Below, one piece after another: positions 1 through 42,188 of a DNA stretch of 42,188 nt. Both the position numbers and the translations under genes were made by a program. Position 1 is the first letter of the stretch, and each line of letters begins with the position of its first letter. The notes under the pieces were generated by a model. It saw only the letters and a list, made by a program, of their open reading frames with translations, ran no database searches and was not told the DNA's origin. This DNA comes from Candidatus Saccharimonadota bacterium (GTDB taxonomy: Bacteria; Patescibacteriota; Saccharimonadia; Saccharimonadales; Saccharimonadaceae): contig JAFONX010000008.1 in NCBI GenBank assembly GCA_017418275.1, positions 1-42,188 on the forward strand. Reading direction: 5' to 3'.

Positions 1-12
1 TGATACACTGAT

Positions 13-30
13 TAAAATCTAGAAAAGAGG
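13..30 (+). promoter_or_regulatory. Possible -10 box and ribosome binding site of rny
   Basis: A TAAAAT hexamer lies at 13-18 and an AGAGGA Shine-Dalgarno-like sequence about six bases before the ATG at 35. The hexamer could be the -10 element, but the window begins too close to judge the -35 region or whether rny is cotranscribed with an upstream gene. Confidence 0.35.
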
Positions 31-34
31 AACT

Positions 35-1552
35 ATGAATACGCTTTGGGTTGTCATAGCTCTTGTTGTTGGTATCGCGGTGGGCGCGGGTATTTTTGCC
101 ATCTATAACAAGAGCAAGGAACGTGGTGGTCAAAACAAGGCAGACGAAATTATTCGCAAAGCGAAGCATGAAGCGTCCGAACTTGTCTTGAACGCCAAAA
201 AGGAGGCAACAAAACTCACGGATCAGGCTAACCGTGAAGAGTCTGAACGTCGCAAAGAGTGGCAAAAAACCGAAAAACGCCTCACGGAGCGCGAAGATGC
301 TTTGGATAAAAAGCTCGATCAGCTAGATAAGCGTTCAGAAAAGCTTCGCCAGGAAGAGACTGAGCTCGAGGATCTCAAGGGCGAAATCCGTGACGTACGT
401 GACAAGGCTCAGGCTAAGCTTGAGAAAATCGCTGGTCTTACTAAAGAAGAGGCATACGACAAGCTCGTCAAAATGGTCGAAAAAGACACAAAGAAAGACC
501 TCGCGAATCTGATTATCAAACAACAAAACGCCCTCAATGATTCCGTCGATGAAACGGTCGAGGCAATTTTGCTGACCGCGATGGAGCGCATGAGTAGCGA
601 GGTTACGGCTGACCGTACTGTCACTAGTATTAAACTTCCTGATGACGACATGAAGGGCCGCATCATTGGTAAAGAGGGGCGCAACATTCAGGCCTTGCAA
701 CATGCAACCGGCGTCGACGTTTTGGTGGATGATACTCCGGGCATGGTAGTGCTTAGTTCTTTTGATCCGATTCGTCGTCAGGTAACACGTTATGCGCTGG
801 AGCGCCTTATGAAAGATGGTCGCATTAATCCGGCTAGTATCGAAGAAGCTGTTGCTAAGGCGGAGCGCGAAATCGAAAAGGAAGTAGTTCGCGCAGGCGA
901 AGACGCCGCACGCGAAGTCGGCGTCATTGGTATCCCACGCGAAATTTTGCACTTGCTTGGCGAATTGAAGTTCCGCACAAGCTACGGCCAGAATGTGCTT
1001 TTGCACTCGGTCGAAATGGCGCATATGGCAGGTATGATTGCTGAGGAAATTGGAGCTGATGTCAATATTGCTAAGACTGCTACTCTTATGCACGACATGG
1101 GTAAAGCTGTCACGCACAAGATCGAGGGCAAGCATGCTGAGATCGGTGCAGAGCTAGCGCGTAAATATGGTATGGATGAAAGAATTGTCCACGCCATCGC
1201 AGCACATCATGACGATATCGAGCCAACCACGCCAGAAGCAATCATCGTAAAGATTTGCGACGCAGTTTCAGCCGCTCGTCCAGGTGCACGCAACGTCTCT
1301 GCCGAAAACTTTGCCGAGCGCATGCGCGGTCTCGAAAACGTCGCAACCAGCTTCCCTGGTATTGACAAGGCTTACGCGATTTCGGCCGGTCGCGAAATTC
1401 GTGTAATTGTCTCGCCCAAAGCTGTAGATGATCTTACGGCGCTCAAGCTTGCGCGCGATATTGCCAACAAGATTGAGGCTACAATGCAGTATCCTGGTGT
1501 CGTAAAAGTGAACGTGATTCGCGAAACACGCGCGATTGAATACGCCAAATAG
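35..1552 (+). CDS. rny: Ribonuclease Y
   Basis: This is the membrane-anchored endoribonuclease that starts mRNA decay in many bacteria. All expected parts are present in order. One N-terminal membrane segment spans residues 3-23. A long charged coiled coil covers about 30-150. A KH RNA-binding domain carries GRIIGKEGRN at 208-217. An HD phosphohydrolase domain has the metal-binding HD pair at 353-354 and a further HH at 391-392. The length of 505 aa is close to the usual ~520. The ATG at 35 follows an AGAGGA ribosome site. A simple hairpin terminator follows at once, so it ends its transcript and is separate from the surface island downstream. Confidence 0.97.
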   Translation: MNTLWVVIALVVGIAVGAGIFAIYNKSKERGGQNKADEIIRKAKHEASELVLNAKKEATKLTDQANREESERRKEWQKTEKRLTEREDALDKKLDQLDKRSEKLRQEETELEDLKGEIRDVRDKAQAKLEKIAGLTKEEAYDKLVKMVEKDTKKDLANLIIKQQNALNDSVDETVEAILLTAMERMSSEVTADRTVTSIKLPDDDMKGRIIGKEGRNIQALQHATGVDVLVDDTPGMVVLSSFDPIRRQVTRYALERLMKDGRINPASIEEAVAKAEREIEKEVVRAGEDAAREVGVIGIPREILHLLGELKFRTSYGQNVLLHSVEMAHMAGMIAEEIGADVNIAKTATLMHDMGKAVTHKIEGKHAEIGAELARKYGMDERIVHAIAAHHDDIEPTTPEAIIVKICDAVSAARPGARNVSAENFAERMRGLENVATSFPGIDKAYAISAGREIRVIVSPKAVDDLTALKLARDIANKIEATMQYPGVVKVNVIRETRAIEYAK

Positions 1553-1560
1553 CAAAACTA

Positions 1561-1590
1561 AAATCCCGTCAAAAAATGGCGGGATTTTTT
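1561..1590 (+). terminator. Intrinsic terminator of rny
   Basis: Stem AAATCCCG (1561-1568) pairs with CGGGATTT (1580-1587) and runs into a T tract. Confidence 0.88.
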
Positions 1591-1632
1591 GTGGCCCAAG
1601 AGAAGACCTAATGAGACGAATTATTTTGCTTA

Positions 1633-1641
1633 TGCTAAAAT
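1633..1641 (+). promoter_or_regulatory. Extended -10 promoter of adhesin module A
   Basis: TGcTAAAAT occupies 1633-1641, nine bases before the ATG at 1651. There is no Shine-Dalgarno sequence between them, so the transcript should have almost no leader. The identical element with identical spacing precedes the paralogous module B. Confidence 0.75.
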
Positions 1642-1650
1642 AGATGTAAG

Positions 1651-2337
1651 ATGTCAGAATTAGGTTCAAATCAAGGTCAAGATGAAAACAAAAATGGTCC
1701 AGTTTTTGACTCGTCAAAACTGAACAAAGAACAAACGACCGAACATTTTACAAATGTTAAGGACGTTGAGGATCGTGCTAAAGCGGCAGAAAAAGCAAAG
1801 AAAGAAGCCGAAAAATCGGCAAACGAAGCACATGAGAAAAGCGTGCGCGAAGCGGCAAAGTTGCAGCAAAAAGCCGAAAAAACACCAAACAAAACTTCGG
1901 GCGCATCCGCAAGAAAGCGAAAATGGATTTTTGCTATTATTATCGCGGCAGTTATTCTAGCGACAATTGGTATTGTTTATTATGTCTCTAATTTTGGCAA
2001 ATCAAGTGAAGAGCTAGCTGAGAAGAAAGTAGAATCTTTTAAAGAAAGTTGTAGCGGTGAAACTCTCGAATCTGGCTATTGTCTTGAAGCGATTGAAGAT
2101 TTTGAGGATTATATCAGAAACGAGAGAAACCTCGATACGAAGGTAGTCCTTCTGGGAGAATATGAAGAATACGTAATGAGAGAATTCGGTAATGCCGGTA
2201 GGGTAAAAGATTTCTTGGACGACAATATTTCTGGCGATTATACTGAACGAAACAAAGAAGATCTCTGCGATATTTATAAGGATTTGTATTATAAAGTACA
2301 TGACTGGGAGGAATATGTTAAAGATTGCGAACTCTAA
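1651..2337 (+). CDS. Bitopic membrane protein, first gene of adhesin module A
   Basis: I do not recognise the family. The 228-aa protein begins MSELGS and has a Lys/Ala/Glu-rich, probably coiled-coil cytoplasmic part (about 35-80). A basic KRK precedes a single membrane segment at 91-113. The helical outer domain has four cysteines (134, 144, 206, 226), which could form two disulfides. A paralogue with the same architecture and corresponding cysteine spacing starts at 6155. The 3' end overlaps the start of the adhesin gene by 23 bases, so the two are probably translationally coupled. I infer that the protein is a membrane partner, anchor or secretion helper for that adhesin. This rests on genome context only. 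Confidence 0.8.
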   Translation: MSELGSNQGQDENKNGPVFDSSKLNKEQTTEHFTNVKDVEDRAKAAEKAKKEAEKSANEAHEKSVREAAKLQQKAEKTPNKTSGASARKRKWIFAIIIAAVILATIGIVYYVSNFGKSSEELAEKKVESFKESCSGETLESGYCLEAIEDFEDYIRNERNLDTKVVLLGEYEEYVMREFGNAGRVKDFLDDNISGDYTERNKEDLCDIYKDLYYKVHDWEEYVKDCEL

Positions 2338-4072
2338 AATGAGACATGGTGCTGCTTTTGCTATAACGCTGCTTGCTGGAGTTGCATTAATCAACAATTC
2401 GGCGCATGGTATTACGCAAGATGTTTCCGGTGATGCTGATTTCTGCAATAATTCTGGTCTTGCGTTTCAGTATGGACGTGAAGATTATGCGACGGTCTGT
2501 CAGTCCACTGGCGATGGGTATAGGCTATCTCAGTGGGTGTATTATTCGGTCGAGACGGAGCATTTGCCGACAGAAAAAGTTAATGGGAAAGATGTTTCTT
2601 ATATCCCGGCTATCGGTCCCGCCTTTTCCTATTGGGAGAATGGCAAAGAAACGGGCAATGGCATTACTGGCGAACGGGCAGCTCAGGATGGGTGGCTAAA
2701 AGTCGACGCTGATATGTCTAACTGTATTGTTGAAAATGGTGGTTTCTGGAGGAGGGGTTATTTCCAATATAAAGAATCGCCTTCGCCGACGTGGACCGCG
2801 TCTATTACGTATAAAGATAAAACTTTAAGCGCGTATCAAAAAGGTATTGCGCCGATAGGTTTTACGGGTAAAACCGACGCCACCGAAGTAGCAAAAAATT
2901 ATATTTCGGACGGCTTTATACTTAATGGCAATACGCATAGTTTTAAGCTTGGGCAGCAAATTCTTTATTGGAGGGAGCTAAACAAGGGCGCAGACAAAAA
3001 TCAAGCTTGGGCTTCGATAGATACGAGTAAAGGATGGATAGATGATGGGAAGGCCGAAGAATTGCTTCAGAGTTTTCCGAAGAAAAAGGGAAACCCTGAA
3101 CATTTAAAAAATACCGAATATATTTTTCCTGGTGGCGACAAGGAATTTACGGCTCTATTCTGCTATTCGGACGGATCTCCCTATAACGGAATGGTTAAAA
3201 TCGGAAACAGCGCTTCTTCTTTTGCCTACCACAAGAAAAAATATGGTAGTGCGTCTGAAAAGGGCGAAAATGGCAAAGTGGGCGACAATACAATTAATCT
3301 CGGCGTAGTACATGTTCAGGAATATGTGCCAGGCTATGTGTTTATGGGATTATCTAAGGATTCTGATAAGTCTGGACGTACTAGCTACGAGGCGACCATG
3401 ACATTGGATGGCGCTATTAAATACTCATACAAGGGAACAAAATGGGAGAGCGCCGATAGTGCTCATTCGAATAGTACTGAAAGTAATGTTTCTTCTGATG
3501 CAAGGCCAAAATTTACTCTTCATGAAGGTGATAATAAAATTTGTATCAATCTCAAATATAAAGAGAAACAAGGTGATAGCTCCAATCAGGAACTGCAAGC
3601 CTGTGGGGTGGTGAAGTATGAGCCTGCGACCGCGGATGTATACTCGGATACCCTAGGTACAATAGAATCTAAATACTTAGCTTCAGATAATACGAAGACT
3701 AACTACTCGTCTCATGAGGCGGGTGACGCAGATAGAGATATAACTTTTGATCCAGTCAAAGTCAATGCTGGTCCTATAAAACTTACTTGGTCTAACTATT
3801 TGGGCTATAAGAATCTCACGGGTACAACGCCAGTAAAAACAAATTACAGCATCAATAACTCCTTATTAGGTCAGAATGCTACGATTAATGCCTACTCTTC
3901 CTCAGGCAGTAGTGGTCCTGCAATTTCTGCGTATACTTATGAAACGAATACGATAGAAACCGGTGCTTTCCCGGGTGAAACGCATACGGAATGGAGAAGC
4001 ATCTATCATCCGTCTAAAGTTACTCCAAGCACTGGTGCGGCTGCTGCTGGCGCTGAAACTAAGAAGTCTTAA
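2315..4072 (+). CDS. Giant adhesin-like surface protein A, N-terminal part, ended by an in-frame TAA
   Basis: The family is not recognised. The start is placed at the ATG at 2315, three bases after GGGAGG. The same site and start context occur in paralogue B. The N-terminus looks like a Sec signal (MLKIANSK, then a hydrophobic stretch ending near NNSAHG). The mature part is Ser/Thr/Gly/Asp-rich and beta-type. Blocks shared with paralogue B include NGGFWRRGYFQYKE and KFTLHEG. The frame closes with TAA at 4070-4072. The same frame stays open on the other side of it (4076-6061) and continues the homology to B, which is one uninterrupted gene. It is therefore either the first half of a nonsense-disrupted gene or a product made separately. 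Confidence 0.72.
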   Translation: MLKIANSKMRHGAAFAITLLAGVALINNSAHGITQDVSGDADFCNNSGLAFQYGREDYATVCQSTGDGYRLSQWVYYSVETEHLPTEKVNGKDVSYIPAIGPAFSYWENGKETGNGITGERAAQDGWLKVDADMSNCIVENGGFWRRGYFQYKESPSPTWTASITYKDKTLSAYQKGIAPIGFTGKTDATEVAKNYISDGFILNGNTHSFKLGQQILYWRELNKGADKNQAWASIDTSKGWIDDGKAEELLQSFPKKKGNPEHLKNTEYIFPGGDKEFTALFCYSDGSPYNGMVKIGNSASSFAYHKKKYGSASEKGENGKVGDNTINLGVVHVQEYVPGYVFMGLSKDSDKSGRTSYEATMTLDGAIKYSYKGTKWESADSAHSNSTESNVSSDARPKFTLHEGDNKICINLKYKEKQGDSSNQELQACGVVKYEPATADVYSDTLGTIESKYLASDNTKTNYSSHEAGDADRDITFDPVKVNAGPIKLTWSNYLGYKNLTGTTPVKTNYSINNSLLGQNATINAYSSSGSSGPAISAYTYETNTIETGAFPGETHTEWRSIYHPSKVTPSTGAAAAGAETKKS

Positions 4073-4075
4073 GTT

Positions 4076-6061
4076 GTGCTCAAACTTCGTGCTGACGATC
4101 TTCAATGTGGTTATGATGACGCTCATATGTACAATATTGGCGTAGATAATGCGAAAGATTATCTTTGGCTCTCGATGCGACGTGAAGACAATGCAAAAGT
4201 GACAGTCGGCTCAGGCATGAACGATCAGGCAAACATGTGGCTTAACCCGGCTAATCGTATTCAAATCACTCAGACTGCCTGCTTCGGTAGCCAAATTGGT
4301 ATAGACGCTAGGGATAGAGGTGATGGCAAGAATAGATGGGTTCTCAATCCATGGACTGATATAGAAGACCATGTTAATAATACGGTGTTTAGTCTTGGTG
4401 GTGCTGGTTACGCTGCCATTAGAAACACGAATGCCTTTACGCATGAAGGTTCTGCGAGCTCTATTAGTTCTCAAGGCGGAAGCTCTTTCTATGCTTCTGA
4501 GGTTGGCAGTAAACCGACAGATCGTATCAGTAAAGGATATAAGCTCGAAGCGACCTCAAATGAGGGGGCAAAATCAATAGGTAATCTCGGTAAAAATTTA
4601 CAACTAACATTCTCTAGCCCTGATGGTCAAAGCGCGAGTATTAATGCGAAAATCCCTTACAACTATATTCTTGAGCCGAAAGTCTCGATTGGTAGTAGTG
4701 GTATTGTGACACTGGGCAACTCGAGTACCTTCACGATCACAATTAATAATAATGACACGCGCACTAACGAAAAAGTTCAATCTACGCCTTATCATACGAA
4801 TGTCAAACCAAACACGAGTGCTAGATATCTAAAATTTGCTGCGAATACAGAAACGACTACGCCAGAGTTGCTGCAAAGCATAAATGGGATGTTTATTCCT
4901 GGTGACCATACCGGCGATATTGCAATCGCTACTGGCCTGAGTGATATTAAGAACCCTGAAAGTGGCACAATTAGCGGACTACTCCCGAGTGGCGCCATAA
5001 AAAGTTCGGAACAATCCATTAAGGTTTCTTCAGATATCGCCGAAGATGGCTACAACAAAATCTGCGTAGCGCTCGCAGTATATCCGGCTGATAGCCACAA
5101 TAGTACGGACCCAGTAATAAATGACGACGATCAATCCGCTGCGCTGACGGATGGATTCGGTGGAGCCTTTACGCGCATTTCGGTCGCTTGTAAGACTGTT
5201 GGTAAATTCCCAAGCGCCAGTGTCGAGGGTAACGGAATCGTCACGGGTAGTATCATCACTGGTTCTCATACTGAATATGGCGGACGAAGCTTTGGCTCCT
5301 GGACAGAGTATGGTCTTGTTGCGAATAGCGTCGTAAATATCGCGAGCGGCGCAAGCTCTGCCTACGATAATCCGCAAACTTCACGCAATGCGTCCGTGTC
5401 ATACGATGGGGCTGGCCTTAAAATTGGCGACTTTGATTCAATTCAGACCCTTGGCAATATGAATAGTGGAATTGGCGCACGTAATGATGCCAAGGTATAC
5501 GCTGCACAGGCTCGGACCTATGCAAATAACGTCATAGCGACATTCTTTACAGGCGAAGCGTCTTCTACGTGTGTGCTGGGTTCTAGCTATGATGGCTGTT
5601 CGACTTTTGTAAATGCAAACTATAATGACGATGTAGTTATAAATTCGGCTTTTGCAGGAACTATTAACGATGCGGCTAATAACGGTCATGTGATCATTTA
5701 TTCGAAGCGTAACATTAAAATCTCAAATGCAGTGACAGAACTAAACGCCACTCTCATTGCGGATGGTAAGGTAGACACCTGCGAAGAAGCTGATCAAGGC
5801 GGAGATAATGAACAGCTCCTATATAATTGTTCGAATAGTCTTTTCATCAATGGTATCGTCTATTCTGAAAAGTCGATTGCGCTCGATCGTATCTATGGTG
5901 GTGGTAGTGTTAATGGAATGAACCTAGACGCGAATACGCTTATGCAACGCGCTGAAATCTTGAACTATGATCCAAAGATTGTAAGATGGAGTTACGATTA
6001 CAAGCGTCAGACGCAGCCGCTCACGACAACTTATATCGAGGAGCTTTCGACTAGGTACTAG
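4076..6061 (+). pseudogene. Adhesin-like surface protein A, C-terminal part, same frame after the TAA
   Basis: This 661-codon open frame continues the preceding gene in phase and aligns throughout with the C-terminal half of paralogue B. Shared blocks include the ADDL.CG..NAHMYNIGV region at its start, YPADSHN, SVEGNGI, and the end NYDP.IV.W.Y. The first possible start is a GTG at 4076 with no convincing ribosome site and no signal peptide of its own. If translated alone the product could not be secreted by Sec. The reading frame is otherwise intact over almost 2 kb, so the nonsense change is recent, is bypassed, or is a sequence error. A separate functional gene cannot be excluded. Confidence 0.65.
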
Positions 6062-6079
6062 CGTCTAGATATCTTTAGA

Positions 6080-6113
6080 AATACTAGCCATGAATGTATG
6101 GCTAGTATTTTGC
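6080..6113 (+). terminator. Intrinsic terminator of adhesin module A
   Basis: A perfect 12-bp stem, AATACTAGCCAT (6080-6091) with ATGGCTAGTATT (6098-6109), has a 6-nt loop and is followed by further T residues. Confidence 0.9.
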
Positions 6114-6136
6114 CCCTAAAATTATCCTTATGTTTA

Positions 6137-6145
6137 TGCTAAAAT
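6137..6145 (+). promoter_or_regulatory. Extended -10 promoter of adhesin module B
   Basis: TGcTAAAAT at 6137-6145 lies nine bases before the ATG at 6155. It copies the module A arrangement, and no ribosome site intervenes. Confidence 0.75.
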
Positions 6146-6154
6146 AAGCATAAG

Positions 6155-6850
6155 ATGTCAGAATTAGGTTCAAAAGAAGGTCAAGGTCAGGACGAAAAAA
6201 CTCCATTTTTCGACTCCTCAAAAATCTCAGATAAAAAAGCCACGGAGCACTTCGCAAACGTCGAAGGTGCTGCAGAACGAGCTAAACAAGCCGAACGTGC
6301 ACGGATTGCTGCCGAAAAAGAAGCGCGCGAAGTTCACGCCGCAGATATACGAGCTGCCTCGGAGCAGATGAAAAAAGCGCAAAAAGCCGAGAAAACATCA
6401 AATAAAGCTTCGGGTGTATTTGCGGGGAATCATAAGTGGCTTTTTATTATTATTCTGCTAGTAGCTATTCTAGCGACGGTTGGTATTGTTTACTACTTTG
6501 CTAGTACTAGCAAAACTAAGGAAGAACAAGTTGAAGAAAAAGTAGAATCATTCAAAGAGAACTGCAATAGTGAAATTCGTGAAAACGAATATTGTTTTGA
6601 TGCGCTTGATGATTTCGAGGCGTACATTAGTAATGAAAAAAATCTTGATGCAAAAGTTATCCTTCTGAAAAATTACGAAGAATATGTCATGAGTGAATTT
6701 GGCGATGCTGGTAGAGTAAAGGATTTCTTGGACGAAAATATTTCTGGCGATTATACTGAACGGAACAAAGAAGACCTCTGTGGGATTTACAAAGATTTGT
6801 ATTATGAATCAGATAACTGGGAGGAATATGTTAAAGATTGTGAACTCTAA
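6155..6850 (+). CDS. Bitopic membrane protein, first gene of adhesin module B
   Basis: This 231-aa paralogue of the protein at 1651-2337 has the same MSELGS start, Ala/Lys/Glu-rich cytoplasmic helix and single membrane segment (about 94-115). Its outer domain has the matching CX9C pair (137, 147) and two later cysteines. Conservation is highest in the distal part (AGRVKDFLD.NISGDYTERNKEDLC), which suggests that the outer domain is the functional contact surface. It overlaps the following adhesin gene by 23 bases, exactly as in module A. No catalytic motif is visible. The inferred role is a membrane partner of the adhesin. Confidence 0.8.
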   Translation: MSELGSKEGQGQDEKTPFFDSSKISDKKATEHFANVEGAAERAKQAERARIAAEKEAREVHAADIRAASEQMKKAQKAEKTSNKASGVFAGNHKWLFIIILLVAILATVGIVYYFASTSKTKEEQVEEKVESFKENCNSEIRENEYCFDALDDFEAYISNEKNLDAKVILLKNYEEYVMSEFGDAGRVKDFLDENISGDYTERNKEDLCGIYKDLYYESDNWEEYVKDCEL

Positions 6851-9800
6851 ACCCAGTGTTGCGATATTGATAATACTGGGGCTGTCTGCAGTTACGTTAT
6901 GCAGCTGTCGGACAGTTGTTTATGGTGAAACGCAGGAAGAATATGCGAGTTCGACTCGATGCTCTGAGCCAAGTGTGAGTTTTAATCTTGACACTTCTGA
7001 TGTTTGCCAATCAAATATCGGAATGGCGTATAGGTATTCAAGGTGGGTTTATTATACTATTGATAAAAAATACCTGCCCAAAGGAGACGACGGTAAGGAA
7101 TATATTCCACCGATCGGAATTTCGAACGGAGACGTTGGTATAGTATATGGCGACTCTACGACAAACAGCGCCTTGGGTGGTTGGCTAACTGTAGACCCTT
7201 CAATGTCTGATTGTATTATAGAAAATGGCGGCTTTTGGAGGAGAGGCTATTTTCAGTATAAAGAAGGTCTATTTCAGGAAAGAAGCTATAATGGAAAAAC
7301 ATTTGGTGCAACACAAGAGGGTATTGCGCCAATCGGGTTTACAGGGAGATCTAGTGATAATATTCATAAAGAATTTGATGTCGGTTGGAATGATTCGAGC
7401 CATTCTCTTGGCGAGAAGTATCCAGAAGAATTTACGGTTAATGGGGTAAAAAAGAGGTTTGAGCTTGGGCGACAGACGCTGTATTATGGCAAAAATACTG
7501 ACGTATGGGCTAAGATGGACAAGACTAAGGGAATGATAGGGGATAGCGAAGCCGAGGGGTTGTACAAGAAATTTAGCGGCGATTCTAAAGGTTTTGATTA
7601 TGGGGATTACTTTCTAAGCGATTATGATGCTGGTCTTTCGGGCAATCTATATGACGGCGGTGCAGGAAACGCGACTGTTCTATTTTGTTATTCGGAGCGC
7701 TCTCCGTTCAATGGCGAAGTTAAAATTGGTAGCAGTAATGCTTCATATGCTTATGAAAAGAAAAAACATGGCGAGGCGGCTAAATATGGTATAGAAAACG
7801 GTAACGGCTATAATAACAGCAAAGCGATTGATTTAGGTGAAGTGAATACTCAGGATTACACACTAGGCTTTGCGTATATAGGGGTTACCAAGGACGACAA
7901 CAAAAAATCTGGAAAAACGAGTTATAAGGCAAATATAACCCAAGATGGGTACATAAAGTATGCGTATAACGGAAAGGATTGGGTTGAGAGCACACGAGAA
8001 GACGACGGGAGAGAGATAAAAAATAATTTTTCAGCTACAAAAGCGCCTAAATTCACGCTACACGAAGGAAGAAATACACTTTGTATTCAGCTTAGATATA
8101 AAGAAAACGATAGCGATAAAAACTATCAGCTATTGCAAGCTTGTGCGTCCGTGAATCTCAATCCTGCGACTGCAGTAGTAAAATCAGACACCTTAGGTAT
8201 AATACAATCCAAAGACTTGGCTTCTGGCGGAGGGAATGGAATGTATTCTTCTCATGCGAATGGTAAGGAAGATGATAAACTAACTTTTAATTCCATTAAA
8301 GTTAATCCTGGTCCTATGGATATTACTTGGAAGCACTATTTAGGATATAAAGAACTCACTGGTTGGAATGCCTCAACGGTAAAAACGAAATATGGAGTCG
8401 TGAATGATGGGTCGTGGCGCGCTAGCCCGGCAATAATCAAAAAATATCAGGTGCCTGCAATTCCTGGCGGGTATAATTTAGAGGAATTCACGGCGCACAC
8501 TGGCGTATTTCCGGGCGAAACGCGTGAAGAGAAAAGATCTATCTATCATCCAATTAAGGTTCGCCCAGGTACCGGCGATTCTGCTTCTGATAGCAATGAT
8601 TATTCCTCTGTTACTCTCAATATTTACGCCGACGATCTTCGATGCGGTCTCGATAATGCCCATATGTATAATATCGGCGTGAATCACCCGGATGATTATT
8701 TCTGGCTTTCAATGCAGCGCGGAGATAGTAATAAGGTAACAGTCGGTTCTGGCATGGCTTCTCGGGCAAACTTGTGGTTTAACCCATCCGACCAGATGCG
8801 AGTCACTCAAGTGGCTTGTTTCGGTAGACAAATATTGGTGGACTCTAAGGATAGACTGAATAAATGGACTACTAATCCTTGGGAAATTAACGGAGCGACT
8901 CTAGACAATCATGCGGCTAATACGATGTTTAGACTTGGCGGCGATGGTCATGACGCTATTAAGAATACGGGAGTTTTTACAAATAAGAGTGCTGCGAACT
9001 ATGTGGGATCTCACGGTGGAAGCTCTTTGTGGGCTTCCGAGATTGGTGGCACATCATCTACGCCGTCCGTGCGTATCAGTAAGGGCTATAAACTTGAAGC
9101 AACATCAGAGACTAAGCAAATTAGTAACCTTGGCGAAGATTTGCAACTTACATTCTATAATCCTGGGGAGAGTCAAAGCGCCAGTATTAATGCCAAGGTT
9201 CCTTACAACTATTATCTTGATTTGTCTTTCTCTGGTTCCGACGGCTCGACCATCCTTGATGGCGTAACTTCATTTAAACCAAAGGTTACAAATGAAGGTC
9301 GCGATAATGCACAGCTCTGCGCTGGTCGTGAGAGCACCTGTAGCGCTGCAAGTATAGGTACGAGTACTAGAACAACGCATGCTGCTACGCTTATCTTTTC
9401 GGTAGACGACTCGTTCACTTACGAAGCATTAAAAAACAGCTTCGACTTCGCGGTTGATGGCAATAATACTACAGAACGTGGCATTCTCAATAGTGTCAAA
9501 TCAAGGCTTGGTAACGCCATAAATGTGATTGATGGCTCTTATTTCTCATATAAGGATTCTGGCAAAAAAGCAATAAGTACGAATGGGTATTGGAAGCTCA
9601 ACAATCCTACTACGGTCGATTCGCGAGATTATCCTGTCGGCACGAAGATTTGTGGTGTCGTAGCGGCCTATCCAGCAGATAGCCATAATACTGGCGATGG
9701 CAGAGCGATTGATGACGATGCTCAGATCGCTGCATTTAATAGTTATGGAGGAATCTTTAAAACCAAATTCAATATCAGCTGCCGCACCGTAGCTAAGCGT

Positions 9801-10784
9801 CAAACAATGAGCGTTGAAGGTAATGGTATTACTGCGCTCGGTCTAGTAAAATCGAGCAGGGTCTATTATGGTACGCAGAATAGAATCTTTGGAAGCTGGT
9901 CGGAATACCAGATAATTGCCAGTGGTAGCGATGGGAAGAGTGCCTCGTCTGGTGCGGTTACGGCTTATGGCCTTGATGGCACAGGTGGCACTACTGAAAC
10001 ATTTGCTACGAAAGCTGCCGATACGTCCTCGATATCTGGGAATGGTGAGTATACGTTACTTTTTCCTCAGTCTTTGGGTAATACGAAAGGAGATCCATAT
10101 GCTCCATACGAGGCAAAAATTAATTGGCAGTACTCCGAAAACCTCATAAGCCTCATCAAGAATAAATATGTCAGCTCAAATGGTTCTTGTGTGGATATTA
10201 CGGAAAATAGAAGAGCATTGAGGTGCTTTACTGGCGACCAAAGCTTAGGAAATAGCCAGGTTAGTATTGCGGATATGGATACAATTGTAATTTATAGTAG
10301 CGGAAAGCTGACAATTACTGAAAATCTTTCAATTCCGGACACTTCAAGACAGCTAATTATTATCGCAAAGAGTATTGAAATTGCGAACAACGTTAATGAA
10401 GTAAACGCCTGGTTGATTGTAGATGGCGGAGAGTTTAACACTTGCGCCGGTCATATCATCGACCAACCGAATCATCCGGAAAATCCAAATAGCTATGGTA
10501 ATATGGAGTTATTGCAAGAGTGCTATAATAACCTCAAGATAAACGGTCCGGTAATCTTGAAGACTGGAAAGGCTTCGGGGCATAATATGATTCAGCTACC
10601 GCGTACCTTTGGCGGTGGTTCGAAGCCTGACGGCGACAGCTTTGTTCGTGCGCCAGAAACCTATGTCCAACGTGCAGAAGTCTTTAACTATGATCCGGAA
10701 ATTGTAGAATGGGCGTACAATGAGTCGAGAAAAGAGCCGCAGATTGTGACGACCTATACCGAGTCATTGACACCAAGGCTTTAA
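6828..10784 (+). CDS. Giant adhesin-like surface protein B
   Basis: This is the intact paralogue (1318 aa) of the split protein A. The start at ATG 6828 is set by the GGGAGG three bases upstream and by conservation with module A. The N-terminus is a Sec-type signal. It contains TLCSC, which loosely resembles a lipobox but does not match it well. The long mature part is Ser/Thr/Gly/Asn/Asp-rich. It has the NGGFWRRGYFQYKE and KFTLHEG blocks in the first half, then ADDLRCG, YPADSHN and SVEGNGI. The last ~200 residues (IVIYSSGKLTI, LIIIAKSIEI, AWLIVDGGEF) resemble stacked beta-helix turns. No C-terminal membrane anchor or sorting signal is visible, so it may be held by the pilus tip or by the membrane protein encoded before it. 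The adhesin role is an inference. Confidence 0.78.
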   Translation: MLKIVNSKPSVAILIILGLSAVTLCSCRTVVYGETQEEYASSTRCSEPSVSFNLDTSDVCQSNIGMAYRYSRWVYYTIDKKYLPKGDDGKEYIPPIGISNGDVGIVYGDSTTNSALGGWLTVDPSMSDCIIENGGFWRRGYFQYKEGLFQERSYNGKTFGATQEGIAPIGFTGRSSDNIHKEFDVGWNDSSHSLGEKYPEEFTVNGVKKRFELGRQTLYYGKNTDVWAKMDKTKGMIGDSEAEGLYKKFSGDSKGFDYGDYFLSDYDAGLSGNLYDGGAGNATVLFCYSERSPFNGEVKIGSSNASYAYEKKKHGEAAKYGIENGNGYNNSKAIDLGEVNTQDYTLGFAYIGVTKDDNKKSGKTSYKANITQDGYIKYAYNGKDWVESTREDDGREIKNNFSATKAPKFTLHEGRNTLCIQLRYKENDSDKNYQLLQACASVNLNPATAVVKSDTLGIIQSKDLASGGGNGMYSSHANGKEDDKLTFNSIKVNPGPMDITWKHYLGYKELTGWNASTVKTKYGVVNDGSWRASPAIIKKYQVPAIPGGYNLEEFTAHTGVFPGETREEKRSIYHPIKVRPGTGDSASDSNDYSSVTLNIYADDLRCGLDNAHMYNIGVNHPDDYFWLSMQRGDSNKVTVGSGMASRANLWFNPSDQMRVTQVACFGRQILVDSKDRLNKWTTNPWEINGATLDNHAANTMFRLGGDGHDAIKNTGVFTNKSAANYVGSHGGSSLWASEIGGTSSTPSVRISKGYKLEATSETKQISNLGEDLQLTFYNPGESQSASINAKVPYNYYLDLSFSGSDGSTILDGVTSFKPKVTNEGRDNAQLCAGRESTCSAASIGTSTRTTHAATLIFSVDDSFTYEALKNSFDFAVDGNNTTERGILNSVKSRLGNAINVIDGSYFSYKDSGKKAISTNGYWKLNNPTTVDSRDYPVGTKICGVVAAYPADSHNTGDGRAIDDDAQIAAFNSYGGIFKTKFNISCRTVAKRQTMSVEGNGITALGLVKSSRVYYGTQNRIFGSWSEYQIIASGSDGKSASSGAVTAYGLDGTGGTTETFATKAADTSSISGNGEYTLLFPQSLGNTKGDPYAPYEAKINWQYSENLISLIKNKYVSSNGSCVDITENRRALRCFTGDQSLGNSQVSIADMDTIVIYSSGKLTITENLSIPDTSRQLIIIAKSIEIANNVNEVNAWLIVDGGEFNTCAGHIIDQPNHPENPNSYGNMELLQECYNNLKINGPVILKTGKASGHNMIQLPRTFGGGSKPDGDSFVRAPETYVQRAEVFNYDPEIVEWAYNESRKEPQIVTTYTESLTPRL

Positions 10785-10786
10785 AG

Positions 10787-10816
10787 AAAAATAGAGAGGG
10801 CAACCTCTCTATTTTT
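10787..10816 (+). terminator. Intrinsic terminator of adhesin module B
   Basis: A 13-bp stem AAAAATAGAGAGG (10787-10799) pairs with CCTCTCTATTTTT (10804-10816) around a GCAA loop. Confidence 0.92.
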
Positions 10817-10840
10817 AGTTCAAAATTTGCTTGAGTAGCT

Positions 10841-10868
10841 TTAACATTTTAAAATGCTAATGTATAAT
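10841..10868 (+). promoter_or_regulatory. Promoter of the minor-pilin operon
   Basis: TTAACA (10841-10846), a 16-bp spacer and TATAAT (10863-10868) make a good sigma-70-type promoter. The -10 box ends six bases before the ATG at 10875, which implies a leaderless first gene. Confidence 0.72.
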
Positions 10869-10874
10869 AATAAT

Positions 10875-11777
10875 ATGACGAAAAAGGCGAAGAATAAGCG
10901 CGTCTCAATTTTGAAAGGAATAAATAAATTCGCCGTAGGTTTCACGATTATCGAAACCATGCTTTTTCTTGCAATTGCCGGTCTGATTTTCGCCGGTATC
11001 GTGGCTAGTACGAATGGAGCTATACGTCAGCAACGCTATAAGGATGCTGTCCAGAGTTTTGCAGATGATTTACGTGATCTCTATTCTCTTGCTGAGAATA
11101 CTCAGGTACTAGACTATGGTGGCGGTACGGCAAAATGCGGTAATGAAAGTGCATCTGAAAGTGGTCGCGGGCGTAGTAACTGCTCGGTGTATGGAATTTT
11201 TGCCACAATTTCGTCATTGACTGATGGCGAAAAAAACATGGAAGCGCGTTGGGTGGTCGGTAGAGACCAAGCATTAATAAATGAGACGAGCGGAGATACT
11301 GCGTTTATGGGGAAAGCTGAAGTAAGTACTGAATTTATAGTTGAAGGCGGGGACGGTACTCTTAAGCCGCCTATTACGGCCAAAAGCCGTGATGTTCTAT
11401 GGGGTGCTGACGTGGGTCTTGCCTGCGATACTATTACTAATTCGATTACTAAGTCAAACGTGTGCGATGTGGGTAAGAAGCTATCGAAGAATAATTTTGT
11501 CGTTTTTCTTTTTATCTATCGCTCGCCAATTACGGGTTCTGTTAATACGCTGACGGGTACTTTCGAAAAGAATAAGCATGCTATTGTTAAAGACGGAAGA
11601 AATATATGGGACAATATTGAAACTCTGAGCCATAGTGATGTTAGTCTCTGCGTGACTACTGGCGCCGGTATGGGTGGTAAAAACGGACTACGTATGATTA
11701 CAATTGATGGTAAGGGTAGTAACTCTAATGCGGTCCGTTTAATCGAGGCGGATTCGGACGAGAATAAGTGTAATTAG
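10875..11777 (+). CDS. Minor pilin, FimT/GspH-like
   Basis: This type IV pilin-like protein (300 aa) has a class III prepilin signal. A basic leader is followed by G|FTIIE with Glu at +5 and a hydrophobic helix (MLFLAIAGLIFAGIVAS). The start is placed at ATG 10875 and not at the in-frame ATG at 10854, because the strong -10 box ends six bases upstream of 10875 and the earlier codons lie inside the promoter. By position in a four-pilin operon and by helix sequence it most resembles FimT/FimU/GspH minor pilins. After processing by a prepilin peptidase (not in this window) it would join the pilus or its tip. Confidence 0.85.
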   Translation: MTKKAKNKRVSILKGINKFAVGFTIIETMLFLAIAGLIFAGIVASTNGAIRQQRYKDAVQSFADDLRDLYSLAENTQVLDYGGGTAKCGNESASESGRGRSNCSVYGIFATISSLTDGEKNMEARWVVGRDQALINETSGDTAFMGKAEVSTEFIVEGGDGTLKPPITAKSRDVLWGADVGLACDTITNSITKSNVCDVGKKLSKNNFVVFLFIYRSPITGSVNTLTGTFEKNKHAIVKDGRNIWDNIETLSHSDVSLCVTTGAGMGGKNGLRMITIDGKGSNSNAVRLIEADSDENKCN

Positions 11778-11792
11778 GGTATTTGGTAAGAT

Positions 11793-12623
11793 ATGAAAGC
11801 AAAGAAAACAAAAGTGACACTCTATGGCGATACAATTGTGGAGGCAGTGGTTGCAATTGCAATCTACTCGATTGTTGCTGTGCTGTCTCTTAGCTTGATG
11901 AGCAGTGGCATATCGACTGCACAGCGCAACCTAGAGAGCACTATGAGCCGTGCAGTAATCGATTCCGAATCCGAACTGTTGCGCTATTATTATGAATCTT
12001 ATCTTGCGTCGCAAAGTAATAAAAATGACGATGCTAGATATGCTGCGATATGGAAAAAAATAAAGCCAAAAGACGACAGCACTACAGTCGAACCAAGCGA
12101 ATTGTATTACAATGAACCGGATGGCGAAGAAAATAATACTTGTGACGATTTGATTAATCATGATAAAGCACGGCTAGGGGCTATACAAGGAAGTGGCGCC
12201 ATTAGCATTTATGCTCTTTCGGGTAGAGGTGCACTTTCTACATTTAAGAAAAACATCAACTATTACGGCATTGGAAAGATGAATAATAATACTGCTTATG
12301 AGAGCCTTCAATTTTTTGATCAAATCATTGCCGCGCCATTATATCCACGCCTGACCTATAAAAACATGAGTATTAGCGGTAATACGATAGGAATTGTACC
12401 GAAGGATACTGCTACAGATTTTCTGGGTGGCGCTGGTGGCAAGGCTGATGGCGAAGAATACTATCAGTCTAGAGTGTCTTATCGAGCTGAGGGTGTTTGG
12501 ATTTTTCCAAAAAGAACAGATAAAGGCTACGATTTTTATGTGCGCACATGTTGGAACCCTGTGGGCTCCAACACGCCGTCGACTTTTATGAGTGTTGTGA
12601 GGTTATATGATGCAGGGGTGTAA
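11793..12623 (+). CDS. Minor pilin, GspI/PilV-like
   Basis: This 276-aa protein has a prepilin-type N-terminus. A short Lys-rich leader is followed by G|DTIVE with the conserved Glu at +5 and a hydrophobic helix (AVVAIAIYSIVAVLSLSLM). The residue after the predicted cleavage Gly is Asp where Phe/Met is usual. This could alter processing or mark a specialised tip subunit. The second position in the operon fits GspI/PilV. It lies 15 bases after the first pilin gene and overlaps the next by 17 bases, so all four are likely one transcript. Confidence 0.8.
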   Translation: MKAKKTKVTLYGDTIVEAVVAIAIYSIVAVLSLSLMSSGISTAQRNLESTMSRAVIDSESELLRYYYESYLASQSNKNDDARYAAIWKKIKPKDDSTTVEPSELYYNEPDGEENNTCDDLINHDKARLGAIQGSGAISIYALSGRGALSTFKKNINYYGIGKMNNNTAYESLQFFDQIIAAPLYPRLTYKNMSISGNTIGIVPKDTATDFLGGAGGKADGEEYYQSRVSYRAEGVWIFPKRTDKGYDFYVRTCWNPVGSNTPSTFMSVVRLYDAGV

Positions 12624-13560
12624 TAAAGAAAACTCAAAAAAGAACGGCTTCACGCTGATTGAATTAATGCTTGCAGTTGCCTTCTTAGGCACACTGCTGC
12701 TATCCGTCGCGATGCTTGCGATGCGTCTGATAGATATGTATACTAAGGGCTCGACGATGCGTGCCGTGAATTCTATCGGTGGCGCTATTGTTGACGATAT
12801 GCGCACGAGTATTACGTCTTCTAGTAATTGGACAAACCATATTGAAGACTTTGTGATAAACAGTGAGGGGATAGATAAAGCAAAAGAGGCCGAACGACAA
12901 TATTTCAGGCTTCATTATTATAAGACTGATGAAGTTGAAGGTAAAGAATTTGTGGATTATGGTGCGTTTTGCACAAACTCGTATACCTATGTCTTCAATT
13001 ATCAGGCGGCCATGCTAAGATATCGCGAAGGCGCAACCGATGGTTTTATAAAAATTGGTACGTCTACTAGTCAGCGTCCTTATGGTCTTGCGCGTATCAA
13101 AGATCCTGGTTGTAGTCAGTTTAATCTATTCATGATGAGTAAGGATGAGTTCGAGTCGTATCAAAAATCTTCGTCAACTGGTGGCACGCCTGATTCGTAT
13201 GACGATAGTAAAGTAATGTACGGCGAAAACGACTACTTTGAAGTATCGAACCTTGATAAGGAGGTTACAATTTTACTTGATGGTGGCAAAAGCGACGATA
13301 GTACTGATCTCCAACTCTACGACTTTTCGATTATGTCGGCAACCCAGAGTAATGTCACGGAGCAGGCAATTTACGATATAGCCTTCGTATTAGGTACAAC
13401 GCGTGGCGGTATTAACATTAATAGTACAAACAACTATTGCCAGAAAAATAGTGATGCTATAAAAAATGAAGACTACGCGGAGGCGTATGCTAACAACAGT
13501 GTTAATTATTGTTCGGTGAATCGATTTGAATTTGTGGCAAGACAAACAGGAGGCAAGTAA
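12607..13560 (+). CDS. Minor pilin, GspJ/PilW-like
   Basis: This 317-aa protein has the textbook prepilin motif NG|FTLIELMLAV, with Glu at +5 and a long hydrophobic helix. GAGG four bases before the ATG at 12607 supports that start; the next codon is also ATG. The leader is short and polar, as in prepilins. The large globular part (about 270 aa) and third position in the operon fit PilW/GspJ-class minor pilins. It overlaps the upstream gene by 17 bases, which suggests translational coupling. Confidence 0.88.
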   Translation: MMQGCNKENSKKNGFTLIELMLAVAFLGTLLLSVAMLAMRLIDMYTKGSTMRAVNSIGGAIVDDMRTSITSSSNWTNHIEDFVINSEGIDKAKEAERQYFRLHYYKTDEVEGKEFVDYGAFCTNSYTYVFNYQAAMLRYREGATDGFIKIGTSTSQRPYGLARIKDPGCSQFNLFMMSKDEFESYQKSSSTGGTPDSYDDSKVMYGENDYFEVSNLDKEVTILLDGGKSDDSTDLQLYDFSIMSATQSNVTEQAIYDIAFVLGTTRGGININSTNNYCQKNSDAIKNEDYAEAYANNSVNYCSVNRFEFVARQTGGK

Positions 13561-13575
13561 TTAATGGAGGTAAAA

Positions 13576-14874
13576 ATGTCCAAAGAACAAAAAACTAAAC
13601 AGGGTGTGGCGGCGATATATGTTGTAGTATTTACAACAATGCTTATCGGTATTATTACACTGAGTTTTTTGCGAATTATGCTTTCTGAGTCTGGTCGTAC
13701 CTTGAACGATACATTGTCTGACTCCGCTTACAACTCGGCGCTAGCGGGTGTAGAGGATGCAAAATATATCATTTCGCAATACGAAAAGAAGGCTGCAAGT
13801 GGTGAATCTTCGGGAAGTAATGCATTTATGAGTGCGATTGAGTCTGGCTCTGACGACTGTGATATTATTTCGAAGTCTATGGCTAGTCTTAGGGGCGATC
13901 CTGAGCCGGAGGGGGGTGAGGAGTCGTTTGGTACCGGTGACGCTCGTACCGATCAGGATCAAGCCTACACTTGTGTAAAAATTAGGCTTTCGGGCGATTT
14001 TAAGGGCACACTTTCCGCAAATAATCCAACCCTAGTTGTTCCTTTGAGGCCTAGCGGCAAGGGAGTCCAACAAGCTACATTTGTGGATGGCATTGAAATT
14101 ACTTGGACTATGGAATCGAGTACTACGGGAACTGGCACTGCGGGCTATCCTTTGTCAGAGCTTAGCGGTGATTTTGAGGGTCGCTCGGGTGGTTCTGGTA
14201 GTGTAGGCGGTATCGTGAACAACATGAAGGCGCTAAAAAACGATGCAGAACATAAAGTATTAGGTCAGAAAGGCATTAATCATGATGATGATATCGCAGC
14301 TATGAATGGCATGAGAGTAATGCTCGTGCAGTCGCCTTATGGAGATACTAATCCATACTATTATGCCTCGGTTGGCGACTCAACGAACCGTGGTACCTTA
14401 ATGCTTTTATCTTCGACCAAAACTGGCGTTAATGAAATTGGCTATCATCTCCCCACTGGACATAAAAACCCATTTGTAGAATCTGCGGATAAAACCTTGA
14501 ATGCGCCTTTGTCTGTAAAATGCGAAGATACTTGTAGCGTAAAAATTAAGCTTCCTAGACCAGTCGGTAGCTACGATCGTGATCCGAATAACTTCTTCCT
14601 AGTATTAAATCAGCTCTATTCAGAACCAGCCATCAAGGTGACGGTCAAGATGCTCGATGAGAAAGGGGAAAATATTGATTTCTTCAATGTTCAGCCGATT
14701 ATCGATTCAACCGGTCGTTCTGGTGACCTCTTCCGCCGTGTCGAAGCGCGTGTTGGCACGGATAACGGCGCATCACTCCTTCCGACTGCAGAACTCAGCT
14801 CGAACAGCACAATCGATAAGAGCTTCTATGTGACAAAGAACTGCATTAGCGGCACTACGCAATGTAATCATTAA
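13576..14874 (+). CDS. PilX/GspK-like pilus assembly protein
   Basis: This is the last gene of the pilin operon (432 aa). The N-terminus (KQGVAAIYVVVFTTMLIGIITLSFLRIMLSE region) matches PilX/GspK-type proteins, whose first helix lacks the strict FTLIE motif. A downstream SAYNSALAGVEDAKY region resembles the AF.AAE.A segment of PilX. The start is set at ATG 13576 because GGAGGT ends five bases before it; the ATG at 13564 lies inside that site. Family knowledge places such proteins at the pilus tip with PilV/PilW/FimU and the PilY1 adhesin. Here the two giant adhesins encoded upstream may take the PilY1 place. Confidence 0.78.
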   Translation: MSKEQKTKQGVAAIYVVVFTTMLIGIITLSFLRIMLSESGRTLNDTLSDSAYNSALAGVEDAKYIISQYEKKAASGESSGSNAFMSAIESGSDDCDIISKSMASLRGDPEPEGGEESFGTGDARTDQDQAYTCVKIRLSGDFKGTLSANNPTLVVPLRPSGKGVQQATFVDGIEITWTMESSTTGTGTAGYPLSELSGDFEGRSGGSGSVGGIVNNMKALKNDAEHKVLGQKGINHDDDIAAMNGMRVMLVQSPYGDTNPYYYASVGDSTNRGTLMLLSSTKTGVNEIGYHLPTGHKNPFVESADKTLNAPLSVKCEDTCSVKIKLPRPVGSYDRDPNNFFLVLNQLYSEPAIKVTVKMLDEKGENIDFFNVQPIIDSTGRSGDLFRRVEARVGTDNGASLLPTAELSSNSTIDKSFYVTKNCISGTTQCNH

Positions 14875-14880
14875 TAACAA

Positions 14881-14911
14881 AAAAAGAGATTGCCAAACGC
14901 AGTCTCTTTTT
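14881..14911 (+). terminator. Terminator of the minor-pilin operon
   Basis: Stem AAAAAGAGATTGC (14881-14893) pairs with GCAGTCTCTTTTT (14899-14911), with one G-T wobble. Confidence 0.9.
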
Positions 14912-14931
14912 TGTGTTCTAAATGTCTAATA

Positions 14932-14954
14932 TAAAAATTCCCCAAAATGGGGGA
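14932..14954 (-). terminator. Terminator of tRNA-Leu
   Basis: On the minus strand TCCCC, a CATTTT loop and GGGGA are followed by ATTTTTAT, just past the 3' end of the tRNA. Confidence 0.75.
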
Positions 14955-14967
14955 GGAATATCTTTTG

Positions 14968-15054
14968 TGGTCCCCGAGGCAGGACTTGAACCTGTACGCC
15001 ATTGCTGGCACTAGCACCTGAAGCTAGCGCGTCTGCCAATTCCGCCACTCGGGG
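14968..15054 (-). tRNA. tRNA-Leu (anticodon CAG)
   Basis: The 87-nt class II tRNA with encoded CCA has a 7-bp acceptor CCCCGAG/CTCGGGG. The D arm (GGAATTGGCAGAC) is Leu-like, the anticodon loop is TTCAGGT, and a long variable arm (TGCCAGCAATGGCG) is present. The T loop is TTCAAGT. The outermost T-stem pair is A-C. Confidence 0.95.
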
Positions 15055-15062
15055 ATATTCTT

Positions 15063-15071
15063 ATTATAACA
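15063..15071 (-). promoter_or_regulatory. Extended -10 promoter of tRNA-Leu
   Basis: The minus strand reads TGtTATAAT, ending eight bases before the tRNA 5' end. Confidence 0.75.
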
Positions 15072-15142
15072 GATAAGCCCAAAATCGTAAGCTGGCATCA
15101 ATGAGTGAATGGCTTTCTCTGTCGAGCTTGCGCGTCTGCCCG

Positions 15143-15151
15143 TGCTATAAT
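15143..15151 (+). promoter_or_regulatory. Extended -10 promoter of rnhA
   Basis: TGcTATAAT at 15143-15151 lies seven bases before the ATG at 15159. No ribosome site is present, which fits a leaderless transcript and decides the start. Confidence 0.8.
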
Positions 15152-15158
15152 AAAAGAT

Positions 15159-15617
15159 ATGAAACACTTCTATACGGACGGCTCGGCAATTCCTAATCCC
15201 GGTGATGGCGGTTTCGCAGTAATTCTTGATGATAGACCAGTAGCGCTTGGCAGCGAGAAAAATTCCACCAACATTCGTATGGAAGCGCAGGCGCTTATAG
15301 CTGCTTTTAACCTTTCTGAACCCGGTGATGTTATTACTACGGATAGCGAATTCTGGATTAATGTTGTTACAAAGTGGGCTCCGGGTTGGGAGCGTAATGG
15401 CTGGACGAAGAAGAATGGCGAAATAAAGAACCTCGACCTTGTTCAGGCTCTCTATATAGCATTTAAGGCTCATCCGGATACTAAGCTCGAATGGACGCGT
15501 GGTCATGTTGGCACGAAGGGAAATGAGCTAGCCGACGAATGGGCTAATAAGGCTCGTGCTGGTGCAAAGATTATTAATGGCGAAGTAATTGTGGGCGGTG
15601 AGCCCGTAAAATTCTAG
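15159..15617 (+). CDS. rnhA: Ribonuclease HI
   Basis: This enzyme degrades the RNA strand of RNA-DNA hybrids. All catalytic residues of the family are visible in the 153-aa product: Asp7 (YTDGS), Glu42 (RMEAQAL), Asp62 (TTDSE), His116 and Asp126 (RGHVGTKGNELAD). These correspond to E. coli D10, E48, D70, H124 and D134. An in-frame ATG at 15105 would add 18 residues, but the consensus promoter lies between it and the family's normal start, so 15159 is chosen. It appears cotranscribed with the CYTH gene 7 bases downstream. Confidence 0.95.
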   Translation: MKHFYTDGSAIPNPGDGGFAVILDDRPVALGSEKNSTNIRMEAQALIAAFNLSEPGDVITTDSEFWINVVTKWAPGWERNGWTKKNGEIKNLDLVQALYIAFKAHPDTKLEWTRGHVGTKGNELADEWANKARAGAKIINGEVIVGGEPVKF

Positions 15618-15624
15618 GGGTAAA

Positions 15625-16245
15625 ATGAGAAAAGTTATTGTTAAAACAAAATTACATAATCGACAAAACCTCCTAATGGTTTTAAATGAAATCGGTTTTA
15701 ATTTTGAGCCATCCTATTGGCAAAACGATCGTATTTTTGTGCCAAAGAATTATAATCGCGAACATGCTAGCCCGCGTCTTTCTCTCCGTACCGTGGTTCG
15801 TCGTGACGGCAAGACGATTTACGCACTTGTGATGCGTCAGCATTTTGCCAAAGATGGTATAGATATTATTAATCGTACCGTAGTTGAGGATTATGCAGAG
15901 GCCGCGCATATTATCTATAGTCTCGGATATACTCTTCGCACAGATATCAGTCGTCGTCGTGAAGAGCTTCAGATGGGAGAATCGGTAAAGCTTTACATTG
16001 ATAACATTGATGGCCTTGACGGTTATTATCTCAAGATTGAAAGCGTCCTAAGCGAAAAAGAAGACCCAGTTGCAGCTCGCCAGGATTTAATTGATACCTT
16101 CGGCGTGCTCGAACTACGGGGTGCAAGGCCAATAGAATTAACCTATGGCGAGTTACTAGAAACAGGCGCTCATGATGTCGAAGATATTCCCACGCCTGAA
16201 GACGAAGCGCGTGCAGAAATTGAGCGCATCGAAAACAGCCAATAA
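15625..16245 (+). CDS. CYTH-domain protein (CyaB-like) with a degenerate ExExK motif
   Basis: The 206-aa protein resembles the CYTH superfamily of triphosphate-binding tunnel enzymes (class IV adenylate cyclase CyaB, thiamine triphosphatase). The second half carries the RRR-EEL, VKLYIDNIDGLDGYYLKIE and LTYGELLE signatures typical of CyaB-type proteins. The N-terminal ExExK metal/phosphate motif appears as KVIVK, with both Glu lost and Lys kept. Catalysis as in CyaB is therefore doubtful, and a binding role is possible. It lies 7 bases after rnhA in the same transcript. The substrate cannot be told from sequence. Confidence 0.7.
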   Translation: MRKVIVKTKLHNRQNLLMVLNEIGFNFEPSYWQNDRIFVPKNYNREHASPRLSLRTVVRRDGKTIYALVMRQHFAKDGIDIINRTVVEDYAEAAHIIYSLGYTLRTDISRRREELQMGESVKLYIDNIDGLDGYYLKIESVLSEKEDPVAARQDLIDTFGVLELRGARPIELTYGELLETGAHDVEDIPTPEDEARAEIERIENSQ

Positions 16246-16263
16246 ATTCGCAACAACAAAAAC

Positions 16264-16285
16264 CGCCCCGAAGGGCGATTTTTTT
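16264..16285. terminator. Bidirectional terminator between the CYTH gene and rpsT
   Basis: CGCCC (16264-16268) pairs with GGGCG (16273-16277) around a CGAA loop. T-rich tracts follow on both strands, and it serves the two convergent genes. Confidence 0.85.
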
Positions 16286-16289
16286 AAAA

Positions 16290-16688
16290 CTATTCAGCTT
16301 TTTTAGTGCTTGTTTTCTTGGCTGCTGGCTTTTTAGTAGTTGCAGCTTTCTTTGTAGTCGTAGTTTTCTTTACTGGAGCTTTTGCTGCAGTGGTTTTCTT
16401 AGCGGTTGTAGTCTTCTTTGTAGCAGCTTTTTTAGCTGGCTTAGCACCGCTGAGGCTCTTTGCAAGCTTAGCAATCTTAGCTTTGCGGCGGCTAGCGGTA
16501 TTCTTCTTGATAAGACCTTTCTTGAAAGCCTTGTCGTATGCAGACTGAGCGGCAGAAACGTTCTCGGCAGTAGGGTTCTTAAGAACAGCCTTACGTGCGT
16601 TGTTGATTTCTTTCTTGATCGCTTCGTTTTTAGACTTGCGCTTGATAGCCTGGCGCGCAGCCTTCTTCGCAGATTTGATAATCGGCAT
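16290..16688 (-). CDS. rpsT: Ribosomal protein S20 with a Lys/Ala/Thr-rich C-terminal extension
   Basis: This is a small-subunit protein that binds 16S rRNA. The first ~85 residues match S20 (MPIIKSAKKAARQA, then NEAIKKEINNARKAV and the AYDKAFKKGLIKKNTASRRKAKIAK block). The usual protein is 85-90 aa; this one is 132. The extra ~47 residues are repeats of the type AAKKTTTAKK, histone H1-like, and were probably added by repeat expansion. AAAGGA lies ten bases before the ATG. The promoter at 16732-16760 is conventional. Confidence 0.95.
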   Translation of the reverse strand: MPIIKSAKKAARQAIKRKSKNEAIKKEINNARKAVLKNPTAENVSAAQSAYDKAFKKGLIKKNTASRRKAKIAKLAKSLSGAKPAKKAATKKTTTAKKTTAAKAPVKKTTTTKKAATTKKPAAKKTSTKKAE

Positions 16689-16731
16689 TAAAATCTATTC
16701 CTTTAAATATTAGTTATACAATTAATTCCAT

Positions 16732-16760
16732 ATTATACGCTATAACTCCGGAAATGTAAA
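16732..16760 (-). promoter_or_regulatory. Sigma-70-type promoter of rpsT
   Basis: On the minus strand TTTACA (16755-16760), a 17-bp spacer and TATAAT (16732-16737) precede a leader of about 40 nt with a ribosome site. Confidence 0.75.
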
Positions 16761-16797
16761 GAGATGTACAGATGTAGCAATTCGTTGTTGCGAAATA

Positions 16798-16827
16798 TTT
16801 ACACTTATGCTAATCTGAGAATATAAC
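16798..16827 (+). promoter_or_regulatory. Promoter of the DHH-like gene
   Basis: TTTACA (16798-16803), an 18-bp spacer and TATAAC (16822-16827) give a leader of about 18 nt before the ATG at 16852. An alternative TGcTAATCT overlaps the spacer. Confidence 0.5.
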
Positions 16828-16851
16828 AGGTCAAAATAAAAAGAGAAAACA

Positions 16852-18915
16852 ATGAAAAACAAAGAAGATACCAGAGCTGGTTCTGATATTGTGGCAGAAG
16901 TTTCGGACAGAATTCGCAACGCGAGCAATGTCTTGATTGCGCTTTCAAAAGATCCGAGCATTGATGAACTCTCTGCCGCGCTGGGCTTGTCTCTGATTTT
17001 AGATAAACTTAACAAACGTGCTACCGCCATCTTTTCTGGTAAAATTCCAAATATTATCGAGTTTTTGCAACCAGAAAAAACCTTCGAAGATAACACGGAT
17101 AGCCTGCAAGACTTTATTGTCTCGCTGAATGCTGAAAAAGCTGACCACTTACGTTATAAGATAGAAGGCGAGTTTGTTAAAGTTTTCTTTACGCCATATC
17201 GCAAGGAAACAATCACCGAAAAAGACTTACAGTTTAGTCATGGCGATTATAATGTTGACCTGATCATCTCTTTGAATATTACTGAGGAGGCTCAGCTTGA
17301 TGATGCACTCCGTGAATATGGTCGTATTAAGCACGACGCTAGTACGATAAACATCTCTGCGGCGGCGCCTGGTAAATTTGGTGATATTGAATGGGGTGAC
17401 CCAAGCGCGTCTTCAATTTGTGAAATGGTTGTTAAGCTTGCGCTTGATGTTCAGGATCCAGACGAACCAGTGATAGAAGAAAACGTCGCTACGACTTTGC
17501 TCACGGGTATTATTGCGGCGACTAACCGCTTCTCGAACGAACGCACGAGTGCTGATACAATGTCTGTCGCTTCGAATCTTATGGTTTCTGGCGCAAATCA
17601 GCAGCTGATTGCGAAGAATATTCCAGTCGATATTCTTACGAAGCAGTCTGAACCGCAAAAAACAGAACCAGTCATCGAGGAGACTAAACCGGAAGAACCG
17701 AAGGCTGAAGTAGCGCCGGTCGAGGCGCCAAAAGAAGCTCCGGCTCCAGACGCAGAATCCAAGCCAAAAACGCCGGAAGACCCAACGAGTTTCTCTATCG
17801 AGCATAAAGCCAAGCCAGAAAAGGCGGAAGTTTCAGAAGTATCAACTGCGCCAGTCGTAGCACCTCCAGAGACACAAAAAGAAGCTGAACCAGAGCCGGA
17901 ACCTGTACCGGCACCAACTCCGACTCCAGCCCCAGAGTCTGTATCGACTCCACCTTCGGCTCCAGAGCCGAAGCCTGAAGAAGCCCCTGCCGTAAAAGAC
18001 GCGAAAGCCGAGACAGCACGCATTGTAGCAGAGAGTATTGCTAAGCAGGAGGCGGAAAAGGCTGCTGCTGAAGAAAAACGCCGCAAGGAAGCAGAAGAAC
18101 GTAAAGCTCGCGAGGAAGAAGAGCAGGCCAAAAATAATGCTGCTAAAGAAGAAGTGATGGCAAGGGTTATCGCCGAGCATAATGAGGCGACTAAGAATGC
18201 CGGCGAGGGGAGCGCAAAGCGTGATTTGCTACAGAAAGATATGCTTCCGCCTGAACCGCCAAAAGATTATGCTAAGATGATTTCGTCTGAGCTGGATAGT
18301 GCTGGTGGTGCTGGTTATGTTCCACCTTCGGTTGATGATGCGCCAACGCTCACAAGCGAAATTAATTCGACGGCCCCAATCACAACCGCTACAACGCCTG
18401 TTGTAAATAATACAACGCCTGTTGTTGAGCCTAGGGTTGATCAAAATGGTATTTTGCCGCCACCCCCGGCCCCAGTTGGTCCATCTTTGATGCCGCCAAG
18501 CCTACCGATAATTGATGTTAGTTCTTCAGCTCCGACTACGCCGGCTCCGAAGCCAGCCACGCCGGTTGTTGAAACTGCTCCTACGGCACCAGTAAGTACG
18601 TCGCCGGTGGCTAGTCCGGCTGTAACTACGGCTCCAGTCGTAGAAGCTCCGAAAGCTGAGCCGGTTATGCCGACCATTCAGATGCCAAGCGCTCCGCAAG
18701 CGAATGCTACACCAAAGACCGCACCTACTGCTCCGGCTGCGCCTGTTGCGTCCGCTCCAGTTGCGCCTGCCTCGTTTGCGTCGTCTAACCCAACTGCGAT
18801 GCCTGGTCAGACTGTACCGGCTACCTCAACTCCGACGCCGAATCCAGCGCCAGTTACGCCTGCTTCAAGCAACCCACAGGCTGATCCGGGTGCCTTCCAC
18901 ATCCCAGGGATGTAA
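16852..18915 (+). CDS. DHH-phosphoesterase-fold protein lacking catalytic residues, with a long Pro/Ala/Thr tail
   Basis: The first ~265 of 687 residues follow the DHH phosphoesterase plan (NrnA/GdpP type). The motifs are altered: the PDGDA position reads DPSIDE (34-39), the acid of motif II is Asn in DLIISLN (136-142), the DHH triad reads SAA within INISAAA (167-173), and the TDT position reads AAT in GIIAATNRF (219-227). The conserved SASS motif (185-188) is kept. A pseudoenzyme is the simplest reading. Residues ~265-690 are low complexity: Pro/Glu/Lys-rich, then a charged Ala/Glu/Lys helix near 385-440, then Pro/Ala/Thr/Val-rich. No signal peptide or membrane segment is visible. It may be a nucleotide or nucleic-acid sensor or scaffold. 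The HAD gene follows after 2 bases. Confidence 0.72.
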   Translation: MKNKEDTRAGSDIVAEVSDRIRNASNVLIALSKDPSIDELSAALGLSLILDKLNKRATAIFSGKIPNIIEFLQPEKTFEDNTDSLQDFIVSLNAEKADHLRYKIEGEFVKVFFTPYRKETITEKDLQFSHGDYNVDLIISLNITEEAQLDDALREYGRIKHDASTINISAAAPGKFGDIEWGDPSASSICEMVVKLALDVQDPDEPVIEENVATTLLTGIIAATNRFSNERTSADTMSVASNLMVSGANQQLIAKNIPVDILTKQSEPQKTEPVIEETKPEEPKAEVAPVEAPKEAPAPDAESKPKTPEDPTSFSIEHKAKPEKAEVSEVSTAPVVAPPETQKEAEPEPEPVPAPTPTPAPESVSTPPSAPEPKPEEAPAVKDAKAETARIVAESIAKQEAEKAAAEEKRRKEAEERKAREEEEQAKNNAAKEEVMARVIAEHNEATKNAGEGSAKRDLLQKDMLPPEPPKDYAKMISSELDSAGGAGYVPPSVDDAPTLTSEINSTAPITTATTPVVNNTTPVVEPRVDQNGILPPPPAPVGPSLMPPSLPIIDVSSSAPTTPAPKPATPVVETAPTAPVSTSPVASPAVTTAPVVEAPKAEPVMPTIQMPSAPQANATPKTAPTAPAAPVASAPVAPASFASSNPTAMPGQTVPATSTPTPNPAPVTPASSNPQADPGAFHIPGM

Positions 18916-18917
18916 AA

Positions 18918-19694
18918 ATGATTTTAGTGTGTGACATCGACGGTACCTTTTGGCAACATTTCGATAGAAATTTCGAAATCTACAAGAAAAACGTCGCTGC
19001 TGCGAAGCGTTGGCGCGAGGCCGGTCATCAGTTAATTCTTGCTACTGGTAGGGGCATACTTAGCATGCGCCGAAGTTTTTCGGATGCTCCGGAATATGCG
19101 GACTTTCTAATTACGGATAATGGTAGTTTCACTACAGACCTGTCTTCGGGCAAACTGATTGATGAAATAGTTTTTGAGCCGCGTCAGATTGGCAAAATTA
19201 CAGCCTTTGCGCGCGATTTATTTCCGGAGCGCCTCATGCTGATTAGCTATCACGGCTATTTGCAAGAATATCGCCATCCACTCGCGGCGATAGGCAAAAT
19301 TCGTGCTTGGCTGCGTGATGGCGAGCTGGCTGAGAATTTATACAAGCGTCTCGAGCAAGAGTTTGGTTCTGGCACGCTTCAACTGCATGTCGAGAGAAAC
19401 GCCTTGCCCTCGAGCCTTCCGTGGGTAAGCTCGGATTATAAATCTTTTGTAAATATTACACCCAAGGAGTCGGGCAAGGAACAAGCGCTAAAACGCCTAA
19501 TTAAGCTGGCGAAACTAAAGGGGGATGTCTATGCATTGGGCGATGATTTGAATGATCTTGGCATGATTCAATATTTTGAAGGCTACGCGATGCGTGATTC
19601 GCATCCACGTCTTCTTGAACGGACGAGACCAGAACGGCTGGTCGAAAATCCAGCCGAGCTGATTGATAGACTCCTCGAAGAACAACAAAAATAG
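18918..19694 (+). CDS. HAD-superfamily hydrolase, Cof/sucrose-phosphatase-like
   Basis: This is a 258-aa phosphatase of the haloacid dehalogenase superfamily. Motif I is DIDGT with the nucleophile Asp6 and acid Asp8. Motif II is ATGR with Thr43. The motif III Lys lies in ITPKESGKEQAL and motif IV is GDDLND. The large cap between motifs II and III and the KESGK signature point to the Cof (type IIB) subgroup, which dephosphorylates sugar phosphates and related metabolites. The exact substrate is unknown. It starts 2 bases after the DHH-like gene and is surely cotranscribed. Its last bases are shared with the terminator of the convergent tRNA-Pro. Confidence 0.88.
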   Translation: MILVCDIDGTFWQHFDRNFEIYKKNVAAAKRWREAGHQLILATGRGILSMRRSFSDAPEYADFLITDNGSFTTDLSSGKLIDEIVFEPRQIGKITAFARDLFPERLMLISYHGYLQEYRHPLAAIGKIRAWLRDGELAENLYKRLEQEFGSGTLQLHVERNALPSSLPWVSSDYKSFVNITPKESGKEQALKRLIKLAKLKGDVYALGDDLNDLGMIQYFEGYAMRDSHPRLLERTRPERLVENPAELIDRLLEEQQK

Positions 19695-19706
19695 CCCGAA
19701 GGCTAT
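19681..19706 (-). terminator. Terminator of tRNA-Pro(CGG), overlapping the HAD gene end
   Basis: On the minus strand ATAGCC, a TTCG tetraloop and GGCTAT are followed by TTTTTGTTGTT. The 3' arm and T tract lie inside the last codons of the opposite HAD gene. Confidence 0.8.
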
Positions 19707-19721
19707 CAGAAAAACGGAAAA

Positions 19722-19797
19722 TGGTCGGGGCGACCCGATTCGAACGGGCGACCTCACAGTCCCGAACCGTGCGCGCTACCAGCTGCGCCACGCCCCG
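19722..19797 (-). tRNA. tRNA-Pro (anticodon CGG)
   Basis: This is a complete 76-nt cloverleaf with encoded CCA. The acceptor is CGGGGCG/CGCCCCG and the D stem GCGC/GCGC. The anticodon arm is CACGG-TTCGGGA-CTGTG with one G-U pair, the T arm GCCCG-TTCGAAT-CGGGT, and the discriminator A. It lies 15 nt after the glycosyltransferase gene on the same strand. Confidence 0.96.
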
Positions 19798-19806
19798 ACT
19801 TCTGTC

Positions 19807-19815
19807 ATTATATCA
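19807..19815 (-). promoter_or_regulatory. Extended -10 promoter of tRNA-Pro(CGG) nested in a stop codon
   Basis: The minus strand reads TGaTATAAT. The TGa is the TGA stop codon of the glycosyltransferase gene. The box ends nine bases before the tRNA. Confidence 0.7.
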
Positions 19816-21348
19816 TAAGTCTTTACTCTGTAACTTCCAGAGTGTATATCGTACGCCCTTATCGTGGAGTTGCAAACTGGCTTCCTCGATAATTTCTGTG
19901 CCCTCAGGTATATCTGTTGTCGAGTCTAGATCTTCGCCGACGTACCAAAAGCTCGGGGTATTCTCTTTGAATTTCTTTGAATCGTCAATGCGTCCAAAAT
20001 AACTCTCTTTGAGCGGCGTCAGGGATCCCCACTGGTATTCCATTTCGTCATCAAAGAAAAGTACCGGATGCTTGTCTGTAGAATAGAAGCTTAAATTGTA
20101 AATCAAAAGTGGCGTCTTAGCGCTCACGACGACTGCGTCATCTCCTGCACTAAGCCCATCGATATTTTCATACAGTTGTTTTGTGGTTGGATATTCTCCG
20201 GTTGAAAAAATATAATTTCCATTTGAATAAAGATTGAATAGCCCAAAAACGGTCGTTACGATTAAGACGATGCTTATGGCGACATATTGACTGAGCGCAA
20301 GCCTTCGCTTTTTTGGATTCTTTTTCTTTAGTTTTTTATCAGAGTCCATCGAAATTACAAGACCGATTGTCGGCATTAGTACAATACAGGCTGCGCTATA
20401 AAGAATATACCTCGGCACAAACATTGACTTGAGGGGCGGCAAAGAAACAAGAACTAGGAGCAGAATTGGCAAAGTTGCCAAAATGCCAAGGTAACGTTGC
20501 TTCTTGAAGCTCTTCGAGACAATGTAAACGTAGGTGATAATATGAACGATGACCAATAAAGTAGTCCAGTTTGAAGCCATGCTGCCGGTGCTGTAGATTG
20601 TAAATTCCGTCCAAGCGCTTGCAAGGCTTTCGATACTAACATCCGGAATCCAAAAACCTTGTTGGACGGAATGAAACTGCGAATATAGATAAGGAGTCCA
20701 TGGTACAAAAAGCAAAACAGCCAAGACATAAACAAGAAAAAGCTTTTTTCTGAAGAAATCTAATTTGTAAATCGAAAGAATATATACGAGCTGCGCGCAC
20801 CAAGCGAAGGCCAAAAAATAATGCGTCCACATTCCTGTAGCAATTAGAATGGCATATATAACCCAAAAAATTTTCTTCTTGCTGTCGATTGCGACTTGCA
20901 TGAAGTATGTTGCGGCAAAAAAGATAAAGAGGACGAGCGTATACATGCGCATTTCTTGACCGTAGCGCACGATAAAAGGCGAGGTTGCGAGCGCAAGGCT
21001 ACCAATGAAGGCTATCTTCGTACTGTATTTATATTTCAGCCACTTGAAAGCAAAGAGGATTGCGCCTGCGCCAAGCATTGTTGAGAGGAGTCTCATCGAG
21101 AAAGCATTGAAGCCTAGAAAATGTGCCCAAACCTTGAGTAAAAAGTAGTATAGCGGCGGGTGTACATCAATGCTCGTAAAATGCACGATATCGCTAAGCT
21201 TAAAGCGCACTAGATATGCGCCGTAGGATTCATCAAACCAAATTGACTGGTTTAGGTTTGCAATGCAAAGCAAGATATAAATGAGGCCAATCAGGACTGG
21301 ACCGAAAATACAGAGTGATCGTTTATGGCTCTGGAAGAAGCTTTTCAT
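19813..21348 (-). CDS. GT-C-type glycosyltransferase (GT39/ArnT-like), multi-pass membrane
   Basis: This 511-aa protein has about ten or more hydrophobic segments. After its first one it carries the hallmark of lipid-linked sugar transferases: WFDESY, with the catalytic-type Asp-Glu, and DVHPPLYYFLLKVW, matching GT39/ArnT/PMT-related families (PF13231 type). Such enzymes use polyprenyl-phosphate sugars outside the membrane to glycosylate proteins, lipids or wall polymers. The start is set at ATG 21348. The frame runs open 40 codons further upstream, but only through a tRNA gene and the promoter. TGcTAGAAT ends seven bases before 21348, so the mRNA is probably leaderless. Surface proteins of the window are plausible acceptors (inference). 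Confidence 0.85.
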   Translation of the reverse strand: MKSFFQSHKRSLCIFGPVLIGLIYILLCIANLNQSIWFDESYGAYLVRFKLSDIVHFTSIDVHPPLYYFLLKVWAHFLGFNAFSMRLLSTMLGAGAILFAFKWLKYKYSTKIAFIGSLALATSPFIVRYGQEMRMYTLVLFIFFAATYFMQVAIDSKKKIFWVIYAILIATGMWTHYFLAFAWCAQLVYILSIYKLDFFRKKLFLVYVLAVLLFVPWTPYLYSQFHSVQQGFWIPDVSIESLASAWTEFTIYSTGSMASNWTTLLVIVHIITYVYIVSKSFKKQRYLGILATLPILLLVLVSLPPLKSMFVPRYILYSAACIVLMPTIGLVISMDSDKKLKKKNPKKRRLALSQYVAISIVLIVTTVFGLFNLYSNGNYIFSTGEYPTTKQLYENIDGLSAGDDAVVVSAKTPLLIYNLSFYSTDKHPVLFFDDEMEYQWGSLTPLKESYFGRIDDSKKFKENTPSFWYVGEDLDSTTDIPEGTEIIEEASLQLHDKGVRYTLWKLQSKDL

Positions 21349-21355
21349 ACTTTTA

Positions 21356-21364
21356 ATTCTAGCA
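21356..21364 (-). promoter_or_regulatory. Extended -10 promoter of the glycosyltransferase gene
   Basis: The minus strand reads TGcTAGAAT, seven bases before the ATG at 21348. It lies nearly back to back with the tRNA-Pro(UGG) promoter. Confidence 0.68.
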
Positions 21365-21370
21365 CAGATG

Positions 21371-21379
21371 TGGTATAAT
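21371..21379 (+). promoter_or_regulatory. Extended -10 promoter of tRNA-Pro(UGG)
   Basis: TGgTATAAT at 21371-21379 ends 12 bases before the tRNA 5' end. Confidence 0.75.
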
Positions 21380-21391
21380 ACATTTATCGTT

Positions 21392-21467
21392 CGGGGTTTG
21401 GCGCAGTTGGTAGCGCGCGCGCTTTGGGAGCGCGAGGTCAGCAGTTCGAGCCTGCTAACCCCGACCA
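21392..21467 (+). tRNA. tRNA-Pro (anticodon TGG)
   Basis: This is a complete 76-nt cloverleaf with encoded CCA. The acceptor is CGGGGTT/AACCCCG, the D stem GCGC/GCGC, the anticodon arm CGCGC-TTTGGGA-GCGCG and the T arm AGCAG-TTCGAGC-CTGCT. A run of six T residues follows directly and may end the transcript. Confidence 0.97.
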
Positions 21468-21512
21468 TTTTTTGTGCATGAGGCCTGCGGGTCTATTTTC
21501 TTGCAAAAAGAA

Positions 21513-21521
21513 TGGTATACT
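21513..21521 (+). promoter_or_regulatory. Extended -10 promoter of ftsH
   Basis: TGgTATACT at 21513-21521 gives a leader of about 43 nt. A TAGGAG ribosome site lies shortly before the ATG at 21571. Confidence 0.65.
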
Positions 21522-21570
21522 ATATATATTCAGGACGACCGTCCGTTATTAAGGAGTTATTAGGAGCAAT

Positions 21571-23460
21571 ATGCCGGAATACAAAAAAACCGCAGGAAAA
21601 AAATCCAAAAAGCCAAACAAAACTGGAAATACAGTACGTTTACTTTTCTTTTGGCTTATTATTGTGGCCATAGGTGGGGTATTATTCTTGAATCTTTCCG
21701 GTACTGGCTCGGTAGCTGAAGAGCAAAAAGATCTTACGGAGATTCTCTCTTATGCTAATGACGAAAAACTTGAAACTATTACAATTCGTGGCAACGAACT
21801 CCATGTTACGCCGCGTGCCGAAACGAATTTACCGAGCATGGTTTCTCGTAAGGAAGCTGCAAGTAGTCTTTCTGAGCAGGGCTTTGCTGATGCGATTGAA
21901 CAGGGCAAGGTTAATATAAAGGTCGAAGAAAACATTGATGTTCTTGGCACGATTATTGATGTTGCGATGATTGTTGTGCCGATCATCCTTGTAATTGCCT
22001 TCTTATCATACATGATGCGTCAGGCACAAAACATGAATAATCAGTCGATGGGCTTTGGTAAGGCAAAAGCTCGCCTTTACGGCAACGAAAAGAAGCGTGT
22101 GACTTTTGCAGATGTTGCTGGCAACGAAAGTGCCAAGCAGGATCTGAGCGAAATAGTCGATTTTCTCAAGGCTCCGAAGAAATACGAAAAGCTAGGCGCA
22201 AAGATCCCAAGCGGTGTTCTTCTGGCCGGTGATCCTGGTACTGGTAAAACTCTCATGGCTCGCGCCGTTGCTGGTGAAGCCGGTGTGCCTTTCTTCTCAA
22301 TCTCTGGTTCTGAATTCGCTGAAATGTTTGTCGGTGTTGGCGCTTCTCGTGTACGCGATCTCTTTTCGAAGGCGAAGAAAAACGCTCCAAGCATCATCTT
22401 TATTGATGAAATTGACGCCGTGGCACACAAGCGCGATGCGCGTGGTGGTGCTGGCCGTGAAGACGAGCAGACCTTAAACCAGATTCTCGTCGAGATGGAT
22501 GGTTTTGATAACGATACGGGTGTCATTGTGATTGCCGCGACGAACCGCGTAGATATGCTCGATAAGGCTCTCCTCCGCCCGGGTCGTTTCGATCGTCACG
22601 TCAACGTTACGCTTCCGGAGCGCAAAGATCGTGTCGAAATCCTCAAAGTCCACTTCAAAAACAAGCCTGTCGCAAAGGATGTAGATATTAATGCTCTTGC
22701 TGCTAAGACAGCCGGAAGTAGTGGTGCCGACCTTGCGAATATCGCCAACGAAGCCGCCATTACCGCCGCGCGCGAGAATCATAAAGAAATCACCAATGAA
22801 GATGTCACTGGTGCCTTCGAGCGTATTGCGATTGGTCCTGAGCGTAAGTCTAAGGTCATGACCGAGCAGGAACGCAAGATTACTGCTTATCACGAAGCGG
22901 GCCATGCGATTGTTGGTCATGTCTTGCCGGATTCAGACCCTGTACATAAGATTACAATTATCCCACGTGGGCATGCCGGTGGCGTCACCTGGTTCTTACC
23001 ACCAGAAGATCGTAGCTATAAGAATGTTTATGAGCTGAAAGATGTCCTTGCTCGTGCGATGGGTGGTCGCGTGGCAGAATGTCTAATCTTCGGCGAAGAT
23101 GGTGTGACGACCGGTGCGAGCTCAGATTTGCAGCATATTGCCGAGCTCTCACGCCAGATGGTAACAGAGGAAGGTCTCGGCGAAAAGCTTCGTGACCAAG
23201 TCTTCAACTCTGACGAGGTTAACTTCTTTGGTGACCGCGCACGTATTTATTCTGAAAAGACTTCCGAAGAAATCGATGCAGAAATCCGCACGTTGAACCG
23301 CGAAGCTCGTAAGCGTGCCGAAGCAGTCATCAAGGCTAACCGCAAGGGTCTTGATGCGCTTGCCGAAGAACTTCTTGAAAAAGAAACCCTTGACGAAACT
23401 GACGTGGCGCGCATTCTCAAAGGTGCTACCTTGCCAGCCGAAGCAAAACTTCACGAATAA
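21571..23460 (+). CDS. ftsH: ATP-dependent zinc metalloprotease FtsH
   Basis: This is the membrane-bound AAA+ protease that degrades misfolded membrane and regulatory proteins. Two membrane segments (about 22-42 and 131-148) flank a short outer domain. The ATPase domain has Walker A GDPGTGKT (220-227, Asp where Pro is commoner), the FVGVG pore loop (253-257), Walker B IIFIDE (275-280) and the second region of homology around [13 protein letters not shown] (323-342). The zinc site is HEAGH (441-445), with the third ligand probably Asp519 in GASSDL. The 629-aa length is normal. It is a monocistronic unit with its own terminator. Confidence 0.98.
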
Positions 23461-23463
23461 AGC

Positions 23464-23492
23464 AAAAAGCTCCCCCCCTAGGGAGCTTTTTT
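23464..23492 (+). terminator. Intrinsic terminator of ftsH
   Basis: AAAAAGCTCCC (23464-23474) pairs with GGGAGCTTTTT (23481-23491), followed by T. Confidence 0.92.
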
Positions 23493-23508
23493 GTAGCCTT
23501 AACACTTA

Positions 23509-23517
23509 TGCTATAAT
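23509..23517 (+). promoter_or_regulatory. Extended -10 promoter of the PEGA/peptidoglycan hydrolase operon
   Basis: TGcTATAAT at 23509-23517 is a consensus extended -10 only six bases before the ATG at 23524, with no ribosome site. Confidence 0.8.
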
Positions 23518-23523
23518 TTAGCT

Positions 23524-24168
23524 ATGACGCAACAGGCGAAAAAACTTAATCTTTTCTCACAAAAAATCCTTTTATTTGGTATCAGTGCATTTATTTTGAT
23601 TATTCTTGTTACCTTTAGTGTTTTAGCTTTTCGACCAAACGCAGAGCTCATTGTGCTAGTCGCACCAAGCAAAGCTACGATTCTGCTTGATGGCAAAAAA
23701 ATCCATAACGGCACACAAGCGATTCGGGCGGGCAAGCATACTCTCAAGGCTACGCTTAACGGTCTCGAGACAAAAACACAAGAGATTGAGCTTTCTGCAA
23801 ACGAGACGAAATCTGTCAATCTGTATTTAACGGGCGAAAACGACGATTTTTCATACTATCTTAAAGATGAAGAAGATATTGATCTGCTTGCCATGATGGA
23901 TGACGAAAAGGCGATAAAATTCGTGTCAGAATATCGTACCGCCAAGACAATTACGGAGTTGTTGCCAATTACAATTGTACAGGATTATGGTGAAGCTAGT
24001 TCGAAACTAGAACTCGGAGAAAACTGTACGCGAAGTTACTGCTTGAAGATTACAGATAGTGGTGCCGAACTAAAAGAAATGATGTTCGAAAAAATTAAAT
24101 CGCTTGGCTATAATCCAGATGATTACGAAATACAATACGAGCTATTGGATGAAGAAGATGAAGACTAA
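23524..24168 (+). CDS. Membrane-anchored PEGA-domain protein
   Basis: This 214-aa protein has one N-terminal membrane segment (about 14-36). A PEGA-type beta domain follows at about 40-103. Its core, KATILLDGKKI..G...IRAGKHTLKATLNGL, is the usual P.A.V.LDG...G.TP....G.H.v....G pattern. Such domains are carried by surface-layer and cell-wall-associated proteins. An acidic linker leads to a C-terminal region ending SLGYNPDDYEIQYELL. A similar ending occurs in the gene at 25985. The gene heads an apparent operon with the peptidoglycan hydrolase and overlaps it slightly, so an envelope role is likely. Confidence 0.78.
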   Translation: MTQQAKKLNLFSQKILLFGISAFILIILVTFSVLAFRPNAELIVLVAPSKATILLDGKKIHNGTQAIRAGKHTLKATLNGLETKTQEIELSANETKSVNLYLTGENDDFSYYLKDEEDIDLLAMMDDEKAIKFVSEYRTAKTITELLPITIVQDYGEASSKLELGENCTRSYCLKITDSGAELKEMMFEKIKSLGYNPDDYEIQYELLDEEDED

Positions 24169-25984
24169 AAAGCTAGTAATCAGTTTAATTCTTTCTGGAG
24201 CCCTATCCCTGGTAGGTGTTAGTTGCTTCGCGAGCGACGACGAGGATTATTCGGTAAACAGTATTCGCTACTACGGTTCGAGCACCTGTCAGATTAGCGA
24301 CTCGACGAATCGCGAAATATATATTAGTAGTGACTTGCGCGGCGAATCGCCTCTTGCGGGATGGGTCTCAGAGAACTATGCGGCGGTTACAAGTTTGGCG
24401 GCTGAGTATGGACTACCGTGGGAACCAATCATGGCTCAGGGTGCAATCGAATCGGATTTTGGTACAAGTGAAGAATTTACACGAAGTGGCAACATTTTTG
24501 TCTTAGGCCCAGACGGCAATGGTCTAAATAAAAACGCAAGTTATCCAAACCTTGAATCGTCTTGGAGGGCGCTTTTTGAGTATCTTCGACTGAGTGCTAG
24601 GGCAAACCGCGAACGCATCTTTTCGGAAGAAAATGTGCGTACCCCAAGCTTGTATATTGACGCTATCACTGCGGCGGGTTATAGTCCTCAACTAACTTCA
24701 GGATCGAACTATGCCGAGCTTCTCAAAGAAGCGACAACGGAAATTGAGCTGATTAGTGACCGCGCGAATCTACAAAGTTCAAAGGAAATTCTTAAAAACA
24801 CGCTCGCGATGGAAGGGAATATTGAACGTAATCGTAGCAAAGGCTTAGATAAATATGACAATGCATCCGAACAGGGCTCGACGGAATGTAATTGTGGTGG
24901 CGATGCGGGTGCTTCCAATGTGCGATGGTTTAACTTTTGGGCAACAAATAACTCATTGTATGGCTCGCAAAAAGCTCCAGTGATTGGTACGGAAGCAGAG
25001 AAGCGCCTCTCGGCAAATGACTATGGTCTTGAAATGCGGAAACCAGCGCAGGCGCTTGATATTACTTTCCGTATCAAGAACGGTAGCGGAGCGATAGTAG
25101 ACAGCGATCCATACTCGGCCTACCCGAATGGTGACTATCCTCATTTCCTGATAGATATCAAAAAGAAACGCGTCTTCCAATATTTTCCGATTAATCTCAG
25201 CGCAGCTACCAAGGACAGGGGTAACATCGAAAAAGGTATCGTAATAGATATTGTGGGCTATACCGATGAGGCCAATCTTGAATCGAGTTACTATCTCTGG
25301 AACACGGAAAAGAACTCGAACTATGAGTGGAAATATCTAGCCAAGCTAATAAATGCCATCTACGAGGAAAGCGGTAGTACGCTCAACACGCCTCAAGAGG
25401 GCGAATCGGCGCAAATTTGGGAAAAAGTTTCGAGCTATCTTAATCTAACGGAGCATAAAGCCGCCATTAAATGCAGTACTGTAGAAGATGCGAGTAGCAG
25501 CCCTAGTGAGCAGGAAGCCAAGCGTTTTGTGAATTATTACAATAATTCTGTCTCGATTGATCAATATGCCTTGCCGTCGAATTCGAAGAGTATGCCTGCG
25601 AGCTTTGTCGCGTATTTTGTCTCGCGTTTTACCTCGCTCAATACGGAAAATGTCGCATGGGGTGAGCCACGTGATGCTGTAAAGAATCTTGCAAATAGCT
25701 ATGCGTCGCTCGAGACGGGCAATGATCCTGCACCTTTTGCAGTGTTCTCTTCTACGGATATTGGGGCATTATGCGGTGCTTTTAACTGTGGCAGTACAGG
25801 TGTTGTTTTGGGCATAAACAATGGCCTCGCTACGACCGTTGAACAGAACTATCTATCCGGTAAAGCTGAGGTAAAGAAACGCTCGCTTGCTAGTCTTAAG
25901 AATGATAAGACCGGCACAAGTTTCATATATCTGCGCTCGGTGCTGAATGATGAGGAAATTAACCGCGGAAAAATGGGGCAGTAG
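24158..25984 (+). CDS. Secreted peptidoglycan hydrolase: glucosaminidase-like domain plus possible amidase-like domain
   Basis: The 608-aa product starts with a Sec signal (MKTKKLVISLILSGALSLVGVSCFAS). Residues near 55-160 match the glucosaminidase/FlgJ-type lysozyme family (PF01832-like): EYGLPWEPIMAQGAIESDFGTS, with the expected catalytic Glu, then N.F.LG and the SWRALFEYLRLS and YIDAITAAGYSP blocks. These enzymes cleave glycan strands. A later segment (PHFLIDIKKKRVFQYFP, then GIVIDIVGYTDE) faintly resembles Amidase_2/PGRP folds but lacks clear zinc ligands. ATG 24149 and a longer frame from 24104 are alternative starts; 24158 best fits a signal peptide. It overlaps the PEGA gene by 11 bases. 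Confidence 0.78.
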   Translation: MKTKKLVISLILSGALSLVGVSCFASDDEDYSVNSIRYYGSSTCQISDSTNREIYISSDLRGESPLAGWVSENYAAVTSLAAEYGLPWEPIMAQGAIESDFGTSEEFTRSGNIFVLGPDGNGLNKNASYPNLESSWRALFEYLRLSARANRERIFSEENVRTPSLYIDAITAAGYSPQLTSGSNYAELLKEATTEIELISDRANLQSSKEILKNTLAMEGNIERNRSKGLDKYDNASEQGSTECNCGGDAGASNVRWFNFWATNNSLYGSQKAPVIGTEAEKRLSANDYGLEMRKPAQALDITFRIKNGSGAIVDSDPYSAYPNGDYPHFLIDIKKKRVFQYFPINLSAATKDRGNIEKGIVIDIVGYTDEANLESSYYLWNTEKNSNYEWKYLAKLINAIYEESGSTLNTPQEGESAQIWEKVSSYLNLTEHKAAIKCSTVEDASSSPSEQEAKRFVNYYNNSVSIDQYALPSNSKSMPASFVAYFVSRFTSLNTENVAWGEPRDAVKNLANSYASLETGNDPAPFAVFSSTDIGALCGAFNCGSTGVVLGINNGLATTVEQNYLSGKAEVKKRSLASLKNDKTGTSFIYLRSVLNDEEINRGKMGQ

Positions 25985-27019
25985 ATGACTAGAAAGAGCA
26001 AAAAAACAATAAAAAGAATTACGGAAAATCGCAAAGTCAGGCGCGCCTTTTTGGGAATTTTGGCATTTCTTGCACTAGTTTGTCTTGGCGCTGCGTTTGG
26101 CGAAAAACTTTTTCGCTCATCGGTCGGCATTGGTGATTTCGAGGCAAACTATTCGACAGTATCATCAAAGACGCGCAAGGCGCTCAGAAAAGAGCTTGAG
26201 GTATTTACGATTTTGAATACCGGAGATACGGCACGAAAAAGTGTAAAATTCACTATTCGTGAGGGGCAAGCGCTTGCTGTAGATGAATATGAAGATGGTA
26301 CTATGCATAGTTCTTTCTATATTGATAGTGAGGAGCTTCAAATTTCTGCTTTCGTACAAATGAACTGGAGTCGTAGTCTTTCCAATCCAGACACAAGCTT
26401 CATCGTGCGAATTGATTGTGCAACGGGTGAAAATATAAAATACCAAGATAGTCACTGCTATTCTCGCACAACCGGCGAAGCCGCGCGTGCAGTAGGCACA
26501 GAGAACATTGCCCTCCTTGAAAGCTATGGTGTGCCAAGCGATGCTATCGAAAAAATGCAAACTTCAATGCTGAATTATCTGAAGATGGCCTATCCGAAAA
26601 CTGCTACAATGCTCTTGGAACGCAATAGTATTAAAACTAATAATAAAACGGTAAGTGCAAATCTAAAGCTAGATAATAATAGAATCTTCGCGCTAATCGT
26701 TGGAATTGAAGATAATTGGGCAATTGAGCTTCGAAGCGGAGAAAACGCGATTTGGGGTAGTGAGGCAAGCCAAAGTATTACTGCTAATCGCAATGAGCTA
26801 GTACTCAAGAAACTACTTCCGGCAGAGCTAGAAACTAAATCTGGCGCACATTTCTTACTAAGTTATGACAATAAAACGCAACTTGTAATCAACTCCGTAA
26901 AATGCGCTGAAGGAACAAAAAATTCGGAGCTTGAACAGGCTGCAAAAACTTGGCTAAAGAAGAATAATTTCAATGCTGACGCTTTTGAAATAAAGCTCAA
27001 AAAAGCCTGCGAGAATTAG
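25985..27019 (+). CDS. Single-pass membrane protein of unknown function
   Basis: I do not recognise the family. The 344-aa protein has a very basic N-terminus, one membrane segment (about 22-40) and a long outer part without repeats. A pair of cysteines (ATGEN...DSHC region) is spaced as a possible disulfide. The C-terminus (WLKKNNFNADAFEIKLKKAC) resembles the end of the PEGA protein (SLGYNPDDYEIQYE). This hints at a shared terminal domain in this operon. The ATG directly follows the stop of the peptidoglycan hydrolase gene without any gap, so coupling is likely. An envelope role is inferred from context. Confidence 0.7.
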   Translation: MTRKSKKTIKRITENRKVRRAFLGILAFLALVCLGAAFGEKLFRSSVGIGDFEANYSTVSSKTRKALRKELEVFTILNTGDTARKSVKFTIREGQALAVDEYEDGTMHSSFYIDSEELQISAFVQMNWSRSLSNPDTSFIVRIDCATGENIKYQDSHCYSRTTGEAARAVGTENIALLESYGVPSDAIEKMQTSMLNYLKMAYPKTATMLLERNSIKTNNKTVSANLKLDNNRIFALIVGIEDNWAIELRSGENAIWGSEASQSITANRNELVLKKLLPAELETKSGAHFLLSYDNKTQLVINSVKCAEGTKNSELEQAAKTWLKKNNFNADAFEIKLKKACEN

Positions 27020-27041
27020 AAGAAAAACTTACCCCTTGCGA

Positions 27042-27047
27042 TATAAT
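27042..27047 (+). promoter_or_regulatory. -10 promoter element of murJ
   Basis: TATAAT at 27042-27047 ends eight bases before the ATG at 27056. No Shine-Dalgarno sequence is present. Confidence 0.65.
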
Positions 27048-27055
27048 AGAGTAAG

Positions 27056-28705
27056 ATGCCAAGACCAAAGAAGTATTTAAGGAATGCCATCACGGCGGCA
27101 AATATGAAGTTGTCTATCAAGACAGCCTCGCTTGTCCTTGCAAGCTCTACGCTCGTTTCGGCGTTGCTTGGTATTTTTCGTGACCGCCTTCTAAACTCGA
27201 TGTACTATGACACTTATCCAGCAGGTCTCGATGCTTATACGACGGCTTTTACAGTACCAGATTTTCTTTATTTCATTATTACTTCTGGTGCACTTTCGGT
27301 GACTTTTATTCCTATTCTGAACGAGCGCTTAGTAGAAAAGAAGCATAAGGAAGCTTGGGACTACTGTTCTAGTCTCTTAAATTTCTTAGCAATACTGTGT
27401 TTTATTGCGTCGGTGCTAATTATAGTTTTTGCGGATCCGCTCGTGCGCTATGTTGTTGCACCTGGTCTCAATGAATCTTCGATGGCTTTAGCAATCAATA
27501 TGATGCGCGTGATTGCTATTAATCCCTTCTTATTCTCTATTTCGACAGTATTTAATAGTGTGCAACAGGCGGTGGGGCGTTTTGTATTTTGTGCACTTGC
27601 TCCGGCCCTGTATAACGTGGGTATTATTATAGGTGTTCTTAGCTTCACAAACGGTATTAATATCTTTGGTTGGCAAGTCTTTGACGGTGGTATTATGGGT
27701 GTCGCGCTCGGTGTCGTGCTTGGTGCGCTACTTCAGCTCGTTGTGAGCGTAATTGGCTTAGTTGGTCTAGGCTTTAATTATGGTTTCAAGATTAATTGGA
27801 AAAATAAGGGTTTCCGTACGGCTTTAAAGCTTCTGCCAATGCGTTCGATGGATCAGGGCATCGATTATATTACGGGTATTTTTAATACCAATCTTGCGTC
27901 ACGTATGGGCGAGCAGTCGATCCGCGCCTTCCAGCAGGCTTCGAGCTTGCAGGGTATGCCGGTCAGTCTGATTGGTGTCGCAATTTCGACGGCGTATTTC
28001 TCGCAACTGAGCCAAGATGCCGCGCGTAAAGACAAGGAAATTTTTATGCGCACTTTCCGAAAGGCACTGCGCGCGATTGCCTGGATTGCGATGCCGGTAG
28101 CAGTCTTTGTCTTCTTTGAGCGTGGCTATGTTGTAAACTTTATCAAGAATGGTGGCGACCCAAAGATTGCTAGTGTGCTCGGCTCGTTCGTGGTCTCGAT
28201 TTTCTGTACCTCATGTTTTCATATTGCTTCGCGTGGTTTCTATGCACGCCAAGATACACGCACGCCATTTACGATTTCGGTTGTGACTTTTATTGTACAG
28301 AGTGCCGTCATGCTCGGACTATACAAAATGGGCTTTGGTCCTGAGGGTCTAGCCTATGCCGTGTCATTCGGTACAGTCTTTGAACTTACGGGACTTCTAA
28401 TCTTCCAGAATCGTGCCATGGATCATAAGCTATTCACGGCGGACTTTTGGAGTGCGATTATTCGCATCATGATTTCCTCGGCAGTAGCTGGCGTAGCCTG
28501 CTATATTATGACCAGACTAATTCCGCTTCGTGCTGCAAACAACTCCTTCTTCAGCACTTTTCCGAAATTCTGCATTATCACGGCTGTTAGTGGAGTAGTA
28601 TACTTGCTCATGTGTGTCATCTTACGTGTCGAAGAAGTGAAACCAGTCTTCGCATACTTGAAGCGCGTTCTGTTCCGTAATGGTGTTGATTCAAAGAAGA
28701 AGTAA
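27056..28705 (+). CDS. murJ: Lipid II flippase MurJ
   Basis: This polytopic protein (549 aa, about 13-14 hydrophobic segments) belongs to the MurJ/MviN branch of the MOP exporter superfamily. It moves the peptidoglycan precursor lipid II to the outer face of the membrane. Characteristic early sequence is present: LASSTLVSALLGIFRDRLL, with the conserved Arg, and FTVPDFLYFIITSGALSVTFIPI. A later ALAPALYNVGIIIG segment is also typical. It follows the PEGA/hydrolase genes with its own promoter and precedes a bidirectional terminator. Together they form an envelope-building neighbourhood. Confidence 0.93.
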   Translation: MPRPKKYLRNAITAANMKLSIKTASLVLASSTLVSALLGIFRDRLLNSMYYDTYPAGLDAYTTAFTVPDFLYFIITSGALSVTFIPILNERLVEKKHKEAWDYCSSLLNFLAILCFIASVLIIVFADPLVRYVVAPGLNESSMALAINMMRVIAINPFLFSISTVFNSVQQAVGRFVFCALAPALYNVGIIIGVLSFTNGINIFGWQVFDGGIMGVALGVVLGALLQLVVSVIGLVGLGFNYGFKINWKNKGFRTALKLLPMRSMDQGIDYITGIFNTNLASRMGEQSIRAFQQASSLQGMPVSLIGVAISTAYFSQLSQDAARKDKEIFMRTFRKALRAIAWIAMPVAVFVFFERGYVVNFIKNGGDPKIASVLGSFVVSIFCTSCFHIASRGFYARQDTRTPFTISVVTFIVQSAVMLGLYKMGFGPEGLAYAVSFGTVFELTGLLIFQNRAMDHKLFTADFWSAIIRIMISSAVAGVACYIMTRLIPLRAANNSFFSTFPKFCIITAVSGVVYLLMCVILRVEEVKPVFAYLKRVLFRNGVDSKKK

Positions 28706-28752
28706 GTAACTGCCAGAAACATTTATTGTGGGTCATTACTATAATTGGTACC

Positions 28753-28792
28753 ACACAAAAAAGAACCCGCTTGTCTGGGTTCCTTTTTGTGT
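28753..28792. terminator. Bidirectional terminator between murJ and the YtxH-like gene
   Basis: ACACAAAAAAGAACCC pairs with GGGTTC(c)TTTTTGTGT around an 8-nt loop. A/T tracts on both sides suit the convergent genes. Confidence 0.9.
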
Positions 28793-28795
28793 AAG

Positions 28796-29152
28796 TTAAT
28801 CTTCGATTTTCTCTTCGATATCTTCGGCGACATCTTCGAGCTTTTCTTTGACTTCCTTTGCCTTTTTGTCTAAGCCGAGCTCTTTGCTTTTGTTCTTGAG
28901 TTTCTTCGAGATATCCTTGCCGGCCTTTTCGGCTTTCTTAGCAAAGTCTTTGCTTGCATCTTTGCCTTCTTTTACGGCTTTGTCGCCGAAATCTTTAAGA
29001 TCCTTGCGAGTCTCCTTACCAGATTTTGGTGCGAACAATACACCAGCGATGACACCCGCAGCCACACCCAGTGCGGCGCCAATTGCGAACTTTATGCCAG
29101 TACGCTTCTTGCAGTCGCAGCCGTCTTCTCTACAATTACAAGCTTTACTCAT
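28796..29152 (-). CDS. YtxH-like membrane protein
   Basis: This 118-aa protein has a Cys-rich N-terminus (CNCREDGCDCKK). The classical YtxH/GvpP-like segment follows: a Gly/Ala-rich membrane helix GAALGVAAGVIAGVLFAPKSGKETRKDL, then a long amphipathic Lys/Glu/Asp-rich helix. The start is set at ATG 29152, where GAGGAGG precedes it and the ATGAGTAA overlap with the upstream gene suggests coupling. An in-frame upstream ATG would add 14 basic residues. In Bacillus, ytxG-ytxH are paired stress genes; the gene before this one has a YtxG-like layout. The molecular role is not known. Confidence 0.8.
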   Translation of the reverse strand: MSKACNCREDGCDCKKRTGIKFAIGAALGVAAGVIAGVLFAPKSGKETRKDLKDFGDKAVKEGKDASKDFAKKAEKAGKDISKKLKNKSKELGLDKKAKEVKEKLEDVAEDIEEKIED

Positions 29153-29468
29153 CTTCTTCCTCCTCTTCGGATTCTTTCTTAGCTTTCTTTTCATCGGCGC
29201 TCGTGGAAGACTTTTTGTGCTTGCGGCGCGCAGAGCCTTCCGTGTAAGAATCTACAAAATAACGTACAAGGCCGCCCACCGTGGTAAAATCGCGGACATT
29301 ATCCGCAATGTCGCCAGCGGTTTCGGCTATTCCTTGGCCCTGAATCATAATCTTCTTAGCTTCTTTAGTTAAACGTATGAGTGCGATAACTAAAATGATA
29401 CCGACAACTAAGAAAATGAATAGGGCAACAGATAGGAATATAACCAAAATCCATGCTGGTGCTTCCAT
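29145..29468 (-). CDS. Small single-pass membrane protein, YtxG/DUF948-like layout
   Basis: This 107-aa protein has one N-terminal membrane helix (about 5-32). An amphipathic region (IMIQGQGIAETAGDIADNVRDF) follows, then a highly charged Lys/Glu tail ending EEEEEDE. The layout resembles YtxG/DUF948 proteins, and the pairing with a YtxH-like gene immediately downstream (8-bp overlap) supports that reading. The sequence match alone is weak. It begins one base after the galU stop codon and belongs to the long gatC-to-ytxH operon. Confidence 0.7.
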   Translation of the reverse strand: MEAPAWILVIFLSVALFIFLVVGIILVIALIRLTKEAKKIMIQGQGIAETAGDIADNVRDFTTVGGLVRYFVDSYTEGSARRKHKKSSTSADEKKAKKESEEEEEDE

Positions 29469-29469
29469 C

Positions 29470-30318
29470 TTACTGATTCTCCTCCATGCTCATGAATTCT
29501 TGGTAAGCCTTATAGAAGTTTGCTGGGTCGCCAGTAGTTAGCCATTTGCCCTTGCTCTTAGTGATAATAACGTCGCCGTCTTGAGTGAGGCGAGTAATTG
29601 CATCGACCGTCCAAAGCTCGTTATCGAGACCAGTATTACCTGGAACAAGATACTTGAAGATATCTGGAGTCAAAAGGTAGCGACCATAAGAAGTAAGGTT
29701 GGATGGTGATAGGTCTGGAGTAGCTGGCTTTTCGACAATGTGGTCAAGTGTCATCTTTTCTTTATCAGCAAGCGCAATCATGCCGTACTTCTTCCAGGTT
29801 TCTTCTGGCATTTCCTGTGCGGTAATAATTGCCTTGGCTTCTGGATTAGCTTCGTAAGCTTCAATCAAAGTCTTAACGTCACCTTCGCCAAATACGAGGT
29901 CGTCGCTGTAGAGAGCAACGAAAGCTTCGTCTTCGTTCAAATATGGCTTAGCACTGACGATTGGGGAGCCGTTGCCGTATGGAAGACTCTGATCCTGCTC
30001 GATAACAGTAATGTCCGCCATGTCGAGAACCTGCTTAACGCTTTCGAAGCGGTCAGACTTGCCCTGTGAGGCGAGCTGTTTCTCGATCTTTTCGACTGGA
30101 TTATTGAAGAAATCTTCGTAGATTGGCTTACCGTCTGGGGTTGCAACGATAATAATCTGTTTAATGCCGGCAGCGACACATTCTTCGACGACATGCTGCA
30201 TTACTGGCTTAGCGCCAAGTGGAAGCATGGCTTTTGGAATTGTCTTAGTGATTGGCAGGAAACGACTTGCGAAACCTGCATCGGTGATAACTGCTTTAGT
30301 TGGCTTTTTGTAGGACAT
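29470..30318 (-). CDS. galU: UTP-glucose-1-phosphate uridylyltransferase
   Basis: The enzyme makes UDP-glucose from UTP and glucose 1-phosphate, a precursor for cell-surface glycans. The 282-aa product has the nucleotidyltransferase start KAVITDAGFASRFLPITKTIPKAMLP, then KPVMQHVVEE, the sugar-site VEKP and the GRYLL motif, all in family order. The usual AAGLGTR reads DAGFASR. The critical Arg is kept but the Gly/Thr pattern of the phosphate loop is changed. A related NDP-sugar pyrophosphorylase is possible. It lies 17 bases after gatB in the same operon. Confidence 0.85.
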   Translation of the reverse strand: MSYKKPTKAVITDAGFASRFLPITKTIPKAMLPLGAKPVMQHVVEECVAAGIKQIIIVATPDGKPIYEDFFNNPVEKIEKQLASQGKSDRFESVKQVLDMADITVIEQDQSLPYGNGSPIVSAKPYLNEDEAFVALYSDDLVFGEGDVKTLIEAYEANPEAKAIITAQEMPEETWKKYGMIALADKEKMTLDHIVEKPATPDLSPSNLTSYGRYLLTPDIFKYLVPGNTGLDNELWTVDAITRLTQDGDVIITKSKGKWLTTGDPANFYKAYQEFMSMEENQ

Positions 30319-30335
30319 TATTTCTCCTTATCTAA

Positions 30336-31754
30336 TTACGATAGTTTTTTCTGGATTAGTTTGTTTACTGCACCAGGGTTAGCTTTGCCTTTCGACTTCT
30401 TCATAACTTGTCCCACCAAGAAGCCGATCGCTTTCATTTCGCCGTTTCGGACGTCTTCGGCTGCCTTCTGGCATTCTGGAGCCGCCAAAACTTCATCAAT
30501 AATTTGCTCTAGCGCACCCTCGTCATTCTCTTGGAGGAGGTTCATTTCCTTCGCGAGCTCGTGTGGCGTCTTACTAGTGTTTTTCTTATTATACAACTGA
30601 ATGAACACGTCTTTGCCGGCAGTTGAAGAAAGTTCGCTTTTTTCAACCATCTCCGACAATTCGGTTAGTTCATTGGCAGTTGCTAGTTTAAAGTCCTTGT
30701 CGAGGTTTTCCTCGGCGAGGAGCACACCAGAGAACCAGTGTGCGACACGTGGCGCAAGCTTGACGTTTTTGTCGCAAACTTCGGCAAGACGGCTGGCGAG
30801 CAATGGGTAGTTTAGGATGGCTTCGCGTTCGCTGTTGTCGAGCTTGAGCGCTTCGAATTTATTACGATAAAAATCTGGCATCGCAGGCAATTCGCTTGCG
30901 ACCTTATCTACGTATTCTTGGGTCAAAATCACTGGTGGAATATCTGGTTCTGGCATATAGCGATAATCTGCGGCACCTTCCTTGCTGCGCTGACCAGTCG
31001 TTTTGCCAGTCGCGTCGTTCCAGCCACGGGTTTCCTGAATAACTTCTTCGCCTTTTTCAAGCAAAGCAATCTGGCGTGCGGCTTCGTATTCGACGGCTCG
31101 TTCAACGCTACGGAAAGAGTTGAGGTTTTTGACTTCGGTGCGCGTACCAAGCTTGTCATTCTTTGAAACGGAAGTATTGACGTCAAAGCGCATGTTTCCC
31201 TGATAAAGGTCACCATTTGAGACGCCCGCATAAATCATGAGGCGATGCAGCTCTTCGGCATAAGCGCGCGCTTGGGCGGCAGAATGGATATCCGCCTCGG
31301 AAACGATTTCAATGAGCGGTGTGCCGACGCGGTTTAAATCGACGAGTGAATAATCGTCGAAGTGGGTCAACTTGCCTGCGTCGCCTTCAAGGTGGGCATG
31401 ATTGATGCGGACATCGTCGAAGCCTTGAAGATGAATGACGCCAGCACCGATAATAGGCTTGTACATCTGAGTAATCTGGTAACCAGCCGGTGAATCTGGA
31501 TAGAAATAATGTTTACGATCAAAACGGCTTTCGAGACCGATTTTACAGTTCATGGCAAGACCGGCCTGAACGGCTTTATGAACGGCTTCCTTGTTAAGAA
31601 CTGGAAGCATACCAGGCAGAGCATAGTCGAAAGGACTGACACAACTGTTTGGTTCTTTGTCTACGGCATCGTTATCGACGGCACTAAAGAGTTTCGTCTT
31701 GGTGTTGAGCTGGACGTGACATTCGATGCCGACTGTAATCTTATATTCGCTCAT
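30336..31754 (-). CDS. gatB: Aspartyl/glutamyl-tRNA amidotransferase subunit B
   Basis: GatB is the kinase/transfer subunit of GatCAB, which turns Glu-tRNA(Gln) and Asp-tRNA(Asn) into the amidated forms. The 472-aa protein shows VGIECHVQLNTKTKLF at the start, then YALPGMLPVLN, the HKY-type segment FDRKHYFYPDSPAGYQITQ, the GDLYQGNMRFDVN motif, and the helical/YqeY-like tail ending in NPGAVNKLI. The ATG overlaps the stop of the upstream gene in TAATG. It is complete. Confidence 0.97.
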   Translation of the reverse strand: MSEYKITVGIECHVQLNTKTKLFSAVDNDAVDKEPNSCVSPFDYALPGMLPVLNKEAVHKAVQAGLAMNCKIGLESRFDRKHYFYPDSPAGYQITQMYKPIIGAGVIHLQGFDDVRINHAHLEGDAGKLTHFDDYSLVDLNRVGTPLIEIVSEADIHSAAQARAYAEELHRLMIYAGVSNGDLYQGNMRFDVNTSVSKNDKLGTRTEVKNLNSFRSVERAVEYEAARQIALLEKGEEVIQETRGWNDATGKTTGQRSKEGAADYRYMPEPDIPPVILTQEYVDKVASELPAMPDFYRNKFEALKLDNSEREAILNYPLLASRLAEVCDKNVKLAPRVAHWFSGVLLAEENLDKDFKLATANELTELSEMVEKSELSSTAGKDVFIQLYNKKNTSKTPHELAKEMNLLQENDEGALEQIIDEVLAAPECQKAAEDVRNGEMKAIGFLVGQVMKKSKGKANPGAVNKLIQKKLS

Positions 31755-32179
31755 TATATTGCTCCTAAATCTTTTAGTGCTTGCTTATAGGTTTCGAGGG
31801 CGTGACTGGCTTGAGCATAGCTCGGCTCGAAATCTGCTTCGTGTGCTATTTGGTTGCGCAGCTTGTGCGCGTGCCAGACGGAATTGAGTTCAGAGAAACG
31901 CTCCTTGCCAACCTTTTTAAGGCGGTCTCCCATCGTGCGACCAGGGGTACCGATTTCGCAGAGGGCTTTGTCAAGTAATTTATCGCCCTTGATGATTGCC
32001 ATCGCATAGCTACTTGGGTTCTCCTTTTGTAGACTATTTTGAATAGTAAGAAAATCAATCTGGTACTGTTCTTGATCGAGCTTTGGCGTGTGCTTGCTAG
32101 TAAGAAAAGCGGTAACGAGCACGATTACGCCGACAATCAGAACAGCAATTAAGAAGACGAAGACGAGATTGTTATCCAT
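31754..32179 (-). CDS. Membrane-anchored protein with a HEPN-like RX4H motif, inside the gatCAB operon
   Basis: This 141-aa protein has a membrane segment at 5-26, then a soluble helical domain. The domain carries KLRNQIAHE at 107-114, where R108 and H113 make the RX4-6H signature of HEPN domains (often RNases or nucleotide-binding helical bundles). The surrounding helices (AIIKGDKLLDKAL, SHALETYKQALKDL) also suit a HEPN bundle. It sits between gatA and gatB with TAATG overlaps on both sides, so production is tied to the amidotransferase. Whether it acts on RNA or is only structural cannot be told. Confidence 0.65.
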   Translation of the reverse strand: MDNNLVFVFLIAVLIVGVIVLVTAFLTSKHTPKLDQEQYQIDFLTIQNSLQKENPSSYAMAIIKGDKLLDKALCEIGTPGRTMGDRLKKVGKERFSELNSVWHAHKLRNQIAHEADFEPSYAQASHALETYKQALKDLGAI

Positions 32180-33564
32180 TAGGCCTCCTCGCAGCTTTTA
32201 GCGATGCTGAGCAGTAACTGATCACTCTGCGCCTTGCCAATTAGCTGAGCGCCAACCGGCAAACCATCTTTAGTTTTACCAGCTGGAATCGATAGAGCTG
32301 GGAGACCAGCCATACTAGCAGGAACAGTCATGGCGTCTTCGAGATACATTGTCAAAGGATCGCTCGTTTTTTCGCCGAGCTTGAAAGCTGGGGTTGGTGC
32401 GACTGGGCAGAGCAAAGCATCGTATTTTTCAAAGGCTTCGTTATAAGCGTTAATTAGAAGCGTGCGGGCTTTCTGGGCTTTTAAGTAATAAGCATCATAA
32501 AAACCAGAGCTTAACACGAAGTTGCCGATCATGATACGGCGCTGGTTTTCTTTCATGAAACCTTCACTACGCGTCATGGTATAGATCTCGTCGAGACCCT
32601 TTGCGTCTGCACTGCGCAAGGCGTAGCGAATACCATCGTAGCGGCTAAGGTTGGAAGCTACCTCAGCTGGCTGAACGACGTAGTAAATTGCGAGACCGTA
32701 TTTTAAGATTGGCATATCGAATTCTTCGATTTCGAAACCTTGTGCCTCGAGCTTTTTGCCGTAATTACGGACAATTTCGTCGACTTCTGAGTTGATGCCT
32801 TCGCCGAAACAGTCACGAATCAAACCAATTTTCTTCTTGCTTGGCTGGACTTCGTTAAGATTTTTTGTCCAATAATCTGGTAGCGTGGTTGAATCTTTCT
32901 TATCTTGGCCAGCCATGATACTCATGACAAGGTCGACATCTTCGGCTTTCTTGGCAAAACAGCCCATCGTGTCGGTTGAGGAAGCCATGGCAACAACGCC
33001 GTAGCGACTGACTGCGCCATAAGTTGGCTTGATACCATAGACGCCATTGAAGCTCGCTGGCTGACGGATTGAACCACCAGTGTCTGAACCGAGTGCAAAC
33101 TCGACGATATTGAGCGCGGTTGCGACCGCGGAACCGCCAGAAGAACCACCTGCGACACGGGTGTTGTCGGCAGAGTTTTTGGTTGGTCCAAAGTAAGAAT
33201 TCTCGGTAGAACCACCGTGCGCGAAAGCATCGAGGTTCGCGCGACCAATCATGATAGCGCCTTCAGCCTCAAGTTTTGCAACTGCGGTTGCGGTAATTGG
33301 TGAATGATAGCTATCAAGAATGTGCGCCGCGGCGGTCGTGTTGCCTTCGTGGCTTGAGTAGTTGTCTTTGAGTGCATAAGGGACGCCGGCAAGTTTGCCG
33401 ACTTCTTCACCTTTTGCGATTTTTTCGTCGATTGCTTTAGCCTTTTCGAGTGCAGCTTCGGCGTTCATGGAAATGAATACGTTGTAATCTTTGTATTCTT
33501 CGGCCTTAGCGAGCGCGGCTTGAACTAAGTCGACGGCTTTAGTGTTCTTGTCTGCGATTTTCAT
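32179..33564 (-). CDS. gatA: Aspartyl/glutamyl-tRNA amidotransferase subunit A
   Basis: GatA is the glutaminase subunit that supplies ammonia within GatCAB. The amidase-signature triad is visible in the 461-aa product: Lys66 (PYALKDNYS), Ser141/142 (GGSSGGS) and nucleophile Ser165 (SDTGGSIRQPAS). The length is slightly under the usual ~485, mostly at the ends. The start overlaps the gatC stop (ATGA). The gene lies between gatC and the HEPN-like gene in one operon. Confidence 0.97.
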   Translation of the reverse strand: MKIADKNTKAVDLVQAALAKAEEYKDYNVFISMNAEAALEKAKAIDEKIAKGEEVGKLAGVPYALKDNYSSHEGNTTAAAHILDSYHSPITATAVAKLEAEGAIMIGRANLDAFAHGGSTENSYFGPTKNSADNTRVAGGSSGGSAVATALNIVEFALGSDTGGSIRQPASFNGVYGIKPTYGAVSRYGVVAMASSTDTMGCFAKKAEDVDLVMSIMAGQDKKDSTTLPDYWTKNLNEVQPSKKKIGLIRDCFGEGINSEVDEIVRNYGKKLEAQGFEIEEFDMPILKYGLAIYYVVQPAEVASNLSRYDGIRYALRSADAKGLDEIYTMTRSEGFMKENQRRIMIGNFVLSSGFYDAYYLKAQKARTLLINAYNEAFEKYDALLCPVAPTPAFKLGEKTSDPLTMYLEDAMTVPASMAGLPALSIPAGKTKDGLPVGAQLIGKAQSDQLLLSIAKSCEEA

Positions 33565-33848
33565 AGCACTTTTGGCACCTTTACTTGGTTATCTTCGGTT
33601 TCGGTTGCCAGGGCGAGCAAATCTTCGCGCTTGGCTTCCATCTCTTGGATTTCATCTTCGCGCCAAACATTTTGCATGTCGAAGCACTGGTAAGTAGGCT
33701 CGACGCCGTCGGTATCTAGCTCATTAAGCTGAGAAATGTACGATACGATGCTGTCGAGATCCTTCATGAGTGGCTCGATTTCTTCCTCGCTGATGCTTAG
33801 GCGAGAAAGCTCTGCTAAATGCAGCACGTCTTCTCTGGTGATTGACAT
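33561..33848 (-). CDS. gatC: Aspartyl/glutamyl-tRNA amidotransferase subunit C
   Basis: This is the small belt subunit (95 aa) that stabilises GatA-GatB. The family pattern is clear: VLHLAELSRLSISEEEIEPL at the N-terminus, LDSIVSYISQLNELDTDGVEP in the middle and the WREDE segment later. It opens the seven-gene minus-strand operon. The -10 box TGtTATAAT ends six bases before its ATG, so the operon mRNA should begin at or next to this codon. Confidence 0.95.
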   Translation of the reverse strand: MSITREDVLHLAELSRLSISEEEIEPLMKDLDSIVSYISQLNELDTDGVEPTYQCFDMQNVWREDEIQEMEAKREDLLALATETEDNQVKVPKVL

Positions 33849-33854
33849 AGATAT

Positions 33855-33863
33855 ATTATAACA
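33855..33863 (-). promoter_or_regulatory. Extended -10 promoter of the gatC operon
   Basis: The minus strand reads TGtTATAAT, six bases before the ATG at 33848. No ribosome site is present. Confidence 0.8.
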
Positions 33864-33933
33864 TCATAACCGATGTTTTAACAGGGGCGAGAACAGCTTG
33901 CGTTTTTGCTAGTTGAAAAGGGTGTTACGTGAG

Positions 33934-35478
33934 TTAGTTTAAGTCGCTGAGTAGTTCAATCTCTGCACCGAGATCACAAAGCCTCTCGGCAAACTTTTCG
34001 TAGCCACGCGCGATTGAATAAGTGTTACGTAAAATTGAAGTGCCAGGAGCGGCAAGCATCGCGAGCATTACAACTACGCTAGGGCGTAAAGCTGGCGGCG
34101 CCATCATCTCGGCTGGGCGCCAGTTGGTAGGACCAGTAATAAAGATGCGGTGGGCGTCGAGTAATTCGACCTTGGCGTTTAGGTTAGTAAGTTCCGTCGA
34201 ATAAATCGCGCGGTTTTCGAAGACCCAGTCATGAATCATTGTGCGACCTTCGGCTTGAGCGGCAATCAAAGAGAAGAATGGCAGGCTATCAATATTAAGA
34301 CCAGGGAATGGCATTGGATGAATCTTGTCGTTTGGTGCGACGAGTTTGGAAGGAATAATGCGTATATCAACTAGCTTTGTAAAGCCGTTTTCGCTGTAGT
34401 ATTCTGGGGTGAGTTCCATCTTTTGACCCATGCTACGCAAGACTTCGAGCTCGATTTCAAGGTAGTCAATTGGTACGCGTTTGATTAACAACTCGGATTG
34501 TGTAGCAATTGCGGCCGCAATAAAGCTCATCGCCTCAATCGGGTCTTCACCGGGAGTAAAATCGATATCCTTATGAATTTTTGCTTGACCTGTAATCTCG
34601 AGATTGGTTGTACCGATGCCGTGAATTTCTACTCCGAGTGTCTCAATATAATGACAGACGTCTTGTACCATATAGTTCGGACTTGCGCCAACAATCTGAG
34701 TTCTGCCCGGATTCAGGGCGGCGGCCATGACGGCGTTTTCTGTGACGGTATCGCCGCGCTCAATTAAAACAATTTTCTTAAAAGTATCGTTTGTAGATTT
34801 GACCTTGGCTTTATAAAAACCGGATTCGCTCACACTATCGACTTCGAGACCGAAATGTTGCAAAGCACGCAGGTGCGGATAGACTGTACGGGAGCCGAGC
34901 GAACAGCCACCGGCGTATGGCAAGCGGAAATTTTTGAAGTGATGTAGTAATGGCCCCATTAGCATAATGACAGAGCGGGTGCGTCTGGCGGCTGCAACGT
35001 CAAGATTATCTAAATCTAGCTTGTCTGGCGGGGTAATTTTGAGGTCGTGGTCCTTGTTTATCCAGCTGTATTTGACACCAATCGAATCAAATACTTCGAG
35101 GATACGATAGACTTCCTCGATATGCGCAAGGTGATGTAAGGTTGTCGTGCCTTTGTTTAATAAACTAGCGCACAAAAGACCAACCGCGGCGTTCTTCGAG
35201 GTATTGATTGTGACTTCGCCGCTCAGAGTTTTGCCACCACAAATGCGATAGCTTTGCGTGGAAGATGAGCTAATACTGACAATTTGTTGACCGAGCGCTT
35301 TGGAAATTTTACTGATCATCTCGAGGGAAGCGTTCTGTTTGCCGTGCTCGATACGATTAATTGCCGATTGGCTAGTATGAATCTTTTTGGCGAGCTCCGC
35401 TTGAGTCATGCCGCGCCGTTCGCGGGCAGAGGCGATATTTCGACCAATGCGAACCATAAAATCTGCTACATCATTCAT
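33934..35478 (-). CDS. murA: XRE-type HTH fused to UDP-GlcNAc 1-carboxyvinyltransferase (MurA)
   Basis: MurA performs the first committed step of peptidoglycan synthesis, adding enolpyruvate to UDP-GlcNAc. Residues ~76-514 are a complete MurA. K95 lies in SKNA, and the active-site Cys192 in GGCSLGSR corresponds to E. coli Cys115, the fosfomycin target. The ENR segment (E. coli Arg397 region) and the C-terminal ARGYEKFAERLCDLGA are present. Residues 8-63 form a full HTH_3/XRE domain (IASARERRGMTQAELAKKIHTSQSAINRIEHG). No stop or start context separates the two, and the promoter and ATG precede the HTH. The fusion could make MurA self-regulating, or the HTH may serve protein contacts. Divergent from nrdD. 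Confidence 0.9.
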   Translation of the reverse strand: MNDVADFMVRIGRNIASARERRGMTQAELAKKIHTSQSAINRIEHGKQNASLEMISKISKALGQQIVSISSSSTQSYRICGGKTLSGEVTINTSKNAAVGLLCASLLNKGTTTLHHLAHIEEVYRILEVFDSIGVKYSWINKDHDLKITPPDKLDLDNLDVAAARRTRSVIMLMGPLLHHFKNFRLPYAGGCSLGSRTVYPHLRALQHFGLEVDSVSESGFYKAKVKSTNDTFKKIVLIERGDTVTENAVMAAALNPGRTQIVGASPNYMVQDVCHYIETLGVEIHGIGTTNLEITGQAKIHKDIDFTPGEDPIEAMSFIAAAIATQSELLIKRVPIDYLEIELEVLRSMGQKMELTPEYYSENGFTKLVDIRIIPSKLVAPNDKIHPMPFPGLNIDSLPFFSLIAAQAEGRTMIHDWVFENRAIYSTELTNLNAKVELLDAHRIFITGPTNWRPAEMMAPPALRPSVVVMLAMLAAPGTSILRNTYSIARGYEKFAERLCDLGAEIELLSDLN

Positions 35479-35487
35479 AATAATCGC

Positions 35488-35496
35488 ATTATATCA
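35488..35496 (-). promoter_or_regulatory. Extended -10 promoter of murA
   Basis: The minus strand reads TGaTATAAT, nine bases before the ATG at 35478. No Shine-Dalgarno sequence lies between. Confidence 0.75.
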
Positions 35497-35545
35497 CGGG
35501 GTGCATAAAAAATACTAGATATAGCCATAAACGAAAAACTTTATA

Positions 35546-35564
35546 CGTTGTAAATAATACAACG
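35546..35564. promoter_or_regulatory. 19-bp perfect palindrome, candidate operator
   Basis: CGTTGTA, a 5-nt AATAA spacer and TACAACG form a perfect 7-bp inverted repeat. It lies in the murA-nrdD divergent region. The right half (TACAAC, 35558-35563) stands 17 bp before TATAAT at 35581-35586, as a -35 box would, so a bound dimer could block a nrdD promoter. The fused HTH of MurA is one candidate binder. Confidence 0.5.
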
Positions 35565-35580
35565 AAAAAGGCTTGATTTC

Positions 35581-35586
35581 TATAAT
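35581..35586 (+). promoter_or_regulatory. Possible distal -10 box for nrdD
   Basis: TATAAT, 17 bp downstream of TACAAC, would start a transcript near 35593 with a ~200-nt leader that contains both NrdR-like boxes. Confidence 0.4.
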
Positions 35587-35609
35587 TAGTGTGCTCCTTA
35601 GAAGCGCAA

Positions 35610-35625
35610 ACGCTATATATAGTGC
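35610..35625. promoter_or_regulatory. NrdR-like box 1
   Basis: ACGCTATATATAGTGC has the CTATATATAG core and near-palindromic flanks of NrdR boxes, which repress ribonucleotide reductase genes. It lies 74 bp (core to core) from box 2. Confidence 0.7.
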
Positions 35626-35663
35626 TTATGCGAAAAATTGTTAATCTGTTTCGTGTTGTGTTT

Positions 35664-35693
35664 TTTACAATTCTCCTTGAAATGCCCTATATA
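35664..35693 (+). promoter_or_regulatory. Possible proximal nrdD promoter overlapping NrdR box 2
   Basis: TTTACA (35664-35669), an 18-bp spacer and TATATA (35688-35693). The -10 element would lie inside the second NrdR-like box, a typical repressor position. Confidence 0.4.
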
Positions 35694-35699
35694 TAGCGT
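35684..35699. promoter_or_regulatory. NrdR-like box 2
   Basis: GCCCTATATATAGCGT has the same CTATATATAG core in inverted orientation to box 1. A degenerate third relative (AACGCTAAATGTGGCG) begins near 35716. The 317-base gap 35479-35795 holds these sites, the palindrome and the murA promoter; I see no gene in it. Confidence 0.7.
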
Positions 35700-35795
35700 T
35701 ACCATTATTTAAACAAACGCTAAATGTGGCGTGAGTGGAACAGAATAAAACAGAATCAAAATTGCAGAAATTAACGGAAAACATACGGAGGTAAT

Positions 35796-38144
35796 ATGTT
35801 TAAGTCGATTCGCAAGCGTGACGGAAAAGTCACTGCTTTTAAACAAGAAAAAATAACAGAAGCTATTGCGAAAGCCGGTGCAGCAACGGGTGAGTTTGGT
35901 TATGATCGTGCAGAGAATATCGCCGAAAAGGTCGTTCGTGTCGCTCAGGAAGAAATTAAAGAACGCATCCCGACCGTCGAGCAGATTCAGGATGTCGTCG
36001 AGAAGGTCCTCATGCAGTCCGCTTTCAAGAACACTGCTAAGGAATATATCGAATATCGCCTTGAGCGCAACCGTAAGCGCATCGCCAAGTCGCAACTTAT
36101 GCAGACCTATAGCACGATTTCTGGTGCCGACGCCAGCGAAGATTCCGATGTGAAGCGCGGCAATGCTAACGTTGACGGCAACTCAGCCATGGGTAAAATG
36201 CTTCAGTTTGGCGCAGAAGGCTCTAAGGAGTATGCCAAGGTTTGTATTATGCAACCTCGCTTTAGTTACGCGCACGACCACGGCGATATCCATATTCACG
36301 ACCTAGATTTCCTTGCGACCGGCACCCTTACTTGCTGCCAGACTGATCCACTCAAACTTTTCGAACACGGTTTTAATACTGGTCACGGCTTCCTTCGCAC
36401 TCCACAGAGCATCGGCACTGCTGCCGCCCTTTGTGCAATCATCCTTCAGGCCAACCAGAATGAACAGCACGGCGGTCAGTCCATTCCTAACTTCGACTAC
36501 GCGCTTGCGCCAAGTGTCGACAAGACCTTCCGCAAGAGCCTTAGTAATAATATTCAGAAATATCAGGACTTCACTGGCAAAGAACTCAAGGTCGAAATTC
36601 CAGAAGATTTGGCCTATGGCGACGAAAAGGCTATTAAGAAGCTCAAACTCCCAGAAGCCGTCGTGAAAGACGCAAACGAAGATGTCGAAAAGCAGACGCT
36701 TCAGGCCATGGAAGGCTTTATTCACAACCTTAACACGATGCATTCCCGCGCTGGTGCTCAGGTGCCATTTACGAGTATTAACTTCGGTACAGATACTAGC
36801 CCAAGTGGCCGCCTCGTCTCCAAGATGTTGCTTGAAGCTACTATGAACGGTCTTGGTCATCACGAAACGCCAATCTTCCCAATCTCAATCTTCAAGGTCA
36901 AGGAAGGTGTTAACTACAACCCGGGCGATCCAAACTACGACCTCTTCAAACGCAGTATGGAAGTCTCGAGCAAGCGCCTCTTCCCGAACTTCACCTTCAT
37001 CGATGCGCCATTCAACCTCCAGTACTACAAGCCAGGTGATTACCATTCCGAAATCGCAACGATGGGTTGCCGCACACGCGTAATGAGCTCTGTCTTCCCA
37101 GAATCCGATGGCACGCCAGTCAGCCGTGGTAATAACAGCTTCACGAGCTTGAACTTGGTCCGCCTTGGTATTAAGCACGGTATTGCAACTGGCGAACGCA
37201 AAGAAGCTGACTGGGATGGTTTCTATCGTGAACTCGATGAGCTTATGGATCTTTGTCGCGACCAGCTTCTCGAGCGCTTCGAATTCCAGGCTAACCAGAA
37301 AGTAAAGAACTTCCCATTCCTTATGGGTCAAGGTAACTGGTTTGGTTCTGAAAAGCTCAATCCAAACGATACGCTTCGCGACGTCATCAAGCATGGTACT
37401 TTGTCGATTGGTTTCATTGGTCTTGCCGAAACGCTCGTTGCGATGATTGGTAAGCATCATGGTGAATCAGCCGAAGCTCAGGAATTTGGCCTAGATATCG
37501 TTGGTCACATGCGCGACAAATGTGATGAATACAGCAAGAAAAAACAGCTCAACTTCTCGCTGCTCGCAACGCCAGCTGAAGGTCTCGCGGGTCGCTTTAC
37601 GCGCATGGATCGTAAGCTCTTTGGCGAAATTAAAGGCGTAACTGACCGCGAATACTATACCAACTCCTTCCATGTCCCAGTTTATTATCCAATTTCTGCC
37701 TTTGAGAAGATTGATATCGAAGCTCCGTATCACGCGCTCTGTAACGCTGGTCATATCACCTATATCGAAATGGACGGTGATCCTTCGGAAAATATCGAAG
37801 CCTTCGAGTCGGTTATACGTCATATGAAAGAAATGGGTATTGGTTACGGCTCCGTAAACCACCCAGTCGACCGCGATCCGGTCTGTGGTTACTCCGGTAT
37901 TATCAAAGGTGAATGCTGTCCAAGCTGTGGCCGCCACGAAGATGATGGTCCAATCAGCTTCGAACGTCTTCGTCGCATTACGGGCTATCTCGTAGGCTCA
38001 CTCGAACGCTGGAATGATGGTAAGCGCGCTGAAGAGCACGATCGTGTGAAACACAACGTAAAGGCTGGTCAGTACGATGTCAAAACCAAGATTGCTCGCG
38101 AATGTAAAAAATGTAAAACCGCGGCGGCCGTTGGTAAAAAATAA
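35796..38144 (+). CDS. nrdD: Anaerobic (class III) ribonucleoside-triphosphate reductase
   Basis: The oxygen-sensitive glycyl-radical enzyme makes deoxynucleotides from ribonucleotides. The 782-aa protein starts with an ATP-cone allosteric domain (about 3-95: IRKRDGKVTAF, then EYIEYRLERNRKRI). The catalytic barrel follows. The C-terminus carries the zinc site cysteines C697, C707/C708 and C711 (CGYSG, CCPSCG) and the glycyl-radical loop RRITGYL with Gly730. CGGAGGT lies nine bases before the ATG. The paired NrdR-like boxes upstream point to NrdR repression. The activase nrdG follows after 68 bases. An anaerobic or microaerobic lifestyle is implied. Confidence 0.97.
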   Translation: MFKSIRKRDGKVTAFKQEKITEAIAKAGAATGEFGYDRAENIAEKVVRVAQEEIKERIPTVEQIQDVVEKVLMQSAFKNTAKEYIEYRLERNRKRIAKSQLMQTYSTISGADASEDSDVKRGNANVDGNSAMGKMLQFGAEGSKEYAKVCIMQPRFSYAHDHGDIHIHDLDFLATGTLTCCQTDPLKLFEHGFNTGHGFLRTPQSIGTAAALCAIILQANQNEQHGGQSIPNFDYALAPSVDKTFRKSLSNNIQKYQDFTGKELKVEIPEDLAYGDEKAIKKLKLPEAVVKDANEDVEKQTLQAMEGFIHNLNTMHSRAGAQVPFTSINFGTDTSPSGRLVSKMLLEATMNGLGHHETPIFPISIFKVKEGVNYNPGDPNYDLFKRSMEVSSKRLFPNFTFIDAPFNLQYYKPGDYHSEIATMGCRTRVMSSVFPESDGTPVSRGNNSFTSLNLVRLGIKHGIATGERKEADWDGFYRELDELMDLCRDQLLERFEFQANQKVKNFPFLMGQGNWFGSEKLNPNDTLRDVIKHGTLSIGFIGLAETLVAMIGKHHGESAEAQEFGLDIVGHMRDKCDEYSKKKQLNFSLLATPAEGLAGRFTRMDRKLFGEIKGVTDREYYTNSFHVPVYYPISAFEKIDIEAPYHALCNAGHITYIEMDGDPSENIEAFESVIRHMKEMGIGYGSVNHPVDRDPVCGYSGIIKGECCPSCGRHEDDGPISFERLRRITGYLVGSLERWNDGKRAEEHDRVKHNVKAGQYDVKTKIARECKKCKTAAAVGKK

Positions 38145-38156
38145 TCATTAGTTTCA

Positions 38157-38193
38157 GAAAAGCTTCCGCAGGCTTAAAGCTTGCGGGCTTTTC
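38157..38193 (+). terminator. Terminator or attenuator between nrdD and nrdG
   Basis: AAAAGC-TTCCGCA pairs imperfectly with TGCGGG-CTTTT around an inner loop. The trailing T run is short, so some read-through into nrdG is possible. Confidence 0.65.
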
Positions 38194-38196
38194 GTC

Positions 38197-38202
38197 TAAA
38201 AT
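38197..38202 (+). promoter_or_regulatory. -10 promoter element of nrdG
   Basis: TAAAAT ends ten bases before the ATG at 38213. No ribosome site is visible, so a nearly leaderless mRNA separate from nrdD is suggested. Confidence 0.5.
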
Positions 38203-38212
38203 AGGAATAGAT

Positions 38213-38755
38213 ATGCAGACTACTAAAACCAATAAGCTTTGTACCCCGCAACATGAAGTCCCAGATGGATACATTCATCTTTCGGGTGATCTTGAGCGTG
38301 ATTCAATTGTAAATGGTCCCGGCCTTCGCGCGGTTTTATGGGTGCAGGGTTGTCGTCAACATTGCCCAGGTTGTCAGAATCCGGAAACTTGGACAGAAGA
38401 TGAAGATGCTGGCGTAATTGTAAAGATCGACAAAGTTAAAGAAGAACTTCGTAAACTCAAAGGGCAGAGCGGGATTACCTTTTGCGGCGGTGAGCCACTT
38501 CTTCAGGCTAAAGCCTGTTGTGAAATTGCAAAGTTTTGCAAGGAAGAGCTCGGCTGGAATGTCTGGTCTTTTACTGGGCTTATCTTTGAGCAGTTGCCTC
38601 AAGAAGGTCCCGTTCATGACTTTATCTGCGAGCTCGATGCTCTGATTGACGGTCCATTCATTCTGCCGAAGCGTGACTTGAGCCTGAAGTTCCGTGGTAG
38701 TAGTAACCAGAGATTAATTCATCTCAAGAACGGCGAGATTCAATCGATTGAATAG
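38213..38755 (+). CDS. nrdG: Anaerobic ribonucleotide reductase activating protein
   Basis: This radical SAM activase generates the glycyl radical on NrdD. The 180-aa protein has the [4Fe-4S] cluster motif CX3CX2C (C47, C51, C54 in GCRQHCPGCQNPETW), the preceding RDSIVNGPGLRAVLWVQG block and the SAM-binding GGEP (92-95). The length fits NrdG (150-180 aa). The first ~20 residues are an extra N-terminal stretch that is not typical. An ATG further in is not seen before the core, and the -10 box supports 38213. It directly follows its partner nrdD. Confidence 0.95.
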   Translation: MQTTKTNKLCTPQHEVPDGYIHLSGDLERDSIVNGPGLRAVLWVQGCRQHCPGCQNPETWTEDEDAGVIVKIDKVKEELRKLKGQSGITFCGGEPLLQAKACCEIAKFCKEELGWNVWSFTGLIFEQLPQEGPVHDFICELDALIDGPFILPKRDLSLKFRGSSNQRLIHLKNGEIQSIE

Positions 38756-38756
38756 A

Positions 38757-38788
38757 AAAAGCCACCGTCCGAAAAACGGTGGCATTTT
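38757..38788. terminator. Bidirectional terminator between nrdG and the alarmone synthetase gene
   Basis: GCCACCGT (38761-38768) pairs with ACGGTGGC (38776-38783). AAAAA precedes and ATTTT follows. Confidence 0.88.
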
Positions 38789-38812
38789 GAGGGGGTGATA
38801 ACTAATAAAAGA

Positions 38813-39481
38813 TTATTTTGCTTTTTCATCTAAATTCCGCAGTTTCATTGCGGTCTTGCGGAAGCTTGATAAATCCCGAGCGAGTTTCTTGAAGAGCTCG
38901 ATTACTTTCGCGCTCTTTTTGCCGCTCTGGCATTTATAGCCACAGATGTGTTCGATAGCCGCCCAAGCGTCCATCGTTTTGTCGCGAATCTGCACCTCGA
39001 CAGGAACGGTAACCTTCTCGTTAAGGAAAAAGACTTCAACCTCGATCGTGAGATGGAGGCTCGCGTAGCCACTATCTTTCGGCTCCGCGATATAGTCTTT
39101 TGTTCGCCGGACATTGAGTCCGGACTGGTTCTTTAACGCGTCGGCAACGATGTAAACGTCGTCCTCAAATGGCGTTACAACGCGAACGCCTGCGATGTCG
39201 GTTACGTACTCCTCAAGGTTTTCGGGGGTCAAATCCTTTCCCTTCTTTTGTAGCTTCTTAACACATGAATCTAGAGTTTTTACTCTAAAAGACACTGTAT
39301 CAATGAGGGGGCGCCCAAGCTCGGCCTGTATGCCCAACTGTAAATTATTGATGCGGGCGACTAGTAGATTAATCGCCGCTTGTGCGTGGTTGGACATAGG
39401 TATGTATCCCATCTCCTTAAACCATGCTAAGTTATCTTCGGCATAAGAATTACTCGAAACAACGATATTATTTTCGCACAA
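38813..39481 (-). CDS. Small alarmone synthetase, (p)ppGpp synthase (RelQ/RelP-like)
   Basis: This is a single-domain GTP pyrophosphokinase that makes (p)ppGpp, the starvation signal. Key synthetase motifs are present: DIAGVRVV, the KDYIAEPKDSGYASLHL substrate loop (Ala where Arg is usual in GYRS) and VEVQIRDKTMDAWAAIEH with the catalytic Glu. There is no hydrolase (HD) or regulatory domain, as in RelP/RelQ. I place the start at TTG 39481 (222 aa), because AGAGGTGA ends five bases before it. A GTG at 39490 overlaps that site and would give 225 aa. The mRNA seems to have a ~75-nt leader with a hairpin. Confidence 0.88.
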   Translation of the reverse strand: MCENNIVVSSNSYAEDNLAWFKEMGYIPMSNHAQAAINLLVARINNLQLGIQAELGRPLIDTVSFRVKTLDSCVKKLQKKGKDLTPENLEEYVTDIAGVRVVTPFEDDVYIVADALKNQSGLNVRRTKDYIAEPKDSGYASLHLTIEVEVFFLNEKVTVPVEVQIRDKTMDAWAAIEHICGYKCQSGKKSAKVIELFKKLARDLSSFRKTAMKLRNLDEKAK

Positions 39482-39519
39482 TTTTATCACCTCTAAAAGA
39501 ACAATTAGTCTCTTCTGCG

Positions 39520-39537
39520 CCGTGGTAAAACCACCGG
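39520..39537 (-). promoter_or_regulatory. Hairpin in the alarmone synthetase leader
   Basis: CCG-TGGT, an AAA loop and ACCA-c-CGG give a 7-bp stem with one bulge between the promoter and the ribosome site. No T run follows, so it is not a terminator. Confidence 0.4.
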
Positions 39538-39562
39538 ATTATGCGCAAAACAGCCAAGATAT

Positions 39563-39571
39563 ATTATATCA
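39563..39571 (-). promoter_or_regulatory. Extended -10 promoter of the alarmone synthetase gene
   Basis: The minus strand reads TGaTATAAT. Transcription should start near 39556, leaving a leader of about 75 nt. Confidence 0.6.
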
Positions 39572-39615
39572 CGCATAAGAGGAATAGTCAAGCTGGGGCT
39601 AGCAGATGGGCGCAA

Positions 39616-40146
39616 TTAGGATTGAGGATCTATGCGATATAGATAGAATGAATCCCACTTTTTCTCTGGCTTAATATCTTCTAGATCGAAGGCGTTGGAA
39701 ATAAAATAAATTGGCTTATTGAGGCGGGTTGCTTCGCACTCGATTTTTCGCCGTATCGTCTCGATATGATTCGCTAGCGCATAAGCATAGACGATGGTGG
39801 TCTTGGCGGGGAATTTATAACGATAGAAATTACAACATTTTATGGTTATTTTGCGGTTTTTACGAAAGCGCCAATTAGTCAGCAGGGCGAGTATGGGGTT
39901 TATTTCTAGACCTAGCGCCTTCGCGCCACGCTTCGCCGCGACTTGTAATACAACGCCGTCGCCTGCGCCTAAATCAATTAATAAATCGCCATGCTTGATA
40001 GGATATAGCTTCGTGAGGACTTTTTTGACTTTAGCTTTTTCGCTTGGTACATAGGGTGCACCGGTTAGCCCAGGGATTAAAAAGATAAGAGTAATAATCG
40101 CGATCAAAAGTAGTATGACAACCATGATGATAGAAGCAAGACTCAT
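39616..40146 (-). CDS. Membrane-anchored class I SAM methyltransferase (FAM173/ATPSCKMT-like)
   Basis: The 176-aa protein has an N-terminal membrane helix (about 5-27). APYVPS (30-35) is followed by the SAM-binding motif I LLIDLGAGDGVVL (about 55-67) and GLEINPILALLTNWR. The order membrane helix - (A/G)xPYVPS - DLGAGDG - ExNP matches the FAM173/ATPSCKMT family of lysine methyltransferases, whose eukaryotic members modify the ATP synthase c subunit and ANT. The bacterial substrate is unknown. TATATT ends eight bases before the ATG, so it is probably leaderless. No clear terminator follows the gene. Confidence 0.78.
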   Translation of the reverse strand: MSLASIIMVVILLLIAIITLIFLIPGLTGAPYVPSEKAKVKKVLTKLYPIKHGDLLIDLGAGDGVVLQVAAKRGAKALGLEINPILALLTNWRFRKNRKITIKCCNFYRYKFPAKTTIVYAYALANHIETIRRKIECEATRLNKPIYFISNAFDLEDIKPEKKWDSFYLYRIDPQS

Positions 40147-40154
40147 ACTCTAAT

Positions 40155-40160
40155 AATATA
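40155..40160 (-). promoter_or_regulatory. -10 promoter element of the methyltransferase gene
   Basis: The minus strand reads TATATT, eight bases before the ATG at 40146. No ribosome site is present. Confidence 0.5.
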
Positions 40161-40225
40161 ATTAATAGGCATGGAGAGCTACGAATTAATTGATTATGAT
40201 TCGTGAAGAAATAAGGTAAATAAGC

Positions 40226-40297
40226 TAATATATCAACTCCCCCCTCATCCCCCGACTTCCACACGGCTAGTGTGGGTAGAGCCGGGGGCTCTTTTTT
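40226..40297 (+). ncRNA. Candidate short C-rich RNA ending in a strong terminator
   Basis: A large hairpin with a T6 tract terminates + strand transcription at 40297, yet no + strand gene lies upstream; both neighbours are on the minus strand. A TAATAT box at 40226-40231 could start an RNA of ~60 nt. Its 5' part (CUCCCCCCUCAUCCCCCG) is unusually C-rich and complementary to GGAGG/GGGG stretches, as in small RNAs that mask ribosome sites. The -35 region is not convincing. This is a candidate only. Confidence 0.35.
40250..40297 (+). terminator. Strong hairpin with T tract on the + strand
   Basis: An outer stem CCCCCG/CGGGGG encloses CU..CCACAC/GUGUGG..AG with a GGCUA loop, followed by CTCTTTTTT. 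The minus strand has no T tract after it. Confidence 0.75.
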
Positions 40298-40299
40298 GC

Positions 40300-40329
40300 A
40301 AGAAAAACCACCAGCTCAGCCGGTGGTTT
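40300..40329 (-). terminator. Terminator of the surface-protein gene
   Basis: On the minus strand AAACCACC (40322-40329), a 9-nt loop and GGTGGTTT (40305-40312) are followed by TTCTTG. Confidence 0.8.
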
Positions 40330-40348
40330 AATGTTTTTTTGAGTCTAT

Positions 40349-41887
40349 TTAGCGGCGTTTGATGGCGCTCTTTAAGGCGAATCCGGATAGACCTATTGTT
40401 GAAAAAATAGTAATTGCTACGGCGATTGGAAGTGAATCGAAGGTATTAGGATTATCGGCGTTCTTTACCGTATAAGGAAGAATGTACTCATAGATAATAT
40501 TACCTTCGTCGTCATAGATAACAAAACGAATATTCGCGGTGCTTTCCGAGATACCGGTTACGCGACCGTCTTGGTCTACGGTTACGACATTTGGATTATC
40601 GGATATCCATTCGCCGCTTGTTCCGTCCATAGCAATTCCGCTTGGTACCTGAGGGGTAATTGGATCAGATGTGTTGTCGGTAGAGGCTGAGTTGTTGTCC
40701 GGGTCTGTACAGATTAAGACGCTATTCTCATAATTGCACCATTCGTTGAAAGTATCTTCGTTGTCTAGTATATCGTGATCGAGGTTGATGTATTTGCCAT
40801 AAAGATTCAAATCATCATCTGGCATCTGGTCGCTGAGTCTATTTGTAAGTTTTTCATCTGTATACCAACCGCTAAAGATTTGGTCGTCGGTGCTGGCTGG
40901 AATCGGTATATTATTGTTGCCGTATGCGTCCCAATAATAAGTGCCGTTCTCAGGCGTATCAACGCCATCAGGAATATCCCCATCGATATGGAAGGTAACG
41001 TTCGCAGGAATAGGAGGAGCCAAAGATAAATCGAGGGTATTAGTTAGTTCTGCAGATCGGCTAAGATCTAGCGATCCGCCAATTTCTCGCATGGAGCCAT
41101 CGGCGTATTCGATAATCAACTTCTGCGTAAGATGTCGACCGTTATTCGCTCTACCATCGCTAATTTTAAGGGTCAGAGGCTTCTTGTATTCGGCTTGGCA
41201 GCTTGCTTCGTCAGAACAATCGCGAGTAGCGTCAATTCTTTTATGGGAAATTAACATTGGTCCAGAAGATGGAAGGTAAGTGAGGTAGATACGCGCAGAC
41301 TTAATGCCGTCTTCTCTATTAACAATTGATAATGGGAGCGAAAAAGTATTCTCGTCTTCGTTAATCTCAGGATTTGGTTCCTCGGCTAGATACGTACGAC
41401 CAGCTGCAACATCCGTCGACGGAGCGATGGCAATAGTATTAGATATAATGCCATCGTTTAAAGAAAACTTAAGCTCGCCGTCAATTGAAACCATTTGGTC
41501 AGATAAGGAGTCTCTAAAAGAAAAATCTGTAGCTGTATAAACTCGATCGTCTGGGACGCCTGTTTCGTTAATAGTGATTGTTGTGGCTTCGAGTCTCTGC
41601 ATTTCACAGGAGGACATGCCGCCCATAGTGCATCCAGTAAAAGTAAAATACATTAACGGATCGGTATCATCGTCGCTATTGTAAAGTTTGTAGCCCAATT
41701 CCTTCATTCCAGAGCGAAGGTTTTGAAAGCTTAGTTCGATTTTGATGGTCCTCGCGTCCCTATCTATAGTGACAGTTGGCTCTTCTGATAAATATGCCTG
41801 CTCGGTCGCATAGGCGTTTGCTGAGAAACAACAAAAACCGAACGCTAAAAATAGAACCAATAAAAAACATACTCTTAACTTTTTCAT
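40349..41887 (-). CDS. Secreted multidomain surface protein with sorting-signal-like C-terminus
   Basis: The 512-aa protein starts with a signal peptide (cleavage probably after ANAYA). It has two related beta domains, each opened by a near-identical phrase (AYLSEEPTVTIDRD, TYLAEEPNPEINED), at about 30-160 and 165-295. An InlB B-repeat/Flg_new-like module follows (VTFHIDGD, FSGWYTDE, LNLYGKY), then a Big_2-like Ig domain (WISDNPNVVTVDQDGRVTGIS). The end has NPNTFD, a hydrophobic helix and KRR, like LPXTG-type sorting signals. The start is set at ATG 41887, six bases after AAGGTG; a GTG at 41896 lies inside that site. A role as wall- or membrane-tethered adhesin is inferred. Confidence 0.82.
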   Translation of the reverse strand: MKKLRVCFLLVLFLAFGFCCFSANAYATEQAYLSEEPTVTIDRDARTIKIELSFQNLRSGMKELGYKLYNSDDDTDPLMYFTFTGCTMGGMSSCEMQRLEATTITINETGVPDDRVYTATDFSFRDSLSDQMVSIDGELKFSLNDGIISNTIAIAPSTDVAAGRTYLAEEPNPEINEDENTFSLPLSIVNREDGIKSARIYLTYLPSSGPMLISHKRIDATRDCSDEASCQAEYKKPLTLKISDGRANNGRHLTQKLIIEYADGSMREIGGSLDLSRSAELTNTLDLSLAPPIPANVTFHIDGDIPDGVDTPENGTYYWDAYGNNNIPIPASTDDQIFSGWYTDEKLTNRLSDQMPDDDLNLYGKYINLDHDILDNEDTFNEWCNYENSVLICTDPDNNSASTDNTSDPITPQVPSGIAMDGTSGEWISDNPNVVTVDQDGRVTGISESTANIRFVIYDDEGNIIYEYILPYTVKNADNPNTFDSLPIAVAITIFSTIGLSGFALKSAIKRR

Positions 41888-41917
41888 TTTCCACACCTTT
41901 TTACCACTTATATTTTT

Positions 41918-41946
41918 ATGTTAGCGTAAGCTTTTTGATTCGTCAA
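41918..41946 (-). promoter_or_regulatory. Sigma-70-type promoter of the surface-protein gene
   Basis: On the minus strand TTGACG (41941-41946), a 17-bp spacer and TAACAT (41918-41923). The leader is about 25 nt with a good ribosome site. Confidence 0.75.
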
Positions 41947-42058
41947 TTGGCATTTTTATAGTAAAAATACCAAAATCGAAATACGAACATGATTTGCAAT
42001 TCTTATGGCTAGATTTAGAATAATAGAGAATCAATTGAGGAAGTAAGACTTAGAGGGG

Positions 42059-42187
42059 TCAGCACCTTTGCAACATTTGCATAGGAGTCATTCTTAAAGT
42101 TGTATGTATTCTAGCATAGTTGTAATAGATTAGGTATTCTTGAATGCTCTTAGCAACTTCAGGCAGCGTTCTTGCGGTATATGGACC
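42059..42187 (-). mobile_element. C-terminal end of an IS transposase (rve/DDE integrase type), cut by the window edge
   Basis: The minus strand from 42187 reads 42 codons to a TGA at 42061-42059. The product includes SIQEYLIYYNYARIHTTLRMTP, the typical end of IS3/IS481-type transposases (I..Y..YYN..R.H..L...TP). The catalytic Asp/Glu residues lie beyond the window. The inverted repeat end of the element should lie between 42058 and ~41950, but I could not define it from one end. Confidence 0.8.
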
Positions 42188-42188
42188 A

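Follow-up and report, generated by a model that had tools for sequence, protein, structure and literature searches.

In proteobacterial type IVa pili, the tip adhesin PilY1/PilC goes together with the minor pilins FimU, PilV, PilW, and PilX. Little is known about how episymbiotic Patescibacteria recognize their host cells. Type IV pili (T4P) are essential in Saccharibacteria, the essential T4P genes of S. epibionticum being SEML1_0104-0116, 0689-0693, and 0758-0768 (PMC10633639). N. lyticus binds its host fully only with the T4P minor pilin PilX2; in strain TM7x, where T4P locus one comprises TM7x_00415-00475, this propeller pilin has been proposed as the adhesin (PMC12206443). Here, we describe a giant secreted protein (G) coded beside minor pilins in another member of this group. 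G represents an unnamed protein family, and the best explanation, toward which we lean, is that it is a non-pilin T4P component acting as a candidate tip adhesin.

The stretch of DNA analyzed (the window) comprises 42,188 nucleotides of contig JAFONX010000008.1 from a Candidatus Saccharimonadota bacterium (GCA_017418275.1; 0.81 Mb, 38 contigs, 83% complete). The closest named relatives, by a GTDB genome scan and a four-row alignment, are gut MAGs, several of them ruminant; they include RGIG6504 (sheep rectum) and RGIG4350 (roe deer jejunum). In the window, RNase Y is followed by two pairs of genes, each coding for a small membrane protein (M) and a giant protein (G), and then by four pilin genes (H, I, J, and K; Table 1). 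An earlier note on this DNA had proposed two paralogous membrane-protein/giant-protein modules before four pilin genes, and both the open reading frames and the alignment of the paralogues agree: G_A and G_B are 44% identical (E 2e-233), and M_A and M_B are 50-82% identical, depending on the segment. The prepilin motifs that it had reported were likewise recovered by direct reading, with a class III leader and Glu5 in H, I, and J; K lacks Glu5, has a PilX/GspK-like N-terminus, and matched no Pfam or NCBIfam model. Giant A, which the note had taken as intact, is interrupted by a single TAA in a reading frame that is otherwise open (2300-6061). Giant B is 1334 aa long from a GTG start or about 1318-1326 aa from the likely ATG starts at 6828 and 6804. 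M_A has a charged (cytoplasmic) N-terminus and an ectodomain of ~120 aa.

Table 1. Features of the locus, in window coordinates, with the basis of each call.
Feature	Coordinates	Strand	Basis and remarks
RNase Y	35..1552	+	TIGR03319, E 9e-184; synteny; conserved flank 5' of the locus
M_A, single-TM membrane partner of giant A	1651..2337	+	ORF; family; TM
Giant A (G_A), 5' part, 590 aa	2300..4072	+	ORF; terminated by in-frame TAA at 4070-4072
Giant A, 3' part, 661 aa, same frame	4076..6061	+	ORF; beta-helix region (predicted); C-terminal tail ELSTRY
M_B, single-TM membrane partner of giant B	6155..6850	+	ORF; TM about aa 95-113
Giant B (G_B), Sec-type N-terminus, no further TM	6780..10784	+	ORF
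Giant B, Ig-like beta-sandwich region (predicted), aa ~808-1009	9201..9806	+	AF2 model; VIA Z up to 8.1, weak
Giant B, predicted beta-helix, aa ~1013-1305	9816..10694	+	VIA match to 3vn3
Giant B, C-terminal tail LTPRL, variant of the family LPxRY end	10767..10781	+	Tail comparison
H, GspH/FimT-like minor prepilin, GFTIIE	10854..11777	+	TIGR01708 (gspH), 1.8e-6
I, GspI/PilV-like minor prepilin, GDTIVE	11793..12623	+	TIGR01707 (gspI), 5.6e-4
J, GspJ/PilW-like minor prepilin, GFTLIE	12607..13560	+	PF07963 (N_methyl), above cut-off
K, PilX/GspK-like minor pilin without Glu5	13564..14874	+	Conserved position; hydrophobic N-terminus

Chance does not account for the arrangement in the window, since other genomes throughout the genus repeat RNaseY-(M-G)n-H-I-J-K. 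In a set of 45 species, from most of which the locus was retrieved, zero to three M-G pairs stand between RNase Y and H-I-J-K, and RNase H and further common genes usually come next. The gene order on which the earlier note had relied is thus kept in relatives, and giants and pilins are repeatedly neighbors, contrary to the note's refuting condition that they never are: G directly adjoins H in 25 of the 38 genomes where this could be judged (count from the locus map). RNase Y abuts H in 13 of the 38, with an unassigned ORF between them in one case, and an alignment search located G elsewhere in the genome in 12 of these 13. J was found in 42 and G in 41 of the 45 genomes (both in 40, J only in 2, G only in 1, and neither in 2, one of which is 94% complete; Fisher p 0.018). 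Up to two or three copies of G occur per genome, and in some genomes M-G lies far from the pilins. Median identity to the window is 82% for RNase Y and 73% for RNase H versus about 28-33% for M, G, H, I, J, and K, so the whole M-G-H-I-J-K block is fast-evolving.

Across the order, the C-terminal region of G was identified in 239 of 295 genomes and J in 253 of 295. Among the 47 other-genus genomes with both G and J among the matches listed, G precedes J on the same strand in 45, at a median distance of 10.1 kb (range, 9.8-15.1 kb); the chance of such co-location is about 0.012 per genome. All eight loci first inspected, from other genera and families of the order, share the operon (M)-G-pilM-pilN-pilO-x-pilB-pilT-pilC-pilA-pilD-H-I-J-K, in which x is a small gene. 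Pfam confirmed two of the names in the window genome (PilM and PilB) and one, PilD, in one of the eight loci; the other pil names were assigned by homology within the set. In these eight loci, G comes first, directly 5' of pilM, as it does in five more: two from two further families of the order, one from another order of the class, and two from two families outside the class. In the window genome, a separate contig carries YchF-pilM-pilN-pilO-small-pilB; G is missing in front of pilM, and pilT, pilC, pilA, and pilD are missing behind pilB. Further contigs carry two PilA-like genes and another PilB-like ATPase. The ancestral arrangement is one in which G heads the whole T4P operon, and it has been broken up in the window's genus. 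As no G precedes pilM in the window genome, G and H-I-J-K have moved out of the operon, and, given the intact operons elsewhere, the M-G/H-I-J-K block next to RNase Y is what remains of it at a new site, which gives meaning to the neighborhood that the earlier note had singled out.

The association of G with T4P is therefore well supported by operon synteny and co-occurrence, as well as by the covariation with pilins described below, and we hold it to be highly probable. The opposite reading, in which G shares a neighborhood with pili and is functionally unlinked to them, could draw on genomes where M-G modules stand alone and on the C-terminal domain outside the order, which in 10 of 14 inspected loci was not adjacent to T4P genes and hence is not in itself pilus-exclusive. 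It is very improbable against the operon co-location, the two genomes that lack G and J together, and the retention of G elsewhere in nearly all genomes without a local M-G. The domain was also considered as a pilin extension at other sites and rejected as such: 16 loci had N-termini of the secreted type and no pilin helix.

The experimentally studied loci may fit this layout in gene number. If consecutively numbered, TM7x_00415-00475 and SEML1_0104-0116 comprise 13 genes each, which is the count from pilM to K here; on that assumption, G would lie just outside both published loci. No mention of gene G was found in the searched passages of these experimental T4P reports (PMC12206443, PMC10633639), and a literature search returned no mention of the TM7x locus tags that neighbor T4P locus one.

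Almost all G proteins carry one hydrophobic stretch, at the N-terminus, and are otherwise free of TM segments. No C-terminal TM segment or other anchor was found in G, and the LPxRY-type tail is not followed by a TM segment and charged tail. That tail, or an LxPxL variant, ends 52 of 53 G proteins; the remaining one is a piece of a gene that is interrupted. In 45 of 50 cases, the gene immediately 5' of G codes on the same strand for a protein with a TM segment, and in most of them it overlaps G or lies a few bases from it; the ectodomain of M is TPR-like in ancestral-type operons (Pfam, 6.7e-14 and 1.1e-8 in two loci), and the M proteins of the window are too diverged for a Pfam match. G itself had no match in Pfam, NCBIfam, or PDB sequences. 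An hmmscan for PF05567, the C-terminal domain of PilY1, gave no match in the window giants or in 27 family members; a genome search for it returned 0 of 45 genomes of the genus, but control genomes were also silent.

AF2 models of giant B were of low confidence (pLDDT 61 for aa 640-1334 and 59 for aa 45-700) and beta-rich throughout. VIA-align placed aa ~1013-1305 on the beta-helix of 3vn3, an ice-binding, fungal antifreeze protein, at Z 12.9 and rmsd 3.8 over 184 residues, well above the next row at 8.1. As in 3vn3, the predicted beta-helix of G has a long helix alongside; identity, however, is 11%, with no Pfam match, so that the likeness is one of fold only and no ice binding is claimed. 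Other regions of giant B resembled Ig-like sandwiches (Z up to 8.1), perhaps merely a common arrangement, and its N-terminal half gave weak Ig-like matches only (Z up to 7.0). Foldseek with the same models yielded no match at E < 0.001. Neither PilY1 nor a propeller appeared in the fold lists of these low-confidence models, whose silence does not exclude one, and no enzyme fold was evident. G is predicted to have a signal peptide, domains of the beta-sandwich type, a beta-helix, and, at the C-terminus, a conserved tail of approximately LPxRY. The earlier note's view of the giants as lacking their own anchor and not being recognizably PilY1 stands, and its concern that they might prove to be enzymes or independently anchored found no echo in models or topology.

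In most within-genome pairs of G, identity climbs toward the C-terminus: one pair is 14-33% identical over the N-terminal 600 aa and up to 98% at the C-terminus, and another is 92% identical over the last 40 residues. The A/B pair of the window departs from this, at 36-59% over the first 800 residues and 21-45% over the rest, and the lack of the variable-N/conserved-C pattern in this pair, together with the stop codon in A, counts against the tip-adhesin reading, as do the low confidence of the models and the distance between M-G and the pilins in some genomes. In a tree, long branches joined A and B to the copies from the closest relatives, with support too low to date the duplication. The variability also bears on a second alternative, that G is an envelope-level structural or assembly part of the pilus, such as a cell-wall exit collar or priming factor. 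A position at the head of the operon before pilMNO, also outside the class, and a membrane-protein partner speak for it, and a predicted beta-helix with Ig domains would fit a wall-spanning structure, yet hypervariable N-terminal halves and two or three copies are odd for a housekeeping collar, and we judge this alternative unlikely.

Over 26 M-G pairs, the M ectodomain covaried in sequence with the N-terminus of G (partial rho 0.45, Mantel p 0.0005) but showed no covariation with its C-terminus (partial rho -0.04). At 14 loci, with RNase H and the G N-terminus controlled for, the G C-terminus covaried with H, J, and K (partial 0.54-0.57, p 0.001) and weakly with I. DNA adjacency would be expected to give this polarity too, yet the values for J and K are no lower than those for H; the covariation is support, not proof, and adjacency and recombination blocks may contribute to it. 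It also weighs on a third alternative, in which a T2SS-like pseudopilus of GspHIJK-like pilins expels G as a secreted substrate or free surface protein. GspH and GspI are indeed the best matches of H and I, and G is soluble and without an anchor. Against this, the G C-terminus covaries with the pilins, and the operon codes for PilT (so labelled by homology within the set), the retraction ATPase, which is not known from the T2SS. The PilQ secretin, moreover, is reportedly absent from CPR bacteria (PMC6744442). We regard expulsion by such a pseudopilus as distinctly improbable.

In the tip-adhesin explanation that we prefer, G would be a Sec-secreted, non-pilin component of the Saccharibacteria T4P. 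Its conserved C-terminal region (beta-helix and LPxRY-like tail) would dock onto the minor-pilin complex formed by H-I-J-K, leaving the variable beta-sandwich region at the N-terminus to face outward and bind the host cell or another surface; with such docking and exposure, G would work like PilY1 without homology to it. M, with its single TM segment, may act at the membrane, holding or folding the N-terminal part of G just after secretion and before it is handed over. With the operon broken up in the window's genus and M-G pairs multiplied beside H-I-J-K, the copies may provide several alternative heads for one pilus.

The likeness to PilY1/PilC lies in a large secreted non-pilin protein coded with four minor pilins of the H-I-J-K type and, in most copies of G, in a conserved C-terminus and variable N-terminus. 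Unlike PilY1, with its vWA domain and beta-propeller, G has no PF05567 match, is predicted to combine a beta-helix with Ig-like domains, has its own single-TM partner, and is coded 5' of the pilins or before pilM. The "matching genomic place" that the earlier note had drawn from PilY1 thus holds as to the minor pilins next door and fails as to position, because G is coded ahead of the pilins, and ancestrally ahead of pilM, instead of behind pilX. The proposal of pilus-tip attachment retains the pilus link, the absence of an anchor, and the conserved order, but its PilY1 analogy is one of function only. Like PilX1 and PilX2 of TM7x, whose large C-terminal extension is the proposed host binder (PMC12206443), G belongs with Saccharibacteria T4P; unlike those pilins, which carry an N-terminal pilin helix, it is a separate protein with a Sec-type signal. 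The need for PilX2 in host binding counts in favor of the tip-adhesin reading of G, whereas its standing as the published adhesin candidate of TM7x counts against it.

In these tiny parasites, the G proteins are good candidates for the part of the pilus that recognizes the host. More tentatively, and with some doubt, a secreted beta-helix family coded before pilM might serve as the host-recognition tip throughout Patescibacteria; in gut Saccharibacteria, M-G cassettes would then bear interchangeable heads for a single minor-pilin base and set host range. If G is a tip adhesin, host recognition would be directly testable by deletion of one gene next to pilM in a cultured strain, and its variable N-terminal region might serve to predict host range from metagenomes.

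The reading frame of giant A, the first of the two giant secreted protein (G) paralogues in the window, is broken by a single in-frame TAA and is otherwise open over ~1,250 codons; this stop represents either a recent nonsense mutation or an assembly error. Elsewhere in the same assembly, contig C25 carries an ORF of 2,941 aa along with a lone second PilB-like ATPase, and contig C27 carries a PilA-like pilin gene and two adjoining ORFs (156 aa and 1,265 aa) with near-identical starts (ITVHVVEPGSN..VPNTGLF). A match to the predicted C-terminal beta-helix domain of G was also found in G528, a genome from the same class that is 100% complete. The open frame that contains this match runs to 25,343 codons and predicts a protein of extraordinary size.

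Coordinates of the features discussed
Feature	Genome and contig or locus	Position
In-frame TAA of giant A	Window	4070-4072
2,941-aa ORF	Own genome, C25 (L040)	10928-19753
PilB-like ATPase	Own genome, C25 (L040)	4499-6109
156-aa and 1,265-aa ORFs	Own genome, C27 (L041)	2057-6400
Beta-helix domain match	G528, C2	near 316129-316602
M	G009, L025	16445-17485
G	G009, L025	11476-16440
M	G009, L047	12340-13350
G	G009, L047	7302-12386

Pairs of G with its adjoining single-TM membrane protein (M) recur within genomes. A second M-G pair in G013 (contig C8, L032) adjoins RNase Y in reverse orientation and without the four minor pilin genes, which sit on another contig (L031) together with the separate G of that locus. 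The two pairs of G009 have the M N-terminus and the G C-terminus in common, whereas the M C-terminus and the G N-terminus differ; they look as if one cassette that spans the M/G gene boundary had been exchanged.
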